A DNA stretch of 64,000 nucleotides from Falsiroseomonas frigidaquae (GTDB taxonomy: Bacteria > Pseudomonadota > Alphaproteobacteria > Acetobacterales > Acetobacteraceae), in contig NZ_JAAVTX010000006.1 in NCBI RefSeq assembly GCF_012163145.1, positions 248,001 through 312,000 of the forward strand. The letters are read 5' to 3'. Shown piece by piece: positions 1 through 64,000 of the stretch. The first letter of the stretch is position 1. Each line of letters opens with the position of its first letter. Under the pieces are notes generated by a model. The model was not told the DNA's origin. It saw nothing but the letters and a program-made list of their open reading frames with translations, and made no database searches. Both the position numbers and the translations under genes were made by a program.

Positions 1-792
1 CTGGCGCAGCCTGTCGGCCAGCACCTTCACCTGGATATCCAGCGCCACGCTCTCCTCCGCCCGTAGCTTGGCGCGAAGGTCGTCGGCCGCGGTCTGCATA
101 TCCGTCAGCAATTGCGGCAGGCTTGCCGGCGGCTGGGCGCCGGCGGACAGCCGCTGGGCGATACGGTCCAGCCCATCCAGATGCACGGCCAGGAAACGCC
201 GGGCCAAAGGCAGCCGGTCCGGCCGTGCGTCGAGGTCATCCAGCACCGCATCCATCGCCTGGGCGATGCCGGCCATGCGCGGCTCCGCACTGATCCGCGC
301 CAGGCGGATGCGCGCCTCGTCCAACGGGCCGGGCGGCGGCGGCGGCACGGGCGGCGCGGGCGGGTCCACTTCCACCTGCGCGCCGTCATACATCAGGCGC
401 GTGCCGAGCCAGGCGCCGGCGGCCAGCAGCAACGCGATCGGCACGCCGGTGCCGGCGCCCATGCCGGCGACGATGCCGGTGGCGGCGGCGACCAGCATCG
501 CCGCGCGCCGCGTATCGCCGCGCCGGCCGCGTCGCAGGGTCCGCACCGCCAGGATGGGCAGCAGGATGCCCAGGCCGGCGGCGACCAGGCCGCGCGTATT
601 CCCACGCACCACCTCCACCACCACGTCGAACAGCAGCGGCCAGGTGAACAGGGGCAGCAGCAACCCGCGGGTGCCGTTGCGGAAAGTGCTGAAGGTGCTC
701 TCCGCCTTGGCGCGGGCACCGCGCCAGGGGTCGTTCTGCCAGACGGGGAGCTGATTGGGGCGCTGCTCGGGGCGCTGATCGGGGCGCTGCAT
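1..792 (-). CDS. XpaC-like (5-bromo-4-chloroindolyl phosphate hydrolysis family) membrane protein, 3' part outside window
   Basis: The frame stays open from the ATG at 792 to the left edge, so 264 residues are visible and the C terminus is missing. The N terminus repeats Q-R-P-(D/E/N) three times. Three hydrophobic stretches follow: one starting GLLLPLFTWPLL, one starting GLVAAGLGILLP, and one starting MLVAAATGIVAGMG. After a proline-rich linker (PPAPPVPPPPPGP) comes a helical domain rich in Arg, Asp and Leu, the arrangement seen in XpaC-type proteins often found beside TelA/KlaA tellurite-resistance genes. The start overlaps the stop of a small membrane-protein gene as TGATG, so the two are probably translationally coupled. 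Biochemical function is not established. The family call rests on recalled similarity of the C-terminal part. Confidence 0.6.
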   Translation of the reverse strand, partial: MQRPDQRPEQRPNQLPVWQNDPWRGARAKAESTFSTFRNGTRGLLLPLFTWPLLFDVVVEVVRGNTRGLVAAGLGILLPILAVRTLRRGRRGDTRRAAMLVAAATGIVAGMGAGTGVPIALLLAAGAWLGTRLMYDGAQVEVDPPAPPVPPPPPGPLDEARIRLARISAEPRMAGIAQAMDAVLDDLDARPDRLPLARRFLAVHLDGLDRIAQRLSAGAQPPASLPQLLTDMQTAADDLRAKLRAEESVALDIQVKVLADRLRQ

Positions 793-929
793 CAGCGGAA
801 CAACGCGATGGCGCTGGCCAGCCAGAGGCTGAGCGTCAGCAGCCAGAAGCCGGCCACGCGCCGCGCGGGCGCCGGCAGCGTGGGCAGCAGGATGCGGGGG
901 GTCGTCTTCAGACGGGGGGTCTTGGCCAT
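792..929 (-). CDS. Small single-span membrane protein upstream of xpaC-like gene
   Basis: A 45-residue ORF starts MAKTPRLKTTPRI, has a basic N terminus, and carries one hydrophobic segment (about residues 24-43, containing VAGFWLLTLSLWLAS). It ends LFR-stop, and the stop overlaps the next ATG as TGATG. Very small one-span proteins are easy to miss in annotation. The overlap with the following gene and the continuous charged-then-hydrophobic layout are the support. It probably sits in the inner membrane next to the XpaC-like protein. No family is recognised. Confidence 0.5.
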   Translation of the reverse strand: MAKTPRLKTTPRILLPTLPAPARRVAGFWLLTLSLWLASAIALFR

Positions 930-1030
930 GGCGCCCTTCAGATCGCTGCGCGGTGCCGCCGGATCAAGGGACGGAACCGCTACAGGGATTTCCGATGATG
1001 CCGATAGTGGAATTTGATGAAGGGCACATC

Positions 1031-1621
1031 ATGCCCACCGCATACAATCGGCACGCCGCCCGGATCCCGGGGCTGCCCCACCTTGTCGACCAGCCTGGAG
1101 CGGCTCGCATGCCACCTGTTGAAGGCCCCGGCCTCCACCCGCTCAACGCCGACGATCTGGCGGAAGTGACCGGCGGCATGGCCGCGCGGCATGAGCAGGA
1201 GGAGGTGCCAGCCACGCCCATGCCGCCCCCGGAAGCTGATGACGCGGAGCCGCTGGGTGATGAGGATGCGCCGCAGGTCACGACCGGCACCGCCACGCCG
1301 ACGGGCTCGGACCACACCGCGGTCTGGCGCCCCGGCGACGGCAATCTGGATTTCCGGGCCGGGATGATCCAGCCCGATGGGAGCCACTGGAACGAACTGG
1401 AGCTCGACCTGTCGGGGCTGACCTATGACGAAGTCAGGGAGAGCCTCGGCCAGGCCAGCTTCAGCCTGAACCCGCCCGGGCAGCACGGATACTGGGAGCC
1501 GGAGCCGCAGTTCTACCTGAGGCCCGACCACCTGATCATCCCGAGTGGACAGGGCACGCTCACGCTGTTCGGGGAAACCGTGACCTTCAGCGGCGTCTAC
1601 CGGATCACACTGCGCTTCTGA
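1031..1621 (+). CDS. Orphan protein with double-glycine leader-like motif
   Basis: 196 residues. ATG 1031 is preferred over upstream in-frame ATGs because GAAGG sits 7 nt before it. Residues 39-49 read NADDLAEVTGG, matching the pattern of leaders cleaved after Gly-Gly by peptidase-containing ABC exporters (L..D.L..V.GG). The following region, about 50-105, is acidic and proline/threonine rich with no predicted fold. The last 95 residues are rich in alternating hydrophobic residues and look like a beta domain ending in an aromatic residue (RITLRF). No exporter gene is visible nearby. The family is not recognised, and export via the GG motif is inference. It is divergent from the small membrane-protein gene at 792-929. 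Confidence 0.55.
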   Translation: MPTAYNRHAARIPGLPHLVDQPGAARMPPVEGPGLHPLNADDLAEVTGGMAARHEQEEVPATPMPPPEADDAEPLGDEDAPQVTTGTATPTGSDHTAVWRPGDGNLDFRAGMIQPDGSHWNELELDLSGLTYDEVRESLGQASFSLNPPGQHGYWEPEPQFYLRPDHLIIPSGQGTLTLFGETVTFSGVYRITLRF

Positions 1622-1647
1622 GCCTCTCCCGCCGACCGCCGCGCGGG

Positions 1648-1846
1648 ACCTCAGCGCCGTTCGGCGCTCCCTTGGCCTCAGCGCCTGACGGCGCCCTTGG
1701 CCTCAGCGCCTGTCGGCGGGCCGTTGGCCTCAGCGCCTGTCGGCGCCCTTGGCCTCAGCGCCTGTCGGCGCCCTTGGCCTCAGCGCCTGTCGGCGCCCTT
1801 GGCCTCAGCGCCTGTCGGCGCCCTTGGCCTCAGCGCCTGTCGGCGC
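1648..1846. repeat. 25-bp GC-rich tandem repeat (7 clear copies plus a degenerate one)
   Basis: The unit CCTCAGCGCCTGTCGG plus nine bases (GCGCCCTTGG type) starts at 1676, 1701, 1728, 1753, 1778, 1803 and 1828. Spacing is 25, 27, 25, 25, 25, 25. A diverged copy lies near 1649. Each unit contains GCGCC-TGTC-GGCGC, a short hairpin. The length is not a multiple of three and the array follows the stop of the gene ending at 1621, so it is non-coding there. The last copy covers the final codons and TGA stop of the dppC-like gene (stop at 1830-1832), so the unit probably arose from that 3' end. Confidence 0.9.
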
Positions 1847-2711
1847 GGGGGTCCAGCGCGTCCCGCAGCCCGTCGCCCATCAGGTTGAAGGCCAGCACCA
1901 CCACGAAGATCGCTGCCCCCGGCGCGATCGCAAGCCAGGGCGCCGTCTCCAGGAACCGCTGGGCGCTGTTCAGCATGGAGCCCCAGCTAGGCGAGGGTGG
2001 CTGCTGGCCAAGTCCCAGGAAACTCAGCGAGGCCTCGGCGATGATCGCCTCCGCGATCGAAAGCGTGGACTGCACCAGCAGCGGCGGGATGATGTTGGGC
2101 AGCACATGGACGAAGGCGGTGCGCCAGGGCGGGTTGCCGAGCGATCGCGCCGCCTCCACCCAATCCGTGCTCTTCGCATCCAGCGCCATGCCGCGGGATA
2201 GCCGGACGAAGATCGGGCTGGCGGTGATGGCGATGGCCAGCATCGCATTCTCCAGCGCCGGGCCGAGGAAGGCGGCGAGCGCGATGGCCAGGATCAGGAA
2301 CGGGATCGACAGCATCGCATCCGCGACGCGCGAGATCAGCGCATCCACCCAGCCCCCCGCCAGCCCCGCCAGCAGCCCGAGCGGCACGCCGATCAGCACG
2401 GCGCCGAGCACGGACACCACGCCCGCCATCAGGGACGCCCGCGCGCCCCAGATGACGCGGGACAGCACATCTCGCCCATTCTCATCCGTGCCGAACCAGT
2501 ACAGCTCCGACGGCGGGCGGCGGATGCGGGACCAGCTGGTCTCGATCGGGTCGAAGGGCGCGATCCAGGGCGCCAGGATCGCCACCAGCACGAAGGCCAG
2601 CACCACCACGAAGCCGGCCAGCGCCAGGCGGTGGCGGATGAAGCGGCGCAGCGCGCGCCGCGCCGGGCTTTCGCCGCGCGCCAGCGGGGCCGGCAGGGCG
2701 GTCGCGCTCAT
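1830..2711 (-). CDS. Dipeptide/oligopeptide-type ABC transporter permease (DppC-like)
   Basis: 293 residues. It is the second inner-membrane permease of a peptide/nickel-family importer. The N-terminal cytoplasmic part is followed by a membrane span (about 35-57), the typical FGTDENGRDVLSR motif, then five more hydrophobic segments. The EAA loop (EAARSLGNPPWRTAFVHVLP) contacts the ATPases. ATG 2711 overlaps the stop of the upstream permease as ATGA. An in-frame reading extending further upstream lies inside that gene and is spurious. The C terminus (DPRADRR) is encoded by the last unit of a tandem repeat, so it may vary in copy number between strains. Substrate cannot be read from the sequence. 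Confidence 0.9.
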   Translation of the reverse strand: MSATALPAPLARGESPARRALRRFIRHRLALAGFVVVLAFVLVAILAPWIAPFDPIETSWSRIRRPPSELYWFGTDENGRDVLSRVIWGARASLMAGVVSVLGAVLIGVPLGLLAGLAGGWVDALISRVADAMLSIPFLILAIALAAFLGPALENAMLAIAITASPIFVRLSRGMALDAKSTDWVEAARSLGNPPWRTAFVHVLPNIIPPLLVQSTLSIAEAIIAEASLSFLGLGQQPPSPSWGSMLNSAQRFLETAPWLAIAPGAAIFVVVLAFNLMGDGLRDALDPRADRR

Positions 2712-3655
2712 GCCTGCCTCAAGCGGGGGTTGATGGCCATGTACAGGATATCCGCCAGCAGGCTCAGCACCACGAAGATCAGCGCGGTGGCCAGCACCAC
2801 GCCCTGCACCACCGGGTAGTCCCGGTTGAACACGGCATCCACCACCAGCTTGCCGAAGCCGGGGATGGTGAAGATCTGCTCGGTCAGCACGGCACCGGCC
2901 AGCAGCCGGCCGAATTCGATGGTGCCCAGCGTGACCACCGGGATCAGTGCATTGCGCAGCGCGTGCTTCCAGACCACCACGCGCTCCGTCAGGCCCTTGG
3001 CGCGGGCGGTGCGGACATAGTCCTGGCTCAGCGCCGTCAGCATCGCAGCCCGGGTGTGGCGCATCAGCACGGAGGCGACGCCGGTGCCGAGCACGAAGGC
3101 GGGCATGATGGTGGTGGCCAGCGACTGCACCGGATCCTCCCACAGCGGCACATAGCCGGAGGGTGGCAGCCAGCCGAGCTGCACGCTGAAGAACAGGATC
3201 ATCATGATGCCGAGCCAGAAATTCGGCGTGGAAATGCCGAACAGCGCGATGCCATTCGCCGCCCAGTCCCAGGCCGTGTCCTTCTTCACCGCGGACAGGA
3301 TGCCGAGCGGCACGCCGATCGGCACCGCGATGATGAAGGCCATGGTGGCGAGCTGCGCCGTGACCGGCAGCTTCTCCAGGATCAGGTCGGAGACCGGCAT
3401 GCGGATGCGCCAGGAGAAGCCGAAATCCCCCTGCAGCACATTGCCGATCCAGTACAGGTATTGCGACCAGATCGGCTGGTCGAGCCGTAGCTCGGCGCGG
3501 ATCTGCGCCAGCACCTGCGGATCGCCGCGTTCCTCGCCTGCCAGGATCATCGCCGGATCGCCGGGCATGAGCTGTTGCAGCCCGAAGATCAGGAAGGAAA
3601 GAATCACCAGCGTCGGCAGCACCTGGCCGAGGCGTTTCAGAAGCCAGTTCCACAT
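2708..3655 (-). CDS. Dipeptide/oligopeptide-type ABC transporter permease (DppB-like)
   Basis: 315 residues, usual length for the family. It starts MWNWLLKRLGQVLPTL with a first span at about 10-30, the PGDPA motif (about 31-35) characteristic of DppB/OppB proteins, a large periplasmic loop, then five further spans. The EAA-type loop includes YVRTARAKGL. It is translated just before the DppC-like partner with a 4-nt overlap. It is separated from the upstream binding-protein gene by 120 nt that carry two GC-rich hairpins, which may lower permease expression relative to the binding protein. Confidence 0.92.
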   Translation of the reverse strand: MWNWLLKRLGQVLPTLVILSFLIFGLQQLMPGDPAMILAGEERGDPQVLAQIRAELRLDQPIWSQYLYWIGNVLQGDFGFSWRIRMPVSDLILEKLPVTAQLATMAFIIAVPIGVPLGILSAVKKDTAWDWAANGIALFGISTPNFWLGIMMILFFSVQLGWLPPSGYVPLWEDPVQSLATTIMPAFVLGTGVASVLMRHTRAAMLTALSQDYVRTARAKGLTERVVVWKHALRNALIPVVTLGTIEFGRLLAGAVLTEQIFTIPGFGKLVVDAVFNRDYPVVQGVVLATALIFVVLSLLADILYMAINPRLRQA

Positions 3656-3696
3656 CTCAGGTCAGCTCCTGGGGATGGCCCCTGCCCCCACCCCGA

Positions 3697-3752
3697 CCCT
3701 CCCCCGCAAGCGGGGGAGGGAGAAGAAGCCCTCCCCCGTTCACGGGGGAGGG
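3697..3752. repeat. Pair of GC-rich palindromes between binding-protein and permease genes
   Basis: Two perfect inverted repeats lie head to tail. CCCTCCCCCG / CGGGGGAGGG is at 3697-3720 with loop CAAG. An 11-bp arm version is at 3729-3752 with a 2-nt loop, followed by a run of G. They lie between the stop of the solute-binding gene (3776) and the start of dppB-like (3655). The same sequence family occurs at 10095-10122 and 14971-14995, also just after binding-protein genes. It is likely an extragenic hairpin that stabilises or terminates part of the mRNA. Confidence 0.85.
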
Positions 3753-3775
3753 TTGGGGGGGGGTTGTTCCGCGTC

Positions 3776-5286
3776 TCAGTTCAGCCGCATGCCCTGCAGC
3801 CGCACCATGCCATCCGCAATCGGCTGGTAGCCGGTCAGCCGCGCCGAATGGATCATCACGTTCTTGCGGTGCCACAGGTAGATCCGCATGCGGTCCTGGC
3901 CCAGCGCCGTCTCCATCACCTGGCGGTACATGTCCTGCCGCTTCGCCACGTCCTGCTCCGTCCGCGCCGATTCCAGCAGCGCATCGACCGCCGGGTTCGA
4001 ATAGCGCCCGTCATTCTGGCCGCCGCGGCTATGCATGAAGGCGTAGATGTTGCCATCCGGATCGGTGCGGCCGGACCAGCCGAGCAGGAAGGTCTCGAAC
4101 TCGCCGCGCACCGCGCCGGCCAGCGCCGAGGCGAATTCCGAGGCCCGCAGCGTCACCTCGAAGCCGGCCTCCTTCGCCATCGCCTGGATCACCTCGCCGG
4201 CCTGGCGCAGGTCCGGGTTGTTCGGGATGGTCAGCTCCACCGGAACCGGGGCGGTGTGGCCGGCCTCGCGCAGCAGGGCGCGGGCGCGGTCGACGTTGCG
4301 CGGCTCCGGCTGGAAGCTGCGGACATGGAAGCTGCTGGCCGGCGGCACCGGCTGGCGGGTCGGGGTGTACATCCCCTCATAGACCACCTGGTTGATGGCG
4401 GCGCGGTCCAGCGACAGCTCGAAGGCCTGGCGCACGCGGGCATCACGCCCCATGGGCGTGTTCGCGCGCGGACCGTTGCCGATGTTGATGGTGATGCCCT
4501 GGTAACCCAGCTCCTCCACCGGCACGCCGCGCAGGTTGCGGTTGCGCTGGATGGAGCGCAGGTCGTCCGGCTCCATCCGTTCGCCGAATTCCACCGCGCC
4601 GGACTGCAGGTTGGCCAGGCGGACGGTGTTGTCCGGGATCGGCAGGTAGGTCACGCGGTTGAAGTGGATGTTGGCGGCGTCCCAGTATTCCGGGAAGCGT
4701 TCCAGCACGATCCGCTCCTGCGCCACCCGCTCGACGAAGCGCATCGGGCCGGCGCAGACCGGTCGGGTGCCGAAGTTGCGGCCGGCGGCCTCGGCCGCCT
4801 TGGGGCTCAGGATCATGCCGGCGCGGTCGGTCAGCGTCGCCAGGAAGGCGGCATTGGGTGCGCCGAGCTTGATGCGCACGGTCAGCGGATCGACCACCTC
4901 GATCGCCGTGACGGCGCCCATCTCGGAACGCCGGAAGCTGCCCTGCAGGGTCAGGTGGCGGTTGAGCGAATAGCGTACCGCCTCCGCATCCATCATCTCC
5001 CCGTCATGGAAGCGCACGCCCTCGCGCAGCTTGATGGTCAGCGTGGTCGGGTCGTCCCAGCTGTAGCTGGTGGCGAGCTGCGGCACCGGCTGGAGCTGGG
5101 CGTTGATGTCGAACAGCTTGTCGCAGAAGCCCATGTAGACGATGCGGCCGACATAGGTGCGCGACAGGGTCGGGTCGAGGATGTCCGGGTCCTCACGCAG
5201 CGCGATGCGCAGGTTCTGAGCGTCGGCGGCCGGCGCGGTGCCAAGCGCCGCGAAGGCCACCAGCCCGAGGGCGAGGGTCTTTCGGA

Positions 5287-5290
<4 letters not shown>
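3776..5290 (-). CDS. Periplasmic solute-binding protein, family 5 (peptide/nickel type)
   Basis: 504 residues. The Sec signal peptide covers about residues 1-24 (MIRKTLALGLVAFAALGTAP, then ADA-Q). The mature protein shows family-5 hallmarks: an early LREDPDILDPTLS region, TIKLREGVRFHDGE near residue 85, and YQGITINIGNGP. It binds its ligand in the periplasm and delivers it to the DppB/DppC-like permeases. The start at ATG 5290 overlaps the stop of the ATPase gene upstream (ATGA); longer readings run into that gene. Gene order DUF1028-ATPase-ATPase-binding protein-permease-permease suggests the ligand is linked to the DUF1028 enzyme. The ligand itself is unknown. Confidence 0.9.
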
Positions 5291-6341
<1,051 letters not shown>

Positions 6342-6345
<4 letters not shown>

Positions 6346-7328
6346 GCCGCCTGCTCCAGCAGGCTATCCAGCGGCGCGCGCCAGCAGGCCGCCTGGTGGC
6401 CGGGGGTGATGTCGGCCAGCGGCGGCTGTTCGGCGCATTGCGCGATGGCGAAGGGGCAGCGCGGCGCGAAGCGGCAGCCGGGCGGCGGGTGCATCAGGTC
6501 GGGCACCGTGCCCTCGATGCTGGCCAGCCGCGCGGCGCCACCCTCCAGCCGCGGCGCGGCGCCGAGCAGGCCGATCGTGTAGGGATGCTGCGGGTTGGCG
6601 AACAGATCGGCGGCGCTGGCCCGTTCCGCGACGCGCCCGGCATACATCACCACCACGTCGTCCGCATGGTCCCGCACCACGCCGAGGTCATGCGTGATCA
6701 GCACCACCGCCGTGCCCGTCTCCCGCTTCATCTCGTCGATCAGCGCCAGGATCTGCGCCTGCACGGTCACGTCCAGCGCCGTGGTCGGCTCATCCGCGAT
6801 CAACAGGCGCGGGCGGCAGGCGAGCGCCATGGCGATCATCACCCGCTGGCGCATGCCACCCGAAAGCTGGTGCGGATAGCTTCGGGCACGGCGCTCGGGT
6901 TCCGGGATGCGGACGCGGCGGAACATCTCGATGGCTTTGGCGAAGGCCGCGTCGGGGGACAGGCCCTGGTGCAGGCGCAGCGCCTCCGCGACCTGTTCGC
7001 CGGCGGTGAAGGCGGGGTTCAGGCTGGTCATGGGTTCCTGGAACACCATGGCCATCTCGCCGCCCCTTCGCGCGCGGCGCTGGTCGGGGGTGAGCGCCAG
7101 CAATTCCTGGCCAGCGAGGCGGATGCCGCCGCCGACCTCGCCGCCCTGCGGCAGCAGGCCCATGATGGCGAGCGCCGTGACCGACTTGCCGCAGCCGCTT
7201 TCGCCCACCACGGCCAGCGTCTTGCCGGCCTCGACGCTGAAGGAGATTCCGTCGACGGGCCGCAGCCGGCCGCGATCGGTGGGGAATTCAACAGTGACGC
7301 GGGCGAGGTCCAGGACTGGTGTGCTCAC
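6342..7328 (-). CDS. Peptide-type ABC transporter ATP-binding protein (DppD-like)
   Basis: 328 residues from GTG 7328, which overlaps the TGA of the DUF1028 gene as GTGA; longer readings enter that gene in another frame. Walker A GESGCGKS is at about 45-52, the signature is [15 protein letters not shown], Walker B is [12 protein letters not shown], and the C-terminal Cys cluster is [14 protein letters not shown]. It pairs with the DppF-like ATPase to form the nucleotide-binding heterodimer at the inner face of the membrane. Confidence 0.92.
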
Positions 7329-8026
7329 TCGGATTGCGCCTCCGCGATGGCCGCCTGGATCACGGCGCGGTCGAACACGCCGGGATGGTCCCGCCCCGGC
7401 AGGAAGCGGCGAAAATGGCGCAGATAGCCGCGCCAGACGCCGTGCAGCCGGCGCAGCTCCGCCAGCGGGTCCGGGTGGTCGTCCACCCGCAGGTCGAGGT
7501 CCGGATAGGGGTCGGCCGAGGCCACCTGTATCGCCGCCGATTGGCGGCCGCGCTTGTCGCCGCCCGCCGCCTCGCCGGCCTCCATCGCCAGCAGCAGGCG
7601 CTCCGCCATCGGCAGGCCGGCGGCGGCCATGGCTGCGTCCAGCGTCGCGCGCAGCACCTGGGGCCCCGCCAGCATATTGCCGGCCACCGAGGCATCCGGC
7701 GCCGCAAGGTGGCCGCACCAGCCGACGCATTCCGCCCCGGTGTGCTGCGCGCTGGTGCCATCGGTGGCCAGCACATGCACCTGGCGTGTCGCCTGGCCCG
7801 GATCGGCGGCGACCAGCTCCGCCAGCGCCTGTTGCGGCCCCTGCCCGGCCCGCAGCCGCGACAGGGCATCCGGCGCCAGGAAGGGGTTCACCAGGGCCTG
7901 CGTGCTGGCGGCGCCGACGCCGCCCTCGACGCGCGGGCACAGCGCGCCCGCCGCAAGGAAGCGGCTGGCCACCGCGACGCCGAATTCACCGGTCGTTGAA
8001 TCGCGCAGAAGGATCGACCACGTCAT
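7325..8026 (-). CDS. DUF1028 family protein (Ntn-hydrolase superfamily)
   Basis: 233 residues, starting MTWSILLRDSTTGEFGVAVA, the conserved DUF1028 opening in which the residue after the initiator region is expected to become the N-terminal nucleophile. The central part (AGNMLAGPQVL) and C-terminal HPDPLAELRRL segment also match the family. DUF1028 members are often encoded with peptide ABC importers and are presumed amidohydrolases or peptidases. No reaction is established for this one. It is the first gene of the operon with the ABC system, and the next gene overlaps it by 4 nt. A 17-bp palindrome 45 nt upstream (8071-8087) is a candidate operator. Confidence 0.85.
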   Translation of the reverse strand: MTWSILLRDSTTGEFGVAVASRFLAAGALCPRVEGGVGAASTQALVNPFLAPDALSRLRAGQGPQQALAELVAADPGQATRQVHVLATDGTSAQHTGAECVGWCGHLAAPDASVAGNMLAGPQVLRATLDAAMAAAGLPMAERLLLAMEAGEAAGGDKRGRQSAAIQVASADPYPDLDLRVDDHPDPLAELRRLHGVWRGYLRHFRRFLPGRDHPGVFDRAVIQAAIAEAQSE

Positions 8027-8070
8027 GCCTTGCTACATGACAGGCTGACCCAGACGCGCAAGCCGGATTT

Positions 8071-8087
8071 CTGGACAGATTGTCCAG
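8071..8087. promoter_or_regulatory. 17-bp palindrome, candidate operator of the DUF1028-dpp operon
   Basis: CTGGACAGATTGTCCAG is a perfect inverted repeat: 7-bp arms, 3-nt centre. It lies 45 nt upstream of the first gene of the peptide importer operon. Size and symmetry fit a dimeric GntR-type repressor. No regulator gene is adjacent. Confidence 0.5.
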
Positions 8088-8121
8088 TTTCCAACCGGGC
8101 GCTGCCCGCGCCCTGCCCAGA

Positions 8122-8140
8122 CTGCCGCATGATGCGGCAG
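8122..8140 (-). terminator. Hairpin after livM-like gene
   Basis: CTGCCGCAT-G-ATGCGGCAG is a perfect 9-bp inverted repeat starting 2 nt beyond the livM-like stop codon. No T-run follows on the minus strand, so this may be a processing or Rho-assisted 3' end rather than a classical intrinsic terminator. Confidence 0.5.
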
Positions 8141-8142
8141 CC

Positions 8143-9132
8143 CTACAGCTTCACCTTCAGCAGGTTGCCAATCTCGCCGACCACGCCGCGACGGAAGGCC
8201 AGCACGCAGGCCACGAAGATCACGCCCTGGATCACCGTCACCCAGGCCCCGAATTCGGCCAGGTAGTTCTGCATGGTGACGATGACGGCGGCCCCCACCA
8301 CCGGCCCGAACACGGTGCCGAGGCCGCCGACCAGCGTCATCAGCACCACCTCGCCTGACATGGTCCAGTTCACGTCGACCAGCGTGGCGATGCCGAAGAC
8401 CAGCGCCTTGGTGCCGCCGGCCACGCCGGACAGGGCGGCGGACAGCACGAAGGCCATCAGCTTGTAGTCATCCGTGCGATAGCCGAGGGAGGTGGCGCGC
8501 GGCTCATTCTCCCGCACCGCCTTCATCACCTGGCCGAAGGGCGAATGCACCACGCGGTGCACCAGCAGGAAGCCGGCCAGGAAGACGAAGGCGACCACCC
8601 AGTACAGCGTGAAGTCCCGGTCGAGCGGCACCATGCCGAATAGGCTACCGCGCGGCACCTGCTGGATGCCGTCCTCGCCACCGGTGAACGGCGCCTGCAG
8701 GCAGAAGAAATAGACCATCTGCGCCATGGCCAGCGTGATCATGGCGAAATAGATGCCGGACCGCCGGATCGCCAGCCAGCCGATGCCCAGGCCCAGCACG
8801 CTACCCACCACGCCGCCGGCCAGGATCGCCAGTTCCGGCGTCAGCCCCCAGACCTTCGCGGTATGGGCGGTGATGTAGCCGCCCATGCCGAAGAACGCCG
8901 CATGGCCGAAGGACAGCAGCCCGACATAGCCGATCAGCAGGTTGAAGGCGCAGGCGAATAGCGCGAAGCACAGGATCTTCATCAGGAAGACCGGGTAGAG
9001 GAAGAACGGGCTGATGAAGACGAAGGCGACCAGCACGCCGAAGGCCAGGGCCTGGGCGCGGGTGAAGCCGAGGAAGCCCGCTTCCTCATGCTTGGCGGCG
9101 GTGGTGCCGAGATCGATGGTGGTGTCGGCCAT
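8143..9132 (-). CDS. livM: Branched-chain-amino-acid-type ABC permease (LivM-like)
   Basis: 329 residues. After a polar N terminus of about 30 residues it has 8-10 hydrophobic spans. LivM landmarks are FNLLIGYVGLLSFGHAAFFG (residues about 64-83) and VVHSPFGQVMKAVRENEPRA, with a VGGLGTVFGPVVGA motif near the C terminus. It is the last gene of livG-livF-livK-livH-livM and starts 3 nt after livH. It forms the membrane channel with LivH. Substrates of this family include branched-chain amino acids, amides, urea and aromatic acids; nothing here decides between them. Confidence 0.92.
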   Translation of the reverse strand: MADTTIDLGTTAAKHEEAGFLGFTRAQALAFGVLVAFVFISPFFLYPVFLMKILCFALFACAFNLLIGYVGLLSFGHAAFFGMGGYITAHTAKVWGLTPELAILAGGVVGSVLGLGIGWLAIRRSGIYFAMITLAMAQMVYFFCLQAPFTGGEDGIQQVPRGSLFGMVPLDRDFTLYWVVAFVFLAGFLLVHRVVHSPFGQVMKAVRENEPRATSLGYRTDDYKLMAFVLSAALSGVAGGTKALVFGIATLVDVNWTMSGEVVLMTLVGGLGTVFGPVVGAAVIVTMQNYLAEFGAWVTVIQGVIFVACVLAFRRGVVGEIGNLLKVKL

Positions 9133-9135
9133 GGC

Positions 9136-10023
9136 TCAGCCCCTTCCGAACAGGCCGGCGGGCCGCGTCAGCAGCACGATCGCCATGATGACGAAGACGA
9201 CGGTGGCGGAGGCTTCCGGATAGACCACCCGGGCCAGCCCCTCGATCAGCCCAAGCCCGAAGCCGGTGACGACGGACCCCATGATGGACCCCATGCCGCC
9301 GATGACCACCACGGCGAAGACGGTGATGATGAAGTTGGCGCCCATCGCCGGGTTCACCGAATAGATCGGCGCCGCCAGCACGCCGGCGAAGGCGGCGAGT
9401 GCGACGCCCGCGCCATAGGTCAGCGTCATCATCCGCGGCACGTTCACGCCGAAGGCCTGCACCAGTTCCGGCCGTTCCGTCGCCGCGCGCAGATAGGCGC
9501 CGATCTTGGTCTTCTCGATCACCAGCCAGGTGGCCAGGCACACCAGGAAGGAGGCAATGACCACCCAGACCCGGTAGCCGGGCAGGAACATGATGGGGAT
9601 GTCGATGTTCAGCGCGTTGAAGGCCGCCGGCGGCGCATAGGGCAGGCCGGAGGAGCCGAAGCCGTTGCGGAACACACCCTCGATGATCAGCGCCAGGCCG
9701 AAGGTCAGCAGCAGGCCGTAGAGGTGGTCCAGCTTGTACAATCGGGCGATCATGGTGCGTTCGATCACCACGCCGAAGGCGCCGACGATCAGCGGCGCCA
9801 GCACCAGCGCCCCCCAGTACGGGATGCCGGCCCAGGCCAGCAGCATCCAGGCGACGAAGGCGCCCATCATGAACTGCGCGCCGTGCGCGAAGTTGATGAC
9901 GTTCAGCATGCCGAAGATGATGGCAAGACCAAGCGAGAGCAGCGCGTAGAAGGCGCCGTTGACCAGCCCGAGGATCACCTGGGGCGCGGCCATCTCGAGT
10001 TCGAACAGCAGGTTTTCGATCAC
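9136..10023 (-). CDS. livH: Branched-chain-amino-acid-type ABC permease (LivH-like)
   Basis: 295 residues. GTG 10023 is the start (VIENLLFELEMAAPQV). It is a multispanning inner-membrane protein with the family landmarks NGAFYALLSLGLAIIFGMLN (about 22-41) and NFAHGAQFM, and the cytoplasmic loop LRAATERPELVQAFGVN that contacts the ATPases. It lies downstream of the binding-protein gene, with a 28-bp palindrome in the 106-nt gap, and 3 nt before livM. Confidence 0.92.
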   Translation of the reverse strand: MIENLLFELEMAAPQVILGLVNGAFYALLSLGLAIIFGMLNVINFAHGAQFMMGAFVAWMLLAWAGIPYWGALVLAPLIVGAFGVVIERTMIARLYKLDHLYGLLLTFGLALIIEGVFRNGFGSSGLPYAPPAAFNALNIDIPIMFLPGYRVWVVIASFLVCLATWLVIEKTKIGAYLRAATERPELVQAFGVNVPRMMTLTYGAGVALAAFAGVLAAPIYSVNPAMGANFIITVFAVVVIGGMGSIMGSVVTGFGLGLIEGLARVVYPEASATVVFVIMAIVLLTRPAGLFGRG

Positions 10024-10094
10024 CGGGCGCGGGCCTTCGTCGAGTTCAAGGCGGGGTCAGGCAGGATCGGGCGGCGCCTGCCCCCCTCACCCAA

Positions 10095-10122
10095 CCCTCT
10101 CCCCCCAATTGGGGGGAGAGGG
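10095..10122. repeat. 28-bp perfect palindrome between livK and livH
   Basis: The arm CCCTCTCCCCCCAA is followed directly by its complement. It belongs to the same C-run/G-run family as 3697-3752 and 14971-14995 and has the same position: immediately 3' of a binding-protein gene and 5' of a permease gene. The palindrome is preceded by a CCCCCCTCACCCAA stretch. Confidence 0.85.
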
Positions 10123-10129
10123 CTTTCCA

Positions 10130-11374
10130 TCAGCTACGGACCAGCGCGCAGCCGCCATCCGCCACGGGGCGGAAGGCCTGGTCGCCGGCGGTGGTGCCGA
10201 GCAGCTTGTAGTAGTCCCAGGCGCCGCGGCTCTCGGACGGGGCCTTCACCTCGAACAGGTAGCAGGGGTGGATCTTGCGGCCATCGGCGCGGATCGTGCC
10301 GTCGCCGAAGGCATCGTCGCTGGTCGGCATCGCCTTCATGCGGTTCACCGCCTCGACGCCAGAGGCCTTGGCCGCGGCCACACCCATGTCGCCCGCCGCC
10401 TTCAGGTAGTGCAGGACCGAGCCGTAGCAGCCGGCCTGGACCATGGAGGGCTTGATATTGCCCGGCATGGCGCCGAGGCGCTGGGTGAAGGCGCGGGTCT
10501 TGTCGTTCAGGTCCCAGTAGAAGGTCTCGGACAGCACCAGGCCCTGCGCCACTTCCAGGCCGAGCGAGTTGACGTCCGTGATGAACACCAGCAGCCCCGC
10601 CAGCTTCACGCGGCCGCCGCGGGTGATGCGGAATTCCGCCGCCTGCTTGATGGAGTTGATGGTATCGCCGCCCGCATTGGCCAGGCCGATGACCTGGGCG
10701 CGGGACCGCTGCGCCTGCTGCAGGTAGGAGGAGAAGTCGGTGGTGCCCGGGAAGGGTGTGCGGACGGCGCCCAGCACCTCACCGCCCTGCGCCTTGACGA
10801 AATTGCCCGTGTCACGCTCCAGCGCATGGCCGAAGGCGTAGTCGGCGGTGATGAAGAACCAGGACTTGCCGCCGGCCCGCACCATGGCGCCGCCGGTGGA
10901 ATTGGCCAGCATGTAGGTGTCGTAGGTCCAATGGACCGTGTTCGGCGAGCACTGCGCGCCGGTCAGGTCCGAGGTCGCGGCGCCGGAATTCAGGAAGACC
11001 TTGTTCTTCTCCCGCACCAGCGTGTTGACCGCGAGCGCGACGGAGGAGGTGGGCACATCCACCACCACGTCGATGCCGTCCCGGTCGATCCACTGGCGCA
11101 CCACGGTGGAGCCGACATCCGGGCGGTTCTGGTGGTCCGCCTGCACCACTTCCACGGTGACGCCGCGCTGGGTGATGCCGGATTCCTTCACGGCCAGTTC
11201 CACCGCCTGGGTGGAGCCCGGGCCGGACAGGTCGCGATAGGTGCCGGACTGGTCGTTCAGCACGCCGATGCGGATGGTGTTGGCGGCCTGGGCGCGGGCG
11301 CTGCGGAAGGGCAGCCCACCAAGGGCCGGTAGGGCGGCGGCGGCGCCGAGCAGCGTGCGGCGATTCATGGTCAT
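10130..11374 (-). CDS. livK: Branched-chain-amino-acid-type ABC transporter substrate-binding protein (LivK-like)
   Basis: 414 residues. ATG 11374 is chosen because GGGGAGA lies about 9 nt upstream; MNRR at 11368 is an alternative. The N terminus MTMNRRTLLGAAAALPALGG has a twin-arginine-like signal, cleaved near ARAQ. The mature part is a type I periplasmic-binding fold (Peripla_BP_6): IRIGVLNDQSGTYRDLSGPG, then VQADHQNRPDVGSTVVRQWI, and KSWFFITADYAFGHALERD. It captures the ligand in the periplasm for LivHM. It is third in the operon, after livG and livF. Confidence 0.9.
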   Translation of the reverse strand: MTMNRRTLLGAAAALPALGGLPFRSARAQAANTIRIGVLNDQSGTYRDLSGPGSTQAVELAVKESGITQRGVTVEVVQADHQNRPDVGSTVVRQWIDRDGIDVVVDVPTSSVALAVNTLVREKNKVFLNSGAATSDLTGAQCSPNTVHWTYDTYMLANSTGGAMVRAGGKSWFFITADYAFGHALERDTGNFVKAQGGEVLGAVRTPFPGTTDFSSYLQQAQRSRAQVIGLANAGGDTINSIKQAAEFRITRGGRVKLAGLLVFITDVNSLGLEVAQGLVLSETFYWDLNDKTRAFTQRLGAMPGNIKPSMVQAGCYGSVLHYLKAAGDMGVAAAKASGVEAVNRMKAMPTSDDAFGDGTIRADGRKIHPCYLFEVKAPSESRGAWDYYKLLGTTAGDQAFRPVADGGCALVRS

Positions 11375-11416
11375 GTCTTGGATTCTCCCCAGAATGTTCA
11401 AGTCCGGCCCAGGCTG

Positions 11417-12124
11417 TCAGACGCCCAGGTATTCGTGCAGCCGGTCGAGGCTGGAGGCGAGTTGCCCGTTCTCCACCATGTCCACGACGCGGCCGTGTTC
11501 CATCACATAGTGCCGGTCCGCCACGGTCTGGGCGAAGCGGAAATTCTGCTCGACCAGCAGCACGGTGAAGCCGCGCTGCTTGATCTCCCGGATCATGGCG
11601 CCGATCTGCTGCACGATGACCGGGGCCAGGCCCTCGGAGGGTTCGTCCAGCAGCAGCAGGCGGGCGCCGGTGCGCAGGATGCGGGCAATGGCCAGCATCT
11701 GCTGCTCGCCGCCCGAAAGCTTCGTGCCCGGGCTGCGGGCGCGTTCCTTGAGGTTCGGGAACAGCGTGTAGATCTCGTCCAACCCGAGGCCGCCCGGCGC
11801 GATCACCGGCGGCAGCATAAGGTTTTCCGTCACGTCGAGGCTCGCGAAAATGCCGCGCTCCTCGGGGCAATAGGCGATGCCGGTGCGGGCGATGAGGTCG
11901 GAGCGCAGGCCGATCGTCTCCCGCCCCTCGAACTTGATGCTGCCCGAGCGCCGCCCCACCAGCCCCATCATGGATCGCAAGGTGGAGGTCTTGCCGGCGC
12001 CGTTGCGGCCGAGCAGCGTCACCACCTCCCCCGGATGGATATCCAGGGAGACGCCGTGCAGCACATGGCTTTCGCCGTACCAGGCCTCCAGGTCGCGAAT
12101 CTCCAGCATGGCGGCATTAGACAT
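11417..12124 (-). CDS. livF: Branched-chain-type ABC transporter ATP-binding protein (LivF-like)
   Basis: 235 residues, typical length. Walker A GRNGAGKT is at 39-46, the signature is LSGGEQQMLAIARIL, Walker B is LLLLDEPSEGL, and the switch segment is LLVEQNF. The start overlaps the 3' end of livG by 8 nt. It acts as a heterodimer with LivG at the cytoplasmic face of the LivHM channel. Confidence 0.94.
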   Translation of the reverse strand: MSNAAMLEIRDLEAWYGESHVLHGVSLDIHPGEVVTLLGRNGAGKTSTLRSMMGLVGRRSGSIKFEGRETIGLRSDLIARTGIAYCPEERGIFASLDVTENLMLPPVIAPGGLGLDEIYTLFPNLKERARSPGTKLSGGEQQMLAIARILRTGARLLLLDEPSEGLAPVIVQQIGAMIREIKQRGFTVLLVEQNFRFAQTVADRHYVMEHGRVVDMVENGQLASSLDRLHEYLGV

Positions 12125-12893
12125 GCTGGGTGCCTCCCGCGATCGAGGGATCGGTGCCGAGATAGGCGGCCTGGACTTCCGGGTTGCGGGACACGGTGGC
12201 GTAATCCCCCTGCGCCAGCACGCGGCCGCGCGTCAGCACCGTGATGGTGTCGCACAGTCCTTCCACCACCTTCAGGTTGTGCTCCACCAGCAGCACCGTG
12301 CGCCCGGCGGCGACGCGCTTCACCAGGGTGACGATGCGGTCCACATCCTCATGCGTCATGCCGGCGGTGGGCTCGTCCAGCAGCATCATCACGGGATCGA
12401 GCGCGAGTGTCGTCGCAATCTCCAGCGCCCGCTTGCGGCCATAGGGAAGCTGCCCGGCCGCGTGGCGGGCGTAGCCGGTAAGCCCGACATCCTCCAGCAG
12501 CTGCATCGCCCGGTCGTCATACTGGCGCAGCAGGCTCTCGCCACGCCAGAAGTCGAAGGACCCGCCGCGCTGGCGCTGTAGCGCCAGGCGCACATTCTCC
12601 AGCACCGTCAGGTTCGGGAACACCGCGGAGATCTGGAAGGACCGCACCAGGCCCAGCCGCGCCACCTCCGCCGGCTTCATGCCGGTGATGTCCCGCCCAT
12701 CGTAGCGGATGCTGCCCCGCGTCGGCGGCAGGAACTTGGTCAGCAGGTTGAAGCAGGTGGTCTTGCCGGCCCCGTTGGGGCCGATCAGACCATGGATGCT
12801 GCCGCGCGCGACCTGCAGCCGCACATCGCTGACCGCGGCGAAGCCCCGGAACTCCTTCGTCAGCCCCTCGGTCTCGAGGATCGTATCGACCAC
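12117..12893 (-). CDS. livG: Branched-chain-type ABC transporter ATP-binding protein (LivG-like)
   Basis: 258 residues. Walker A GPNGAGKTT is at 38-46, the Q-loop region is RSFQISAVFPNLTVLENV, the signature is degenerate (LPYGRKRALEIATTL, as usual in LivG), and Walker B is MMLLDEPTAGM. It is the first gene of the liv operon. The 190-nt space upstream, shared with the end of the TRAP operon, should hold the promoter, but no convincing -35/-10 pair was found. Confidence 0.93.
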   Translation of the reverse strand: MVDTILETEGLTKEFRGFAAVSDVRLQVARGSIHGLIGPNGAGKTTCFNLLTKFLPPTRGSIRYDGRDITGMKPAEVARLGLVRSFQISAVFPNLTVLENVRLALQRQRGGSFDFWRGESLLRQYDDRAMQLLEDVGLTGYARHAAGQLPYGRKRALEIATTLALDPVMMLLDEPTAGMTHEDVDRIVTLVKRVAAGRTVLLVEHNLKVVEGLCDTITVLTRGRVLAQGDYATVSRNPEVQAAYLGTDPSIAGGTQHV

Positions 12894-13051
12894 TCGTGGA
12901 CGCCCCCAATTGTCTTGTTATGGCACCGGCTGCATCGCGGCGGTGGTCCGCCGTCAACGCATGGCCGATGCGCTTCTGCGACATTTGTGCAGGCTGTCCG
13001 GGCAAGACGCAAGTGAAGGAAACGCATCACCTGATGGGAAGCCCAACCTTT

Positions 13052-13078
13052 CAGCGGCATGCCGCTGGCACGCCAGCC
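13052..13078 (-). terminator. Double hairpin after dctM-like gene
   Basis: CAGCGGCATGCCGCTG (13052-13067) is a 16-bp perfect palindrome. It partly overlaps GCTGGC-AC-GCCAGC (13065-13078). Both lie within 31 nt of the dctM stop at 13083, on the side where its transcript ends. Confidence 0.5.
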
Positions 13079-13082
13079 GGGA

Positions 13083-14393
13083 CTAGTTGAACATGAGCGT
13101 AAGGCCGGGAACCGCCACGATCAGCGCCAGTACCGCCAGCATCACCGCGATGAAGGGAATGCAGCCGGCAAAGATCGTTTCCAGTCCGATGCGCCGGTCG
13201 TTCAACGTCGCCTTGACGGCGAAGGCGCCGATGCCAAAGGGCGGCGTCAGCAACCCCACCTCCACCGCGATCACGGTGATGATCCCGAAGTGGATCAGGT
13301 CCAGGTTGAAGGCCATGGCGATGGGGGCGGCGATCGGCGTGACGATCAGCAGGATGGAAGAACTGTCCACGATCATGCCGAGCAGCAGCACGAACAGGAT
13401 GTAGACGAACAGGAACCCATAGACGCCGAGCCCCAGCGCCTGGATCAGGTCCGCGATGGAGGCCGGGATGCCGGCCATGGTCAGCATCCGCGAATACATG
13501 CTGGCGGCGATCAGCAGGAACAGGATGCCGACCGAGACGAAGCCGGTCTCCACCAGGATGCGCCAGAACTTTTGCAAATTCAGCCGCCGCCGCAGCAGGG
13601 CGATGACCAGCGCGCCGAAGGCGCCCACCGCGCCGGCCTCCGTCGGCGTGAAATAGCCGCTGTAGAGGCCGCCCAGCACCAGGGCGATCAGCGTCGTGAT
13701 CGGCACCGACTTCATCAGCAGGCTGCCCGCGGTTTCCTCCGGCGGCGGGGCGACGGTGGCGGAGACGGGCTGCACCCAGTCCGGCCGGAAGGTCGCCATC
13801 AGCCAGATCATCAGCATGAAGCCCGCCGCCATCACCAGGCCGGGGATGATGCCCGCCAGGAACAGCCGCCCGATCGAGACCTCCGCCAGCACGCCATAGA
13901 TGATCAGCAGCAGGGAGGGCGGGATCAGCATGCCGAGGATGGAACTGCCCGCGACGCAGCCCACGGCGAAGCGCGGCGTATAGCCGAATCGCATCATCTG
14001 CGGCACCGCCACCTTGGTGAAGACCGCCGCCGAGGCGATGGAGATCCCGGTGACGGCGCCGAACACCGCATTCGCCAGCACGGTCGCCATGCCCAGGCCG
14101 CCGCGCAACCGCCGCAGCAGGTGCTGCGCCACCTCGAAGGTGTCCTTGCCGACGTCGCTGACGGAGACCAGCAGTCCCATCAAGACGAAAAGCGGAATCG
14201 TGGCGAAGAGGTAGTCCGAGATGGCGGCATAGGAGGCCAGCGCCAGAAGCCGCCCGGCCAGGTCCCAATTCTCCCGGATCAGCCCGATGCCGATGTAGGA
14301 AAGAAAAACCAGGCCGATACCGATCGGCACGCCGGCCAGCACCAGCCCCGCCATGATGGCGATGAGCGCGAGGCCGATCTCGATCTCGATCAT
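13083..14393 (-). CDS. dctM: TRAP transporter large permease subunit (DctM)
   Basis: 436 residues, about 12 hydrophobic spans, standard DctM length. The start ATG 14393 overlaps the dctQ stop (ATGA). Landmarks include GVPIGIGLVFLSYIGIGL near residue 21, NAVFGAVTGISIASAAVF, and GMLIPPSLLLIIYG. The later IVDSSSILLIVTPIAAPI region helps form the sodium and ligand-coupling core. It works with DctQ and the periplasmic DctP just upstream. The transporter follows a Mo-hydroxylase in the same operon. Confidence 0.94.
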   Translation of the reverse strand: MIEIEIGLALIAIMAGLVLAGVPIGIGLVFLSYIGIGLIRENWDLAGRLLALASYAAISDYLFATIPLFVLMGLLVSVSDVGKDTFEVAQHLLRRLRGGLGMATVLANAVFGAVTGISIASAAVFTKVAVPQMMRFGYTPRFAVGCVAGSSILGMLIPPSLLLIIYGVLAEVSIGRLFLAGIIPGLVMAAGFMLMIWLMATFRPDWVQPVSATVAPPPEETAGSLLMKSVPITTLIALVLGGLYSGYFTPTEAGAVGAFGALVIALLRRRLNLQKFWRILVETGFVSVGILFLLIAASMYSRMLTMAGIPASIADLIQALGLGVYGFLFVYILFVLLLGMIVDSSSILLIVTPIAAPIAMAFNLDLIHFGIITVIAVEVGLLTPPFGIGAFAVKATLNDRRIGLETIFAGCIPFIAVMLAVLALIVAVPGLTLMFN

Positions 14394-14950
14394 GCCGGCG
14401 TCCCTGCGAAGGCGCGCTTCAAACCCATCGCCACCTGCACCAGGCTGGCCAGCGCCGCGCCTGCGCAGCCGACCAGGATGGCGAGGCGGATCGGCCAGGT
14501 CGGCAGCGTCCAGACGCCCTGCACGCCGAAGAACTCGTTCTGCTCCCAGGCATCGGTGAATTGCGGCAGCGTGGCCCGGAAGATCACCAGGAAGACGAAG
14601 ACGCCGATGCCGGCGAACACCGCCTCCAGCGCCTGCCCGGCGCGCGGGCTGCGCGCCGCGAGGCGATTGAGAAACATGTCCGCCCGCGTCATGCGCTGCC
14701 AATGGATCGCCGCCGGCAATTGCAGGAAGACGATGACGACGATGAGCATGGAGGAGATTTCCGCCACGCCATTCAGCGGCGCGTTGAAGAAGGACCGGCC
14801 GATCACGTCGCTGACGATCAGCACCATCATCGCCGCAATCATCAGCGTGCCGAGGCTGTTCAGCAGCCATAGCGCCAGGCCAAAGGCATCCTTCGGTGGC
14901 CGTGCCGCTTCCTCCTGCGCCGCATCGCTGATGCTATCCAACTCCGCCAT
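14390..14950 (-). CDS. dctQ: TRAP transporter small permease subunit (DctQ)
   Basis: 186 residues with four predicted spans (about 25-47, 60-82, 105-127, 150-172) and a charged N-terminal tail, as expected for DctQ. Motifs are IVSDVIGRSFFNAPLNGVAE and QLPAAIHWQRMTRADMFL. It binds DctM in the inner membrane. It is separated from dctP by 63 nt containing a GC-rich hairpin, while the dctM start overlaps its stop. Confidence 0.92.
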   Translation of the reverse strand: MAELDSISDAAQEEAARPPKDAFGLALWLLNSLGTLMIAAMMVLIVSDVIGRSFFNAPLNGVAEISSMLIVVIVFLQLPAAIHWQRMTRADMFLNRLAARSPRAGQALEAVFAGIGVFVFLVIFRATLPQFTDAWEQNEFFGVQGVWTLPTWPIRLAILVGCAGAALASLVQVAMGLKRAFAGTPA

Positions 14951-14970
14951 ACGGCATGTCCCGTAAAAAG

Positions 14971-14995
14971 CCCTCCCCCCTTCTCAGGGGGAGGG
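14971..14995. repeat. GC-rich hairpin between dctP and dctQ
   Basis: CCCTCCCCC and GGGGGAGGG face each other across a 7-nt loop, followed by TTGGGTGGGGGGG. It is the third member of the family at 3697-3752 and 10095-10122 and again lies between a periplasmic binding-protein gene and its permease gene. Confidence 0.8.
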
Positions 14996-15013
14996 TTGGG
15001 TGGGGGGGTAGGA

Positions 15014-16081
15014 TCAGGCCGTCCAGGCGCGCCCAGGCGTGGCGCCACCGGCGCGCAGCCCGTCCATATAGGCCGCCAGCACCTTCTTCGCCGGCTGGCC
15101 GCGGCCCTCATTGGTGCGCGCCCAGTCGCCAGCGATATCCGGCAGGCCATCGACCCAGCGCTGGCGTTCCGCGGCCGGCAGGGTGGAGAGCTCGGCGCCC
15201 TTCGCCACCATCTCCCGCATATTCGCCTCGCTGGTTTCCAGCACGCGATTGGTAAGCGCCGCGGTGTACGCCTTGCCGCCGGTACGGAAGGCGGCCTGCA
15301 CCACCGGGTCCAGGCGGTTGAAGGTCTGCCTGTTCATGCCGATGCCGCCGACATACATGCAGCCGATATTCACCTTGGTGATGTACTTCGCCACCTCATG
15401 CACCCGCACCGGGAAGATGCCGGAGGGGAAGGACATGGTGCCCTCGCTCACGCCGGTCTGGATATCCGTGTAGTAGGTGGTCAGCGCGCCATTCACCGGC
15501 ACCGCGCCGGTGCCGCCGAGCCAGGTGGCGGAGACGCCGGGCGCGCTGATCTTGCGGTTGCGCAGGTCCTCCACCGTGCGCACCGGGAAGGTGGTCCAGA
15601 GGTCATAGGTCTCGGTCCCGCAGGTGCCGAGATAGACCATGTTGTTGTCGGTCCAGGCCTTCTGCATCTCCGGCATCTCGGCCGTCATCTTCTCCATCAC
15701 ATCGACCTGCAGGCGCAGGTTGTCGGTGGCGAAGGGCGTGAAGTAGGTGACGTTCTGCAGCGGCATGGCGCTGCCTTCCCACAGGGTGCCGACGAAGCCG
15801 ACATCGGTGATGCCGTCCTTCACCGCGTTGCGCGTCTCCGTGAAGCGGTACAGCGTGCCGCCGAAGGCCTCGCGCCAGCGGATGCGGAAGCGGGTGTTCT
15901 CCAGCGCCTGGTTCACCGCCGGCATCAGCGCCTGCTGCATCGCCCAGATCCAGGCGATGGTGGTGGGGTGGGAGGCGGCGATGGTGATGTTGATCTGCGT
16001 CTGCGCCGCCAGAACCGAAGGCGCGGCGAGCGGGGCGGCGGCGGCGGTGCCGAGCAGCGCCCGGCGGGTGATGCTGTGCAT
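15014..16081 (-). CDS. dctP: TRAP transporter solute-binding protein (DctP family)
   Basis: 355 residues. The N terminus MHSITRRALLGTAAAAPLAA is a Tat-like signal peptide cleaved near VLAA-QT. The mature part has the DctP fold: ITIAASHPTTIAWIWAMQQA, then VRTVEDLRNRKISAPG, the region that carries the ligand-carboxylate arginine in this family, and EVAKYITKVNIG. It is encoded 18 nt after the Mo-hydroxylase large subunit, so it is probably in the same transcript. The likely ligand is the organic acid handled by that enzyme; this is inference. Confidence 0.92.
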   Translation of the reverse strand: MHSITRRALLGTAAAAPLAAPSVLAAQTQINITIAASHPTTIAWIWAMQQALMPAVNQALENTRFRIRWREAFGGTLYRFTETRNAVKDGITDVGFVGTLWEGSAMPLQNVTYFTPFATDNLRLQVDVMEKMTAEMPEMQKAWTDNNMVYLGTCGTETYDLWTTFPVRTVEDLRNRKISAPGVSATWLGGTGAVPVNGALTTYYTDIQTGVSEGTMSFPSGIFPVRVHEVAKYITKVNIGCMYVGGIGMNRQTFNRLDPVVQAAFRTGGKAYTAALTNRVLETSEANMREMVAKGAELSTLPAAERQRWVDGLPDIAGDWARTNEGRGQPAKKVLAAYMDGLRAGGATPGRAWTA

Positions 16082-16099
16082 GTTCGTTCTCCCTGTTGT

Positions 16100-18475
16100 T
16101 CAGATCTTGCCGAGCGCCGGGAGGATGCGCGCGGGTGTGAAGGGTTGTGCGAAGACGCGCGCGCCGAAGGGCCGCAGCGCGTCGTTGATGGCGTTCTGCA
16201 CGGCGGCCGGCGCGCCCGCCGTTCCCGCCTCCCCCGCGCCCTTGGCGCCCAGGGCCGATTCCTTCGTCGGTGTCTCGACATGCGCCACCGCGATATCCGG
16301 CATCTCGCCCGACATCGGCAGCAGGTAGTCGGCGAGGCTGCCGGTCAACAGTTGCCCCTCCGGCGAATAGACGCAGTGTTCCAGCAGCGCGCCGCCGAGG
16401 CCCTGCACCACGCCACCGCGGATCTGCTCGTCCACCAGCATCGGGTTGATGACGGTGCCACAATCCTCGACGCACCAATGCCTCAGCAGCTTCACGAAGC
16501 CGGTCTCGACATCGACTTCCAGGTAGCTGGCCTGCGCGCCGTTGGTGAAGGCGAAGGGATAATCCTTCGGCGTATAGTGCCGCGTCGCCACCAGCTCCCG
16601 CGGCAGATCCTTTGGCAGCGTATCGCCGCGGAAATAGACGATGCGGCCAAGCTCTTCCAAAGGCAGCCTTTCGGCGCCGGTGTCGCGATCCACCACGGCG
16701 TCGCCGCGCACATCCAGGCTTTCGGGCGCGGCCTGCAGCATGGCGCCGGCAATCACCAGGATCTGCTCGCGCAGCGCATTGCCTGCCTGCAGCGCCGCTT
16801 CTCCGCCGATGCCCGCGCCGCGGCTGGCCCAGGTGCCGCCGCCATAGGGCGTGGTCTCCGTATCGCCGGTGGTGACGCGCACACGCGAAAGATCGACGCC
16901 GACGGCGCCGGCGACGATCTGCGCCAGCATCGCCTCCGTCCCCTGCCCCTGCTCCGTGACGCCGGAGGCGATGGCGACGCTGCCATCGGGGTCGAGCCGC
17001 ACCGTCGCGCCGTCCATCGCGGAAATCCGTGCGCCGCCGATGCCGTACATGAAGGGCGAGGGATTGGTCAGCTCGATGAAGCTGGCGATGCCGATGCCGC
17101 GATACACGCCCTTCGCGCGCAGCGCATCGCGTTCCGCCTTCAGCCCTTCGTAGTCCATCATCGCCAGCAGCTTGGTCAGGCAGGCGTGGTGCGACAGCCC
17201 CTCGAAGGCCAGGCCGGCGAGATTGCGGAAAGGATAGACGTCATCAGCCAGAAGATTGCGCCGGCGGATTTCGGCGGGGTCCATGCCGATCGCCTCGGCG
17301 GCGAGATCCACCAGCCCTTCCGTCACCGTGGTGGCGATCGGGTGGCCTACGGCGCGGTACTGGCAGGTGGGCGTCTTGTTCTGGAACACCACCGTTGTGC
17401 GCGCCTTGTAGCCGCGCAGCCCATAGGGCCCGCCACACAGGTTCACCACCTGGTTGCCCTCGACCGCGGAGGTGCGCGGATAGACGGAATAGGGGCCGAT
17501 GCCGGTGAGGTCATCGATCTCCATCGCGGTGATCACGCCGTCCTTCGTCACCGCCGCACGCGCCGCGATGCGATGGTCGCGGGCGTGGATGTCGGAGACC
17601 ATGCCCTCCATCCGGTCGGCGGCGAATTTCACCGGGCGGCCCAGCATCTTCGACAGCGCCGCCGTCGCCATCTCGTCGGGATAGACATGCACCTTGATGC
17701 CGTAGCTGCCGCCGACGTCGCGGCATACCACGCGCACATCACCCTCGCGCAGGCCCAGGTGTTTCGCGAAGACCGTCTGCATCATGTGCGGCGCCTGGTT
17801 CGAATGGTACGCCGTCAGGCGACCCTCCGCCGGGTTGTAGTCCGCCAGGATGGCGCGGCCCTCCAGGCAGACTCCGGTGTGCCGTCCGGTGTGGAACACC
17901 GCCTGCACCACCACGCTCTCCGCATCGGCGAAACACGCATCCGGCTCGCCGCCGACATGCTCGCGCGTGAAGGCCAGGTTGTCGCCCAGATCCGGGTGGA
18001 TCACCGGCGTGCCGGTAGCGAGTGCCGCTTCCATATCCACCGCCGCCGGCAGTTCCTGCCACGCCACCTCGACCAGCCCGACCGCATCCTCCGCCTCCGC
18101 CCGCGTCCGCGCGACGACGGCGACAACCGGCTCCCCCTGCCAGCAGGCGCGATCCACGACAAGTGCGTGCTGCGGCGCGGATTTCAGGCCCTTCAGATGG
18201 TGCAGCACGCCGACCCAGGGCGTGCAGACCGCGGCCATCTCCGCCCCCGTCACCACCCGCACCACGCCGGGCGCGGCCTTTGCCGCCGTGCTGTCGATGG
18301 AAAGGATACGCGCATGGGCGTGCGGGCTGCGCAGGAAGGCGACATGGACCATGCGCGGCAGGCGCAGGTCGTCCACATACTGCCCGCGCCCCGCCACCAG
18401 CCGCTTCGCATTCGGCCGCGGCACGGAGCGCCCGATGTAGGAATTGGGCCGATCAACCGACGAAAGCTCGTTCAT
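16100..18475 (-). CDS. Xanthine-oxidase-family molybdopterin-binding subunit (CoxL/CutL-like)
   Basis: 791 residues, full length for a Mo-hydroxylase large subunit. Residues about 18-125 form the aldehyde-oxidase a/b hammerhead (IGRSVPRPNAKRLVAGRGQY). The molybdopterin domain includes DVGGSYGIKVHVYPDE, TCQYRAVGHP and the C-terminal KGAGEAGTAGAP, whose Glu (about residue 749) is the expected proton acceptor. The AYxCSFR loop of true CO dehydrogenase is absent, so it should hydroxylate an organic ring or aldehyde rather than oxidise CO. It overlaps the 2Fe-2S subunit gene (ATGA at 18472-18475) and precedes dctP. It is cytoplasmic, with no signal peptide. Confidence 0.92.
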   Translation of the reverse strand: MNELSSVDRPNSYIGRSVPRPNAKRLVAGRGQYVDDLRLPRMVHVAFLRSPHAHARILSIDSTAAKAAPGVVRVVTGAEMAAVCTPWVGVLHHLKGLKSAPQHALVVDRACWQGEPVVAVVARTRAEAEDAVGLVEVAWQELPAAVDMEAALATGTPVIHPDLGDNLAFTREHVGGEPDACFADAESVVVQAVFHTGRHTGVCLEGRAILADYNPAEGRLTAYHSNQAPHMMQTVFAKHLGLREGDVRVVCRDVGGSYGIKVHVYPDEMATAALSKMLGRPVKFAADRMEGMVSDIHARDHRIAARAAVTKDGVITAMEIDDLTGIGPYSVYPRTSAVEGNQVVNLCGGPYGLRGYKARTTVVFQNKTPTCQYRAVGHPIATTVTEGLVDLAAEAIGMDPAEIRRRNLLADDVYPFRNLAGLAFEGLSHHACLTKLLAMMDYEGLKAERDALRAKGVYRGIGIASFIELTNPSPFMYGIGGARISAMDGATVRLDPDGSVAIASGVTEQGQGTEAMLAQIVAGAVGVDLSRVRVTTGDTETTPYGGGTWASRGAGIGGEAALQAGNALREQILVIAGAMLQAAPESLDVRGDAVVDRDTGAERLPLEELGRIVYFRGDTLPKDLPRELVATRHYTPKDYPFAFTNGAQASYLEVDVETGFVKLLRHWCVEDCGTVINPMLVDEQIRGGVVQGLGGALLEHCVYSPEGQLLTGSLADYLLPMSGEMPDIAVAHVETPTKESALGAKGAGEAGTAGAPAAVQNAINDALRPFGARVFAQPFTPARILPALGKI

Positions 18476-18933
18476 GCGCGCGCGGCCTGTTCGATGGCGT
18501 CGATGATGGCGTGGTAGCCGGTGCAGCGGCAGTAATTGCCGCTGATGCCCTCGCGGATCTCCTCCCGCGTCGGGGTCGGGTTAGCCTTCAGCAGCGTCGC
18601 TGCCGCCACCAGCATGCCCGGCGTGCAGAAGCCGCATTGCAGGGCGTTGCGCGCCACGAAGGCCTCCTGCAGCGCGGCGATGGCGCCGGTCTCGGTCAGG
18701 CCCTCCACGGTCCAGACCTCGGCGCCTTCCGCCTGCACGGCCAGCATCAGGCAGCCGCGCACCATCTGCCCGTTCACGAGGATCGAGCACGCGCCGCAGA
18801 CGCCGTGCTCGCAGCCGGCATGGCTGCCCGTCAGGTCCAGCACCTCGCGGAGAAAATCCACCAGATGCATGCGCGGCTCGATGCGGGCGGAGACGGCCTC
18901 CCCATTCACCGTCAGGGACAGGTCCAGCTTCAT
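18472..18933 (-). CDS. (2Fe-2S)-binding subunit of Mo-hydroxylase (CoxS-like)
   Basis: 153 residues. The N-terminal plant-type ferredoxin domain carries Cys41, Cys46, Cys49 and Cys61 (CEHGVCGAC...C). The helical domain carries Cys100, Cys103, Cys135 and Cys137 (CGFC...CRC). Both clusters are complete, so two [2Fe-2S] centres are expected to relay electrons from the Mo site to the FAD subunit. It sits between the FAD and Mo subunit genes with 1 nt and -4 nt spacing. Confidence 0.95.
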   Translation of the reverse strand: MKLDLSLTVNGEAVSARIEPRMHLVDFLREVLDLTGSHAGCEHGVCGACSILVNGQMVRGCLMLAVQAEGAEVWTVEGLTETGAIAALQEAFVARNALQCGFCTPGMLVAAATLLKANPTPTREEIREGISGNYCRCTGYHAIIDAIEQAARA

Positions 18934-18934
18934 C

Positions 18935-19759
18935 TCAATGCCCCTTCAGCGCGGCGGCGGCGCGGCCGAGCAGCACGCGCGCCAGATGCAGGCGCAAGGC
19001 GGGCGGGCCATGCAGATCCCCCGGCGGGTCCAGCTCCCCGGCCAGCGCCGCCTGCGCGCCCGCGATATCGCCGGCGGCCAGCGCGGCCTCCGCAAGTGGC
19101 GTGCGCAGCGGCACCGCGCCGACGCCGAACCAGGCCAGCTGCACCCCCTGCCCCAGGCTTTGCGCAGCCAGCCCGACGATGGCGTAGTCGCCATGCCGCC
19201 GCGCCAGTTCCTGAACCGTGCAGGACGCCCCGGCGCGGGGGGGAACTTCGACCGCCGCCAGCACCTCATCGCCGCGCAGCGCCGTCCGGTACAGGCCCTG
19301 GAAGAAATCGCCCGCCGCCACGCGCCGTTCGCCCGCGCGGCTTGCCAGCACCAGCACCGCCTCCAGCGCCAGCACGCAGGCCGGCAGTTCCGCCGCCGGG
19401 TCGGCCAGCGCCAGGGACCCGCCGATGGTCCCGCGGTTGCGGATGGCGGCATGGGCGATGTGCGGCACCGCCTGGGCCAGCAGCGGCGCGTGCAACGCCA
19501 CCAGCGGGTCCGCCCCCAGCTCCGCATGCCGCGTCAGCGCGCCGATGCGCAGCAGGCCATCGGCGAAGGTCACCCCGCGCAGCGCGGCGACGCCATTGAT
19601 GTCGAGCAGCAGCGACGGGCTGGCGAGCCGCAGGTTCAGCGCCGCCACCAGGCTCTGCCCGCCGGCCAGCAGCCGCGCCGCGTCGCCATGGGTCTCCAGC
19701 GCGTCGAACACCTCGGCCAGGGTGGAGGCGCGCGCATAGGCGAAGGGGGCTGGTTTCAC
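18935..19759 (-). CDS. FAD-binding subunit of Mo-hydroxylase (CoxM-like)
   Basis: 274 residues. The FAD-binding PCMH-type domain shows RLLAGGQSLVAALNLRLA (about 28-45) and AAIRNRGTIGGSLALADPAA (about 104-123), the two flavin-contacting motifs. A CO-dehydrogenase flavoprotein C-terminal domain follows. The start is GTG 19759 (KPAPFAYARAS follows), with AGGGAGAG about 10 nt upstream. It is the first gene of the FAD-FeS-Mo-dctPQM unit. It passes electrons to an unidentified acceptor. Confidence 0.92.
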   Translation of the reverse strand: MKPAPFAYARASTLAEVFDALETHGDAARLLAGGQSLVAALNLRLASPSLLLDINGVAALRGVTFADGLLRIGALTRHAELGADPLVALHAPLLAQAVPHIAHAAIRNRGTIGGSLALADPAAELPACVLALEAVLVLASRAGERRVAAGDFFQGLYRTALRGDEVLAAVEVPPRAGASCTVQELARRHGDYAIVGLAAQSLGQGVQLAWFGVGAVPLRTPLAEAALAAGDIAGAQAALAGELDPPGDLHGPPALRLHLARVLLGRAAAALKGH

Positions 19760-19868
19760 CGCTCCGATACTCTCCCTGGACGTCCGCCGCGGTCCGTTAC
19801 GGCCGCGGCTTTGTTATGCGGTAGAGTTGTCGGCCCGGCGGGGTTTGTCCAGCGCGGTTGCGTGACGC

Positions 19869-20645
19869 CTAATCCTCGAAGATCGCCACCGCCCGGCACC
19901 AGCCGCCGGAGGCACGGGTGATCTTCACCGGCAGGCAGCTCACGGTGAATCCCGTGGCTGGCAGCTTGTCGAGGTTGGTCAGCTTCTCGATCTGGCAGTA
20001 GCCAGCCTCCCGCCCCGCCTTGTGGCCTTCCCAGATCAGGCTGGCATCGCCGGTGGCGGCGACCTTGGCCTTGGTGTGGACGAAGGGCGCGTCCCAGGAC
20101 CAGCCATCGGTGCCGACCACACGCACGCCGCGCGCCGTCAGCCACAGCGTCGCCTCCCGCCCGAAGCCGCAGCCGCGGGAGACATAGTCGGGCCGCCCAT
20201 AGCAGGCCCCGGCCGAGGTATGCGCCAGCACGATATCGCCCGGCCGCAGCGTATGGCCGATGGCGGCCAGCGCCGCCTCCAGCTCCGCCGCCGTCACCAC
20301 ATGGCCGTCGGCGTAGTCGGAGAAATCCAGCCGCACGCCCGGACCGATGCACCAATCCAGCGGCACCTCGTCGATGGTCAGCGCCGGCGCGCCGCCATCC
20401 ATGGTGCTGGCATAATGCCAGGGCGCGTCGAGATGCGTGCCGTTATGGGTGGAGAGCTTCACCCATTCCATCGCCCAGCCCTCCGCATCCGGCAGCTGGT
20501 CCGGCGTGATGCCGGGGAAGAAGGCGACCAGCTCCGCCGCCGAGTCCTTGTGGGTGCGGTATTCGATGGAGGGGCCGTAACCGGGCGGGTCCTGCACCAC
20601 GTCATTATCGAGCGAAATCGACAGGTCGATGATCCGGCGCGGCAT
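19869..20645 (-). CDS. Cyclase family protein (kynurenine formamidase-like metal hydrolase)
   Basis: 258 residues. The metal-binding signature HNGTHLDAPWHY is the H-x-G-T-H-x-D motif of the cyclase/KynB family. A second conserved block is GTDGWSWDAPF. Members hydrolyse amides such as N-formylkynurenine, isatin or cyclic imides, often opening a ring. It is located 109 nt upstream of the Mo-hydroxylase and TRAP genes on the same strand. A route of import, ring hydroxylation and ring opening is therefore plausible, but the substrate is not known. Confidence 0.88.
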   Translation of the reverse strand: MPRRIIDLSISLDNDVVQDPPGYGPSIEYRTHKDSAAELVAFFPGITPDQLPDAEGWAMEWVKLSTHNGTHLDAPWHYASTMDGGAPALTIDEVPLDWCIGPGVRLDFSDYADGHVVTAAELEAALAAIGHTLRPGDIVLAHTSAGACYGRPDYVSRGCGFGREATLWLTARGVRVVGTDGWSWDAPFVHTKAKVAATGDASLIWEGHKAGREAGYCQIEKLTNLDKLPATGFTVSCLPVKITRASGGWCRAVAIFED

Positions 20646-20846
20646 CGTTCGTTGTTCCCCCTGGCCTTGCGGCAGCCTAGCGCGCGCCGACGTAGCGGGG
20701 GAAACTCCTCATTTCGCCTGTTGCCCGGCCCGCAGCGTATACCCGGTTCCGCCAATCGGCGTTGGCAGGCGCCCCGACCCTCCTGCATGGTCACGTCCAA
20801 TACTCCGCAGCGCAGACCCGGCGCACGCCATCCCACAAGGATTTCC

Positions 20847-22010
20847 ATGCCTCGCTGGCTTCCGCTGCTGCTCGGCTTCCTGACCGCGGTCGGGCCGCTT
20901 TCCACCGACATGTACCTGCCCGCCTTTCCGGCCATCGAGGCCGAGCTCGGCTCCCGCTGGGGCGGCGTGGAGGCGACGCTCTCGGCCTGGTTCCTGGGCC
21001 TGGCGGTCGGGCAGCTGGTGCAGGGCACGCTGGCGGACCGGCTCGGCCGCCGCCGGCCGCTGATCATCGGCACCGCCATCTATACGGTCGCCTCCATCGG
21101 CTGCGCCCTGTCCACCGACATCGCCATGCTCTCCGCCTGGCGCTGCCTGGCGGCCTTCGGCGGCGCGGCCAGCGCGGTGATCCCGCGCGCCATGGTGCGG
21201 GACCTGGCGACCGGGCTGGATGCGGCGCGGCTGATGTCGCGGCTGATGCTGGTGATGGGCGCCGCGCCGATCCTGGCACCCACCATCGGCGGGCTGCTGC
21301 TGGAGGCCGCGGGCTGGCGCATCATCTTCTGGGTCTCGGCCGGCTATGGCCTGACCTCCTGCCTGCTGGCGGGCTTCCTGCTGCCGGAGACGCTGCCGGC
21401 GGAGCGCCGGGTGCGCCGCTCCCCCCTGGGACTCCTGGCCGATTTCGGGCGCATCAGTGTGGAGCGCGGCTTCATCACCCATGCGGTAATGGGCGGTGCC
21501 TCCATGTTCATGGTCTTCGCCTTCATCGGCGGCGCGCCGGAGGTCTATATCGCGCAATACGGCATCGCGCCGTCGCAATTCGGGCTGCTGTTCGCGGTCA
21601 GCGCCATCGGCTTCATCGGGCTGACGCAGTTCAACCCCTGGCTGCTCACCCGATTCGGCGGGCTGGTGCCGCGGGTCGCGTTGTATGCGGCGGCGCTTTC
21701 GGTGCTGCTGATGACGGCATCGGCGTTCACCGGCTGGGGCGGCTTCCTCGGCCTCTACCTGCCGGCCTGCCTCGCCTTGGCCTGCACCGGACTGGTGCTG
21801 CCCAATGCGGCGATCGGCGCGCTGGCGCGGCACGGCATGCGCGCGGGCAGCGCCTCCGCCCTGCTCGGGGTGCTGCAATTCGGCCTGGCGGCGCTGGGCG
21901 CCGGGCTGGTGGGCGCGCTGACGGGGGAGGATGCGGTGCCGATGGCGCTGCTGATGCTGGCCGGCGTCGGCACCGCGCTTCTGGCGGACCTGCTGCGACC
22001 TGGGCGGTAG
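20847..22010 (+). CDS. Bcr/CflA-type MFS drug-resistance exporter
   Basis: 387 residues, 12 predicted spans. The start ATG 20847 (MPRWLPLLLGFLTAVGPLST) is chosen because ACAAGG lies 6 nt upstream; an in-frame ATG at 20787 would add 20 unconserved residues. Family motifs are STDMYLPAFPAI in the first loop, GQLVQGTLADRLGRRRPL in loop 2-3, and the motif C-like GAAPILAPTIGG in span 5 typical of H+ antiporters of the DHA1 Bcr/CflA group. It is divergent from the cyclase gene, sharing a 200-nt promoter region. It probably exports small hydrophobic drugs or metabolites. Confidence 0.9.
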   Translation: MPRWLPLLLGFLTAVGPLSTDMYLPAFPAIEAELGSRWGGVEATLSAWFLGLAVGQLVQGTLADRLGRRRPLIIGTAIYTVASIGCALSTDIAMLSAWRCLAAFGGAASAVIPRAMVRDLATGLDAARLMSRLMLVMGAAPILAPTIGGLLLEAAGWRIIFWVSAGYGLTSCLLAGFLLPETLPAERRVRRSPLGLLADFGRISVERGFITHAVMGGASMFMVFAFIGGAPEVYIAQYGIAPSQFGLLFAVSAIGFIGLTQFNPWLLTRFGGLVPRVALYAAALSVLLMTASAFTGWGGFLGLYLPACLALACTGLVLPNAAIGALARHGMRAGSASALLGVLQFGLAALGAGLVGALTGEDAVPMALLMLAGVGTALLADLLRPGR

Positions 22011-22021
22011 CGGGGGCTCGA

Positions 22022-22046
22022 TGGCCGGAGCGGCGGGATTCGAACC
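22022..22046 (-). repeat. 3'-terminal tRNA-Pro fragment, candidate attachment-site copy
   Basis: The 25 nt match the 3' end (T-arm and acceptor stem with CCA) of the tRNA-Pro at 33171-33247, with one mismatch in the discriminator/acceptor end. The orientation is the same, 11.15 kb away. No 5' half of a tRNA lies next to it. It is 12 nt beyond the end of the MFS gene. Confidence 0.75.
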
Positions 22047-22181
22047 GACGCTGGCGCCCATCAGGCCTTCACATCAGCCTCCGTCAGTATCTGCAGCACC
22101 GCCTCGGCAACGCCACGAAGGAAGTCTCCGCCTCCGGCTTTCGCCAGCAGGTCCGCCAGTAGCCAATCCGTCGTCGGTCAT
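22047..22181 (-). pseudogene. IS256-type (Mutator) transposase N-terminal remnant
   Basis: ATG 22181 opens MTDD, and a second frame then reads LLADLLAKAGGGDFLRGVAE and AVLQILTEADVKA, which matches the N-terminal region of IS256-family transposases as recalled. A 1-nt frameshift lies near GGATTGG and another near AAGGCC, and the match stops where the tRNA fragment begins. About 46 of roughly 400 residues remain. Upstream sequence to about 22280 contains CCCTGGCTGCCAGGG and may be the rest of the IS left end. Confidence 0.55.
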
Positions 22182-22508
22182 CGGGTCCTCGGCCGGTCAG
22201 GGGCGGGAGCTTCGCAACGCTACCCTGGCTGCCAGGGCCGATGGCCACCCGAACCCAACACCCCGGCCGAAGCCGGATCTTGCACAACCTCCGCGGACGC
22301 TACCGCCCTGGGCGATGTCCGGGCGGTTCATCCGACCAGGGCCAGGTCCCAGGCCAGATGTGGCAGGCCCCTCGATCTACCATGGGAATGTGTTGTCGCC
22401 TTCGCCCGCAAGCTGTTAGCGTTTGCCATCATAGGTTGTGTCGATGGATGGGCCGCGCATGCGCTCGAAACTGGGCGCTGCTGCAACCTATTGGTGGGAG
22501 GACGGCAA
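22182..22508. other. Gene-free stretch upstream of the Mo-enzyme/sox operon
   Basis: About 330 nt with no convincing ORF. The left part probably belongs to the IS remnant. The right part should hold the promoter of the operon starting at 22509. GGGAGGA at about 22495-22502 is the ribosome-binding site of the first gene. Confidence 0.5.
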
Positions 22509-22970
22509 ATGGCAAAGCTCAACGTCAATGGCAGCATCATGGACGTGCAGGTGGAGGATGATACGCCCCTGCTCTGGGTACTGCGCGAACACCTCAATCT
22601 GACCGGCACCAAGTATGGCTGCGGCATCGCCCAGTGCGGCGCCTGCACCGTGCATGTGGACGGCGCCGCCATGCGATCCTGCGCCATGCCGGTCTCCGCC
22701 TTCGACGAGACCCAGAAGATCGTCACGATCGAGGGCCTGTCGCCCGACAGCAGCCACCCGATCCAGCAGGCCTGGCTGGCGCTGGATGTGCCGCAATGCG
22801 GCTTCTGCCAGCCCGGCATGATCATGGCCGCCGCCGCGCTGCTGGCGAATACGCCGCGCCCGACCGAGGCACAGATCCGCGAGGAGATCACCAATATCTG
22901 CCGCTGCGGCACCTACAACCGGGTCATCGCCGGGGTGCAGCGCGCCGCCGGTTCGTCCGCGGCCGGTTGA
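22509..22970 (+). CDS. iorA: (2Fe-2S)-binding subunit, isoquinoline 1-oxidoreductase alpha type
   Basis: 153 residues. The start ATG 22509 follows GGAGGA by 6-7 nt. Two complete cluster sites are present: Cys38, Cys43, Cys46, Cys58 and Cys97, Cys100, Cys131, Cys133. The CGIAQCGACTVH and ICRCGTYNRV wording is typical of the IorA/aldehyde-oxidoreductase small subunits that lack an FAD partner. It transfers electrons from the Mo subunit encoded 14 nt downstream, probably to a cytochrome c. The physiological substrate is not evident, so the symbol denotes family only. Confidence 0.88.
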   Translation: MAKLNVNGSIMDVQVEDDTPLLWVLREHLNLTGTKYGCGIAQCGACTVHVDGAAMRSCAMPVSAFDETQKIVTIEGLSPDSSHPIQQAWLALDVPQCGFCQPGMIMAAAALLANTPRPTEAQIREEITNICRCGTYNRVIAGVQRAAGSSAAG

Positions 22971-22984
22971 GGAGGAAGCGCACC

Positions 22985-25192
22985 ATGAACGCCATTAGAA
23001 ATCCGTCTCGCCGCCGCATCCTCGGCACCGCGGTCGCTGCCGCCGGCGCCTTCACCCTCGGCTTCCGCATCCCTATGCCTGGGGAGGCCGCGGCCCAGGG
23101 GACACCTGCCGCAGCGCCGGCCTCGCCCGAGGTGAATGCCTGGGTGGTGGTGAAGCCGGACGATACCGTCGTCATCCGCATCGCCCGGTCCGAGATGGGT
23201 CAGGGCACGCTGACCGGCCTCGCGCAGCTGGTTGCGGAGGAACTGGAATGCGACTGGGCCAAGGTCACCACGGAATACCCGACGCCCGGCCAGAACCTGG
23301 CGCGTGGCCGTATCTGGGGCAATATGTCCACTGGCGGCAGCCGCGGCATCCGTGACAGCCACGACTATGTCCGCAAGGGCGGCGCCGCGGCACGCATGAT
23401 GCTGGTGCAGGCCGCCGCCAATGCGTGGTCCGTGCCGGCCGGTGAATGCCGCGCCGCCGCCAGCGTCATCACCCACGCGCCGACCGGGCGGACCACCACC
23501 TACGGGCAGGTGGCGGAAGCCGCCGGGCGGCTGCCGGTGCCGACGGATGTGGCCGTGAAGAACCCGGCCGACTGGAAGATCGCCGGCCAGCCCGTGCCGC
23601 GGCTGGATACCCGCGCCAAGCTGAATGGCAGCCAGGTCTATGGCATGGATCTGAAGCTGCCCGGCATGCTGAACGCCGCGATCCACGCCTGCCCGGTCTT
23701 CGGCGGCAAGGTGCGGGAGGTGGACAGCGCCGAGGCGGAGCGCATGCCGGGCGTGAAGCGCGTGCTGCGGGTCGGCGACTATGCCGTGGCCGTGGTTGCC
23801 GACACTTGGTGGCGCGCCAAGACGGCGCTGGATGCCGTGAAGATTACCTGGGACGAGGGCGAGCACGCCAATGCCTCCTCCGCCAGTTTCGAGGCGGTGA
23901 TGCGGGAAGGGCTGGAGGCGCCGCAGGCGGCGCTCGGCAACCGCGCCGGCGATGCCGCCGCCGGCCTCGCCGGTGCCACGAAGCGCATCGAGGCCGTTTA
24001 CGGCTATCCGCACCAGAACCACGCCTGCATGGAGGTGATGAACGCCACCGCCGTCTGGACCCCGGAACGCTGCGAGGTCTGGACGCCGACGCAGAATGGC
24101 GAAGCCGCCCACGCCGCCGCGGCGGAAGCGGCCGGGTTGCCGCCGGCGCAGACGGAAATCCACAAGATCCACCTCGGCGGCGGCTTCGGCCGGCGCGGCG
24201 CGGTGCATGACTGGGTTCGCCAGGTGGTGGATATCGCCAAGCAGATGCCCGGCACGCCCGTGAAGCTGCTCTGGACGCGGGAGGAGGACATGCTGCAGGG
24301 CCGCTTCCACCCTGTCACCATGTGCAAGCTGGTGGGCGGGCTGGATGCGGAGGGCAAGCTGACAGGCTTGACCATGCGCATCTCCGGCCAGTCCATCGTC
24401 GCCGGCATCTTCCCGCAGAATATCCGCGACGGCCGTGACCCGGTGGTGTTCCAGGGGCTCAACGCCAGCGGTGGCGAAGCCGATATCGGCTACACCATCC
24501 CCAACCTGCTGATCGACCATGCCATGCGCAACCCGCATGTGCCGCCCGGCTTCTGGCGTGGCGTGAACCTGAACCAGAACGCCATCTACCTGGAATGCTT
24601 CATGGATGAACTGGCGCATGCCGCCGGCAAGGATCCGCTGGAGTTCCGCCGGGCGCTGATGGCGAACCACCCGAAGCACCTGGCGGTGCTGAACGCGGTG
24701 GCGGAACGGGCCGGCTGGGGCACGCCGGCGGCGCCGGTGAACGGTCAGGCGGTGCATCGCGGCCTTTGCGTGACGCATGGCTTCGGCAGCTACGTGGCGG
24801 CCTGCGCGGAGGTTTCCGTCAGCGACGCCGGCGATCTGAAGGTGCACCGCATCGTCGCCGCGACCGATCCCGGCCATGCGGTGAACCCGCAGCAGATCGC
24901 GGCCCAGGTGGAAGGGTCCTTCGTCTACGGCCTCTCGGCCGCGCTCTATGGCGCCTGCACGGTGAAGGATGGCCGCATCGAACAGACCAACTTCGACACC
25001 TACCCGGTGATGCGGATGGCGGACATGCCGAAGGTGGAGAGCATCATCCTGCCCTCCGGCGGCTTCTGGGGCGGCGTTGGCGAGCCGACCATCGCGGTGG
25101 CGGCGCCGGCCGTGCTCAACGCGGTCTTCGCCGCGACCGGCAAGCGGGTTCGGTCCCTGCCCTTGCAGCAGGCCGACCTGCGCCGGACGTGA
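22985..25192 (+). CDS. iorB: Molybdopterin-binding subunit, isoquinoline 1-oxidoreductase beta type, Tat-exported
   Basis: 735 residues. A twin-arginine signal sits at residues 8-45 (SRRRILGTAVAAAGAFTLGF), so the enzyme is expected in the periplasm, unlike the cytoplasmic CoxL-type enzyme at 16.1 kb. Domain landmarks are EMGQGTLTGLAQLVAEEL, MSTGGSRGIRD, a hammerhead beginning near YGMDLKLPGMLNAAI, HLGGGFGRRGAVHDWVRQ, and GGVGEPTIAVAAPA with the catalytic Glu at about 700. The GTG of the following cytochrome gene overlaps its stop, suggesting a heterotrimer with that cytochrome. Confidence 0.9.
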   Translation: MNAIRNPSRRRILGTAVAAAGAFTLGFRIPMPGEAAAQGTPAAAPASPEVNAWVVVKPDDTVVIRIARSEMGQGTLTGLAQLVAEELECDWAKVTTEYPTPGQNLARGRIWGNMSTGGSRGIRDSHDYVRKGGAAARMMLVQAAANAWSVPAGECRAAASVITHAPTGRTTTYGQVAEAAGRLPVPTDVAVKNPADWKIAGQPVPRLDTRAKLNGSQVYGMDLKLPGMLNAAIHACPVFGGKVREVDSAEAERMPGVKRVLRVGDYAVAVVADTWWRAKTALDAVKITWDEGEHANASSASFEAVMREGLEAPQAALGNRAGDAAAGLAGATKRIEAVYGYPHQNHACMEVMNATAVWTPERCEVWTPTQNGEAAHAAAAEAAGLPPAQTEIHKIHLGGGFGRRGAVHDWVRQVVDIAKQMPGTPVKLLWTREEDMLQGRFHPVTMCKLVGGLDAEGKLTGLTMRISGQSIVAGIFPQNIRDGRDPVVFQGLNASGGEADIGYTIPNLLIDHAMRNPHVPPGFWRGVNLNQNAIYLECFMDELAHAAGKDPLEFRRALMANHPKHLAVLNAVAERAGWGTPAAPVNGQAVHRGLCVTHGFGSYVAACAEVSVSDAGDLKVHRIVAATDPGHAVNPQQIAAQVEGSFVYGLSAALYGACTVKDGRIEQTNFDTYPVMRMADMPKVESIILPSGGFWGGVGEPTIAVAAPAVLNAVFAATGKRVRSLPLQQADLRRT

Positions 25193-25458
25193 GCGCGCGC
25201 AAGCTGGCGCCGATCCTGGCACTGGCGGCCTTCGCGGCAGCTGCGGAGGAGGCGCCACCCGGCGCTTCCTCCTGCCTCGGCTGCCATGGGCGGGAGGGGG
25301 CCGCCATCCCCTCCCTCCGCGGGCGGGATGCGGCGGAGGTCGCGGCAACGATGCGCGCCTTCCGCGAAGGAACACGGCCGGCCACGCTGATGGACCGGCT
25401 GGCCAAGGGGCTCTCCGAGGCCGAGACGCAGGCGATCGCCGCATGGATCGTCCGATGA
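25189..25458 (+). CDS. Small periplasmic monoheme c-type cytochrome
   Basis: 89 residues from GTG 25189, which overlaps the iorB stop (GTGA). A short hydrophobic signal covers about residues 5-19. The heme site CLGCH is at 29-33. A likely Met axial ligand lies in ATMRAFREGTRPATLM. The C-terminal helix is SEAETQAIAAWIV. Two roles fit: electron acceptor of the Mo enzyme encoded immediately upstream, or cytochrome subunit of the flavocytochrome c sulfide dehydrogenase whose flavoprotein follows with a 4-nt overlap. The size matches both. The sequence does not decide. Confidence 0.85.
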   Translation: MSARKLAPILALAAFAAAAEEAPPGASSCLGCHGREGAAIPSLRGRDAAEVAATMRAFREGTRPATLMDRLAKGLSEAETQAIAAWIVR

Positions 25459-26705
25459 GGCTCTCGCGCCGCGGCCTCGCCGCGCTGCTGCTGCCGGCGC
25501 CGGCGCTGGCCCAGGGAGAAGGCCGGGGGCGGCCGCGCGTGGTTGTCATCGGCGGCGGCTTCGGCGGCGCCAGCTGCGCCCGCGCGCTGCATGGGCATGC
25601 ACTGGACGTGACGCTGGTCGAGCCCAACGCGACCTACACCGCCTGCCCGTTCAGCAATGCGGTGATCGCCGGGTTGCGGCCGATCTCGGCGCAACGCTTC
25701 GGCTATGATGCGCTGCGGGCCCAGGGCATCGCGGTGGTGCAGCAGGCGGCGACGGGCGTCGATGCCACGGCACGGCGCGTGAGGCTGCGCGACGGCGCGG
25801 AACTGGCCTATGACAGGCTGGTGCTGTCACCGGGGATCACGCTGCGCTTCGAGGCGCTGCCCGGCTATGACGCAGCCGCCGCGGAGGCGCTGCCGCATGC
25901 CTGGCAGGCCGGGGCGCAGACCGAATTGCTGCGGCGCCAGCTTGTGGCGATGGAGGATGGCGGCACCGTCGTCATGACCATCCCCGCCAATCCCTATCGC
26001 TGCCCGCCGGGCCCCTATGAGCGCGCCAGCCTGATCGCGCATTACCTGAAACAGTCGAAGCCGCGCTCCAAGCTGATCGTGCTGGATGCGAAGGATGTCT
26101 TCTCCAAGCAGCGGCTGTTCGAGGCCGCCTGGGCGGCGCTGTATCCCGGCCTGCTGGAATACGTGCCCCTGTCCATGGGCGGCCGCGTCACCGCGGTGAA
26201 GCCGGGGGAGCGCAGCGTGGTGACGGATTTCGGCGACCATTCCGGCGCCGTGGTCAACGTCATCCCACCGCAGCGCGCCGGCGACATCGCGGCACAGGCA
26301 GGCGTGGCAGACCGTAGCGGCTGGTGCCCGATCGACCCGGCCAGCTTCGAGTCCCGGCTGGTGCCGGGCGTGCATGTGATCGGCGATGCCGCCATTGCCG
26401 GCGCCATGCCGAAATCCGCCTTCGCCGCGAATGCCCAGGCGAGGGTCTGCGCGGCGGCCATCGCGGGGCTGCTGCGCGATGCGCCGGTGCAGCCGCCGAA
26501 GCTGCTGAACACTTGCTACAGCCTGGTGGCGCCCGGCTACGGCATTTCCGTCGCGGGCGTTTACCAGCCGGCGAACGGCCTGCTGTCCGACGTGCCCGGC
26601 GCCGGCGGCACCAGCCCCCTCGCGGCCCCGGCGGCGGTGCGGGAGGCCGAGGCGCGATATGCCGAGGACTGGTTCGAGACGATCACAGCCGATGCCTTCG
26701 CCTAG
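25455..26705 (+). CDS. fccB: Flavocytochrome c sulfide dehydrogenase flavoprotein (FccB/SoxF-like)
   Basis: 416 residues from ATG 25455 (overlapping the cytochrome stop); an in-frame ATG at 25443 is possible. The twin-arginine-like signal is MRLSRRGLAALLLPAPALAQ. The FAD dinucleotide motif VVIGGGFGGASCA is at 31-42. The redox cysteines of the family are present as TACPFSNAV (Cys64) and LLNTCYSLVAPGYG (Cys about 354), near the flavin. It oxidises sulfide or protein-bound sulfur in the periplasm and passes electrons to cytochrome c. The stop lies inside the soxX coding sequence. Confidence 0.9.
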   Translation: MRLSRRGLAALLLPAPALAQGEGRGRPRVVVIGGGFGGASCARALHGHALDVTLVEPNATYTACPFSNAVIAGLRPISAQRFGYDALRAQGIAVVQQAATGVDATARRVRLRDGAELAYDRLVLSPGITLRFEALPGYDAAAAEALPHAWQAGAQTELLRRQLVAMEDGGTVVMTIPANPYRCPPGPYERASLIAHYLKQSKPRSKLIVLDAKDVFSKQRLFEAAWAALYPGLLEYVPLSMGGRVTAVKPGERSVVTDFGDHSGAVVNVIPPQRAGDIAAQAGVADRSGWCPIDPASFESRLVPGVHVIGDAAIAGAMPKSAFAANAQARVCAAAIAGLLRDAPVQPPKLLNTCYSLVAPGYGISVAGVYQPANGLLSDVPGAGGTSPLAAPAAVREAEARYAEDWFETITADAFA

Positions 26706-27129
26706 CATCCTGCTGGCATTCCTGCTGCTGGCCTTGCCCGCTGCCGCGCAGGAGGTGGTGGAGGATGCGATCCCGCGCTCCCTGACCGGCACGCCGGGCG
26801 ATGCAACGCGCGGCCGCGCCATCGTCGCCGACCGCCAGCGCGGGCTGTGCCTGCTGTGCCATTCCGGGCCGTTCCCGGAGGAGCCCTTCCAGGGCAACCT
26901 CGCGCCCAGCCTGGCCGGCGCCGGCAGCCGCTGGACCGAGGGCCAGCTCCGGCTGCGGCTGGTCGATGGCAAGCGCTTGAACCCGGACAGCATCATGCCC
27001 TCCTACCATCGCAGGGAGGGTCTCCACCGCGTCGGCCCCGCCTTCCAGGGCCGCACCATCCTGACGGCGGCGGAGATCGAGGATGTGCTGGCCTTCCTGA
27101 TGACGCTGCGCGAAGAGGCTGCCCCATGA
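26692..27129 (+). CDS. soxX: Sulfur-oxidation cytochrome SoxX
   Basis: 145 residues. A signal peptide covers about 1-20 (SILLAFLLLALPAAAQ). One heme site CLLCH is at 53-57, with the SoxX-typical GPFPEEPFQGNLAPSLAG segment after it and Met102 in IMPSYHR as the probable axial ligand. It partners SoxA in the SoxAX enzyme that attaches sulfur substrates to SoxY. The start overlaps the 3' end of fccB by 14 nt. The stop overlaps the soxY start (ATGA). Confidence 0.9.
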   Translation: MPSPSILLAFLLLALPAAAQEVVEDAIPRSLTGTPGDATRGRAIVADRQRGLCLLCHSGPFPEEPFQGNLAPSLAGAGSRWTEGQLRLRLVDGKRLNPDSIMPSYHRREGLHRVGPAFQGRTILTAAEIEDVLAFLMTLREEAAP

Positions 27130-27563
27130 TCACGCCCCGCCGCCTGTTCCTCGCCGCACCAGGCCTGCTTCTGTTGCCCCGAGCCGCCCATGCGACGGCG
27201 GAGGCGATGGCGGAGGCGGTGCGCGGCTTCACCGGCGGCGCGCCGGTCACGCGCGGCCGCGTCACGCTCGACATCTCGCCGCTGGTCGAGAACGGCAACA
27301 CCGTGCCGCTCAGCGTGGTGGTGGACAGTCCGATGACGGCGGCGGACCACGTCCGCGCCATCGCCGTCTTCAACGAACGCAATCCCCAGCCGCATGTCAT
27401 CACCGCGCAGCTTGGCCCGCGTGCCGGGCGGGCGATGCTGGCGACGCATATGCGGCTGGCGACGTCGCAAAGGCTGCTGGCGGTGGCGTCACTGTCGGAT
27501 GGCAGCTTCTGGTCGGACGAGGCGCAGGTGGTCGTCACCCTCGCCGCCTGCATCGAGGGCTAG
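27126..27563 (+). CDS. soxY: Sulfur carrier SoxY with atypical C-terminal arm
   Basis: 145 residues. A signal peptide covers about 1-23 (RRLFLAAPGLLLLPRAAHA). A single Ig-like SoxY domain follows, with PLVENGNTVPLSVVVDSPM and RNPQPHVITAQLGP. The C terminus is TLAACIEG. The carrier Cys (142) is kept but the flexible GGCGG arm of canonical SoxY is replaced by AACIEG. It carries the sulfur substrate as a thioester-like persulfide adduct while bound to SoxZ. Position between soxX and soxZ supports the call. Confidence 0.9.
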   Translation: MITPRRLFLAAPGLLLLPRAAHATAEAMAEAVRGFTGGAPVTRGRVTLDISPLVENGNTVPLSVVVDSPMTAADHVRAIAVFNERNPQPHVITAQLGPRAGRAMLATHMRLATSQRLLAVASLSDGSFWSDEAQVVVTLAACIEG

Positions 27564-27566
27564 GCC

Positions 27567-27887
27567 ATGGCACGTGTGCTCATCAACGTCCCCCGCACGG
27601 CGGCGCGCGGGGAGGTCATCACCATCCGCACGCTGATCCAGCACCTGATGGAGACCGGCTACCGGCCGGATGCCAACGGCGTGGTGGCGCCGCGCGACAT
27701 CATCCGGCGCTTCACCTGCCGCTATGATGGCGAGGTCGTCTTCCAGGCGGAGCTGTCGCCCGCCATCGCGGCCAACCCATTCCTGTCCTTCACCACCGTG
27801 GCCACCCGATCAGGCGTGGTGGAAATGAGCTGGGAGGGCGACAATGGCTTTGCGCAGACCGAGACGCGCGACCTCACCGTCACATGA
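27567..27887 (+). CDS. soxZ: Sulfur-oxidation protein SoxZ
   Basis: 106 residues, no signal peptide, as expected because SoxZ is exported with SoxY. It is a beta-sandwich: RVLINVPRTAARGEVITIRT, then HLMETGYRPDANGVVAPRDI, and FLSFTTVATRSGVVEMSWEG, all typical. It forms the SoxYZ carrier heterodimer. It starts 3 nt after soxY, and its stop overlaps the soxA start. Confidence 0.94.
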   Translation: MARVLINVPRTAARGEVITIRTLIQHLMETGYRPDANGVVAPRDIIRRFTCRYDGEVVFQAELSPAIAANPFLSFTTVATRSGVVEMSWEGDNGFAQTETRDLTVT

Positions 27888-28630
27888 TCCACCGCGCGCT
27901 GATGCTCGCCCTGCTCGCGCTGCCGGCCCTGGCGCAGGAACGGCGCTCCGGCTTCGAGGACATGGCGCCGCAGACCCAGGCCATGCAGCGCGACGATACC
28001 AGCAACCCCGGCATGCTCTGGGCACTGGAGGGCGAGGATCTGTTCCGGCAGCCTGCCGGGCCCGCCGGGCAATCCTGCGCCTCCTGCCACGCCGAGGGCT
28101 CGATGCAGGGAGTCGCGGCGCGCTACCCGGCCTGGGACACGGCGCGGCAGGCGCCGATCGACCTCGCCGGCCGCATCGCGCAGTGCCGGACAGATCGACA
28201 GGGCGCGCCACCGCTGGCGCGCGAGAGCCAGGGCCTGCTGGCGCTTTCGGCCCATGTCGGGCAGCAGTCGCGCGGCCTGCCGATTGCGCCACCGGCGGAC
28301 CCGCGGCTGGATGCCGCACGGGTGCAGGGGGCGGCGCTCTATGCGGAACGGCGCGGGCAGCTCGACCTGTCCTGCGCGCAGTGCCACGACGACCATCCGG
28401 GACGGCGGCTCGCCGGCAGCATCATCCCGCAGGCGCATCCCACCGGCTACCCGCTGTACCGGCTGGAGTGGCAGGCGCTGGGATCGCTGCAACGCCGGCT
28501 GCGTGGCTGCATGACCGGGGTGCGGGCCGAGCCCTTCGCCTATGGCGCCCCGGAATACATCGCCATCGAGCTGTTCCTGATGTCCCGCGCCGCAGGCCTC
28601 GCGGTCGAAACCCCGGCAGTGCGGCCGTAA
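27884..28630 (+). CDS. soxA: Diheme sulfur-oxidation cytochrome SoxA
   Basis: 248 residues. A signal peptide covers about 1-17. Heme sites CASCH at 65-69 and CAQCH at 164-168 make it a diheme SoxA. Cys209 (LRGCMTGVRAEPF) is the conserved active-site cysteine that ligates the catalytic heme. With SoxX it oxidatively couples a thiosulfate-type sulfane to SoxY. It is the last gene of the operon; no soxB or soxCD follows within the window. Confidence 0.93.
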   Translation: MIHRALMLALLALPALAQERRSGFEDMAPQTQAMQRDDTSNPGMLWALEGEDLFRQPAGPAGQSCASCHAEGSMQGVAARYPAWDTARQAPIDLAGRIAQCRTDRQGAPPLARESQGLLALSAHVGQQSRGLPIAPPADPRLDAARVQGAALYAERRGQLDLSCAQCHDDHPGRRLAGSIIPQAHPTGYPLYRLEWQALGSLQRRLRGCMTGVRAEPFAYGAPEYIAIELFLMSRAAGLAVETPAVRP

Positions 28631-28938
28631 CCTCCAGGCACGCGCCAGAACCTCGTCGCCTTTGCCTGCGGCCTAGAATCCATCCGGAAGCTGCGTACCG
28701 GCAGCCTGCCCGCTCGGCAGGGCGAGGCCACCGGGCCGCACTCGGTCGGCACCGGCTGCCTCTCCTGCATCGCCGCAAGGCTCCCTCGCGAAAGACGTTT
28801 CGCCGATTGAGGACCCGGAGGCACCTACGACCTGTGGGATGTCCCGGCTAGCAGGTCATGCTTGCGCCCGGGCCGTGCGCAGCCCCAAGGCGGCCAGGGA
28901 TGGCGCACCTTGCCGCGGGCGGCGCATCGTCTTGCCTG
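28631..28938. other. Convergent gap between soxA and the Bug gene
   Basis: About 310 nt without a supportable gene. A weak hairpin, CCTGCC-CGCTC-GGCAGG (28705-28721), could serve as a transcript end for the sox operon. Short readings in this stretch show no family resemblance. Confidence 0.4.
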
Positions 28939-29916
28939 TCACTGCCACGGCGTCCGCTGCCAGATCCCCTGGTAGCGCGCGAGCTGCGCCGGCATCTGCG
29001 CCTCCCACTCCGCGCCGCGCAGGAAGGACATCGCCAGTTCCAGCTGGCGGACCTTCTCGGCCCATTCGGGCGTGGCGATCACCTTCGCGATCGCATCCTC
29101 CAGGCGCTTCGCGATCTCGTCCGGAATGCCGTGCGGCGCGCCGATCCCGCGTTCGCTGCTCATCTGCACGTCGTAGCCCTCCTCGCGGAAGGTGGGCACG
29201 TCGGGCATCAGCTCCCAGCGCCGCTCGCCCATGCCGGCAATGGCGCGGAGGAGTGGGTTCTCCTGCCCCAGCATCCCGATTTCACCCAGATTGAGGCCGG
29301 CAATGTCGATCTGCTTTCCGAGCACGGCGTTCCGCACGGGTCCAGCGCCGGCGAAGGGCGCGTGGATGAACTCGGCCCCCGACGCGGCCTCGAACAGCGT
29401 CAGGCCGAGATGGTCGTCGGTGCCGATGCCGGAGGAGCCGACGCTGATCGTCCCGGGCCGGCGCTTCGCAGCCTCGACCACGTCCTTCAGCGTGCGGAAG
29501 GGCGAATCGCGGTGCACGACGAAGGCGCTGGGATCGTCGACCAGGCGCGCGATCAGGCGGATCTGGGCGCGGTCATAGCGGACGCGGCGCTGCACACCGA
29601 GCGCGACGTAGCCCGGCGTATTGATGGTGCCGAGCGTGTAGCCATCCGGGCGGGCGCCTTGCAGCGCGGCATAGGCCGTCTCGCCACCGGCGCCGGGCCG
29701 GTTCGAGACGACGAAGTTGGCGCCGGGCAACTCGGCCGGCAGGAACTGCGCGAGGGCGCGCACCATCACGTCGGTCCCGCCACCCGGCGCGAAGCCGACG
29801 ATGACCTCGATGGACCGGCCGGCCGGCCAGGCGGGCTGCGCCAGCGCGGGCGCGGCCAGTGACACCACGCCGGCGGCAAGGATGCCGCGGCGCGTGAGGG
29901 CTGTGTGCATGCTCAT
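28939..29916 (-). CDS. Bug/TctC-family tripartite tricarboxylate transporter substrate-binding protein
   Basis: 325 residues. ATG 29916 (MSMHTALTRRGIL) has GGAGAGG 5 nt upstream. The Tat-like signal peptide ends near PALAQ. Bug signatures are WPAGRSIEVIVGFAPGGGTD, VVSNRPGAGGETAYAA, and GTINTPGYVALG. It captures an organic acid, often a carboxylate, in the periplasm. No TctA/TctB membrane genes are present, so this is an orphan Bug protein. It is followed upstream on the same strand by a hydroxyacid dehydrogenase, which suggests a hydroxyacid or keto acid ligand. Confidence 0.92.
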   Translation of the reverse strand: MSMHTALTRRGILAAGVVSLAAPALAQPAWPAGRSIEVIVGFAPGGGTDVMVRALAQFLPAELPGANFVVSNRPGAGGETAYAALQGARPDGYTLGTINTPGYVALGVQRRVRYDRAQIRLIARLVDDPSAFVVHRDSPFRTLKDVVEAAKRRPGTISVGSSGIGTDDHLGLTLFEAASGAEFIHAPFAGAGPVRNAVLGKQIDIAGLNLGEIGMLGQENPLLRAIAGMGERRWELMPDVPTFREEGYDVQMSSERGIGAPHGIPDEIAKRLEDAIAKVIATPEWAEKVRQLELAMSFLRGAEWEAQMPAQLARYQGIWQRTPWQ

Positions 29917-30133
29917 GGTTTCCTCTCCATTTGGAATCCAGCTGTTCAGCTGTGTTGAAGACATTCTTGCGCTTTCCGGCGCAAAGGGGGGCCGTGGACA
30001 ACTCCACCATCGAAGCCGGCGTCGCGCAGCGCGCCGAGGCAGGTGAAGGTGTCCGGCGCGAGCGCTGGCGCGAGCGGAGGACGCGGGGTCATGCGCGCCC
30101 TACCATCCCTTGCTGCGACCTGCCGCCATCCTG

Positions 30134-31141
30134 TCAGGCGGCCGCGCGCAGGCCACCCGGGATCACCACGGTGCCCGGCAGCGCCGGCAGGCGCCCCGCC
30201 AGCACGGCGACGATGCTCTCGGCCGCGCCCGTGGACATGCCGACGGCGCCCAACGGCGTGTTGGCCGCCAGATGCGGCGTCGGCAGGACGCGCGGATGGG
30301 TGCGAAGCGGGCTGGCCGCGTCCAGCGGCTCCTTCGCAAAGACATCGAGGCCGGCCCAGGCGATATGGCCGGAATCCAGCGCCGCTAGCAGCGCTGCCTC
30401 ATCCACGATGCCGCCACGGGCGGTGTGCACCAGGATGGCGCCGCGCGGCAGCGCCGCGAGTTCCGCCGCGCCGATCATGCCGCGCGTCGCCGCTTCCAGC
30501 GGGCAATGCAGCGACAGCACCTCGGCGCGGGCGAGCAGCGCCGGCAGGTCGGCCATGCGATCTCCGGGGCCCGGCAGGGGGCCGGCCGGCAGCAGCGGGT
30601 CAAAGGCGGCGACCCGCATGCCGAAGGCATCCGCCAGTCGCGCAACGCGGGAGCCGATGGCGCCGTAGCCCACGATACCGAGCGAGACACCCGCCACGTC
30701 GCGGGTCATGCGGGACGTCTTTTCCCACAGCCCCTCGCGCATGCCGGCGGTGACGGCGGGCAGGTCCTTCAGCAGGGAGAGCATCAGGGCCATGGCATGT
30801 TCCGCGACGGAGCGGGCGTTGGCGCCGGCGGCCCGCGTCACCGTGAGGCCGCGCGCCTCCGCGGCGGGAAGGTCGATGCCGTCCACGCCCGCGCCGTGGC
30901 GCGCGATGACGCGCAGCGCGGGCGCGGCCGCATCCATCACCGTGCCGTTGATGACCCCCTGGCGGTGCAGCAACGCCACCGGGCGGTGCTCGGCGATGGC
31001 GGCGAGAAGTTCGGCCTCGGACGGATAGCCGGAGGTGCAGGGCACGGCATAGCCGGCGGCGGTAAGGATCGAGACCGCCTCCGGGGCCAGCTTCGCGGCC
31101 GTGACGAGGACGGCGGGCTTCGCGGCATGAGGCTGAGTCAT
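30134..31141 (-). CDS. NAD-dependent D-2-hydroxyacid dehydrogenase
   Basis: 335 residues. It is a D-isomer 2-hydroxyacid dehydrogenase with an N-terminal substrate domain containing RHGAGVDGIDLPAAEARGL, and a Rossmann NAD-binding motif GIVGYGAIGSRVA (about 155-167). The catalytic triad regions are HTARGGIVDEAAL (Arg), GLDVFAKEP (Glu) and PTPHLAANT (His). It interconverts a 2-keto acid and a D-2-hydroxy acid in the cytoplasm. Its usual relatives include hydroxypyruvate reductase and phosphoglycerate dehydrogenase-like enzymes. Substrate is not resolvable. The context is a Bug protein and an IclR regulator. Confidence 0.88.
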   Translation of the reverse strand: MTQPHAAKPAVLVTAAKLAPEAVSILTAAGYAVPCTSGYPSEAELLAAIAEHRPVALLHRQGVINGTVMDAAAPALRVIARHGAGVDGIDLPAAEARGLTVTRAAGANARSVAEHAMALMLSLLKDLPAVTAGMREGLWEKTSRMTRDVAGVSLGIVGYGAIGSRVARLADAFGMRVAAFDPLLPAGPLPGPGDRMADLPALLARAEVLSLHCPLEAATRGMIGAAELAALPRGAILVHTARGGIVDEAALLAALDSGHIAWAGLDVFAKEPLDAASPLRTHPRVLPTPHLAANTPLGAVGMSTGAAESIVAVLAGRLPALPGTVVIPGGLRAAA

Positions 31142-31207
31142 GAAGGAGCTCTCTCGGAGAAGGTCGGGAAGCCGGGGCGCATGTTCATGGCTAAGGCCGC
31201 GCTGATC

Positions 31208-31663
31208 TCATGGCCCACGTTGAAGAGTCCGCCACCGTGGGTATGGAAGGCAGCGGAATGAGGTTTCAATCTCCGGGTCGATCGTTCGGAAGCTGGAAGC
31301 TGGAAGCGCCGCATCGCCACCAAGCGCCAGTTCGCGACAGGCCCCCGACCAGGGGCTGGAGCGGCAAGCCCGCGCGGGCCGCAGCCTCGGACCAGGCCGG
31401 GTCGGCGAATAGGGCGCGGCGTGCGCCGCCGCCTCGGTCCCGACCTGGCCGTCGGCACCGGCCCGGTTGCTCACCACGACACGGGAGCCAGACAGGCAAG
31501 GAAGGGCGCGACGATTCGCGCCATGGCGCCACCTGGCGCGAAAGGGAACAACGGTCTCGACCGGGCGCCCAGCCGGCCAGCCGCGCTGGGCGAGGGCCGG
31601 AGTGGGCAGTAGTGCGGCCGGTCCGAGGAAGGTTGCGCGGCGGCAGAAATGGCGTCCTGGCAT
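31208..31663 (-). pseudogene. Decayed Bug/TctC substrate-binding protein gene
   Basis: The start is intact: GGAGATG, then MPGRHFCRRATFLGPAALL with a Tat-like signal and the family phrase WPAGRPVETVVPF. The reading then breaks. FAPGGAMARIVAPFLACLAP continues in a neighbouring frame and RVVVSNRAGADGQVGTEAA returns in the first. The C-terminal two thirds are missing or unrecognisable before the next gene at 31141. At least two frameshifts and a deletion make it non-functional. Confidence 0.75.
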
Positions 31664-31726
31664 CTCCAACGCCTCCTTCCCCGGCCCGCGGCATTCTTGA
31701 TAGGCCCGAGCGACGCCCGCTTATAA

Positions 31727-31741
31727 CGAAATGCCGTTTCG
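31727..31741. promoter_or_regulatory. Candidate IclR-type operator
   Basis: CGAAATGCCGTTTCG has inverted CGAAA/TTTCG arms around a 5-nt centre and lies in an AT-richer patch (TTATAACGAAATG). It sits between the divergent remnants of a Bug gene and a gluconolactonase-like gene, 384 nt upstream of an IclR gene. Arm spacing fits IclR-family sites. Confidence 0.4.
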
Positions 31742-31761
31742 AAATGCAAGACTACAAAGGG

Positions 31762-32098
31762 AGACTGCAAGCGCGGCCTGATCCGCACGGATCCATCCAG
31801 CGACGCGATCACGCCGCTACTGAAGGCCGCGCGCAGCGAGGGCTTCCCGGGGCTGAACGACCCCTTGCCTCGGCTCGGATGGCAGCATCTTCTTCGCGGA
31901 CCAGGACCAGATGGCTACTGCGGAAACCTGCTGGTCGCCCATACCCGCGTCGGCACGGCCTGGCGCTTCCTTGCGGTCACCTCCCGCGCCGGCGCCTCCA
32001 CCACCAGCCGCTGCCTGGGCGGCTTGGGTGGGCACGACCTGTTCATCAGCGGGAGCGAGACGGGTAGCATCCTGCGCGCGCGGCTGGATTCGGCTTAA
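31762..32098 (+). pseudogene. SMP-30/gluconolactonase-like gene remnant
   Basis: Pieces of the family appear in two frames. LIRTDPSSDAITPLLKAARS and EGFPGLND are in one. LGSDGSIFFADQDQ is in another over 31863-31910. The first frame then resumes with GNLLVAHTRVGTAWRF and the terminal HDLFISGSETGSILRARL before the stop. The N-terminal half and a segment of roughly 100 residues in the middle are missing relative to intact members. It is therefore a decayed lactonase gene from the catabolic locus controlled by the neighbouring IclR regulator. Confidence 0.65.
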
Positions 32099-32124
32099 CT
32101 GGAGCCGCAGGGCCGGAGGCGGGC

Positions 32125-32859
32125 ATGGCGGAGAACGGAAAGCGGCGACCGGCGCTGGAGGGCGTGGCCTCGGCGGAGCGTGCCCTGACCTTGCTGTCCG
32201 CATTCCGCAAAGGAGATCGCGCCCTGTCGCTGGCGGAACTCGCGGACCGCACGGGGCTGGTGAAGAGCACGATCATGCGCCTGGCCATCTCGCTCGAGGA
32301 ACATGGCTACCTCGCGCGCGAGGATGATGGCGCCTACCGGCTGGATGCCGAGGTGCTCCGCCTCGGCACGATCTACACCCAGTCCTTCCGGCTTGGCGCG
32401 CACGTCATGCCGGTGCTGGAAGAGCTCGTGGCGCGCACGGGCGAGACCGCGGCTTTCTACATCCGGCGTGGTGAGCAGCGGCTCTGCCTGTATCGAGTGG
32501 ACAGCCCTCACCTTCTACGAATGCATGTCCGGGTCGGGGACGCTCTGCCGCTCGACAATTCCGCCATCGCCCAGGTGCTCCGCGCCTTCGCGCAGCGGCC
32601 GCTGCCAGGCTATGTCGCGACGCTCGACCTGCCGATCGTCACCATGGGCGCCACGGATCCGCATACCGGGGCGATGGCCGCGCCGGTCTTCGGGCCCGGC
32701 GACAAGCTCGCCGGGGCCCTGGCCCTCTCCGCGCCCGTGATCCGCTGGACAGCGGAGGCGCAGGCGGCCGTGCGACCGATCCTGGCCGAGGCGGCTGCGG
32801 CACTGACCCGGCGTATCGGAGGCGAGATGCCGGAACGGCCGCTCGTCGCAGCGGAGTAG
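32125..32859 (+). CDS. IclR-family transcriptional regulator
   Basis: 244 residues. The N-terminal winged helix-turn-helix (about 10-75) reads SAERALTLLSAFRKGDRALS, then LAELADRTGLVKSTIMRLAI. The C-terminal effector domain (about 80-235) contains HVMPVLEELVARTGETAAFY and DNSAIAQVLRAFAQ. It is a dimeric cytoplasmic regulator of catabolic genes. It probably once controlled the divergent Bug pseudogene and the lactonase remnant directly upstream, and possibly the intact dehydrogenase and Bug genes to the left. Confidence 0.92.
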   Translation: MAENGKRRPALEGVASAERALTLLSAFRKGDRALSLAELADRTGLVKSTIMRLAISLEEHGYLAREDDGAYRLDAEVLRLGTIYTQSFRLGAHVMPVLEELVARTGETAAFYIRRGEQRLCLYRVDSPHLLRMHVRVGDALPLDNSAIAQVLRAFAQRPLPGYVATLDLPIVTMGATDPHTGAMAAPVFGPGDKLAGALALSAPVIRWTAEAQAAVRPILAEAAAALTRRIGGEMPERPLVAAE

Positions 32860-33170
32860 GTCGTTCCGAGCTGCGGTTCGACATCCGGCGCAGGCAGAAG
32901 ACGGTTGCGTTCCAAGTTGCGATCGCAAGCGATAGAATGTTGCCTCGAAGGCCTGTGGCCGCCGGCAGATCTCCCCCACCGTCCGGCCTGAAACCGGGGC
33001 AGGTGGAGTTCGAGGCCGTCGATCTGCTCGTCTAAAGGGGGCGTCGCCTGCGACGCGGCTTCATGGCCCGGGCGCGCCCAGGCCCGATGGCGCGAGTGAC
33101 CTGCAGAAGACCAAATCGCGGCCCGGCTACTCGCCTGTGGACAACCACTTGAAATGATTCTGGGGCTGAA
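32860..33170. other. Gene-free stretch between iclR and tRNA-Pro
   Basis: About 310 nt with no ORF that resembles a protein family and no strong hairpin. It would be the right end of the putative island if the tRNA is the attachment site. No integrase fragment was recognised. Confidence 0.4.
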
Positions 33171-33247
33171 TGGTCGGAGCGGCGGGATTCGAACCCACGA
33201 CCCCCAGTCCCCCAGACTGATGCGCTACCAGACTGCGCTACGCTCCG
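33171..33247 (-). tRNA. tRNA-Pro (anticodon GGG)
   Basis: 77 nt including encoded CCA. The acceptor stem CGGAGCG pairs with CGCTCCG. The D-arm is GCGC...GCGC and the anticodon stem TCAGT/ACTGG encloses the loop CTGGGGG, giving GGG at positions 34-36. The T-arm is GTGGG-TTCGAAT-CCCGC. All four stems pair. Its last 25 nt recur at 22022-22046. Confidence 0.96.
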
Positions 33248-33265
33248 ACTGCGGCGGCAATAGCA

Positions 33266-33293
33266 CCGGGGGGCCGACGGCGCCAACCCCCGG
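33266..33293 (-). terminator. Possible hairpin after merR-like gene
   Basis: CCGGGGG (33266-33272) and CCCCCGG (33287-33293) form a 7-bp stem with a 14-nt loop between the merR-like stop and the tRNA gene. No T-run follows. Confidence 0.35.
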
Positions 33294-33336
33294 GGCGCAA
33301 AATCAGCCCCTTCGCGCCCCCCATCAGCGCCCCGTT

Positions 33337-33756
33337 TCAGCCGCGGGCGGCCAGCACCCGCAGTTCATGCGCCAGGCGTTCCAGCGCATCCAGCGCATCG
33401 CGCACCGGCTCCGGCGCCTCCGGCTCATCGATTTCGCCGAGCTGCAGCTCGGGCGCGCTGCCCGCCTCGTCCAGCCCGCCCTCGCGCAGCAGGCGCTGCA
33501 CGCCCTTGATGGTGTAGCCCTGGGTATAGAGAAGGTCGGAGATCCGCCGCAGCAGCGTGATGTCCTCGGGCCGGTAGTAGCGCCGGCCGCCGCCGCGCTT
33601 CAGCGGCTTGAGCTGCGGGAACTTGGTCTCCCAGAACCGCAGAACATGCTGCGGAATCTGAAGATCGTCTGCTACTTCACTGATTGTACGGAAGGCTGTC
33701 GGGGCCTTTCGCGGGCGGCCCCGTGCGGCATCGCCTTCGGCGCCGTCGTCGCTCAT
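33337..33756 (-). CDS. MerR-family regulator downstream of ihfA
   Basis: 139 residues. The MerR DNA-binding domain (about 20-90) contains [20 protein letters not shown], then [20 protein letters not shown] and the [20 protein letters not shown] recognition region. The C terminus is short and acidic with no cysteine metal site, so it is unlikely to be a metal sensor. The same ihfA-merR pairing is common in alphaproteobacteria; its role there is not settled. The start overlaps the ihfA stop (ATGA). Confidence 0.9.
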
Positions 33757-34073
33757 GCGTCGTCTTCAGCCGTTCGGCTGATGGCGAGGCCCGGGTTCAG
33801 CCGAGCCTTGAGGACGTGGGAGGGCCGGAAGGCCAGCACCTTGCGGGGCTGGATCGGCACCTCCACCCCGGTCTTCGGGTTGCGCCCAACCCGGCGGCCC
33901 TTCTGGCGCACGACGAAGGAGCCGAAGGCGGAGATCTTCACGGCCTCCCCCGCCTCAAGCGCCGCCGACATGCGCTCCAGCACCGTCTCCAGCAGTTCGG
34001 CACTCTCGTTTCGCGAGAGTCCCACCTGCGCGTAGATCGCTTCCGCCAGATTGGCTCGCGTGATCGTCGTCAT
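33753..34073 (-). CDS. ihfA: Integration host factor alpha subunit
   Basis: 106 residues from ATG 34073 ([20 protein letters not shown]); an upstream in-frame start would add 12 residues not found in the family. It is an HU/IHF fold, with the DNA-intercalating arm containing [12 protein letters not shown] and the body [20 protein letters not shown]. It forms the IHF heterodimer that bends DNA for transcription, replication and recombination. Confidence 0.95.
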
Positions 34074-34154
34074 GCCAGAGCAGGTCCTTGCAACCCCTTC
34101 AAGTCGCAAGAAAGCCGGGTTCCGGGACGCCCGTCAACCACAGGTTTGGGACTG

Positions 34155-34174
34155 TGTGGCAGGAAGCTGCCACA
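34155..34174 (-). terminator. Hairpin after fabH
   Basis: TGTGGCAG-GAAG-CTGCCACA is a perfect 8-bp stem with a 4-nt loop, in the 137-nt gap between fabH and ihfA. There is no T-run on the minus strand, so termination is uncertain. Confidence 0.45.
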
Positions 34175-34210
34175 GTGTTGCCGCCGCGCCCCATAGGGCG
34201 CGGGAATCGC

Positions 34211-35185
34211 TCAGAATCGCGCCAGTGCGGCGCCCCAGGTCAGACCACCACCGATGGCCTCCATCAGCACCAGATCGCCCGGCTTGATGCGGCCGTCGCG
34301 CGTGGCTTCCGCCAGCGCCAGCGGGATCGAGGCGGCGGAGGTGTTGGCATGCCGGTCCACCGTGACCACGACGCGGTCCAGGCCGAGATGCAATTTGCGG
34401 CCCATCGCCTCGATGATGCGGATATTGGCCTGGTGCGGCACCAGCCAGGCGACGTCGTCATGACCGAGGCCGTTGGCCGCCAGCGCCTCATCCACCGCGG
34501 CGGCCAGCTTGGTGACGGCGTGCTTGAACACTTCCCGCCCCGCCATGCGGACCACGCCGGTGCCGCCGGTGGACCCGGCGCCGCCATCGACCTGCAGGAT
34601 GTCGCCATGCCGGCCGTCGGAATGCAGGTGCGTGGAAAGCAGGCCGCGCGTGCTGCCCTCCTCCGCCACCACGAACACCGCGCCGGCACCGTCGCCGAAC
34701 AGCACGCAGGTGCCGCGGTCGGACCAATCCAGGATGCGGGAATAGACCTCGGTGCCCACCACCAGCACGCCGCGCGCCTGGCCGGTGCGGATCATCGCAT
34801 CGGCCACCGACAGCGCGTAGATGAAGCCGGTGCAGGCCGCCGACAGGTCGAAGGCGAAGCCGCGCGTCACGCCGAGGCCGCCCTGGATACGGGCGGCGGT
34901 CGAGGGGAAGGCGCTGTCGGGCGTCGCGGTCGCCACGATCACCGCATCCACATCCGCCACCGAGGCGCCGGCCTGGGCCAGTGCCGCCTGGCAGGCGGCG
35001 ATACCCATAGAGGATGCGGTCTCGCCGTCCGCGGCGAAGTGCCGCCGGCGGATGCCGGTGCGCTCGACGATCCAGGCATCGGTGGTGTCGAGGTGCTTTT
35101 CGGCGGCCAGCTCGTCATTGCTGACGGAGCGCGCCGGAAGGTAGCCGCCCGTGCCGGCGATCACGCCGCTGATCACGCTGCCCAT
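34211..35185 (-). CDS. fabH: 3-oxoacyl-ACP synthase III (FabH)
   Basis: 324 residues from ATG 35185 (MGSVISGVIAGTGGYLPARS). It is a thiolase-fold condensing enzyme: the active-site Cys118 is in DLSAACTGF, with His in VPHQANIRII and Asn in DRHANTSAASIP, the complete Cys-His-Asn triad. It condenses acetyl-CoA with malonyl-ACP to start fatty-acid chains. It begins 2 nt after plsX, in the widespread plsX-fabH pair. Confidence 0.95.
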   Translation of the reverse strand: MGSVISGVIAGTGGYLPARSVSNDELAAEKHLDTTDAWIVERTGIRRRHFAADGETASSMGIAACQAALAQAGASVADVDAVIVATATPDSAFPSTAARIQGGLGVTRGFAFDLSAACTGFIYALSVADAMIRTGQARGVLVVGTEVYSRILDWSDRGTCVLFGDGAGAVFVVAEEGSTRGLLSTHLHSDGRHGDILQVDGGAGSTGGTGVVRMAGREVFKHAVTKLAAAVDEALAANGLGHDDVAWLVPHQANIRIIEAMGRKLHLGLDRVVVTVDRHANTSAASIPLALAEATRDGRIKPGDLVLMEAIGGGLTWGAALARF

Positions 35186-35187
35186 GG

Positions 35188-36276
35188 TCAGCGCGGGGTG
35201 GCGGCGAGTCGCTGGGCCGGGCTCGGCAGCAGTGCCAGGCCTTCCCGGATCCGGTCGTTGAAGCGGTGCGTCACCATGTCCATCGCCACATCCACCGCAT
35301 GGGCGAAGCCGACGGCATCCGTGCCGCCATGGCTCTTCACCACCACGCCATTCAGGCCGATCAGCACGGCGCCGTTGTAGCGCCGCGGGTCCATCCATTC
35401 GCGCAGCCGGTCCAGCGCCGGGCGGGCCAGCAGGTAGCCCATCCGCGCCGGCATCGAGCTGGTGAAGACCTGGCGCAGCAGGTCGCGCATCAGCTTCAGC
35501 GCGCCCTCCCCGGTCTTCAGCGCGACATTGCCGGTGAAGCCGTCGGTGACGATCACGTCCACGGTGCCGGCGGCGATGTCATGGCCTTCGACGAAGCCGC
35601 GGAAATTGGTGCCGAGATGGCTGTCCCGCAGCGTCTCCGCCGCCACGCGCACACGCTCGTCGCCCTTCAGCTCCTCGGAACCGACATTCAACAGGCCCAT
35701 GGTCGGGTTGGTCAGGCCCAGCACGGCGCGCGCGAAGGCGTCGCCCATGATGGCGAACTCCACCAGGTTCCGCGAATCGCACTGCAGGTTCGCGCCCAGG
35801 TCGAGCATCACCACGTCGCCGCGCGCCGATGGACCAATCGCTGCCAGCGCCGGCCGGTCGATTTCCGGCAGCGTCTTCACCACGATCTTGGCCAACGCCA
35901 TCAGCGCACCGGTATTGCCGGCCGAGACAACGCCCGAGGCCTCGCCCTGCGCGACCGCATCGATGGCGATGCGCATGGAGGACCCGCGCACGCGCAACGC
36001 CGCAGTCGGCTTCATGTCGCCCGGAATCGCTTCCGGCGCATGCCGCAGGCTGCACGCCTTGGCCGCGCGCGGCCGACGGGCGAGCAATGCCCCGATCCGC
36101 GCCTCATCGCCCACGAGCAGGAAACGGGCATTCGGGTGGCGTTCCGCGGCCAGCTCCAGCCCATCCAGGATGGAATCCGGTGCGTGGTCGCCGCCCATGG
36201 CGTCGATCGCCAGGGCGAAATCGGCCACAACCTTGCCTGCCAGGTTCTTCCCCGCCACTTTCAGAGCCTTCGCCAC
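35188..36276 (-). CDS. plsX: Phosphate acyltransferase PlsX
   Basis: 362 residues with GTG 36276 as start. The conserved body begins ALAIDAMGGDHAPDSILDGL, so a shorter start near VVADF is possible. Motifs are GVVSAGNTGALMALAKIV, AIGPSARGDVVMLDLGANLQ, and VTDGFTGNVALKTGEG. It converts acyl-ACP to acyl-phosphate for membrane phospholipid synthesis at the inner membrane face. It lies between rpmF and fabH. Confidence 0.94.
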   Translation of the reverse strand: MAKALKVAGKNLAGKVVADFALAIDAMGGDHAPDSILDGLELAAERHPNARFLLVGDEARIGALLARRPRAAKACSLRHAPEAIPGDMKPTAALRVRGSSMRIAIDAVAQGEASGVVSAGNTGALMALAKIVVKTLPEIDRPALAAIGPSARGDVVMLDLGANLQCDSRNLVEFAIMGDAFARAVLGLTNPTMGLLNVGSEELKGDERVRVAAETLRDSHLGTNFRGFVEGHDIAAGTVDVIVTDGFTGNVALKTGEGALKLMRDLLRQVFTSSMPARMGYLLARPALDRLREWMDPRRYNGAVLIGLNGVVVKSHGGTDAVGFAHAVDVAMDMVTHRFNDRIREGLALLPSPAQRLAATPR

Positions 36277-36301
36277 ATGGGCGGTTGCCCTTTCGTGCGG
36301 G

Positions 36302-36502
36302 TCAGACCCGGACGACGCCCTTGGCCTTATCGGCCGCCATCACCTCACGGCCGTCATAATGACCGCAATGCGAGCAGATGTGGTGCGGGCGCTTGAGCTC
36401 ACCACAGTTGGAGCACTCCATATGCGCGGCGGCAGTCAGAGCCTGATGGCTCCGACGCATACCAGCGCGGGAGGGCGAAACTTTTCTCTTCGGGACGGCC
36501 AT
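36302..36502 (-). CDS. rpmF: 50S ribosomal protein L32
   Basis: 66 residues, starting [20 protein letters not shown], the universal L32 opening. Two CxxC-type pairs (CSNCG, CSHCG) form a zinc site. It is small and basic, with plsX 25 nt downstream as in many proteobacteria. Confidence 0.97.
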
Positions 36503-36605
36503 GGTGCCGAGCCTTTCTCGTCAACAAGCTGCAATATCAGCGGAGCCGCGGGCATTAGCACCGCGCGGCCCAAGGAAGCAAGCGGCCCCGGGCTTCTTGC
36601 GCCGC

Positions 36606-37169
36606 TCAGTTCCGCTTCAGGCGGGACAGGACGGCGAAGGGATTCGGGCGCTCCGGGGCCGTATCGTCCATATCGGCCTCGGGCTCAAGCGTAGCGTCCG
36701 GATTCGGCGACCCGGCATCCAATTCAGGCGGGATCGCCGCATCCGGGGCGCGCGGATAGGGGTCGAGCGCCAGGGCCAGCTGCTCCGCCACCACCTCGCC
36801 GAGATCCACCGCATCCCCGAAGGTCTCGATCTCGTCCGGGCTGTCGGGGTCGTCATCCGTCGCCGGGGTGCCGGGCGGCAGCAGGCGCAGATCCAGCGCC
36901 ACATCCACCACCTGCGGCACCGGCCCAAGCGTGACCACGCATTCCTGCACCACATCCGCCTGCAACCGGCCGCGCAGCCGCGTGGTGCCGCCGGTTTCCG
37001 GGCTGAGGGTCAGCGACGCGTCCAGCCGCTCGACTCCGGGAATCCGGAAGCGGGCGGCGAGAGCCGCGCATTCCTCCGGCCGGGCGCGCAACTCCAGGCT
37101 GCGCGGCTCGGTGCCGCCCAGGCGATGGCGGCGGGAGAATTCGGGCGGCGAGGGCGAATCGGTGCTCAT
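36606..37169 (-). CDS. DUF177 (YceD) family protein
   Basis: 187 residues. The DUF177 core is FSRRHRLGGTEPRSLELRAR at the N terminus and the DVVQECVVTLGPVPQ motif in the middle, with acidic D/E stretches after it. YceD proteins are linked to 23S rRNA maturation or ribosome assembly and are almost always encoded beside rpmF, as here. The gene overlaps the preceding chaperone gene by 4 nt. Confidence 0.9.
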   Translation of the reverse strand: MSTDSPSPPEFSRRHRLGGTEPRSLELRARPEECAALAARFRIPGVERLDASLTLSPETGGTTRLRGRLQADVVQECVVTLGPVPQVVDVALDLRLLPPGTPATDDDPDSPDEIETFGDAVDLGEVVAEQLALALDPYPRAPDAAIPPELDAGSPNPDATLEPEADMDDTAPERPNPFAVLSRLKRN

Positions 37170-37696
37170 GCGAACACCGCCTGGCCGCGCTTCAGCGCCG
37201 CCATGGGCTGCGGCACCAGCGCCTCGGCCACCGCCAGGGCATGCCGGGCCAGTTGCCCGGCGGCGCCGGGCGGCGGTGCCTCACCGCGCCAGATGTTGCG
37301 GGCCAGCGCCTCCGCCAGCGCGGGCGCGTCGCCGGCATCGACGGCCGATTCGTAGGCCGCGGCGCGGCCATGGAAGGCTTCCCACATGCGTTTCACCCGT
37401 TTCCCCACCACCAGGTCGCCCACTCCCATCTCGCGCAGATTCACATCCATGTCCGCGAACATGGCATCGAACACCGCCTGGGCGAGCTTCGGTCCCGCCG
37501 GGTCGGGGTCCCGCCGCAGCCGGCGAATCAGCAGCGCGACATGCAGCGAGACCAGGTCGAAGCGCCCATCCAGCGTGTCGGGTACGCCGAGTTCGGCGAA
37601 GAATCGCGGCTGCCGCGCCGCCGCGACGGCCGCGCCGTAAAGCTCGAAGCCCGCACGTTCATGCGGCTTGCGCGCGAAAAGGCCGAGCAGGCCCAT
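37166..37696 (-). CDS. Ubiquinol-cytochrome c chaperone family protein
   Basis: 176 residues from ATG 37696 (MGLLGLFARK), 6 nt after GGGAG; the adjacent ATG 37699 is nearly as good. The UPF0174/CBP3-like core is LGVPDTLDGRFDLVSLHVAL, LLIRRLRRD, and AVFDAMFADMDVNLREMGVG, as in mitochondrial bc1 assembly factor CBP3 relatives. It probably assists cytochrome bc1 maturation. It is followed by DUF177 with a 4-nt overlap and is divergent from bamE. Confidence 0.88.
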   Translation of the reverse strand: MGLLGLFARKPHERAGFELYGAAVAAARQPRFFAELGVPDTLDGRFDLVSLHVALLIRRLRRDPDPAGPKLAQAVFDAMFADMDVNLREMGVGDLVVGKRVKRMWEAFHGRAAAYESAVDAGDAPALAEALARNIWRGEAPPPGAAGQLARHALAVAEALVPQPMAALKRGQAVFA

Positions 37697-37796
37697 CATC
37701 CACTCCCATCCGGGCAATTGGCCACAATCCCGCGCGTCCCCGGGGAACGTTGACCGCGACCCGCGAGGGTGGCATTGCCCGCACATGGAGCGCCCC

Positions 37797-38375
37797 ATGC
37801 ACGCGGTCAACATGTTGCGGCCCTCTGCGGCCCGTCAAACCTCTCGCCGAGGCGCCCGTCCGGGCCTTCGGGCCACTCAGCTGGTCCTGGCCCTGGCTGC
37901 CGTGCTCGGCACGGCCGGATGCTCCTGGATGCCGTCGGTTCCCGGAGCCGGGCTGTTCGAAAGCCCGCGCCAGCTTCGCGGCCATTCGGTGGATGAGGAG
38001 GCGCTGACGCAGATCACGCCCGGCGTCAGTTCCCGCGCCGATGTCGAGACGCTGATCGGCTCGCCCTCGCAGACCAGCACCTTCGACAATTCGACCTGGT
38101 ACTACATGAGCAGCGTCACCCGGCAGCGCCCGGGCCGGACCCTGTCGGTGGAAGACCAGCGCGTGGTCGCCATCAGCTTCACCCCGGCCGGCGTGGTGCA
38201 GGAAATCAAGCGCTTCGGGCCGGAAGATGCGCGGGATGTGCAGGTCGTCTCCCGCGTCACCCCCTCCCCGGGCAACGACCGGACCATCCTGCAGCAGCTG
38301 TTCGGCAATATCGGGCGCCTGGCGCCCGGCGTCGGCGGCCAAGCCAACCAGACGATCGGCGCGCCGAGCCGGTAG
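37797..38375 (+). CDS. bamE: Outer membrane assembly lipoprotein BamE (SmpA/OmlA)
   Basis: 192 residues from ATG 37797, which has GGAG 6 nt upstream; an ATG at 37785 is possible. The signal peptide has the lipobox LGTAGC with acylated Cys42. The SmpA/OmlA domain is about 65-145: ITPGVSSRADVETLIGSPSQ, then DNSTWYYMSSVTRQ. A longer C-terminal tail than in E. coli BamE is typical of alphaproteobacteria. It is part of the beta-barrel assembly machine at the inner leaflet of the outer membrane. Confidence 0.92.
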   Translation: MHAVNMLRPSAARQTSRRGARPGLRATQLVLALAAVLGTAGCSWMPSVPGAGLFESPRQLRGHSVDEEALTQITPGVSSRADVETLIGSPSQTSTFDNSTWYYMSSVTRQRPGRTLSVEDQRVVAISFTPAGVVQEIKRFGPEDARDVQVVSRVTPSPGNDRTILQQLFGNIGRLAPGVGGQANQTIGAPSR

Positions 38376-38383
38376 CGCCGGAT

Positions 38384-38416
38384 CCGTTCTGGCTGGATCA
38401 GCCAGAACGGCGTTTC
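38384..38416 (+). terminator. Intrinsic terminator of bamE
   Basis: CCGTTCTGGCT and AGCCAGAACGG form a perfect 11-bp stem with loop GGATC, followed by CGTTTC. It starts 8 nt after the bamE stop. Confidence 0.8.
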
Positions 38417-38431
38417 TGCTCAAGAACCAGC

Positions 38432-38459
38432 TGCCACCGCATCACAGGATGCGGTGGCA
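38432..38459 (-). terminator. Hairpin terminator of the MFS gene (end of rib operon)
   Basis: TGCCACCGCATC and GATGCGGTGGCA form a perfect 12-bp stem with loop ACAG, 13 nt from the stop of the minus-strand gene ending at 38473. With the bamE terminator beside it, the two convergent transcripts are isolated. Confidence 0.7.
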
Positions 38460-38472
38460 AGCCCCTGGAATA

Positions 38473-39654
38473 TCAGGTTGCGCGGATACGGGCCGGCCGC
38501 AGGAACAGCGTCAGCCCCAGGGCGAACAGCAGCGCCGGCAGCAGCATCAGGTTCAGCACCTCCCACCCCGCCGTGGCGTGGATGACACCGGAACCCAGCG
38601 CGGTGCAGGCGACGGTGCCGAAGACGATGAAGTCGTTCGCGGTCTGCGCCCGCACCCGTTCATCCGGCGAATGCGCCTCCCCCAGCAGGGTGGTGGCGCC
38701 GGTGAACATGAAGTTCCAGCCGAGTCCCAGCAGCACCAGCGCCACGGTGAAGTGCCAGAAGGTCTCGTCCTGCACCGCGACGGCCACGCACAGCGCGTTC
38801 AGCGCCACGCCTGCGCCGATGATGGTGCGCGCGCCGAAGCGGGCGATCAGCCGCCCGGTGAAGAAGCCCGGCGCGAACATCGCCACCGCATGCGCCTGGA
38901 TCACCGTGGCGCTGGCGCCGACCCCGAAGCCGCAGGCCATCATCTCCAGCGGAGTCGAGGTCATCAGCAGGTTCATCGTGCCATAGGCCATGGCGCCGGT
39001 GCCGGCAGCCGCCAGGAAGGCCGGGCGGCGCAGGATGTCGATCACGGGCGTCGTCACCTTCGGCCGCGGCGGCGCCGGGGGCAGGCGCACCATGGTCAGC
39101 AGCACGGCGCAGCCGATCGGCAGCAGCGACAGGATCAGGTAGGTGCCGAGGAACAGGAAGGGCTCGAACAGGTCGCGGCTGTGCTTCACCAGCTCCGGCC
39201 CGAAGATCGCCGCCAGCACGCCGCCGGCCATCACCAGGGAGATCGCCTTCGGGCGGTAGGCCGGGGAAGCCACCTCGGCGGCGGCGAACCGGTAATGCTG
39301 GGCAATGCCGAAGCCGATGCCGGCGGGCAGCGCGCCCAGCGCATAGACCCAGAAATCACCGAGCCAGATGCCCAGCGCGAAGGTCAGCGCGCCGCAGAAG
39401 GACCCCGCCGCCCCCATCAGGAAGCCGGCACGGCGGCCGAGGCGGGCGAAGATGATGCCGGCCGGGATGGAGGCCGCCATGGTGGCCACCATCTGCAGCG
39501 CCAGCGGCAGCGTCGCCAGCGATTTGTCGGTCGCCAGGCTGTAGCCGACCAGCCCGCCCATCGCGACCTGCCCCACCACCGAGGCGTTCATCAGCGCCTG
39601 GCAGAAGAACAGGATCCGCACGTCCCGCTTCATGCGGGCTTCTTCGGCTTGCAT
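38473..39654 (-). CDS. MFS transporter at the end of the riboflavin-thiL operon
   Basis: 393 residues from ATG 39654, which overlaps the thiL stop as TGATG; starts further upstream lie in thiL. It has twelve predicted spans, with RLGRRAGFLMGAAGSFCGAL in loop 2-3 and GRLIARFGARTIIGAGVALN in loop 8-9 as the A-like motifs. ALVLLGLGWNFMFTGATTLL is typical of a predicted-exporter MFS group. The substrate is unknown. Translational coupling to thiL might hint at a cofactor-related compound, but such placements are often chance. Confidence 0.85.
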   Translation of the reverse strand: MQAEEARMKRDVRILFFCQALMNASVVGQVAMGGLVGYSLATDKSLATLPLALQMVATMAASIPAGIIFARLGRRAGFLMGAAGSFCGALTFALGIWLGDFWVYALGALPAGIGFGIAQHYRFAAAEVASPAYRPKAISLVMAGGVLAAIFGPELVKHSRDLFEPFLFLGTYLILSLLPIGCAVLLTMVRLPPAPPRPKVTTPVIDILRRPAFLAAAGTGAMAYGTMNLLMTSTPLEMMACGFGVGASATVIQAHAVAMFAPGFFTGRLIARFGARTIIGAGVALNALCVAVAVQDETFWHFTVALVLLGLGWNFMFTGATTLLGEAHSPDERVRAQTANDFIVFGTVACTALGSGVIHATAGWEVLNLMLLPALLFALGLTLFLRPARIRAT

Positions 39655-40613
39655 CAGAAATGGCTCCATCCGCTGACATCCAGCGGTACATCATCGCCGG
39701 CGGGATTTTGGACGCGCACCCCCTCCCCGGCCTCGAACACGCCAATCCGCGTCACCGGTACGCCAGCCTCGGCGCCAGCAGCACGCACCCGCGCCGAATC
39801 GGCGGGGTCCGCGGCGAAAACCAGCTCGTAGTCATCGCCGCCCGCCAGGATGCGCGGCAGCAGGGCCGGGTCTGCGGCCAGCGCGGCCCGCGCAGGGGCG
39901 GAGAGCGGCACGGCGGCTGCCTCGATCACGGCGCCGCAGCCGGCGGCGCGCGCCAGGTGGCCGAGATCCTGCACCAGCCCATCCGAGACATCCATCGCCG
40001 CCCGCGCCAGCCCCGCCAGGCGCAGGCCGAGCGCGACGCGCGGCCGCGGCAGCCGGTAGCGCGACGCCAGATGCACATCCGCCGGCAGCCGCCCCGTCAA
40101 GGCCAGCAGCCCCAGCGCGCCGTCGCCGATGGAGCCCGAGACCCACACCTCATCCCCCGGCCGCGCCCCCACCCGCCGCAGCGCCGCCCCCGGCGCGACA
40201 TGGCCGAGGATGGTCAGCGAGAAGGTGGCCGGCCCATCCGTCACGACCGTATCGCCGCCCAGCAGCTCGATGCCGAATTCCGCCTGGTCCGCCGCCAGCC
40301 CGGCGGCGAAGGCGGCGATCCAGTCCTGCGTCACGCCGCGCGGAAAGGCGGTGGTCATCAGATAGGCCAGCGGCACCGCGCCCATCGCGGCGAGATCGGA
40401 CAGGTTCACCCGCAGCAGCTTGCGGCCCAGCGTCTCCGGCGGGTCATCGGGCAGGAAGTGCACCCCCGCAACCATGGCATCCGCCGCCAGCACCAGGGTA
40501 CGGCCCGGTGGCGGGTCCAGCAGTGCCGCGTCATCACCGAGGCCGAGCGCGCCCCTTCCCGCCAGGGGCGCGAAATGCCGCGCGATCAGCCCGAACTCGG
40601 CGGGCAGCGCCAT
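39654..40613 (-). CDS. thiL: Thiamine-monophosphate kinase
   Basis: 319 residues from ATG 40613 (MALPAEFGLIARHFAPLAGR). It belongs to the PurM/ThiL fold family, with LGLGDDAALLDPPPGR near residue 23, the GRKLLRVNLSDLAAMGAVPL block, ELLGGDTVVTDGPATFSLTI, the DVSDGLVQDLGHLARAAG loop and AGGDDYELVFAA near the C terminus. It phosphorylates thiamine phosphate to thiamine diphosphate in the cytoplasm. It begins 1 nt after nusB. Confidence 0.95.
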   Translation of the reverse strand: MALPAEFGLIARHFAPLAGRGALGLGDDAALLDPPPGRTLVLAADAMVAGVHFLPDDPPETLGRKLLRVNLSDLAAMGAVPLAYLMTTAFPRGVTQDWIAAFAAGLAADQAEFGIELLGGDTVVTDGPATFSLTILGHVAPGAALRRVGARPGDEVWVSGSIGDGALGLLALTGRLPADVHLASRYRLPRPRVALGLRLAGLARAAMDVSDGLVQDLGHLARAAGCGAVIEAAAVPLSAPARAALAADPALLPRILAGGDDYELVFAADPADSARVRAAGAEAGVPVTRIGVFEAGEGVRVQNPAGDDVPLDVSGWSHF

Positions 40614-40614
40614 G

Positions 40615-41157
40615 TCAGCCGCGCGGGGTCGGGGCGGACGGGACCGATGCGGGCGTAACCGGCGTGAACTCGTCCGTGCGGTAGGCACGGGCCAGCGCGT
40701 CCAGCACGCCATTGGCGAAGCGCGGCTCGTCACCCACGAAGAAGCCGTTGGCGATGTCGAGGTATTCGTTGATCACGACGCGCGCCGGCGGCTCCTTCGG
40801 CGTGGCGAATTCCGCCGCCGCGGCGCGCAGCAGGGCGCGCAGGACGGGGTCCAGCTTCTCCAGCGGCCAGTCCTTGGCCAGCGCCTTGCCGATGGACACG
40901 TCCAGGCTCTCGATCTGCGCCGCGGCGGTGCGGACGATGCGGGCGAACAGCTTGGCGTCGGCGTCCGGGATGCGGCCCTCGCCATAGCTGTCCTCGGCGG
41001 CGTTGGGGCCGAGGCGGTGGCGGACGAATTCGGCGATCACCGATTCCGGATTCTCGCCGGCCTGTTCGCTCTGGAACAGCGCCTGCACCGCGGCGACGCG
41101 TGCGCCGGTACGCGGCCGCCCGCCGGTTGCGGGGGATTTCGACTTGCCGCTGCTCAT
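40615..41157 (-). CDS. nusB: Transcription antitermination factor NusB
   Basis: 180 residues from ATG 41157 (overlapping the ribH stop as ATGA). It is an all-helical NusB domain: RVAAVQALFQSEQAGENPES, then LDVSIGKALAKDWPLEKLDP, LRALLRAAAAEF and PARVVINEYLDIAN. It acts with NusA, NusE and NusG in rRNA antitermination. The ribH-nusB-thiL order is standard. Confidence 0.95.
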   Translation of the reverse strand: MSSGKSKSPATGGRPRTGARVAAVQALFQSEQAGENPESVIAEFVRHRLGPNAAEDSYGEGRIPDADAKLFARIVRTAAAQIESLDVSIGKALAKDWPLEKLDPVLRALLRAAAAEFATPKEPPARVVINEYLDIANGFFVGDEPRFANGVLDALARAYRTDEFTPVTPASVPSAPTPRG

Positions 41158-41651
41158 CGCCGTGCCCAATGCGAGAAATGCCAGCGACGCGCCAGCGTGA
41201 CCTGGCCGAGCACGGCATGCGCCGCCTCCGCGCCCTTGTTGTGCTGGTCGGCGCGCGACCGGGCGATGGCCTGGTCCAGGCTTGCCACCGTCAGCAGGCC
41301 GAAGCCGAGCGGCGCGCCATATTCCGCGGCGACCGTCATGGCGCCCTGGCAGACCGAGGCGCAGATGAAGTCGTAATGGTCGGTCTCGCCCTTCACCACG
41401 CAGCCGAGCAGCAGGAAGCCGTCCCAGCGATCCGGTGCGCCGAGCGCCATGCGGAGTGCCGCCGGCATCTCGAAGGCCCCGGCGACATCAACCACTTCGA
41501 GGCTGGCGCCGACGCCTTCCAGCACACCACGGGCGCCGGCCAGCATGCCGCCGACCACATCCGCATAGTAGGGGGCCTGGATCACCAGGATGCGCGGCGG
41601 GTCTCCGGCCAGCGACTTCGCCGCGCGGGTGGGGGCGTCCTTGGTACTCAT
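41154..41651 (-). CDS. ribH: 6,7-dimethyl-8-ribityllumazine synthase
   Basis: 165 residues from ATG 41651 (MSTKDAPTRAAKSLAG). Lumazine synthase motifs are DVAGAFEMPAALRMAL, GCVVKGETDHYDFICASVCQ, and FGLLTVASLDQAIARS. The conserved RHRD-type region is varied (RSRADQHNKGAEAA) but keeps the functional NKG. It condenses ArP with 3,4-dihydroxybutanone phosphate. Codons 1-6 (AGTACCAAGGACGCC after the ATG) are repeated 133 nt upstream just after the ribB stop, flanking a GC-rich insertion. Confidence 0.93.
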   Translation of the reverse strand: MSTKDAPTRAAKSLAGDPPRILVIQAPYYADVVGGMLAGARGVLEGVGASLEVVDVAGAFEMPAALRMALGAPDRWDGFLLLGCVVKGETDHYDFICASVCQGAMTVAAEYGAPLGFGLLTVASLDQAIARSRADQHNKGAEAAHAVLGQVTLARRWHFSHWARR

Positions 41652-41784
41652 GTGCACGCCCTCAAACGCCGGGCGGGCCGCATCCGCGGCCCTTGGCTTC
41701 GCGGCATAAGCCGCGGCGGCCGCTCGGCCGCTCGGCCGGCGGAAGGCCCCGGCCGCAGGTCGTGAATGGCGTCCTTGGTACTCA
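41634..41784. repeat. GC-rich intergenic insertion flanked by 17-bp direct repeats (ribB-ribH gap)
   Basis: GGCGTCCTTGGTACTCA occurs at 41634-41650 (ribH start region) and 41768-41784 (overlapping the ribB stop). The 117 nt between are made of GC-rich palindromic pieces (GCCGCATCCGCGGC, CGGCCGCTCGGCCG). A related sequence lies at 45054-45176. The arrangement looks like a small element inserted at the ribH start with target duplication. Confidence 0.65.
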
Positions 41785-42909
41785 CTTGCTGTCCTTCGGT
41801 ATCGGTCGTGTCTCGACCACGGTCAGGCCATAGCCTTCCAGGCCGACCAGCGGGCGGGGGTTGTCGGACAGGCGGATGATGTCGCGCAAGCCCAGATCGG
41901 CCAGGATCTGCGCGCCGATGCCATAGTCGCGGATTTCCGGCGAGGTCAGCCGCCGTTCGCGCGCCGCGCGGATCTGCTGGGACAGGCCATCCGGCCGCCA
42001 GTCGCGCAGCATCACCACCGCGCCGCGCCCGGCTTCGGAGATGCAGCGCATGGCGGCGTGCAGGTCATCCTCCACCTTGCCGCCCACCATGTCCCGCAGC
42101 AGTGACGTGGCATGCATCCGCACCAGCACGGGGCTGGGGCCGGAAAGGTCGCCCTTCACCAGCGCCAGGTGCTCGCCATGGTCCAAGGTCGAGGCATAGA
42201 CCACCACCCGCCAGGTGCCGCCGACACCCTCGACACTGCCTTCCTCCACCCGCCGCACCAGGCGTTCCGTGCCCCGGCGATGCGCGATCAGGTCCGCGAT
42301 GGTGCCGAGCTTCAGGCCGTGATGCTGCGCGAAGGCCACCAGGTCCGGCATCCGGGCCATGGAGCCGTCATCATTCATGATCTCACAGATCACGCCGGAG
42401 GGGTTGAGCCCGGCGAGCCGCGCAAAATCCACCGCCGCCTCGGTATGCCCGGCGCGCACCAGCGTGCCGCCATCCCGCGCCACCAGCGGGAAGACATGGC
42501 CGGGGGTGACGATGTGTTCGCGGCCGAGTTCCGGGTTGATCGCCACGGCCACGGTCCGTGCCCGGTCGGCGGCGGAGATGCCGGTGGTCACGCCGTCCCG
42601 CGCCTCGATGCTCACGGTGAAGGCGGTGGCGTGGCGGGTGCCGTTGGACTGCGCCATCAGCGGCAGGCCGAGCTGTTCCACCCGGTGCCGCGCCATCGCC
42701 AGGCAGATCAGCCCGCGGGCGTGCTTGGCCATGAAGTTGATGGCGTCCGGCGTGGCGAATTGCGCCGGGATGACCAGGTCGCCCTCATTCTCCCGGTCCT
42801 CGTCATCCACCAGGATGAACATGCGGCCGCGACGGGCTTCCTCCAGCAGCTCCTCGGTGGGGCTGAGGAAGTCGTGGAAGTTGGTGGTGCGGGCGGTGAC
42901 GGTGCTCAT
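41782..42909 (-). CDS. ribB: 3,4-dihydroxy-2-butanone-4-phosphate synthase with degenerate GTP cyclohydrolase II domain
   Basis: 375 residues from ATG 42909. The N-terminal DHBP synthase domain (about 12-205) is intact: ILVDDEDRENEGDLVIPAQF, then RHATAFTVSIEARDGVTTGI and HVFPLVARDGGTLVRAGHTE. The C-terminal domain has the fold of GTP cyclohydrolase II, but the zinc-cysteine segment (normally HSECLTGD...RCDCG) reads MHATSLLRDMVGGKVEDD with no cysteines. It should therefore form only the four-carbon riboflavin precursor, the so-called RibBX arrangement. The GTP-using step must be encoded elsewhere. Confidence 0.92.
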   Translation of the reverse strand: MSTVTARTTNFHDFLSPTEELLEEARRGRMFILVDDEDRENEGDLVIPAQFATPDAINFMAKHARGLICLAMARHRVEQLGLPLMAQSNGTRHATAFTVSIEARDGVTTGISAADRARTVAVAINPELGREHIVTPGHVFPLVARDGGTLVRAGHTEAAVDFARLAGLNPSGVICEIMNDDGSMARMPDLVAFAQHHGLKLGTIADLIAHRRGTERLVRRVEEGSVEGVGGTWRVVVYASTLDHGEHLALVKGDLSGPSPVLVRMHATSLLRDMVGGKVEDDLHAAMRCISEAGRGAVVMLRDWRPDGLSQQIRAARERRLTSPEIRDYGIGAQILADLGLRDIIRLSDNPRPLVGLEGYGLTVVETRPIPKDSK

Positions 42910-43508
42910 GCGTTGAACTCCCGCAGGCGGGCGACGTAGCGGGCCAGCATATCGATCTCGATGTTCACGGAATGGCCGGGGCGCAAGGCAGAAAATCCTG
43001 TAACTTCCGACGTGTGCGGGATGATGTTCACGCCGAATTCCAGACCCTCGACCTCGTTCACCGTCAGGGAGACGCCATCGATGGCAATGCTTCCCTTGGG
43101 CGCGATGTAGGGCGCGAGCGGCGCCGGAACCCGGAAGCGCCAGCGGGTGGAGCCGTTTTCCGGCGTCGCCGACAAAACCTCCCCCAGCCCGTCCACATGG
43201 CCGGAGACCACATGCCCGCCCAGCTCGTCGCCCATCTTCAGCGGACGTTCCAGGTTGATCCGGTGGCCGGGCTGCCAGCCGCCGAGCGTGGTCTTGGCAA
43301 GTGTCTCGGCCGAGGCTTCGACCGTGAAGGATGTCGGCGCCAGCTCGATCGCCGTCAGGCAGCAGCCGGAACAGGCGATGGAGGCGCCGAGCGCCGCGCC
43401 ATCCAGCCAACCCGCCGGCACGCCGATGGTCAGGCGCATGTCCTGCCCCTGCCCGATCGGCGTGATCGCGGTCACCTCCCCCTGGGCGGTGATGATCCCG
43501 GTGAACAT
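42906..43508 (-). CDS. ribE: Riboflavin synthase (alpha type)
   Basis: 200 residues starting MFTGIITAQGEVTAITPIGQ. It has two lumazine-binding repeats (about 1-95 and 96-195), with the SGHVDGLGEV motif between them, an IDGVSLTVNEV segment in the second, and the terminal helix LARYVARLREF. It dismutates two lumazines into riboflavin. It lies 0-1 nt after ribD, and the ribB start overlaps its stop. Confidence 0.95.
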   Translation of the reverse strand: MFTGIITAQGEVTAITPIGQGQDMRLTIGVPAGWLDGAALGASIACSGCCLTAIELAPTSFTVEASAETLAKTTLGGWQPGHRINLERPLKMGDELGGHVVSGHVDGLGEVLSATPENGSTRWRFRVPAPLAPYIAPKGSIAIDGVSLTVNEVEGLEFGVNIIPHTSEVTGFSALRPGHSVNIEIDMLARYVARLREFNA

Positions 43509-44609
43509 TCAGCCAGCCTCGCGCTCGAATTCGGTCAGGACATCCGCGCCGATGGTGCGGTGCGCCACGCGGCGGAACTTGGGCGCCTTGGCCAGTTCCG
43601 GCAATGGTAGCGCGTAGGATGCGGGTATGCCGTCGCCGCCGATCACCATCGGCGCGTGGAACCAGGCGAGCCGGTCGGCCAGCTCCTCCCGCAACAGGGA
43701 GGCCGCGATGCCGGACCCGCCCTCCGCCAGCACCCGGGTGATGCCGCGGGCGGCGAGCGCGGTCAGGATGCCATGCATCGACAGCCCACCCGGCCCCGGC
43801 GGCAGCTCCAGGATCTCCACGCCGGCCTCGCGCAGCGGCGCCAGGGCGGAGTCGGGATGGCCGGGGGTGGTCGCCACCAGGGTCGGGATCTCCCGCGCCG
43901 TGCGGACCAGCCGGGCGCCGGGCGGAATTCGCAGCCTGGCATCGGCCACGACGCGCGGCGCCGGGATGGGCACGCCGCCGGGCAGGCGGCAGGTCAGGTC
44001 CGGGTCGTCATCCAGCACGGTGCCGGACCCCACCAGGATCGCATCATGCCGCGCGCGCAGGGCATGGGCGGCACGGCGGGATTCGGGCCCCGTGATCCAG
44101 CGGCTTTCCTTGGTGGCCGTCGCGATGCGGCCATCCAGCGTGGTGGCCAGCTTCAGGGTGACCAGCGGCAGGCCGAGGCGCAGGCGCTTGATGAAGCCGG
44201 CATTCAGCGCCGCCGCCTCCTCCGCCAGCAGCCCCTCCTCCACCACGATGCCGGCGGCGCGAAGCCGGGAAAAACCCTCGCCATCGACGCGGGGATCGGG
44301 GTCGCGCAGCGCCACCACCACGCGGGCGACGCCGGCTGCGATCATCGCATCCGTGCAGGGCGGCGTGCGGCCCCAATGGCAGCAGGGCTCCAGCGTGACA
44401 TAGGCGGTGGCCCCCCGCGCCGCGGCGCCGGCGCGCTTCAGCGCCTCCGTCTCGGCATGCGGGCGGCCGCCGGGCTGGGTCCAGCCGCGGCCGACCACCT
44501 GCCCATCCGCCGCGACGATGACGCAGCCGACTGCCGGGTTGGGCCAGGTATTGCCAAGGCCACGCGCGGCCAAGGCCAGCGCGGCCCGCATATGCTCTTC
44601 GTCCGACAC
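43509..44609 (-). CDS. ribD: Bifunctional riboflavin deaminase/reductase RibD
   Basis: 366 residues with GTG start at 44609 (SDEEHMRAALALAARG follows). The N-terminal deaminase (1-145) has the zinc site HAETEAL (His51) and PCCHWGRTPPC (Cys76, Cys85). The C-terminal reductase (about 150-366) shows LVTLKLATTLDGRIATATKE and GGSGIAASLLREELAD. It performs the second and third steps of riboflavin synthesis. It starts 2 nt after nrdR. Confidence 0.95.
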   Translation of the reverse strand: MSDEEHMRAALALAARGLGNTWPNPAVGCVIVAADGQVVGRGWTQPGGRPHAETEALKRAGAAARGATAYVTLEPCCHWGRTPPCTDAMIAAGVARVVVALRDPDPRVDGEGFSRLRAAGIVVEEGLLAEEAAALNAGFIKRLRLGLPLVTLKLATTLDGRIATATKESRWITGPESRRAAHALRARHDAILVGSGTVLDDDPDLTCRLPGGVPIPAPRVVADARLRIPPGARLVRTAREIPTLVATTPGHPDSALAPLREAGVEILELPPGPGGLSMHGILTALAARGITRVLAEGGSGIAASLLREELADRLAWFHAPMVIGGDGIPASYALPLPELAKAPKFRRVAHRTIGADVLTEFEREAG

Positions 44610-44611
44610 GA

Positions 44612-45064
44612 TCAGGAGCCTTCGATCTTCCCCAGGAAGGCGCGGAAATCCTTGGCTTCCCTGAAATTGCGATAGACGCTGGCGAAGCGGACATAGGCCA
44701 CCTCGTCCACATCCCGCAGCGTTTCCATCACCACCTCGCCGATCCGGTGCGACGGCACTTCGCTATCCGCCTCCACCTCTAGCCGTCGCTGGATGCCGTT
44801 GACGATGCGCTCGATCCGCTCCTCGTCGAAGGGCCGCTTGCGGAGCGCGACGCGGACGGAGCGCGCCAGCTTGTCCCGGTCGAAGGGCACCCTGCGGCCA
44901 TCGGTCTTGATCACCACCAATTCGCGCAGCTGCACCCGTTCGAAGGTGGTGAAGCGGTTGCCGCAGGCGGGGCAGGACCGGCGGCGCCGGATCGAGGCGC
45001 CATCCTCCGCCGGACGGCTGTCCTTCACCTGGGTGTCTTCATGCCCGCAGAAGGGACAGCGCAT
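44612..45064 (-). CDS. nrdR: Transcriptional repressor NrdR
   Basis: 150 residues. The zinc ribbon has Cys3, Cys6, Cys31 and Cys34 (MRCPFCG...[13 protein letters not shown]), followed by an ATP-cone (about 49-139) starting [20 protein letters not shown]. It represses ribonucleotide reductase genes when dATP is bound. The start codon lies at the edge of the GC-rich insertion at 45054-45176, whose flanking repeat duplicates codons 5-8 of this gene. Confidence 0.96.
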
Positions 45065-45187
45065 ATGCCTATGCCCTCAGGCGCCGGGCGCCGGCTCCGC
45101 CGGCTTGGCTACGCGCCGTGCACTGGCGTACCGGGCCCGACGCTTGGTCTGGGCGCGGCGGCCGTTTGGCCGCTCGGCCCGCAGAAG
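45043..45187. repeat. GC-rich intergenic insertion flanked by 11-bp direct repeats (glyA-nrdR gap)
   Basis: GCCCGCAGAAG is at 45043-45053 (inside nrdR) and 45177-45187. Between them lie palindromic blocks sharing several runs with the 41651-41767 insertion, in the same order: GCCCTCA(G), CGCCGGGCG, CTTGGCT-CGCG, GCGGCGGCCG, GGCCGCTCGGCC. Both copies face the same way, and both have one flank inside the 5' end of the next gene. Confidence 0.6.
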
Positions 45188-45265
45188 TGTGCAGGCCGCC
45201 TTTTTGGGTGGCGCTTTCGGCAGGCGAGTGAAGGCCGCCGTCAAGGAGGTGCGCCATTGGGTGGC

Positions 45266-46567
45266 TCAGCCGTAGATCGGGAAGCGGCGGCAGAGCTCCA
45301 GGACGCGGGCCTTCACGGCGGTCTCGACCGCCTCATTGGCTTCCGGGCTGTTGGCCTGGGCCAGGCCGTCCAGCACTTCGCCGATCATCTGGCCGACCAG
45401 CTTGAACTCGGCCTCGCCAAAGCCGCGGCTGGTGGCCGCCGGGCTGCCGAGGCGGACGCCGGAGGTTACCATCGGCTTCTCCGGGTCGAAGGGGATGCCG
45501 TTCTTGTTGCAGGTCAGGTGGGCGCGGTTCAGCGCACCCTCCGCCGCCTTGCCGGTCAGCTTCTTCGGGCGAAGGTCCACCAGCACCAGGTGGTTGTCGG
45601 TGCCGTCGGTGACGAGGTCGAGCCCCTGCCCCTTCAGCTCCGCCGCCAGCGCCTTGGCGTTCAGCACAACCTGCTTCGCATAGGCGCGGAATTCCGGGCG
45701 CAGCGCCTCGCCGAAGGCCACCGCCTTGGCGGCGATGACATGCATCAGCGGGCCGCCCTGCAGGCCCGGGAAGACGGCGCTGTTGAACTTCTTGGCCAGC
45801 GCCTCGTCGTTTGTCAGGATCATGCCGCCGCGCGGGCCGCGCAGCGTCTTGTGGGTGGTGGTGGTCACCACATGGGCATGCGGGAAGGGCGAGGGATGCG
45901 CGCCACCCGCCACCAGCCCGGCGAAATGCGCCATGTCCACCATGAAGATGGCGCCCACCTCATCCGCAATCTCCCGGAACCTGGCGAAATCCCAGGTGCG
46001 GGCATAGGCCGAGCCGCCGCCGATGATGATCTTGGGCTTCGTCTCCCGCGCAATGCGGGCGACCTCCTCCATGTCGATCATCTGGTCCTCGCGCCGCACC
46101 GTATAGGGCGCGACCTTGAACCATTTTCCCGATTGATTGGCGGGAGCACCATGGGTGAGGTGCCCGCCGGCGGCGAGGTCCAGCCCCATGAAGGTGTCGC
46201 CGGGCTGCATCAGGGCGAAGAACACCGCCTGGTTGGCCTGCGCCCCGCTATGCGGCTGGACATTCGCAAAACCGCAGCCGAACAGCTTCTTGGCACGCTC
46301 GATCGCCAGGCTCTCGGCGATGTCCACCACCTCGCAGCCGCCATAGTAGCGGCGGCCGGGATAGCCCTCGGCGTATTTGTTGGTGAGAACGCTGCCCTGC
46401 GCCTCCAGCACTGCCTTGGAGACGATGTTCTCGGAGGCGATCAGCTCGATGCCGTCCTGCTGGCGGATCAGCTCATCGTGCAGCGTGGCGGCGATCTCGG
46501 GATCGGTCTCGGCCACCGAAGCCTGGAAGAAGCGGGCGGGGGTCACCGCCGGGGTGGTCTCGTTCAT
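45266..46567 (-). CDS. glyA: Serine hydroxymethyltransferase
   Basis: 433 residues from ATG 46567 ([16 protein letters not shown]); a TTG 15 nt earlier is less likely. It is a PLP enzyme, with [20 protein letters not shown] near residue 40, [14 protein letters not shown], the PLP-lysine in [17 protein letters not shown], and [16 protein letters not shown]. It interconverts serine and glycine with tetrahydrofolate. The start overlaps the rpiB stop (ATGA). A 200-nt gap with a GC-rich element separates it from nrdR. Confidence 0.97.
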
Positions 46568-47025
46568 GGGGACGGGCTCCAACCGGGGCTGAGCTTGAGG
46601 ACGCGGCGGTCGTGCCGGCCGCCCTCATAGGGGGTGGTCAGGAAGACGTTCAGCGCATCCAGCGCCACTTCGGCGCCGATCATGCGGGCGCCGAGGGCCA
46701 GGACATTCGCATCATTATGCTGCCGGGTCAGCCGTGCGCCGGTCGCGTCATGCACCAGGGCGCAGCGGATGCCCTCATTCCGGTTGGCGGCCATGGAGAT
46801 GCCGATGCCGGTGCCGCAGACCAGCACGCCGAAGCGCGCCGTGCCTTCCAGCACCGCGCCGCAGACGGCCAGGGCGAAATCGGGGTAGTCCACGCTTTCG
46901 GGACCATGCGTGCCAAGGTCGAGTACCGGATGGCCGGCGGCTTCCAGCGCGCTGCGCAGGGTGGCCTTCAGGCCGATGCCGGCATGGTCGGAGCCGAGGG
47001 CGATGGGGGTGCTGGCGGGGGTCAT
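46564..47025 (-). CDS. rpiB: Ribose-5-phosphate isomerase B
   Basis: 153 residues from ATG 47025 ([20 protein letters not shown]). RpiB landmarks are SDHAG at 12-16, [34 protein letters not shown], and [20 protein letters not shown]. It interconverts ribose-5-phosphate and ribulose-5-phosphate, the latter a riboflavin precursor made by this operon. It is the first gene of the glyA-nrdR-rib operon. Confidence 0.95.
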
Positions 47026-47117
47026 GGCGCAGCGATACCATGGCCGGGGGCGTGGTGGAACGCCGACCACCACCTCTTGCGTGTCGCCGGAGACCTGTTC
47101 CGGCTACGGGTTGACAG

Positions 47118-48359
47118 TCAGCCCTGGCGATACCTGCCGCGCAGGATCGCGATGGAGCGGTCCATCATCATCTGGTCCTCGAAGGGGTCGCCCGGTACGC
47201 GCACGCCGCGGCCGACTCCGATGCGGTCCGGCAGGAAGTCGCGCGCTTCGTCATCGAAGGACGCCCAGGCAAAGTCGATCAGGTACAGCGCGCCGTCCTT
47301 GACCTGCAGGTTGCCGGGGTGGATGTCGTTGTGGCGGATGCCCTTCCGCCGCAGCGCCGCCACCAGGGCGCGGCCCTGTTCCTCGGCATCCGCCGGTAGA
47401 TTGGCAGGCGAGGCCGGGTCGCCGGCCAGGCTCAGATGCAGGCACCGGTCATCCGCCGCGAGCAGCATCGGGAAGCCCGGCAGGCCGAACAGCAGCTCCA
47501 GCGCCCGCCTCTCCCGCACCAGGATCTCCGGGTGCAGCACCAGCGCGCGCGGCTGGAAGGTCTTGCTGACGCAGGTATCGGCGAACCGCACGACACTGGA
47601 AAAGCTGGTCTTCGGCTGCGCCACACGCAGCGGCGGCTGCTTGCGGAAGACATAGACCCGCCGGGTACGGGAGGTTTCGATCACGGCGTCCACCGCACCG
47701 AACTGGCGCTGCGCCGCGGCCAGGAAGTTCTCCAGCGTATAGGGCTCGCGCTGCGCCCCGCCATCGCGCAGGTCGAGGCCGAACTGCGCGATGGTGGCAT
47801 CCTCCGGCGCCACCCACTCCAGCAGCAGGTAGCGCCGGGTGCGGCTCGCCAGGTTGCGGAAGATGCTGTCGAAAGACCCTTCCGAGCCGGGGGCCGCGAA
47901 CATCCAGTGGATTACGGCCATGCCGGCCACGATGTCATATTCGCCGGGCGCGTCGCGCCAGCCTCCGACCACCGGCTCCACCGGCAGGCCGCCGACCAGC
48001 GAGGCGGCGGCGAGGATGCCGACATACTCCCGGTCATGATCCAGCCCGGTGACGGAGCGGAAGCCGGCCTCCCGCGCCAGGAAACACAGCAGCCCGGCGG
48101 AGCAGCCGATGTCGAGGAAGCTGCCCTGGCCGCCGAGGAGTGCGGCGCAGTCACGGAGATAGCAGTCGAGCTTTCGATACTTGTCCGGTAGCGGGAGTTT
48201 CTCCACCAGGCCGCCCTGGATAGTGAAATCCTGGTAGCCACTGACCGTGACCCGGCCGCCCTTGACCCAGAGTTCAGGAATTTGCGTCCTGCTGCCAGTC
48301 CGTCGTTCCGAATCAAGACAGGCGCCGAAATCCGTCGCAATCGCATTGATCGCGTTCAT
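47118..48359 (-). CDS. Methyltransferase-kinase fusion resembling O-antigen chain terminator WbdD
   Basis: 413 residues, two parts. About 60-230 is a class I SAM methyltransferase with GSFLDIGCSAGLLCFLAREA (SAM loop at 81-89), acidic SVTGLDHD after the next strand, and AGMAVIHWMF. About 255-413 is a kinase-like domain with KTFQPRALVLHPEILVRERR, the catalytic-loop-like HNDIHPGN (343-350) and metal-site DF (362-363) in LYLIDFAWASFD. The same order occurs in WbdD, which phosphorylates then methylates the O-antigen end to stop chain growth. No glycosyltransferases or ABC exporter lie nearby, so the acceptor is unknown. It is a single gene, divergent from the metZ-like gene. Confidence 0.75.
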   Translation of the reverse strand: MNAINAIATDFGACLDSERRTGSRTQIPELWVKGGRVTVSGYQDFTIQGGLVEKLPLPDKYRKLDCYLRDCAALLGGQGSFLDIGCSAGLLCFLAREAGFRSVTGLDHDREYVGILAAASLVGGLPVEPVVGGWRDAPGEYDIVAGMAVIHWMFAAPGSEGSFDSIFRNLASRTRRYLLLEWVAPEDATIAQFGLDLRDGGAQREPYTLENFLAAAQRQFGAVDAVIETSRTRRVYVFRKQPPLRVAQPKTSFSSVVRFADTCVSKTFQPRALVLHPEILVRERRALELLFGLPGFPMLLAADDRCLHLSLAGDPASPANLPADAEEQGRALVAALRRKGIRHNDIHPGNLQVKDGALYLIDFAWASFDDEARDFLPDRIGVGRGVRVPGDPFEDQMMMDRSIAILRGRYRQG

Positions 48360-48482
48360 GCCTGGCGGTTTCCCTTGGCCGGTCTGATGTTTCCGAAAGA
48401 CAATCTTCGGGAACCGGGTTACCGCAGCTGGATCGTTGGGAACAGCAGGCTGACAGTTTTATGACTGACTCGTTACCGCCCC

Positions 48483-48639
48483 TACATAAAGTGCGCCTCC
48501 GCCAGTAATCGTCGGCGCGGTGCCTGGGTGGGTCGTCCGAAGCTGCGCGCCCTTCCGCTTGGCGTCGCGGCAAGCGCCGTGGCACCAATGCGCCCGAGGG
48601 CGCCAGAAATGGCCAAGGGGACAACCCATGGGGACAACA
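48483..48639 (+). promoter_or_regulatory. Possible structured 5' leader of the metZ-like gene
   Basis: A TACATA hexamer at 48483-48488 may be a -10 element; its -35 is weak. Downstream, GGTGCC (48519-48524) can pair with GGCACC (48581-48586), enclosing CGCTTG...CAAGCG. No SAM-II or other known riboswitch core was recognised. The call is weak and depends on the gene's methionine role. Confidence 0.3.
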
Positions 48640-51285
<2,646 letters not shown>

Positions 51286-51288
51286 AAT

Positions 51289-52122
51289 TCAGCCGAGGAA
51301 GTCGGCCACCAGCTCCATCTGCGCCCTGTCCATCAGCGCCGGCGCATGCCCGGCCCCCGCGACCTCCGCCACCCGCACGCCGGGGCGTGCCGCCATGGCG
51401 GCCAGGCTTTCCGGCAGCAGCAGGTCGCTTTCGGCGCCGCGGATCGCCAGCACCGGCACCGCGACCCGGTCCCACAGCGCCGACAGGTCCAGCGCCTCCG
51501 GCGGCCGGGCGCGAAGCGGGGTGGCGATGGCGGGGTCGAAATGCAGCATCAGCCCGCCTTCCGGCGCCGGCCGGGCCGAATGCCCCGCCAGGTGGGCCCA
51601 CTGCCTGTCGTCCAGCCTGCCGAAGGGGGCATGGACGCGACGCAGATGCGCCTCCACAGCCCCCAGGTCGGCAAAGCGCGGGCTGTCGGCGAGGTAGTCA
51701 TGGATGCGTGCCATGGCCGCCTGCGGCACATGCGGGCCGATGTCGTTCAGCACCAGGCGGCGGATCGGCTGGCCCGCGGCGGCGGCCACCATCATGCCGC
51801 AGATGCCACCCAGCGAGGTGCCGACCCAGTCCACCGGACCATCCAGCCGCGCCAGCAGATGCGCCAGCGCCGCGACATAGACCGGCGGCGCATAGAGCGA
51901 CGGGTCCGGCAACCAGTCCGATTCGCCACGTCCCGGCAGGTCCGGGCAGAGCACGCGCCGGCCACGTGCCGCCAGGGCCTGCGCCAGCGCATCGAAGTCC
52001 CGCGCGTTGCGGGTCAGGCCATGGACGCAGATCACGGCGGCGCCATCCGGCGGCCCCCATTCCGTCCAGGCCATGCCATGGAAGGCCGCGCCCAGAAGGT
52101 AGCGCAGCCTTCCCGCCCGCAT
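51289..52122 (-). CDS. Alpha/beta-fold hydrolase
   Basis: 277 residues. The oxyanion-hole strand AVICVHGLTRNARDFDALAQ is at about 29-48, the nucleophile elbow VGTSLGGICG puts the Ser at 103, and the late acid/His region is AIRGAESDLLLPES and VAGAGHAPALMD. It is probably a cytoplasmic esterase, lactonase or thioesterase. The substrate is not deducible. It is directly abutted by the CoA-transferase gene upstream on the same strand (1-nt spacing), so an acyl-CoA or ester substrate is a reasonable guess. Confidence 0.88.
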   Translation of the reverse strand: MRAGRLRYLLGAAFHGMAWTEWGPPDGAAVICVHGLTRNARDFDALAQALAARGRRVLCPDLPGRGESDWLPDPSLYAPPVYVAALAHLLARLDGPVDWVGTSLGGICGMMVAAAAGQPIRRLVLNDIGPHVPQAAMARIHDYLADSPRFADLGAVEAHLRRVHAPFGRLDDRQWAHLAGHSARPAPEGGLMLHFDPAIATPLRARPPEALDLSALWDRVAVPVLAIRGAESDLLLPESLAAMAARPGVRVAEVAGAGHAPALMDRAQMELVADFLG

Positions 52123-53331
52123 TCAGACCACGCCCTTTTCGCGGAGCGCGGCGATCTCCGCCTCGCTCAGCCCCAGCAGGCCGGAGAGCACATCCTCCGA
52201 ATGCTGGCCGAGCTGCGGCGGCGGCACGCGGTAGTCGGCGGGGGTGGCGGAGAGGCGCACCGGGTTGGCGATGACCTCCACCGTGGCGCCGGAGGCATGC
52301 GGCATTTCCACGACCACCTTCCGGGCCTGCACATGCGGGTCCGCGAACACCTTGTCCAAGGTGTTGATGGGACCGCAGCCGATCTTGGCGGTCTCCAGCG
52401 CCGCGACCCATTCATCCGTGCTGCGCTGCTGCATCACCGGCGTCAGCGTATCCGTCACGAACTGGCGATTGGCGACGCGGGCGGCATTGGTGGCGAAGCG
52501 CTCGTCGGAAAGCAGCGCCTGCTGGCCTGTGACCTCGCAGAAGCGGACGAAGGTCGGGTCGTTGCCGACAGACAGCACGATGTGGCCGTCCCGAGTCGGG
52601 AACACCTGGTAGGGCACGATATTGGGGTGCTGGTTGCCCAGGCGCGGCGGATTTTCCTTGGTCGCCAGGTAGTTCATGCCCTGGTTCGCCAGCCAGGCCA
52701 CGCTGGTGTCCAGCATGCCGATATCGACCTGCTGGCCCTGCCCGGTGCGTTCCCGGTGGCGCAGCGCCGCCAGGATGCCGATGCAGCCATACAGACCCGC
52801 GAACAGGTCGGCGACCGGTACGCCCACCTTCTGCGGCAGCCCGTCCGGCTCCCCGGTCAGGGACATCACGCCGCCCATCGCCTGAATCAGCGAATCATAG
52901 CCCGGCCGGGGCGCGTAGGGGCCGGTCTGGCCGAAGCCGGTGATCGAGCAGTAGATCAGCCCCGGAAATTTCTGGCTCAGCTGCTCGAAGCCCAGGCCGT
53001 ACTTGGCCAGCGCGCCGACCTTGAAGTTCTCGACCAGGATGTCGCAGCCATCCAGCAGCTGGTGCACGATCGCCTGGCCTTCCGGCTTGGCGATGTCCAG
53101 CGTGAGGGACTTCTTGTTACGGTTGACGCCCAGGAAATAGGCGCTCTCCTCCGTCTCCGGCCAGACCGGCGGCGCGAAGCCGCGGGTGTCGTCGCCGGAG
53201 CCCGGCTTCTCGATCTTGATGACCTCGGCGCCCAGGTCGCCCAGCATCTGCGTACAGGTGGGGCCAGCCAGCACGCGGGTCAGGTCGAGGACCCTGAGGC
53301 CGCGCAACGGTCCGCTCGGCGCCTTCTCCAT
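52123..53331 (-). CDS. Class III (CaiB/BaiF-type) CoA transferase
   Basis: 402 residues from ATG 53331 (MEKAPSGPLRGLRVLDLTRV). Family motifs are LAGPTCTQMLGDLGAEVIKI, SAYFLGVNRNKKSLTLDIAK, and GYDSLIQAMGGVMSLTG. The catalytic aspartate (about 175) is in VPVADLFAGLYG. It moves CoA between carboxylic acids via a glutamyl/aspartyl anhydride. Relatives include formyl-CoA:oxalate and succinyl-CoA:L-malate transferases; no specific one can be chosen. It is divergent from the aldehyde dehydrogenase gene, with 163 nt between. Confidence 0.93.
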   Translation of the reverse strand: MEKAPSGPLRGLRVLDLTRVLAGPTCTQMLGDLGAEVIKIEKPGSGDDTRGFAPPVWPETEESAYFLGVNRNKKSLTLDIAKPEGQAIVHQLLDGCDILVENFKVGALAKYGLGFEQLSQKFPGLIYCSITGFGQTGPYAPRPGYDSLIQAMGGVMSLTGEPDGLPQKVGVPVADLFAGLYGCIGILAALRHRERTGQGQQVDIGMLDTSVAWLANQGMNYLATKENPPRLGNQHPNIVPYQVFPTRDGHIVLSVGNDPTFVRFCEVTGQQALLSDERFATNAARVANRQFVTDTLTPVMQQRSTDEWVAALETAKIGCGPINTLDKVFADPHVQARKVVVEMPHASGATVEVIANPVRLSATPADYRVPPPQLGQHSEDVLSGLLGLSEAEIAALREKGVV

Positions 53332-53494
53332 GGTCAATCAAGCCCCTTCCCTGTCTATGGCCCATCTCCACCGACGGCCCGAAACGGCGCCGTGGCATTG
53401 CCGCCGGACGCCCATCGCCGCATCTTGCGGCCGACAGGCGCCACGAATGTGGCGGCCGCCGCTTATAGTGCCGTGTTCCCGCGGGAGGAAACCC

Positions 53495-55006
53495 ATGCTC
53501 GACCTGCCCCACAAGACGCCCGAGGCGCCGACCACCGATCCCTTCGCCCTGGCCCGCGCGCTGTCCGGCGTGCATCTGATCGGCGGGCGCTACGTCCCGG
53601 CCCGCTCCGGCAAGACCTTCCCGGTGGTGAACCCGGCCACCGGCGAACAGGTGGCGGAAGCCGCGGAGGGCGATGCGGCGGATGTCGATGCCGCGGTGCA
53701 GGACGCCGCGAAGGCCCAGAAGGAATGGGCCAAGGTCCCGGCCCGCAAGCGCGGCGCCCTGGTGCATGCCTGCGCGGCGGCCATCCGCGCGCATGTGGAT
53801 GAGCTCGGCCTGCTGATCGCGCTGGAAACCGGCAAGGCGCTGCGCACCGAATCCCGCGTCGAGGCCAATGTGGTGGCCGATGTGTTCGAATTCTTCGGCG
53901 GCCTGGGCGGCGAGCTGAAGGGCGAATCGGTGCCCTTCGCCCCCAATGTGCTGTCCGTGACGGTGCGGGAGCCGCTGGGCGTGGTCGGCGCCATCATCCC
54001 CTGGAACGTGCCGATGCTGCTGATGGCGCTGAAGGTTGCGCCGGCGCTGGTGGCCGGCAATGCCGTGGTGGTGAAGTCCGCCGAGGAAGCGCCGCTGGCG
54101 GTGCTGCGGATCTGCGAGATCCTGAACCGCATCCTGCCGCCGGGCGTGTTCAACATGGTCTCTGGCCAGGGCCCGGAATGCGGCGCGCCGCTGGTGGCCC
54201 ACCCGCTGGTGCGGAAGGTGACCTTCACCGGATCGGTCGAGACCGGGAAGATCGTCGCCCGCGCGGCGGCGGAGAAGCTGATCCCCGTCACGCTGGAGCT
54301 CGGCGGCAAGTCGCCGATGATCGTCTTCGCCGATTGCGACTTCGACAAGACCGTCTCCGGCGCGCTGACCTCCATGCGCTTCACCCGGCAGGGCCAGTCC
54401 TGCACGGCGGCCAGCCGCATCTATGTCGAGCGCCCGATCTTCGACCGCTTCGTGGCGGCGATGAAGGAGGCGGTCGACAAGATGGTGATGGGCGACCCGC
54501 TGGATGAGAAGACGGATATCGGCACCATCGTCAGCCAGGGCCAGCTGGAGAAGGTGAAGGCCTATATCGCCGAGGGCGCGGCGACGCCGGGTGCCACCGC
54601 CCATGTCTGCTCCGCCATGCCGACCGACCCGGCGCTGAAGAAGGGGCTGTTCGTGCAGCCGGTGATCTTCACCGGCCTCGACGGCAATTCCCGCCTGGTG
54701 CGGGAGGAGATCTTCGGCCCGGTTACCGTCATGCAGCCCTTCGACGATGCGGAAGCCGTGCTGGCCGAGGCGAACGATAGCGAATACGGCCTGGCCGCCA
54801 GCCTCTGGACCAACAATCTGAAGGTCGGGCTGGACCTCGCGCACCGGCTGGAGGCGGGGCTGGTGCAGATCAACCAGAACCTCGTCGTGCAGGCGAACCT
54901 GTCCTATGGCGGCGTGAAATCCTCCGGCCTCGGCAAGGAAGCCTCGCTGGAGGCGATGCTGGAGCACTTCACGCACAAGAAGACCATCATGGTGAATATG
55001 GGCTGA
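53495..55006 (+). CDS. NAD(P)-dependent aldehyde dehydrogenase
   Basis: 503 residues from ATG 53495, preceded by GGAGGA at 53484-53489. ALDH superfamily motifs are GVVGAIIPWNVPMLLMALKV, PLVRKVTFTGSVETGKIVAR, the general-base Glu in VTLELGGKSPMIV, and the catalytic Cys in RQGQSCTAASRIYV, with EEIFGPVTVMQPFDD near the C terminus. It oxidises an aldehyde to its acid in the cytoplasm. It may work with the divergent CoA transferase on the same acid; this is inference. Confidence 0.94.
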   Translation: MLDLPHKTPEAPTTDPFALARALSGVHLIGGRYVPARSGKTFPVVNPATGEQVAEAAEGDAADVDAAVQDAAKAQKEWAKVPARKRGALVHACAAAIRAHVDELGLLIALETGKALRTESRVEANVVADVFEFFGGLGGELKGESVPFAPNVLSVTVREPLGVVGAIIPWNVPMLLMALKVAPALVAGNAVVVKSAEEAPLAVLRICEILNRILPPGVFNMVSGQGPECGAPLVAHPLVRKVTFTGSVETGKIVARAAAEKLIPVTLELGGKSPMIVFADCDFDKTVSGALTSMRFTRQGQSCTAASRIYVERPIFDRFVAAMKEAVDKMVMGDPLDEKTDIGTIVSQGQLEKVKAYIAEGAATPGATAHVCSAMPTDPALKKGLFVQPVIFTGLDGNSRLVREEIFGPVTVMQPFDDAEAVLAEANDSEYGLAASLWTNNLKVGLDLAHRLEAGLVQINQNLVVQANLSYGGVKSSGLGKEASLEAMLEHFTHKKTIMVNMG

Positions 55007-55018
55007 TCGCAGCCCCGG

Positions 55019-55049
55019 GGCAGGACCGCCGCGCGGCGGTGGTCCTGCC
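55019..55049. terminator. Bidirectional terminator between aldehyde dehydrogenase and aqpZ
   Basis: GGCAGGACC (55019-55027) pairs with GGTCCTGCC (55041-55049), and the inner ACCGCCGCGCGGCGGT is itself palindromic. It lies in a 53-nt gap between two convergent genes. Confidence 0.7.
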
Positions 55050-55059
55050 GGCGCGCCGG

Positions 55060-55800
55060 TCAGCGCGCCTCCACCTTGCCGATCACCTGCTCCTCGACCA
55101 CGGAAGCCGGCTCATACTGCCAGCGTGCCAGGGCGCCGCCGAGGAAGGCACCGGCCAGCGGTGCCACCCAGAACAACCAGAGCTGCCCGACATACTCGCC
55201 CCCGGCGAACAGCGCCGGCCCGGTGCTGCGCGCCGGGTTGACCGAGGTGTTCGTGACGGGGATGGAGATCAGGTGGATCAATGTCAGCGCCAGGCCGATC
55301 GGGATGCCCGCGAAACCCACCGCGGCGCCCTTCGAGGTGGTGCCGATGATGATGAAGACGAAGAAGAAGGACAGCACGATCTCCGCCGCGAGGCAGGCCT
55401 CCATGCTGTATTTGCCCGGGCTCAGCTCGCCATAGCCATTCGACGCGAAGCCGCCCGGCACCCAGCCCGGCTGCCCGGAGGCGATCATCCACAGCATGCC
55501 GGCCGCCGCGATCGCCCCGGCCACCTGGGCGGTCATGTAGGGCAGTACATGGTGGTTGGCGCAGCGGCCGGCCGACCACAGGCCGAGCGTGACGGCGGGG
55601 TTGAAATGACCGCCGGAAATGTGGCCCACGGCATAGGCCATGGTCAGCACCGTCAGGCCGAAGGCCAGCGCGACGCCCAGGAAGCCGATGCCAAGTCCGG
55701 GATACGCCGCCGCCAGTACGGCCGCGCCACATCCCCCGAAGGTGAGCCAGAAGGTGCCGAAGAATTCGGCGGTCAACCGTCTACTGAGGTCGCCCTTCAT
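55060..55800 (-). CDS. aqpZ: Aquaporin Z
   Basis: 246 residues from ATG 55800 ([20 protein letters not shown]) with GGAG upstream. It is an MIP-family six-span channel with both NPA boxes: GGHFNPAV (67-69) and [31 protein letters not shown] and the arginine after the second NPA fit a water-selective AqpZ rather than a glycerol channel. It is an inner-membrane water channel. Confidence 0.95.
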
Positions 55801-55956
55801 TCGAGTCTCCTTCCGGGGCAGCGCAGCCTGGAGCATGCCGCACCGCCGGAAGCCGGACCCAAGTCAAAAAAGGATTAGTCCGCACCTCCATCGGAGGGGT
55901 CGAGCGGGGCCCAGGCGCCATTGCCGGTGGAGGCCCGTCTGCCCTCGCCCCAGGGC

Positions 55957-58900
55957 TCAGGCGAAGCCCCAGACATCCTCCGCGCCGAGCTTCGGCGCGT
56001 CCAGCAGCACGGCGAGTTCCACCGGCGCCTCCCGCCCGCCGCCATCATCGGCCACCCAGAACAACTGGCCGGTCACCGTGTTGTAGACCACCAGGCTGCC
56101 GCTGCCGGCGCCGGCCTGCCCGGTGGCACTGGCCACGAACCGCGCCGCGCCGATCGGGCCTTCGGCCAGGCCGAAGCCCGCCACATCCAGCAGGACGCGG
56201 TCCGCATTCACGTTGAATTCGTCGATCCGGTCCGACCCCTCATTCGGCCGAAAGAAGAAGAAGCCATCGGCGCCGGCGCCGCTCCGCAGATAGTCCTGGC
56301 CCGGGCCGCCCGCCAGCAGGTCGTTGTTCGACCCGCCATCGAGGCTGTCATCGCCGTCGCCGCCCAGCAGCGTGTCGTCTTCGCCCCACCCGGCAAGCGA
56401 ATCATGGCCCTGCCCGCCGATCAGCGTGTCGCCATTCCCCCCGCCGATCAGGAGATCATCGCCCTGGCCGCCATCGACCAGGCCCGAGCCCTCGACAGTG
56501 TCATTCCCCTCCTCGCCCAGCAGCAGATTGAAATTGCGGGGGTCGTAGAGGCGGTCATCGCCGGCCCCGCCGCGCAGCGTGTCGTTACCCGCACTGCCCT
56601 CCAGCGTATCGGCCCCCGCCTGGCCGAACAGCGAATCATTTCCGGCGTTGCCCAGCAGCCGGTCATTGCCGTCGGCGCCGACCAGGAAGTCATGGCCGGA
56701 GCCGCCATCCAGCGTGTCGGCCCCTTCCTGGCCGAACAGCGAATCATTGCCGGAATCGCCGAGCAGGACGTCATTGCCATCCTGGCCGAGCAGCCAGTCG
56801 TCGTCGTACTCGCCGAGCAGGCTGTCGGCGCCGGCACCGCCCACCAGCGTGTCGTGGCCCCGGCCGCCGAGCAGCGTATCGGCGCCGTCATGGCCGAACA
56901 GGCTGTCCTCGTCCTCGGCCCCGTTGAGCAGGTCATTGCCATCCTGCCCCGCCATCCAGTCATTGCCCGCGGCGCCCAGCAGCGTGTCGTTGCCGCTGTC
57001 GCCGGACAGGCGATCATCGCCCGCCTCGCCCGCCAGGCTGTCCGCGTCCTCGCCGCCGAACAGCGTATCCCGGCCCAGCCCGCCCACCAGGGTGTCGCGC
57101 CCCACCTGGCCGAACAGCCGGTCGTCGCCATCCTCGCCGGACAGGGTGTCGGCATCCTCCCCGCCATAGAGCGAATCCTGGCCGGCGCCGCCCAGAAGGA
57201 GATCGTTGCCCCAGGCGCCGGCCAGCAGGTCGTTGCCGTCGCCGCCGAGCAGCGCGTCGATGCCTGCACCGCCATAGAGGGAATCCGCGCCCGCGCCGCC
57301 CAGCAGCCTGTCATTGCCGCTGCCGCCATAGAGCCGGTCGTCGCCGTCCTCGCCTTGCAGCGTATCTGCGCCCGCCAGCCCCGCGAGCGAATCCGCGCCC
57401 TCGGTGCCGATCAGGAAATCGGGATCGGGCGTGCCACGCGCATTGGGCACGGAGACGGTCCGGTCCGCGAAACGCAGATATTCGATGCCGGAGAGCAGGT
57501 CGTTGCCATCCGCCGCGTTGCTCACCAGCGCGCGGCCATCGGGCAGGAAGGCGATGCCGTACTGGCTCCAATCCTGGCTGAAAACCGCGACATCGGTGCC
57601 GGCGCCGCCGCGGATCACGTCATTGCCGGCACCGCCGATGATCGTATCCGCCCCCGCGCCGCCATCCAGCTCGTCATTGCCGCCGAGGCCGGCCAGCGAA
57701 TCCCCACCCCCGCCGCCGATGGCCGTGTCGTTGAAGGACTCGTCGCCGAGGAAGTAGACGCCATGGTTGGCGACGGCGCCCCACTTGTTCAGGAAGATCT
57801 TACTGCTGAAATCGAACACGCCCTCGCTCAAGGCAACGACGCGCGGCAGGCCGAAAAAGAAGTCGTCATCATTGTCCACCCGCACCTGGAGATGGGTGAA
57901 GGTGGCGAATTCCTCGGCCCCGATCGCCACGTCCCCGTTCAGCAGCAGCGTCTCGATGCTGACCAGCGTCGCGCCCAGCAGGAAGCCGTAATTCATGTCG
58001 AGCACGTCATGGCCCGCACCGCCATCCAGGATCTCTCCGGCGTAGAGCGAGCCACGGTTGACCAGCAGGTCATTGCCATCGCCGCCCAGCATCGTATCGG
58101 CCGCGCCGAAATTGCCGCCGCCCTGCACTGTGTCGCTCCCCGCGCCACCATCCAACATGCTGCCGCCGCCGCTCGCATACAGCAGATCATTTCCCATGCC
58201 GCCCTCCAGCAGATCCTCGCCCAGCGAGCCGGCCAGGGTGTCATCCCCATCGCCGCCCAGCAGCGTGCTGCGCCCGCTGCCGCCCACGAGGGTGTCATTC
58301 CCCTCGCCGCCATCCAGCGTCCCGTTCCCTGACAGCGAATCTGCCCCGGCGCCGCCCATCACCAGATTGTCGCCCGTGCCGGCCTGGATGCGGTCATTGC
58401 CGGCCGTGCCCGTGACCTGCACCGCCTCGCTGCCGGCCCGGAAGCGCACGGCATAGGTCGCGCCATCCACCGGCACATAGCTCTTGGCCGAGAAGTCGTA
58501 GGCGCCCGAGATGCCCAGAAAGACGGTGCCGGCCGTAAGCCTGAAGCTCTCGAACCCGGCGAAGACGGCGCTGGACAGGGACAGCTCCACCGTGCCGGCG
58601 CCCATGGTCTGCAGCCGCTCGAGGCCGGTAACGGTGGCCTCGACCAGCCGCGCCCCATGCATCAGCACCAGCGTATCGAAGCCATCCCCGCCCTCCAGCA
58701 GGCTGGCGGAGTCCAGCGCGCCATCGGCGTCTTCGAACAGGGTATCGTCGCCGGCGCCGCCCGCGAGCCGGTCGAGGCCGCTGCCGCCATCGAGCGTATC
58801 CGCGCCATCGCCGCCCTGCAGCAGATCCGCGCCATCCTGCCCGACCAGCCGGTCATTGCCGGCGCCGCCGGTCAGGCTGTCAGCGCCGCCACCGCCCGAG

Positions 58901-59031
58901 ACCCAGAACTGCACGCCCTCGACCGGGACCACGGCGTCGAGGACAAGGCCCGGCGATGCGACGCCGTCGACGAAGACATCATCCGCCTCCCCGCCCGTCC
59001 AGATCTGGATTCCGTCGCCGGGGTTGGCCAT
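55957..59031 (-). CDS. RTX calcium-binding repeat protein, copy 1
   Basis: 1024 residues starting MANPGDGIQIWTGGEADD. An N-terminal repeat patch (about 50-110) is followed by a beta-rich non-repeat region (about 115-205, SLLEGGDGFDTLVLMHGARL). Dozens of GGxGxDxLxG nonapeptides follow, interrupted near 370-430 and near 520. The last about 75 residues (VLLDVAGFGLAEGPIGAARF to WGFA) are nearly identical to copy 2 and probably contain the uncleaved C-terminal type I secretion signal. Such proteins bind calcium and fold outside the cell. No HlyB/HlyD/TolC genes are in the window. The start lacks a clear Shine-Dalgarno, as in copy 2. Confidence 0.9.
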   Translation of the reverse strand: MANPGDGIQIWTGGEADDVFVDGVASPGLVLDAVVPVEGVQFWVSGGGGADSLTGGAGNDRLVGQDGADLLQGGDGADTLDGGSGLDRLAGGAGDDTLFEDADGALDSASLLEGGDGFDTLVLMHGARLVEATVTGLERLQTMGAGTVELSLSSAVFAGFESFRLTAGTVFLGISGAYDFSAKSYVPVDGATYAVRFRAGSEAVQVTGTAGNDRIQAGTGDNLVMGGAGADSLSGNGTLDGGEGNDTLVGGSGRSTLLGGDGDDTLAGSLGEDLLEGGMGNDLLYASGGGSMLDGGAGSDTVQGGGNFGAADTMLGGDGNDLLVNRGSLYAGEILDGGAGHDVLDMNYGFLLGATLVSIETLLLNGDVAIGAEEFATFTHLQVRVDNDDDFFFGLPRVVALSEGVFDFSSKIFLNKWGAVANHGVYFLGDESFNDTAIGGGGGDSLAGLGGNDELDGGAGADTIIGGAGNDVIRGGAGTDVAVFSQDWSQYGIAFLPDGRALVSNAADGNDLLSGIEYLRFADRTVSVPNARGTPDPDFLIGTEGADSLAGLAGADTLQGEDGDDRLYGGSGNDRLLGGAGADSLYGGAGIDALLGGDGNDLLAGAWGNDLLLGGAGQDSLYGGEDADTLSGEDGDDRLFGQVGRDTLVGGLGRDTLFGGEDADSLAGEAGDDRLSGDSGNDTLLGAAGNDWMAGQDGNDLLNGAEDEDSLFGHDGADTLLGGRGHDTLVGGAGADSLLGEYDDDWLLGQDGNDVLLGDSGNDSLFGQEGADTLDGGSGHDFLVGADGNDRLLGNAGNDSLFGQAGADTLEGSAGNDTLRGGAGDDRLYDPRNFNLLLGEEGNDTVEGSGLVDGGQGDDLLIGGGNGDTLIGGQGHDSLAGWGEDDTLLGGDGDDSLDGGSNNDLLAGGPGQDYLRSGAGADGFFFFRPNEGSDRIDEFNVNADRVLLDVAGFGLAEGPIGAARFVASATGQAGAGSGSLVVYNTVTGQLFWVADDGGGREAPVELAVLLDAPKLGAEDVWGFA

Positions 59032-59188
59032 GCCGCGTGCTCACTGAAGGGGGAGGCGAAACTGCCGTATCGGCGCCGCGACGATTGCACCAGGTCATCC
59101 ATGCGCCAAGCCACGCTGTACCCAAGCGCGAATTCGTGAAATGGCAGGCGGCGGCACGGCCCGTGCCGCCGCCCTTGCCCAAGCGGGT

Positions 59189-62100
59189 TCAGGCGAAGCC
59201 CCAGACATCCTCCGCGCCCAGCTTCGGCGCGCCCAGCAGCACGGCGAGTTCCACCGGCGCCTCCCGCCCGCCGCCATCATCGGCCACCCAGAACAGCTGG
59301 CCGGTCGCCGTGTTGTAGACCACAAGGCTGCCGCTGCCGTCGCCGGCCTGCCCGGTGGCATTGGCCACGAATCGTGCCGCGCCGATCGGGCCTTCGGCCA
59401 AACCGAAGCCCGCCACATCCAGCAGGATGCGGTCCGCAGTCACGTTGAATTCGGCGATCCGGTCCGAGCCCTCGCCCGGGGCGCCAAAGAGGAAGCCGTC
59501 GGCGCCCGGGCCGCTTCGCAGATAGTCCTGGCCCAGGCCACCCGCCAGCAGGTCGTTGCTCGAACCACTGTCCAGGCTGTCATCGCCCGCGCCCCCCAAC
59601 AGCGTGTCCTCGCCGCTCTCACCCGCCAGCGTGTCATGGCCCTGGCCGCCGAGCAGCGTGTCTCCGCCGCCCCCACCGGAAACCGCATCATCGCCATCCC
59701 CGCCATCGATCAGGCCCCCCCCCTGGAGGGTATCGTTGCCCGCCTCGCCCATCAGCCAGTTCCGGGCAAAGAGGTCGATCAGCAGGTCGTCGCCGGTGCC
59801 GCCGCGCAGCGTGTCGTTGCCCGAGCCGCCCTCCAGCGTATCGGCCCCGGCCTGGCCGAACAGTAGATCATTCCCAACATCGCCCAGCACCCGGTCATCG
59901 CCATCGCCCCCGACCAGGAAGTCGTTGCCAGCGGCGCCATCCAGCGTGTCGGTGCCCTCCTGGCCGAACAGCGAATCGTTTCCGGAATCGCCGAGCAGCA
60001 CGTCATTGTCTTCCTGGCCGAGCAGCCAGTCGTCAGCGAAACCGCCGAGAAGGCTGTCGGCGCCGGCACCGCCCACCAGCGTGTCGGGGTCCTGGGCGCC
60101 GCGCAGCGTATCGGCGCCGTCATGGCCGAACAGGCTGTCCCGCCCCTCGCCCCCGTCCAGCAGGTCGTTGTCCTCCTGGCCCGCCATCCAATCATTGCCG
60201 GCACCGCCCAGCAGCGTGTCGCTGCCGGTGCCGCCGGACAGGCGGTCATCGCCCGCCTCGCCCGCCAGGCTGTCCGCGTCCTCCGCGCCGAACAGCGTGT
60301 CCCGGCCCAGCCCGCCGAGCAGGATGTCGCGCCCCGACTGGCCAAACAGCCGGTCGTCGCCATCCTCGCCGCGCAGCGTATCGTCATCCTCGCCGCCATC
60401 GAGCGAATCCTGGCCGGCACCGCCCAGCAGGCGGTCATGGCCCGACTGGCCGGACAGCCGGTCGTCGCCATCCTGGCCAAGCAGCGTGTCGCCATCCTCG
60501 CCGCCATCGAGCGAATCCTGGCCTGCACCGCCCAGTAGGCTGTCATGGCCCGCGGCACCGGCCAGCAGATCATTGCCTTCGCCGCCGGACAGGACATCCC
60601 GATCGGCGCCGCCATAGAGGGAGTCGTTGCCCGCCTCACCCTGCAACAGATCATTGCCGACGCCGCCATAGAGGGAGTCGTCACCCGCCTGGCCAAGCAG
60701 CGTGTCGTCGCCCGCCAGCGCCGAGAGGAAATCCGCCGCCTCGGTCCCAAGCAGATGGTCGGCTTCGGAGCTGCCGACCGAATTGGGCACCAGGATGGTC
60801 TGGTCCTGGAAGCGCAGGAATTCGATGCCGGAGAGCAGGTCATTGCCCTCCATCGCGCTGCTCACCAGCACGCGGCCATCGGACAGGAAGGCGATGCCGT
60901 ACTGGCTCCGGGCCTGGCTGAACACCGCGACGTCAGCGCCGGCGCCGCCCCGGATCACGTCGTGGCCGGAATCGCCCCGAATTGTGTCGGCCCCGCCACC
61001 GCCATCCAGCTCGTCATTCCCGCCCAGGCCCACCAGGGAATCGGCGCCAGCGGCGCCGAGCACCGTATCATCGAAGGCATCGCCGCCGAGGACATAGACC
61101 CCAAGGGCGGCGACATCGCCCCGCGCATTCAGGATCACCTTGCTGCTGAGATCGAAGACGCCCTGGTCGTAGGCCACGACGCGCGGCCTTCCGGAGAGGA
61201 ACGGCCCCCCGTCATCGCTCACCTGGAGCTTTGTGAAGGTGGCGAATTCCGCAGCCCCGATCGACAGGTCGCCATTCAGCAGCAGCGTCTCGATTCCGAT
61301 CAGCGTCGCGCCGAACAGCGTGCCGCGGTTCATGTCGAGGACGTCGTTGCCTTCCCCGCCATCCAGCACCTCCCCCGCGAGGAGCATGCCGCCATTGATC
61401 AGAAAATCACTGCCATCGCCACCGCGCAGCGTGTCGGCCGGACCGAATCTGCCGGCGCCGATCAGCGTGTCGTTGCCCGCGCCGCCGTCGAGCACATTGG
61501 AGCCTCTTCCCACCAGGAGGCGGTCATTCCCCGCGCCACCCTCCAGCACATCGCCACCGCCTGAGGCGGACAGCCGGTCGTTTCCCTCCTCGCCGCGCAG
61601 CGTGTCACGCCCGTTGAGGGCGGTGATCATGTCGTCGCCGGCACCGCCGATCAGCAGGCCATCGCGGGAGATGGAATTATTGTCATTGATGAAGTCATCG
61701 CCCTCGCCGCCATCCACCGTCCCGTTGCCGGAAAGCGTATCCGTCCCGGCGCCGCCCAGCAGTAGATTGGCGTCCGCCCCGGCCCGGATGCTGTCGTTGC
61801 CGGCCGTGCCCGTCACCTGCACCGCCGCACTGCCGCCCTGGAAGTGCACCGCGTAGGTCGCGCCATCCACCGGCAGATAGGTCTTGGCGGAGAAGTCGTA
61901 GGCCCCGCCGGTCCCCAGGAAGACCGTGCCGGCCGCGAGCATGAAGCTCTGGAATCCGGCGAAGGCGGCGCTGCCCATGGTGAGCTGAACCGTGCCGATG
62001 CCCGCGGTCTCCAGCCTCTCCAGGCCGGTGACGGTGGCACTTACCAGCCGGGCGCCATGCGTCAGGATCAGCGTATCGTAGCCATCCCCGCCCTCCAGCA

Positions 62101-62431
62101 GGCTGGCCGAATCCAGCGCGCCGTTGGCGTATTCGAACAGGATGTCGTCGCCAGCGCCGCCCGTGAGCCGGTCAAGACCGCTGCCGCCATCGAGCGTGTC
62201 CTGCCCGTCGCCGCCCTGCAGCACATCCGCGCCATCCTCGCCGACGAGCCGGTCATCCCCGCCCCCGCCGGTCACGCTGTCATCACCACCCCCGCCCGAG
62301 ACCCAGAAATGCACGCCCTCGCCCGGGGCGACGATATCGAGGACGAAGCCCGGCGATGCGACGCCATCGACGAGGACGTCATCCGCCTCCCCGCCGGTCC
62401 AGATCTGGATGCCTTCAACGGGGTTGGCCAT
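59189..62431 (-). CDS. RTX calcium-binding repeat protein, copy 2
   Basis: 1080 residues, same order as the gene at 55957-59031: N-terminal MANPVEGIQIWTGGEADD, a shared beta region (SLLEGGDGYDTLILTHGARL), long arrays of GGxGxDxLxG, and a nearly identical C-terminal signal region. It has about 56 more residues, mostly extra repeats in the middle (DGGEDGDTLLGQDGDDRLSG type). About 100 nt upstream of the start are also conserved with copy 1, so the pair arose by tandem duplication of a unit that included its promoter region. The role is probably secreted or surface-associated; no enzymatic domain was recognised. Confidence 0.9.
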   Translation of the reverse strand: MANPVEGIQIWTGGEADDVLVDGVASPGFVLDIVAPGEGVHFWVSGGGGDDSVTGGGGDDRLVGEDGADVLQGGDGQDTLDGGSGLDRLTGGAGDDILFEYANGALDSASLLEGGDGYDTLILTHGARLVSATVTGLERLETAGIGTVQLTMGSAAFAGFQSFMLAAGTVFLGTGGAYDFSAKTYLPVDGATYAVHFQGGSAAVQVTGTAGNDSIRAGADANLLLGGAGTDTLSGNGTVDGGEGDDFINDNNSISRDGLLIGGAGDDMITALNGRDTLRGEEGNDRLSASGGGDVLEGGAGNDRLLVGRGSNVLDGGAGNDTLIGAGRFGPADTLRGGDGSDFLINGGMLLAGEVLDGGEGNDVLDMNRGTLFGATLIGIETLLLNGDLSIGAAEFATFTKLQVSDDGGPFLSGRPRVVAYDQGVFDLSSKVILNARGDVAALGVYVLGGDAFDDTVLGAAGADSLVGLGGNDELDGGGGADTIRGDSGHDVIRGGAGADVAVFSQARSQYGIAFLSDGRVLVSSAMEGNDLLSGIEFLRFQDQTILVPNSVGSSEADHLLGTEAADFLSALAGDDTLLGQAGDDSLYGGVGNDLLQGEAGNDSLYGGADRDVLSGGEGNDLLAGAAGHDSLLGGAGQDSLDGGEDGDTLLGQDGDDRLSGQSGHDRLLGGAGQDSLDGGEDDDTLRGEDGDDRLFGQSGRDILLGGLGRDTLFGAEDADSLAGEAGDDRLSGGTGSDTLLGGAGNDWMAGQEDNDLLDGGEGRDSLFGHDGADTLRGAQDPDTLVGGAGADSLLGGFADDWLLGQEDNDVLLGDSGNDSLFGQEGTDTLDGAAGNDFLVGGDGDDRVLGDVGNDLLFGQAGADTLEGGSGNDTLRGGTGDDLLIDLFARNWLMGEAGNDTLQGGGLIDGGDGDDAVSGGGGGDTLLGGQGHDTLAGESGEDTLLGGAGDDSLDSGSSNDLLAGGLGQDYLRSGPGADGFLFGAPGEGSDRIAEFNVTADRILLDVAGFGLAEGPIGAARFVANATGQAGDGSGSLVVYNTATGQLFWVADDGGGREAPVELAVLLGAPKLGAEDVWGFA

Positions 62432-62620
62432 GCCGCGTACTCACTGAACGGGGAAGCGAAACTGCCGGATCGGCGGTGCGACGATTGCACTCTGGTCATG
62501 CAGGCGGCAAGCCGCGTTGTACTCAGGCGCGAAGCCGTGAACCCTGGCGCGGATGCGGCCAGTCCCACGACGATGCGGCCCACCTTCCCTTCCTTCCCCA
62601 TCCGGTCCACCTAGCGCCGC

Positions 62621-64000
62621 ATGCGCCTCCTCCTCCGCCTCTCCGGCCGGCTGATCCTGCTGGCCTTCATCCTCACCGGCTTCGCCATCGCCTTCGCGGC
62701 GGCGCTGGTCTTCACCACCCTGCCCGATGCGCGGGAGGAGCTGGCGATCCCGAGCCTCTCCGCCCCCGTCGCCATCAGCCTTGATGAGCATGGCATCCCC
62801 CGCATCCGGGCGGAGACGGAACGCGATGCGGCGGTCGCGCTCGGCTACCTCCATGCGCGGGACCGCATGTTCCAGATGGAGGCGATGCGCCGCAGCGCCG
62901 CCGGGCGGCTGGCGGAGATCGCCGGCCCCTCCGCGCTGCGGCTCGACCGCTTCTCCCGCACCCTCGGCCTGCTGCCGCGGGCGGAGGCCGACCTGGCGGC
63001 GCTGGATGCCGGGACGCGGGACATGCTGGCCGCCTATGCGGAGGGAGTGAATGCGCTGCTCCTGGTGCGCGGCCGCCTCGCCGCCCCGGAATTCCTGGTG
63101 CTGGGGGAGCCGGAGCCCTGGCGGCCGGAACACTCCCTGCTCTGGGGCAAGGTGATGGGCCTGTGGCTGTCGGGCAATTGGCGGCGGGAGCTGGAGCGCG
63201 CCGCCCTGGCGGAGGCGCTGCCGCCGGCGAAGCTGGACGATCTGTGGCCGCAGGATGCCAGTCCCGGCCGCCCCGACCTCGCCAGCCTGCCCGGCGCGCC
63301 ACATCTGGCCCGCGTGCTGCAGGCGATTCCGTTATTCGGGGAGGATGCGCCCCTGCCCGCCTCCGCCTCCAACGCCTGGGTGGTGGCGGGGCAGCGCAGC
63401 GCCAGCGGCGCGCCGATCCTGGCGAACGACCCGCATCTCGGCTTCAACGCGCCGATCCTGTGGTACCTGGCGCGGATCGAGCTGCCGGAAGGCCAGTTCC
63501 GCGCCGGGGCCACCGCGCCGGGCGTGCCTGGCATCGTCATCGGCCGTAACCAGTCCGTGGCCTGGGGCTTCACCACCACCCATTCGGACACGCAGGACGT
63601 ATTCGTCGAGCGCCTGGCCGGCCCCGATGCCTACCTGACCCCGGACGGCCCGCGCCCCTTCACGCTGCGTGAGGAACACATCGCGATCCGCGGGCAGGAG
63701 GAGCCGGAGATCCTGCAGGTGCGCGAGACGCGGCACGGCCCGGTGATCTCGGGCCTCGATGGGCTGGCTACGCCGGAGGGCCATGTGCTCGCCGTCGCCA
63801 TGGCCAATCTGCAGCCGAACGACACCGCCGCGGCCGCCCTGGTGGCGCTGAACCGCGCGACCAGCGTGGCCGAGGCGCGGGCCGCCGGCGCCCTGTTCAG
63901 CAGCCCGCCGCAGACCCTGCTGGTGGCCGACAGCGCAGGGCGCATCGCGCAGTATCTGCTCGGCCGCACGCCGATCCGGGCCGGAGGCGACGGCAGCCTT
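62621..64000 (+). CDS. Penicillin acylase family protein (Ntn hydrolase), 3' part outside window
   Basis: 460 residues are visible and the frame is open at the right edge. An N-terminal hydrophobic anchor or signal (about 8-33) is followed by the alpha chain (DEHGIPRIRAETERDAAVAL, then GYLHARDRMFQMEAMRRSAA). A linker ends at ASASNAWVVAG, where Ser250 becomes the N-terminal nucleophile of the beta chain after self-cleavage. ILANDPHLGFNAPILWYLAR and GRNQSVAWGFTTTHSDTQDV are beta-chain motifs. It is a periplasmic amidase, possibly active on acyl-homoserine lactones or beta-lactams. It is divergent from RTX copy 2. Confidence 0.92.
   Translation, partial: MRLLLRLSGRLILLAFILTGFAIAFAAALVFTTLPDAREELAIPSLSAPVAISLDEHGIPRIRAETERDAAVALGYLHARDRMFQMEAMRRSAAGRLAEIAGPSALRLDRFSRTLGLLPRAEADLAALDAGTRDMLAAYAEGVNALLLVRGRLAAPEFLVLGEPEPWRPEHSLLWGKVMGLWLSGNWRRELERAALAEALPPAKLDDLWPQDASPGRPDLASLPGAPHLARVLQAIPLFGEDAPLPASASNAWVVAGQRSASGAPILANDPHLGFNAPILWYLARIELPEGQFRAGATAPGVPGIVIGRNQSVAWGFTTTHSDTQDVFVERLAGPDAYLTPDGPRPFTLREEHIAIRGQEEPEILQVRETRHGPVISGLDGLATPEGHVLAVAMANLQPNDTAAAALVALNRATSVAEARAAGALFSSPPQTLLVADSAGRIAQYLLGRTPIRAGGDGSL

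Follow-up and report, generated by a model that had tools for sequence, protein, structure and literature searches.

Eight co-directional genes, iorA-iorB-cyt-fccB-soxX-soxY-soxZ-soxA, are located at 22509-28630 on the + strand of the window, i.e. the whole 64,000-nucleotide stretch of Falsiroseomonas frigidaquae DNA that was analysed. With a probability of about 0.5, they would encode one periplasmic oxidation module in which the molybdenum (Mo) hydroxylase IorAB replaces SoxB/SoxCD as catalytic partner of an altered SoxYZ. This reading builds on features computed from the sequences: gene content and order, conservation, co-occurrence, a single IorB clade, the SoxY arm, active-site residues and the absence of SoxB/SoxC. 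The genes are:

22509..22970, + strand: iorA-like gene, [2Fe-2S] small subunit of a Mo hydroxylase (153 aa; Pfam Fer2 and Fer2_2)
22985..25192, + strand: iorB-like gene, Mo-cofactor large subunit (735 aa; MoCoBD_1 and MoCoBD_2)
25189..25458, + strand: small monohaem cytochrome c, FccA-like (89 aa; Cytochrome_CBB3; one CxxCH)
25455..26705, + strand: fccB, flavoprotein subunit of flavocytochrome c sulfide dehydrogenase (416 aa; FCSD_central and FCSD-flav_bind)
26692..27129, + strand: soxX, monohaem cytochrome c subunit of SoxXA (145 aa; TIGR04485, 78.4 bits, cut-off 61)
27126..27563, + strand: soxY, AACIE-arm paralogue (145 aa; TIGR04487, 197.8 bits, cut-off 172)
27567..27887, + strand: soxZ (106 aa; TIGR04490, 80.4 bits, cut-off 76)
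27884..28630, + strand: soxA (248 aa; TIGR04484, 213.2 bits, cut-off 110)

All eight frames were verified, and the genes run in one direction with gaps of ≤14 nt, as the initial annotation had stated. Gaps of 14 nt and 3 nt separate iorA from iorB and soxY from soxZ, respectively. Overlaps of 4 nt were found at iorB/cytochrome (GTGA; the cytochrome starts with GTG) and, each as ATGA, at cytochrome/fccB, soxX/soxY and soxZ/soxA. At these four junctions the GTGA/ATGA overlaps described earlier were confirmed; fccB/soxX, which had been included among them, is a 14-nt overlap with the soxX ATG at 26692. An alternative in-frame start of soxX at 26659 is possible. A crude consensus scan of 22000-28960 revealed neither a sigma-70-like promoter nor an intrinsic terminator.

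SoxX and SoxA have the haem motifs and the SoxA cysteine of SoxXA and exceed the cut-offs of TIGR04485 and TIGR04484. SoxA contains two CxxCH motifs and the substrate-haem Cys (RGCMTGVRAEP); it scored 152.5 bits against 1h31_A, and this Cys pairs with RFRGC. SoxY reached 83.9 bits with the canonical profile TIGR04488 (cut-off 125) and ends in AACIEG, not GGCGG. The initial annotation had not noticed that it exceeds the curated cut-off of TIGR04487, the NCBIfam ‘SoxY-related AACIE arm protein’. The arm has lost GGCGG and retained the Cys; across related loci it reads AAC followed by I, V, L or T and mostly E. SoxB and SoxCD genes are missing from the iorAB-sox cluster. Furthermore, the window's genome (G000; 97.9% complete assembly, 19 contigs) encodes neither a SoxB above the cut-off of 550 (best 318 bits) nor a SoxC above that of 420 (best 157.8 bits). 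The N-terminus of the 318-bit SoxB-like protein has no signal peptide evident by eye; therefore, this protein is probably cytoplasmic. SoxB over the cut-off was missing in 23 of 28 tested genomes and was each time located <2 kb from another SoxY hit in the other five; SoxC exceeded its cut-off in 4 of the 28. Given the missing SoxB and SoxCD and a SoxY arm of the AACIE and not the GGCGG type, the cluster is not the ordinary sulfide/thiosulfate oxidation operon as which it had been annotated.

With MoCoBD and [2Fe-2S] domains and the Gln/Arg/Glu positions, IorAB is a Mo hydroxylase of the xanthine-oxidase family (IorAB type). Enzymes of this family require a labile Mo=S ligand. The closest solved chains belong to the membrane-bound aldehyde dehydrogenase of Gluconobacter: 8gy3_B, its small subunit, for IorA (163.4 bits) and 8gy3_C for IorB (238.9 bits by sequence; TM 0.82 by fold, with 27% identity across the aligned fold, using an AF2 model of pLDDT 85.7 and pTM 0.85). 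Residues Q370, R525 and E700 of IorB, which we take to be the active-site Gln/Arg/Glu of the family, did not vary among the 33 orthologues aligned. No NCBIfam equivalog of known substrate could be assigned to IorA or IorB, which matched 10 and 13 families, respectively, all below cut-off. CO dehydrogenase (CoxL) is marked by the Cys of its AYRCSFR loop, and this Cys is absent in IorB, whose loop is FWRGVN. The 33 sox-linked IorBs of the tree formed a single clade (support 100/99) separate from 16 paralogues of ≤43% identity over full length; by coordinates, no SoxY hit was found near any of these 16. Specific to the clade are 27 positions, several of which adjoin the presumed catalytic Glu and Arg. 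IorB has the twin-arginine N-terminus SRRRILG; the strict Tat pattern was present in only 60 of 110 IorB rows, yet RR was invariant in the 33 aligned. SoxY is likewise twin-arginine, and no signal peptide was seen by eye in IorA. Judged by eye from such Tat- or Sec-like N-termini, the module products are probably periplasmic.

Through the non-GGCGG (AACIE-type) SoxY, 121 non-redundant loci were collected. The iorB gene was present in the same cluster in 110 of them, and 10 of the remaining 11 loci begin near a contig end; beside GGCGG-type SoxY, iorB was found in 0 of 12 loci. Conservation of the order in other genomes, which the initial annotation had proposed as a check, thus extends beyond one genome, and a chance association is ruled out. 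The initial claim of a Mo hydroxylase inside a Sox operon was also supported, and this enzyme has a twin-arginine N-terminus. All 110 iorB loci contain soxX and 102 contain soxA; the other eight comprise six from Methylobacterium and two ending at a contig end. A loss of soxA in Methylobacterium was considered and rejected: soxA is missing after soxZ in the six loci, but all six genomes encode SoxA over the cut-off elsewhere. Linkage outlives rearrangement, as seen in the orders iorAB-soxYZAX and iorB-soxYZXA. The module occurs in Falsiroseomonas, Belnapia, Methylobacterium, Microvirga, Azospirillum, Ancylobacter, Rubrivivax and others and is kept in both Alpha- and Betaproteobacteria. This recurrence in many soil and freshwater bacteria makes it very probable that the Mo enzyme and the Sox part work together. 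A conserved wider neighbourhood was not found; the 121 loci share no general flanking family, the commonest being a broad group of ABC-transporter ATPases (32 loci).

Co-occurrence was analysed across 385 sampled genomes of the class, with at least 60% identity defining an IorB orthologue. All 21 genomes with AACIE SoxY over the cut-off encode an IorB orthologue (two of them partial), and 30 of the 31 class genomes having an IorB orthologue encode a non-GGCGG SoxY. Four of these 31 (L214-L217) carry iorAB unlinked from the sox genes, which they nevertheless encode. The complete genome G066 has kept an open iorAB-soxX-soxA and lost soxYZ, which ties IorAB to SoxXA. Within a genus that is probably Reyranella, AACIE SoxY exceeded the cut-off in 58 of 61 sampled genomes and an IorB orthologue was found in 54; the Reyranella-like G775 and G810 (fairly complete, fragmented) encode AACIE SoxY and lack an IorB that reaches the threshold. 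No soxX was seen beside soxYZA in a divergent IorB group (49-51%; L219, L221, L222), and the next IorB relatives, at 46% (L223, L224), stand without sox. Distances of IorB and the Sox subunits correlated modestly (r 0.29-0.51), and L200 and L208 were placed differently in the two trees.

FccB scored 451.6 bits against 5n1t_A and 400.6 bits against 1fcd_A, and its Cys stretches RCPPGPYERAS and NTCYS line up with 5n1t and 3vrd. An FAD subunit with two redox Cys and a haem subunit, here the short monohaem cytochrome, constitute a flavocytochrome c sulfide dehydrogenase. The CxxCH motif was present in 56 of 56 cytochrome rows. Of the 110 iorB loci, tblastn detected the cytochrome in 54 and frame reading in one more; across the 121 related loci it never occurred without fccB. 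In the iorB loci, fccB is located between iorB and soxX in 69, behind soxA in one and absent in 40, which lack the cytochrome as well; 14 fccB loci have no cytochrome frame between iorB and fccB. Hence, the earlier proposal that the cytochrome collects electrons from both enzymes was abandoned. The small cytochrome belongs with FccB and not with IorAB, and FccAB is an optional part of the module.

Genes may also stay neighbours simply because they are regulated together. In that case, one transcript would serve an aldehyde dehydrogenase and a truncated system for sulfide/sulfur oxidation that are required under the same conditions, with no common intermediate or electron carrier. The four genomes with unlinked iorAB agree with this explanation, as do independent relatives of both parts, e.g. 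the IorAB-like deoxyribose dehydrogenase of Pseudomonas simiae described in an excerpt of PMC6365646. We nevertheless consider it unlikely: co-occurrence persists when the genes are unlinked, the module is retained in two classes and in rearranged orders, IorB forms a dedicated clade, and SoxB is scarce exactly in genomes of the AACIE-SoxY subset. It is likewise doubtful that IorAB is an ordinary periplasmic aldehyde/heteroarene dehydrogenase served by Sox proteins, with SoxXA and FccAB loading sulfane sulfur on the SoxY Cys so that Mo=S is kept sulfurated or poisons (sulfide, thiosulfate, cyanide) are removed. The Mo=S requirement of the family and a Sox set without a sulfate-releasing enzyme speak for such a service, and excerpts of PMC12997753 and PMC11237559 propose that SoxYZ-like carriers encoded beside PQQ alcohol dehydrogenases protect or assist these enzymes. 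The 16 paralogues without nearby SoxY, however, indicate that such enzymes do not generally need adjoining Sox genes; furthermore, the neighbourhood of the IorB pocket is clade-specific, and G066 keeps IorAB-SoxXA without SoxYZ. It is very improbable that SoxB acts in trans in an otherwise ordinary oxidation of thiosulfate/sulfide, since, although SoxX, SoxA, SoxZ and FccB are canonical by profile and a SoxB-like protein is encoded elsewhere in the window's genome, that protein is probably cytoplasmic, most tested genomes lack SoxB over the cut-off and the others have it near another SoxY, and Bradyrhizobium diazoefficiens needs soxY1 only and not its second soxY for thiosulfate oxidation, according to an excerpt of PMC5748708. 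This second soxY is presumably of the AACIE type.

For one module we counted the linkage (110/121 vs 0/12), co-occurrence (21/21, 30/31), the single IorB clade, the rearranged orders, G066, the few genomes with SoxB (5/28) or SoxC (4/28), the 27 positions and the aligned Cys of SoxA and FccB. Counted against it were an aldehyde dehydrogenase as IorB's nearest solved relative, which needs no Sox partner, the genomes and loci without IorB, soxX or sox, the modest correlation, the tree conflict and the strict Tat pattern in 60/110. IorAB need not take part in a joint reaction on SoxYZ, given the four of 31 genomes with unlinked iorAB and the single genome devoid of SoxYZ.

In the proposed module, a Sox variant, SoxXA would attach a reduced sulfur compound oxidatively to the Cys of the modified SoxYZ arm, and FccAB, where present, would supply sulfane sulfur from sulfide. 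IorAB would hydroxylate the substrate either before loading or possibly while SoxY-bound. From the two [2Fe-2S] clusters of IorAB, electrons would reach a c-type haem and then a terminal oxidase; the most likely acceptor is SoxXA, which in nearly all gene clusters is the sole cytochrome that accompanies IorAB. As for the substrate, our guess is either a small organosulfur molecule or an aldehyde that equilibrates with thiols, and not just thiosulfate. A more specific mechanism is tentative and rather improbable: the AACIE arm of SoxY would offer IorAB an (organo)sulfur intermediate to which it is covalently linked, IorAB would perform the oxidation done by SoxCD and SoxB in canonical Sox, and SoxXA would load the carrier as well as take the electrons. 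If true, molybdenum chemistry would have been recruited to Sox a second time and independently.

The cluster shares with canonical Sox (SoxXA, SoxYZ, SoxB, SoxCD; e.g. Bradyrhizobium sox locus I) SoxX, SoxA and SoxZ over NCBIfam cut-offs, the SoxA substrate-haem Cys and a Cys on the C-terminal SoxY arm; it differs by the AACIE-type arm, the added IorAB and the lack of SoxB and SoxC over cut-off in the window's genome. The Gluconobacter enzyme (8gy3) likewise combines a Mo large and a [2Fe-2S] small subunit, whereas the window operon has no multihaem cytochrome subunit of its own and has clade-specific residues near the presumed catalytic Glu/Arg. By description, not by sequence, the P. simiae deoxyribose dehydrogenase is similar: the excerpt of PMC6365646 reports IorAB-like subunits encoded with a cytochrome c, a potential Tat signal and a presumed periplasmic location, but its substrate is a sugar and Sox genes are unmentioned there. 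As excerpted from PMC12997753 and PMC11237559, quinoprotein dehydrogenase-associated carriers (TIGR04557) also tie a SoxY-type protein genetically to a periplasmic dehydrogenase, but there the carrier is a SoxY-SoxZ fusion, partnered by a PQQ enzyme with SoxH; the window SoxY scored 47.6 bits with this profile (cut-off 140). In SAR324 bins, flavocytochrome c sulfide dehydrogenase has divergent SoxY and SoxZ as its neighbours and no other sox subunits, a possible novel mechanism according to the authors; in contrast to our module, the excerpt gives isoquinoline 1-oxidoreductase only as a separate aromatic-degradation gene and SoxXA as not found (PMC4782131). Flavocytochrome c sulfide dehydrogenase (FccAB), which FccB resembles by its scores, is an optional component here. 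Excerpts merely list soxY and fccA for Methylophilus (PMC8399692) and state that no Sox genes were found in Acidicaldus DX-1 (PMC4864549). A description of the iorAB-sox module was absent among the open-access literature matches listed, in line with the initial annotation, which knew of no such system.

The module is a predicted energy-yielding pathway of common soil and freshwater bacteria. Genomes harboring it risk being called thiosulfate oxidisers on the basis of soxXYZA; because SoxB is missing and the SoxY arm is changed, they would not be simple thiosulfate oxidisers. Additionally, the module offers a direct test of the role of the SoxY arm sequence.

The module was checked frame by frame, and eight genes of clear families were assigned:

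22509-28630, + strand: iorA and iorB (Mo hydroxylase), the gene of a short monohaem cytochrome c, fccB, soxX, soxY, soxZ and soxA

In gene order, the junctions are a 14-nt gap, two 4-nt overlaps, a 14-nt overlap, a 4-nt overlap, a 3-nt gap and a 4-nt overlap. The tightly packed, co-directional order of the initial annotation was retained; its detail of the fccB/soxX junction was not, as the overlap is 14 nt. Twin-arginine motifs were read by eye at the N-termini of IorB, FccB and SoxY, and ordinary-looking signal peptides at the start of SoxX and SoxA; by the same reading, no signal peptide was visible in IorA and SoxZ. The lack of a signal peptide is usual in partners that a Tat substrate carries with it (compare IorA and SoxZ).

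Another Mo hydroxylase operon, different from the Sox-linked iorAB and a few kb away from it, encodes an enzyme with three subunits (Mo large subunit, 2Fe-2S small subunit and FAD subunit). It is adjoined by genes for a DctP-type solute-binding protein and a PF04199 cyclase:

16100-19759, - strand, together with 19869-20645 and 15014-16081, both - strand

The Sox part of the window operon is not canonical. Its SoxY reached 197.8 bits with the profile TIGR04487, 'SoxY-related AACIE arm protein' (cut-off 172), but failed the true SoxY profile (83.9 bits, cut-off 125); the arm ends with AACIEG. Neither soxB nor soxCD was found in the cluster. The window's genome (6.08 Mb, 19 contigs, 97.9% complete) gave one match to the window SoxY as query, and neither SoxB (best 318 versus 550 bits) nor SoxC was found there over cut-off. 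Two overlapping genes were noted in locus L209 on contig C14 of this genome:

L209:7949-9442, - strand: SoxB-like protein of the 5'-nucleotidase family with a SoxB score of 318 bits (cut-off 550) and no evident signal peptide
L209:9414-10319, - strand: metallo-beta-lactamase-fold protein, by the look of its sequence a persulfide dioxygenase relative

An AACIE SoxY over cut-off occurred in 21 of 385 genomes of an alphaproteobacterial sample and in 15 of 398 genomes of a Pseudomonadota sample, 4 of these 15 lying outside the class. From a genome-collection scan, the best 80 of 510 stretches encoding a relative were kept. Of the 139 loci examined, 2 had no soxY and were excluded; 12 of the others were of the GGCGG type and 125 were not. 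Removal of L068 (wrong frame) and three duplicates from the latter left 121 loci, many of them from related genomes and therefore not 121 independent cases. The arm cysteine was conserved in all 121 non-redundant SoxY relatives. It was preceded by AA in 103, PA in 8, SA in 7 and GA in 3; the second residue behind it was E in 108, and 116 had a single cysteine behind residue 35. SoxB passed the cut-off in 5 of 28 genomes with non-GGCGG SoxY (G361, G122, G011, G127 and G044), in all five at most 2 kb away from a different SoxY match (assigned by search match, not by tail), and SoxC in 4 of the 28. Among 13 comparison genomes chosen for GGCGG-type SoxY, 11 contained SoxB; two of the 13 (G087 and G292) also harbor a divergent iorAB-soxYZA cluster.

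The order of genes described in the initial annotation is conserved beyond the window's genome: iorB belongs to the same cluster in 110 of the 121 non-GGCGG loci. Of the 11 loci without iorB, 10 start at most 2.1 kb from a contig end, and for two contig-end loci (genomes G093 and G071) the missing iorA-iorB-cytochrome-fccB part lies where another contig ends (L225 and L226). L059 (G127), also one of the ten, is a true non-neighbor of iorAB, because its 2 kb of available sequence is occupied by a different gene; L049 (G091) has room for iorAB, yet none is there. All 12 GGCGG loci, the next-best SoxY matches in the class sample, lacked iorAB. Since the loci were collected via SoxY, a reverse test starting from IorB matters. 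IorB at ≥60% identity was detected in 31 of the 385 class genomes; every one of the 21 genomes whose AACIE SoxY passes the cut-off is among these 31 (IorB being fragmentary in two of the 21). Nine of the remaining ten carry a SoxY below cut-off, the tail of which is likewise not GGCGG (AACIDGG, AACVIG, AACVEELN, SACLD, GACIVG, SACLDD, AACIEDPT and, twice, GACIELGE). The tenth, G066, showed no SoxY match.

This complete genome, probably of the genus Reyranella, has kept iorA-iorB-soxX-soxA open, with no soxYZ or fccB at this locus (L213, G066:C1:2346500-2366000). It was the sole genome without any SoxY match among 41 good-quality genomes of a Reyranella-like sample. In this Reyranella-like genus, AACIE SoxY passed the cut-off in 58 of 61 genomes and IorB was found in 54; in the fairly complete G775 and G810 (650 and 770 contigs), SoxY was detected and IorB, at the threshold applied, was not. 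In the window's genus, SoxY at ≥84% identity to that of the window was present in 5 of 16 genomes, the window's included; the module is therefore accessory there. Over about 18 kb, four genomes placed in this genus match records of Roseomonas ponticola, Falsiroseomonas algicola, Falsiroseomonas stagni and an Acetobacteraceae MAG without any difference, so that the window stems from a Falsiroseomonas relative.

The composition of the cluster varied. Among the 110 iorB loci, fccB is located between iorB and soxX in 69, follows soxA in one and is absent from the other 40; soxX was present in all 110 and soxA in 102. Two of the eight loci without soxA stop at a contig end (L099 and L123), and six are from Methylobacterium with SoxA elsewhere in the genome. 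The small cytochrome was detected in 54 loci by tblastn, and frame reading added one more; all of these contain fccB, and 14 fccB loci showed no cytochrome. The cytochrome is therefore a companion of FccB, and IorAB does not need it; with 55 of 110 loci, its proposed role as electron collector for both enzymes had to be abandoned. In four class genomes iorAB is apart from sox (L214-L217), and each still has a non-GGCGG SoxY. A divergent IorB group (49-51% identity) has soxY, soxZ and soxA beside iorAB (L219, L221 and L222), and no soxX was seen there, L221 being cut; IorB relatives at 46% identity (L223 and L224) showed no sox neighbors. Rearranged versions, iorAB-soxYZAX (L055) and iorB-soxYZXA (L163), were also observed; tails among the divergent and rearranged versions include GACIELGE and GACAYM.

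Sox-linked IorB forms a group of its own. Mean column identity among 33 sequences was 69%, and in a search of 20 genomes sox-linked IorB was ≥57% identical to the query, the next full-length matches being ≤43% (the 49-51% group came from other genomes). In a tree with 16 paralogues, several on long branches and with the 49-51% group left out, all 33 were on one side of a branch with support of 100/99. The AF2 model of IorB (pLDDT 85.7, pTM 0.85) was closest to the Gluconobacter membrane-bound aldehyde dehydrogenase 8gy3 (TM 0.82, 27% identity), and IorA agreed. We take E700, R525 and Q370 to be the active-site Glu, Arg and Gln, from xanthine oxidase; the cysteine of CO dehydrogenase is absent from IorB. 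Twenty-seven positions are fixed in the sox-linked clade (≥94%) and rare among the 16 paralogues. W695, T702, I703 and V705, which surround E700, are among them, as are N528 and N530 next to R525; the deepest-branching row, L133, retains paralogue-like residues at some of them. Sox-linked IorB is likely to have a dedicated substrate.

Motifs were also counted in the subunits of related loci, with some rows deviating, cut or mis-started. When the window SoxA is aligned with its Rhodovulum counterpart (1h31), the substrate-haem cysteine is matched too; two CxxCH were found in 112 of 112 SoxA relatives, and the cysteine stretch in 103 (loose pattern) or 65 (strict pattern). SoxX contained CxxCH in 119 of 120 relatives, and the two cysteine patterns of FccB occurred in 67 and 59 of 77. 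Of 110 IorB sequences, 103 showed GGGFG, 108 GEP and 60 a strict Tat pattern; RR was found near the start of 112 of 121 SoxY and 58 of 77 FccB.

Several neighboring genes recurred, the following names being taken from reading the sequence. In one group of Roseomonas-like MAGs, a polysaccharide-deacetylase-like gene is located upstream of iorA on the same strand in 8 loci (L095, L097, L106 and relatives; closest about 155-169 nt), and NitT/TauT-like binding protein and permease genes occur in 7 loci each; an amidase-like gene is near the module in 13 loci. These neighbors possibly hint at an imported nitrogen-containing product. A TSUP (TauE/SafE-like)-looking permease gene on the opposite strand was seen in nine loci (for example, L104:3183-3953, - strand); in the six with the shortest distance, about 22-23 nt separate its end from the module. 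In five loci (for example, L052:10869-12371), the module is followed after about 400-600 nt by an XdhC-like gene of the same orientation, a gene type for Mo-enzyme maturation.

Pairwise distances of IorB across 32 loci correlated with those of SoxY (r 0.51, a value that none of 2000 permutations attained), SoxA (0.38, 3 of 2000), SoxX (0.32, 33 of 2000) and SoxZ (0.29, 39 of 2000), which fits joint function and shared ancestry alike. The betaproteobacterial Methylibium and Rubrivivax sit among alphaproteobacterial rows in both trees, suggesting transfer as a unit; L200 and L208, among others, were placed differently between the trees.

Published reports describe two soxY genes in Bradyrhizobium diazoefficiens, only soxY1 of locus I being essential for thiosulfate oxidation (PMC5748708), and three sox clusters in Polynucleobacter, some genes being closer to Bradyrhizobium and the trait unconfirmed (PMC3308952). 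The second Bradyrhizobium soxY and the Polynucleobacter clusters may involve the AACIE module. For divergent SoxY proteins of symbionts, a role in the metabolism of organosulfur compounds or alcohols was suggested (PMC11237559), SoxYZ-like carriers accompany PQQ alcohol dehydrogenases (PMC12997753), and flavocytochrome c is flanked by SoxYZ alone in SAR324 bins (PMC4782131); the available parts of these three papers contain no tie between IorAB and Sox. No description of an iorAB-sox operon was among the matches listed in the open-access literature, subscription journals being outside this scope.

We consider it probable, at roughly three in four, that IorAB and the Sox proteins function jointly. 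As main alternatives, the Sox proteins may support the Mo enzyme, or both sets of genes may simply be co-regulated. Under joint function, SoxXA would couple a reduced sulfur compound to the SoxY cysteine, FccAB (flavocytochrome c sulfide dehydrogenase) could add sulfane sulfur from sulfide, and IorAB would perform the oxidation otherwise done around SoxB/SoxCD, with electrons passing to SoxXA or another c-type cytochrome. The chances of this specific mechanism, with SoxXA loading SoxY and IorAB replacing SoxB/SoxCD, appear evenly balanced; that IorAB acts directly on the SoxY carrier-bound form seems rather unlikely. The GGCGG arm fits SoxB and SoxCD, and a lineage without these proteins would be free to alter it; the alteration of the SoxY arm follows a pattern.
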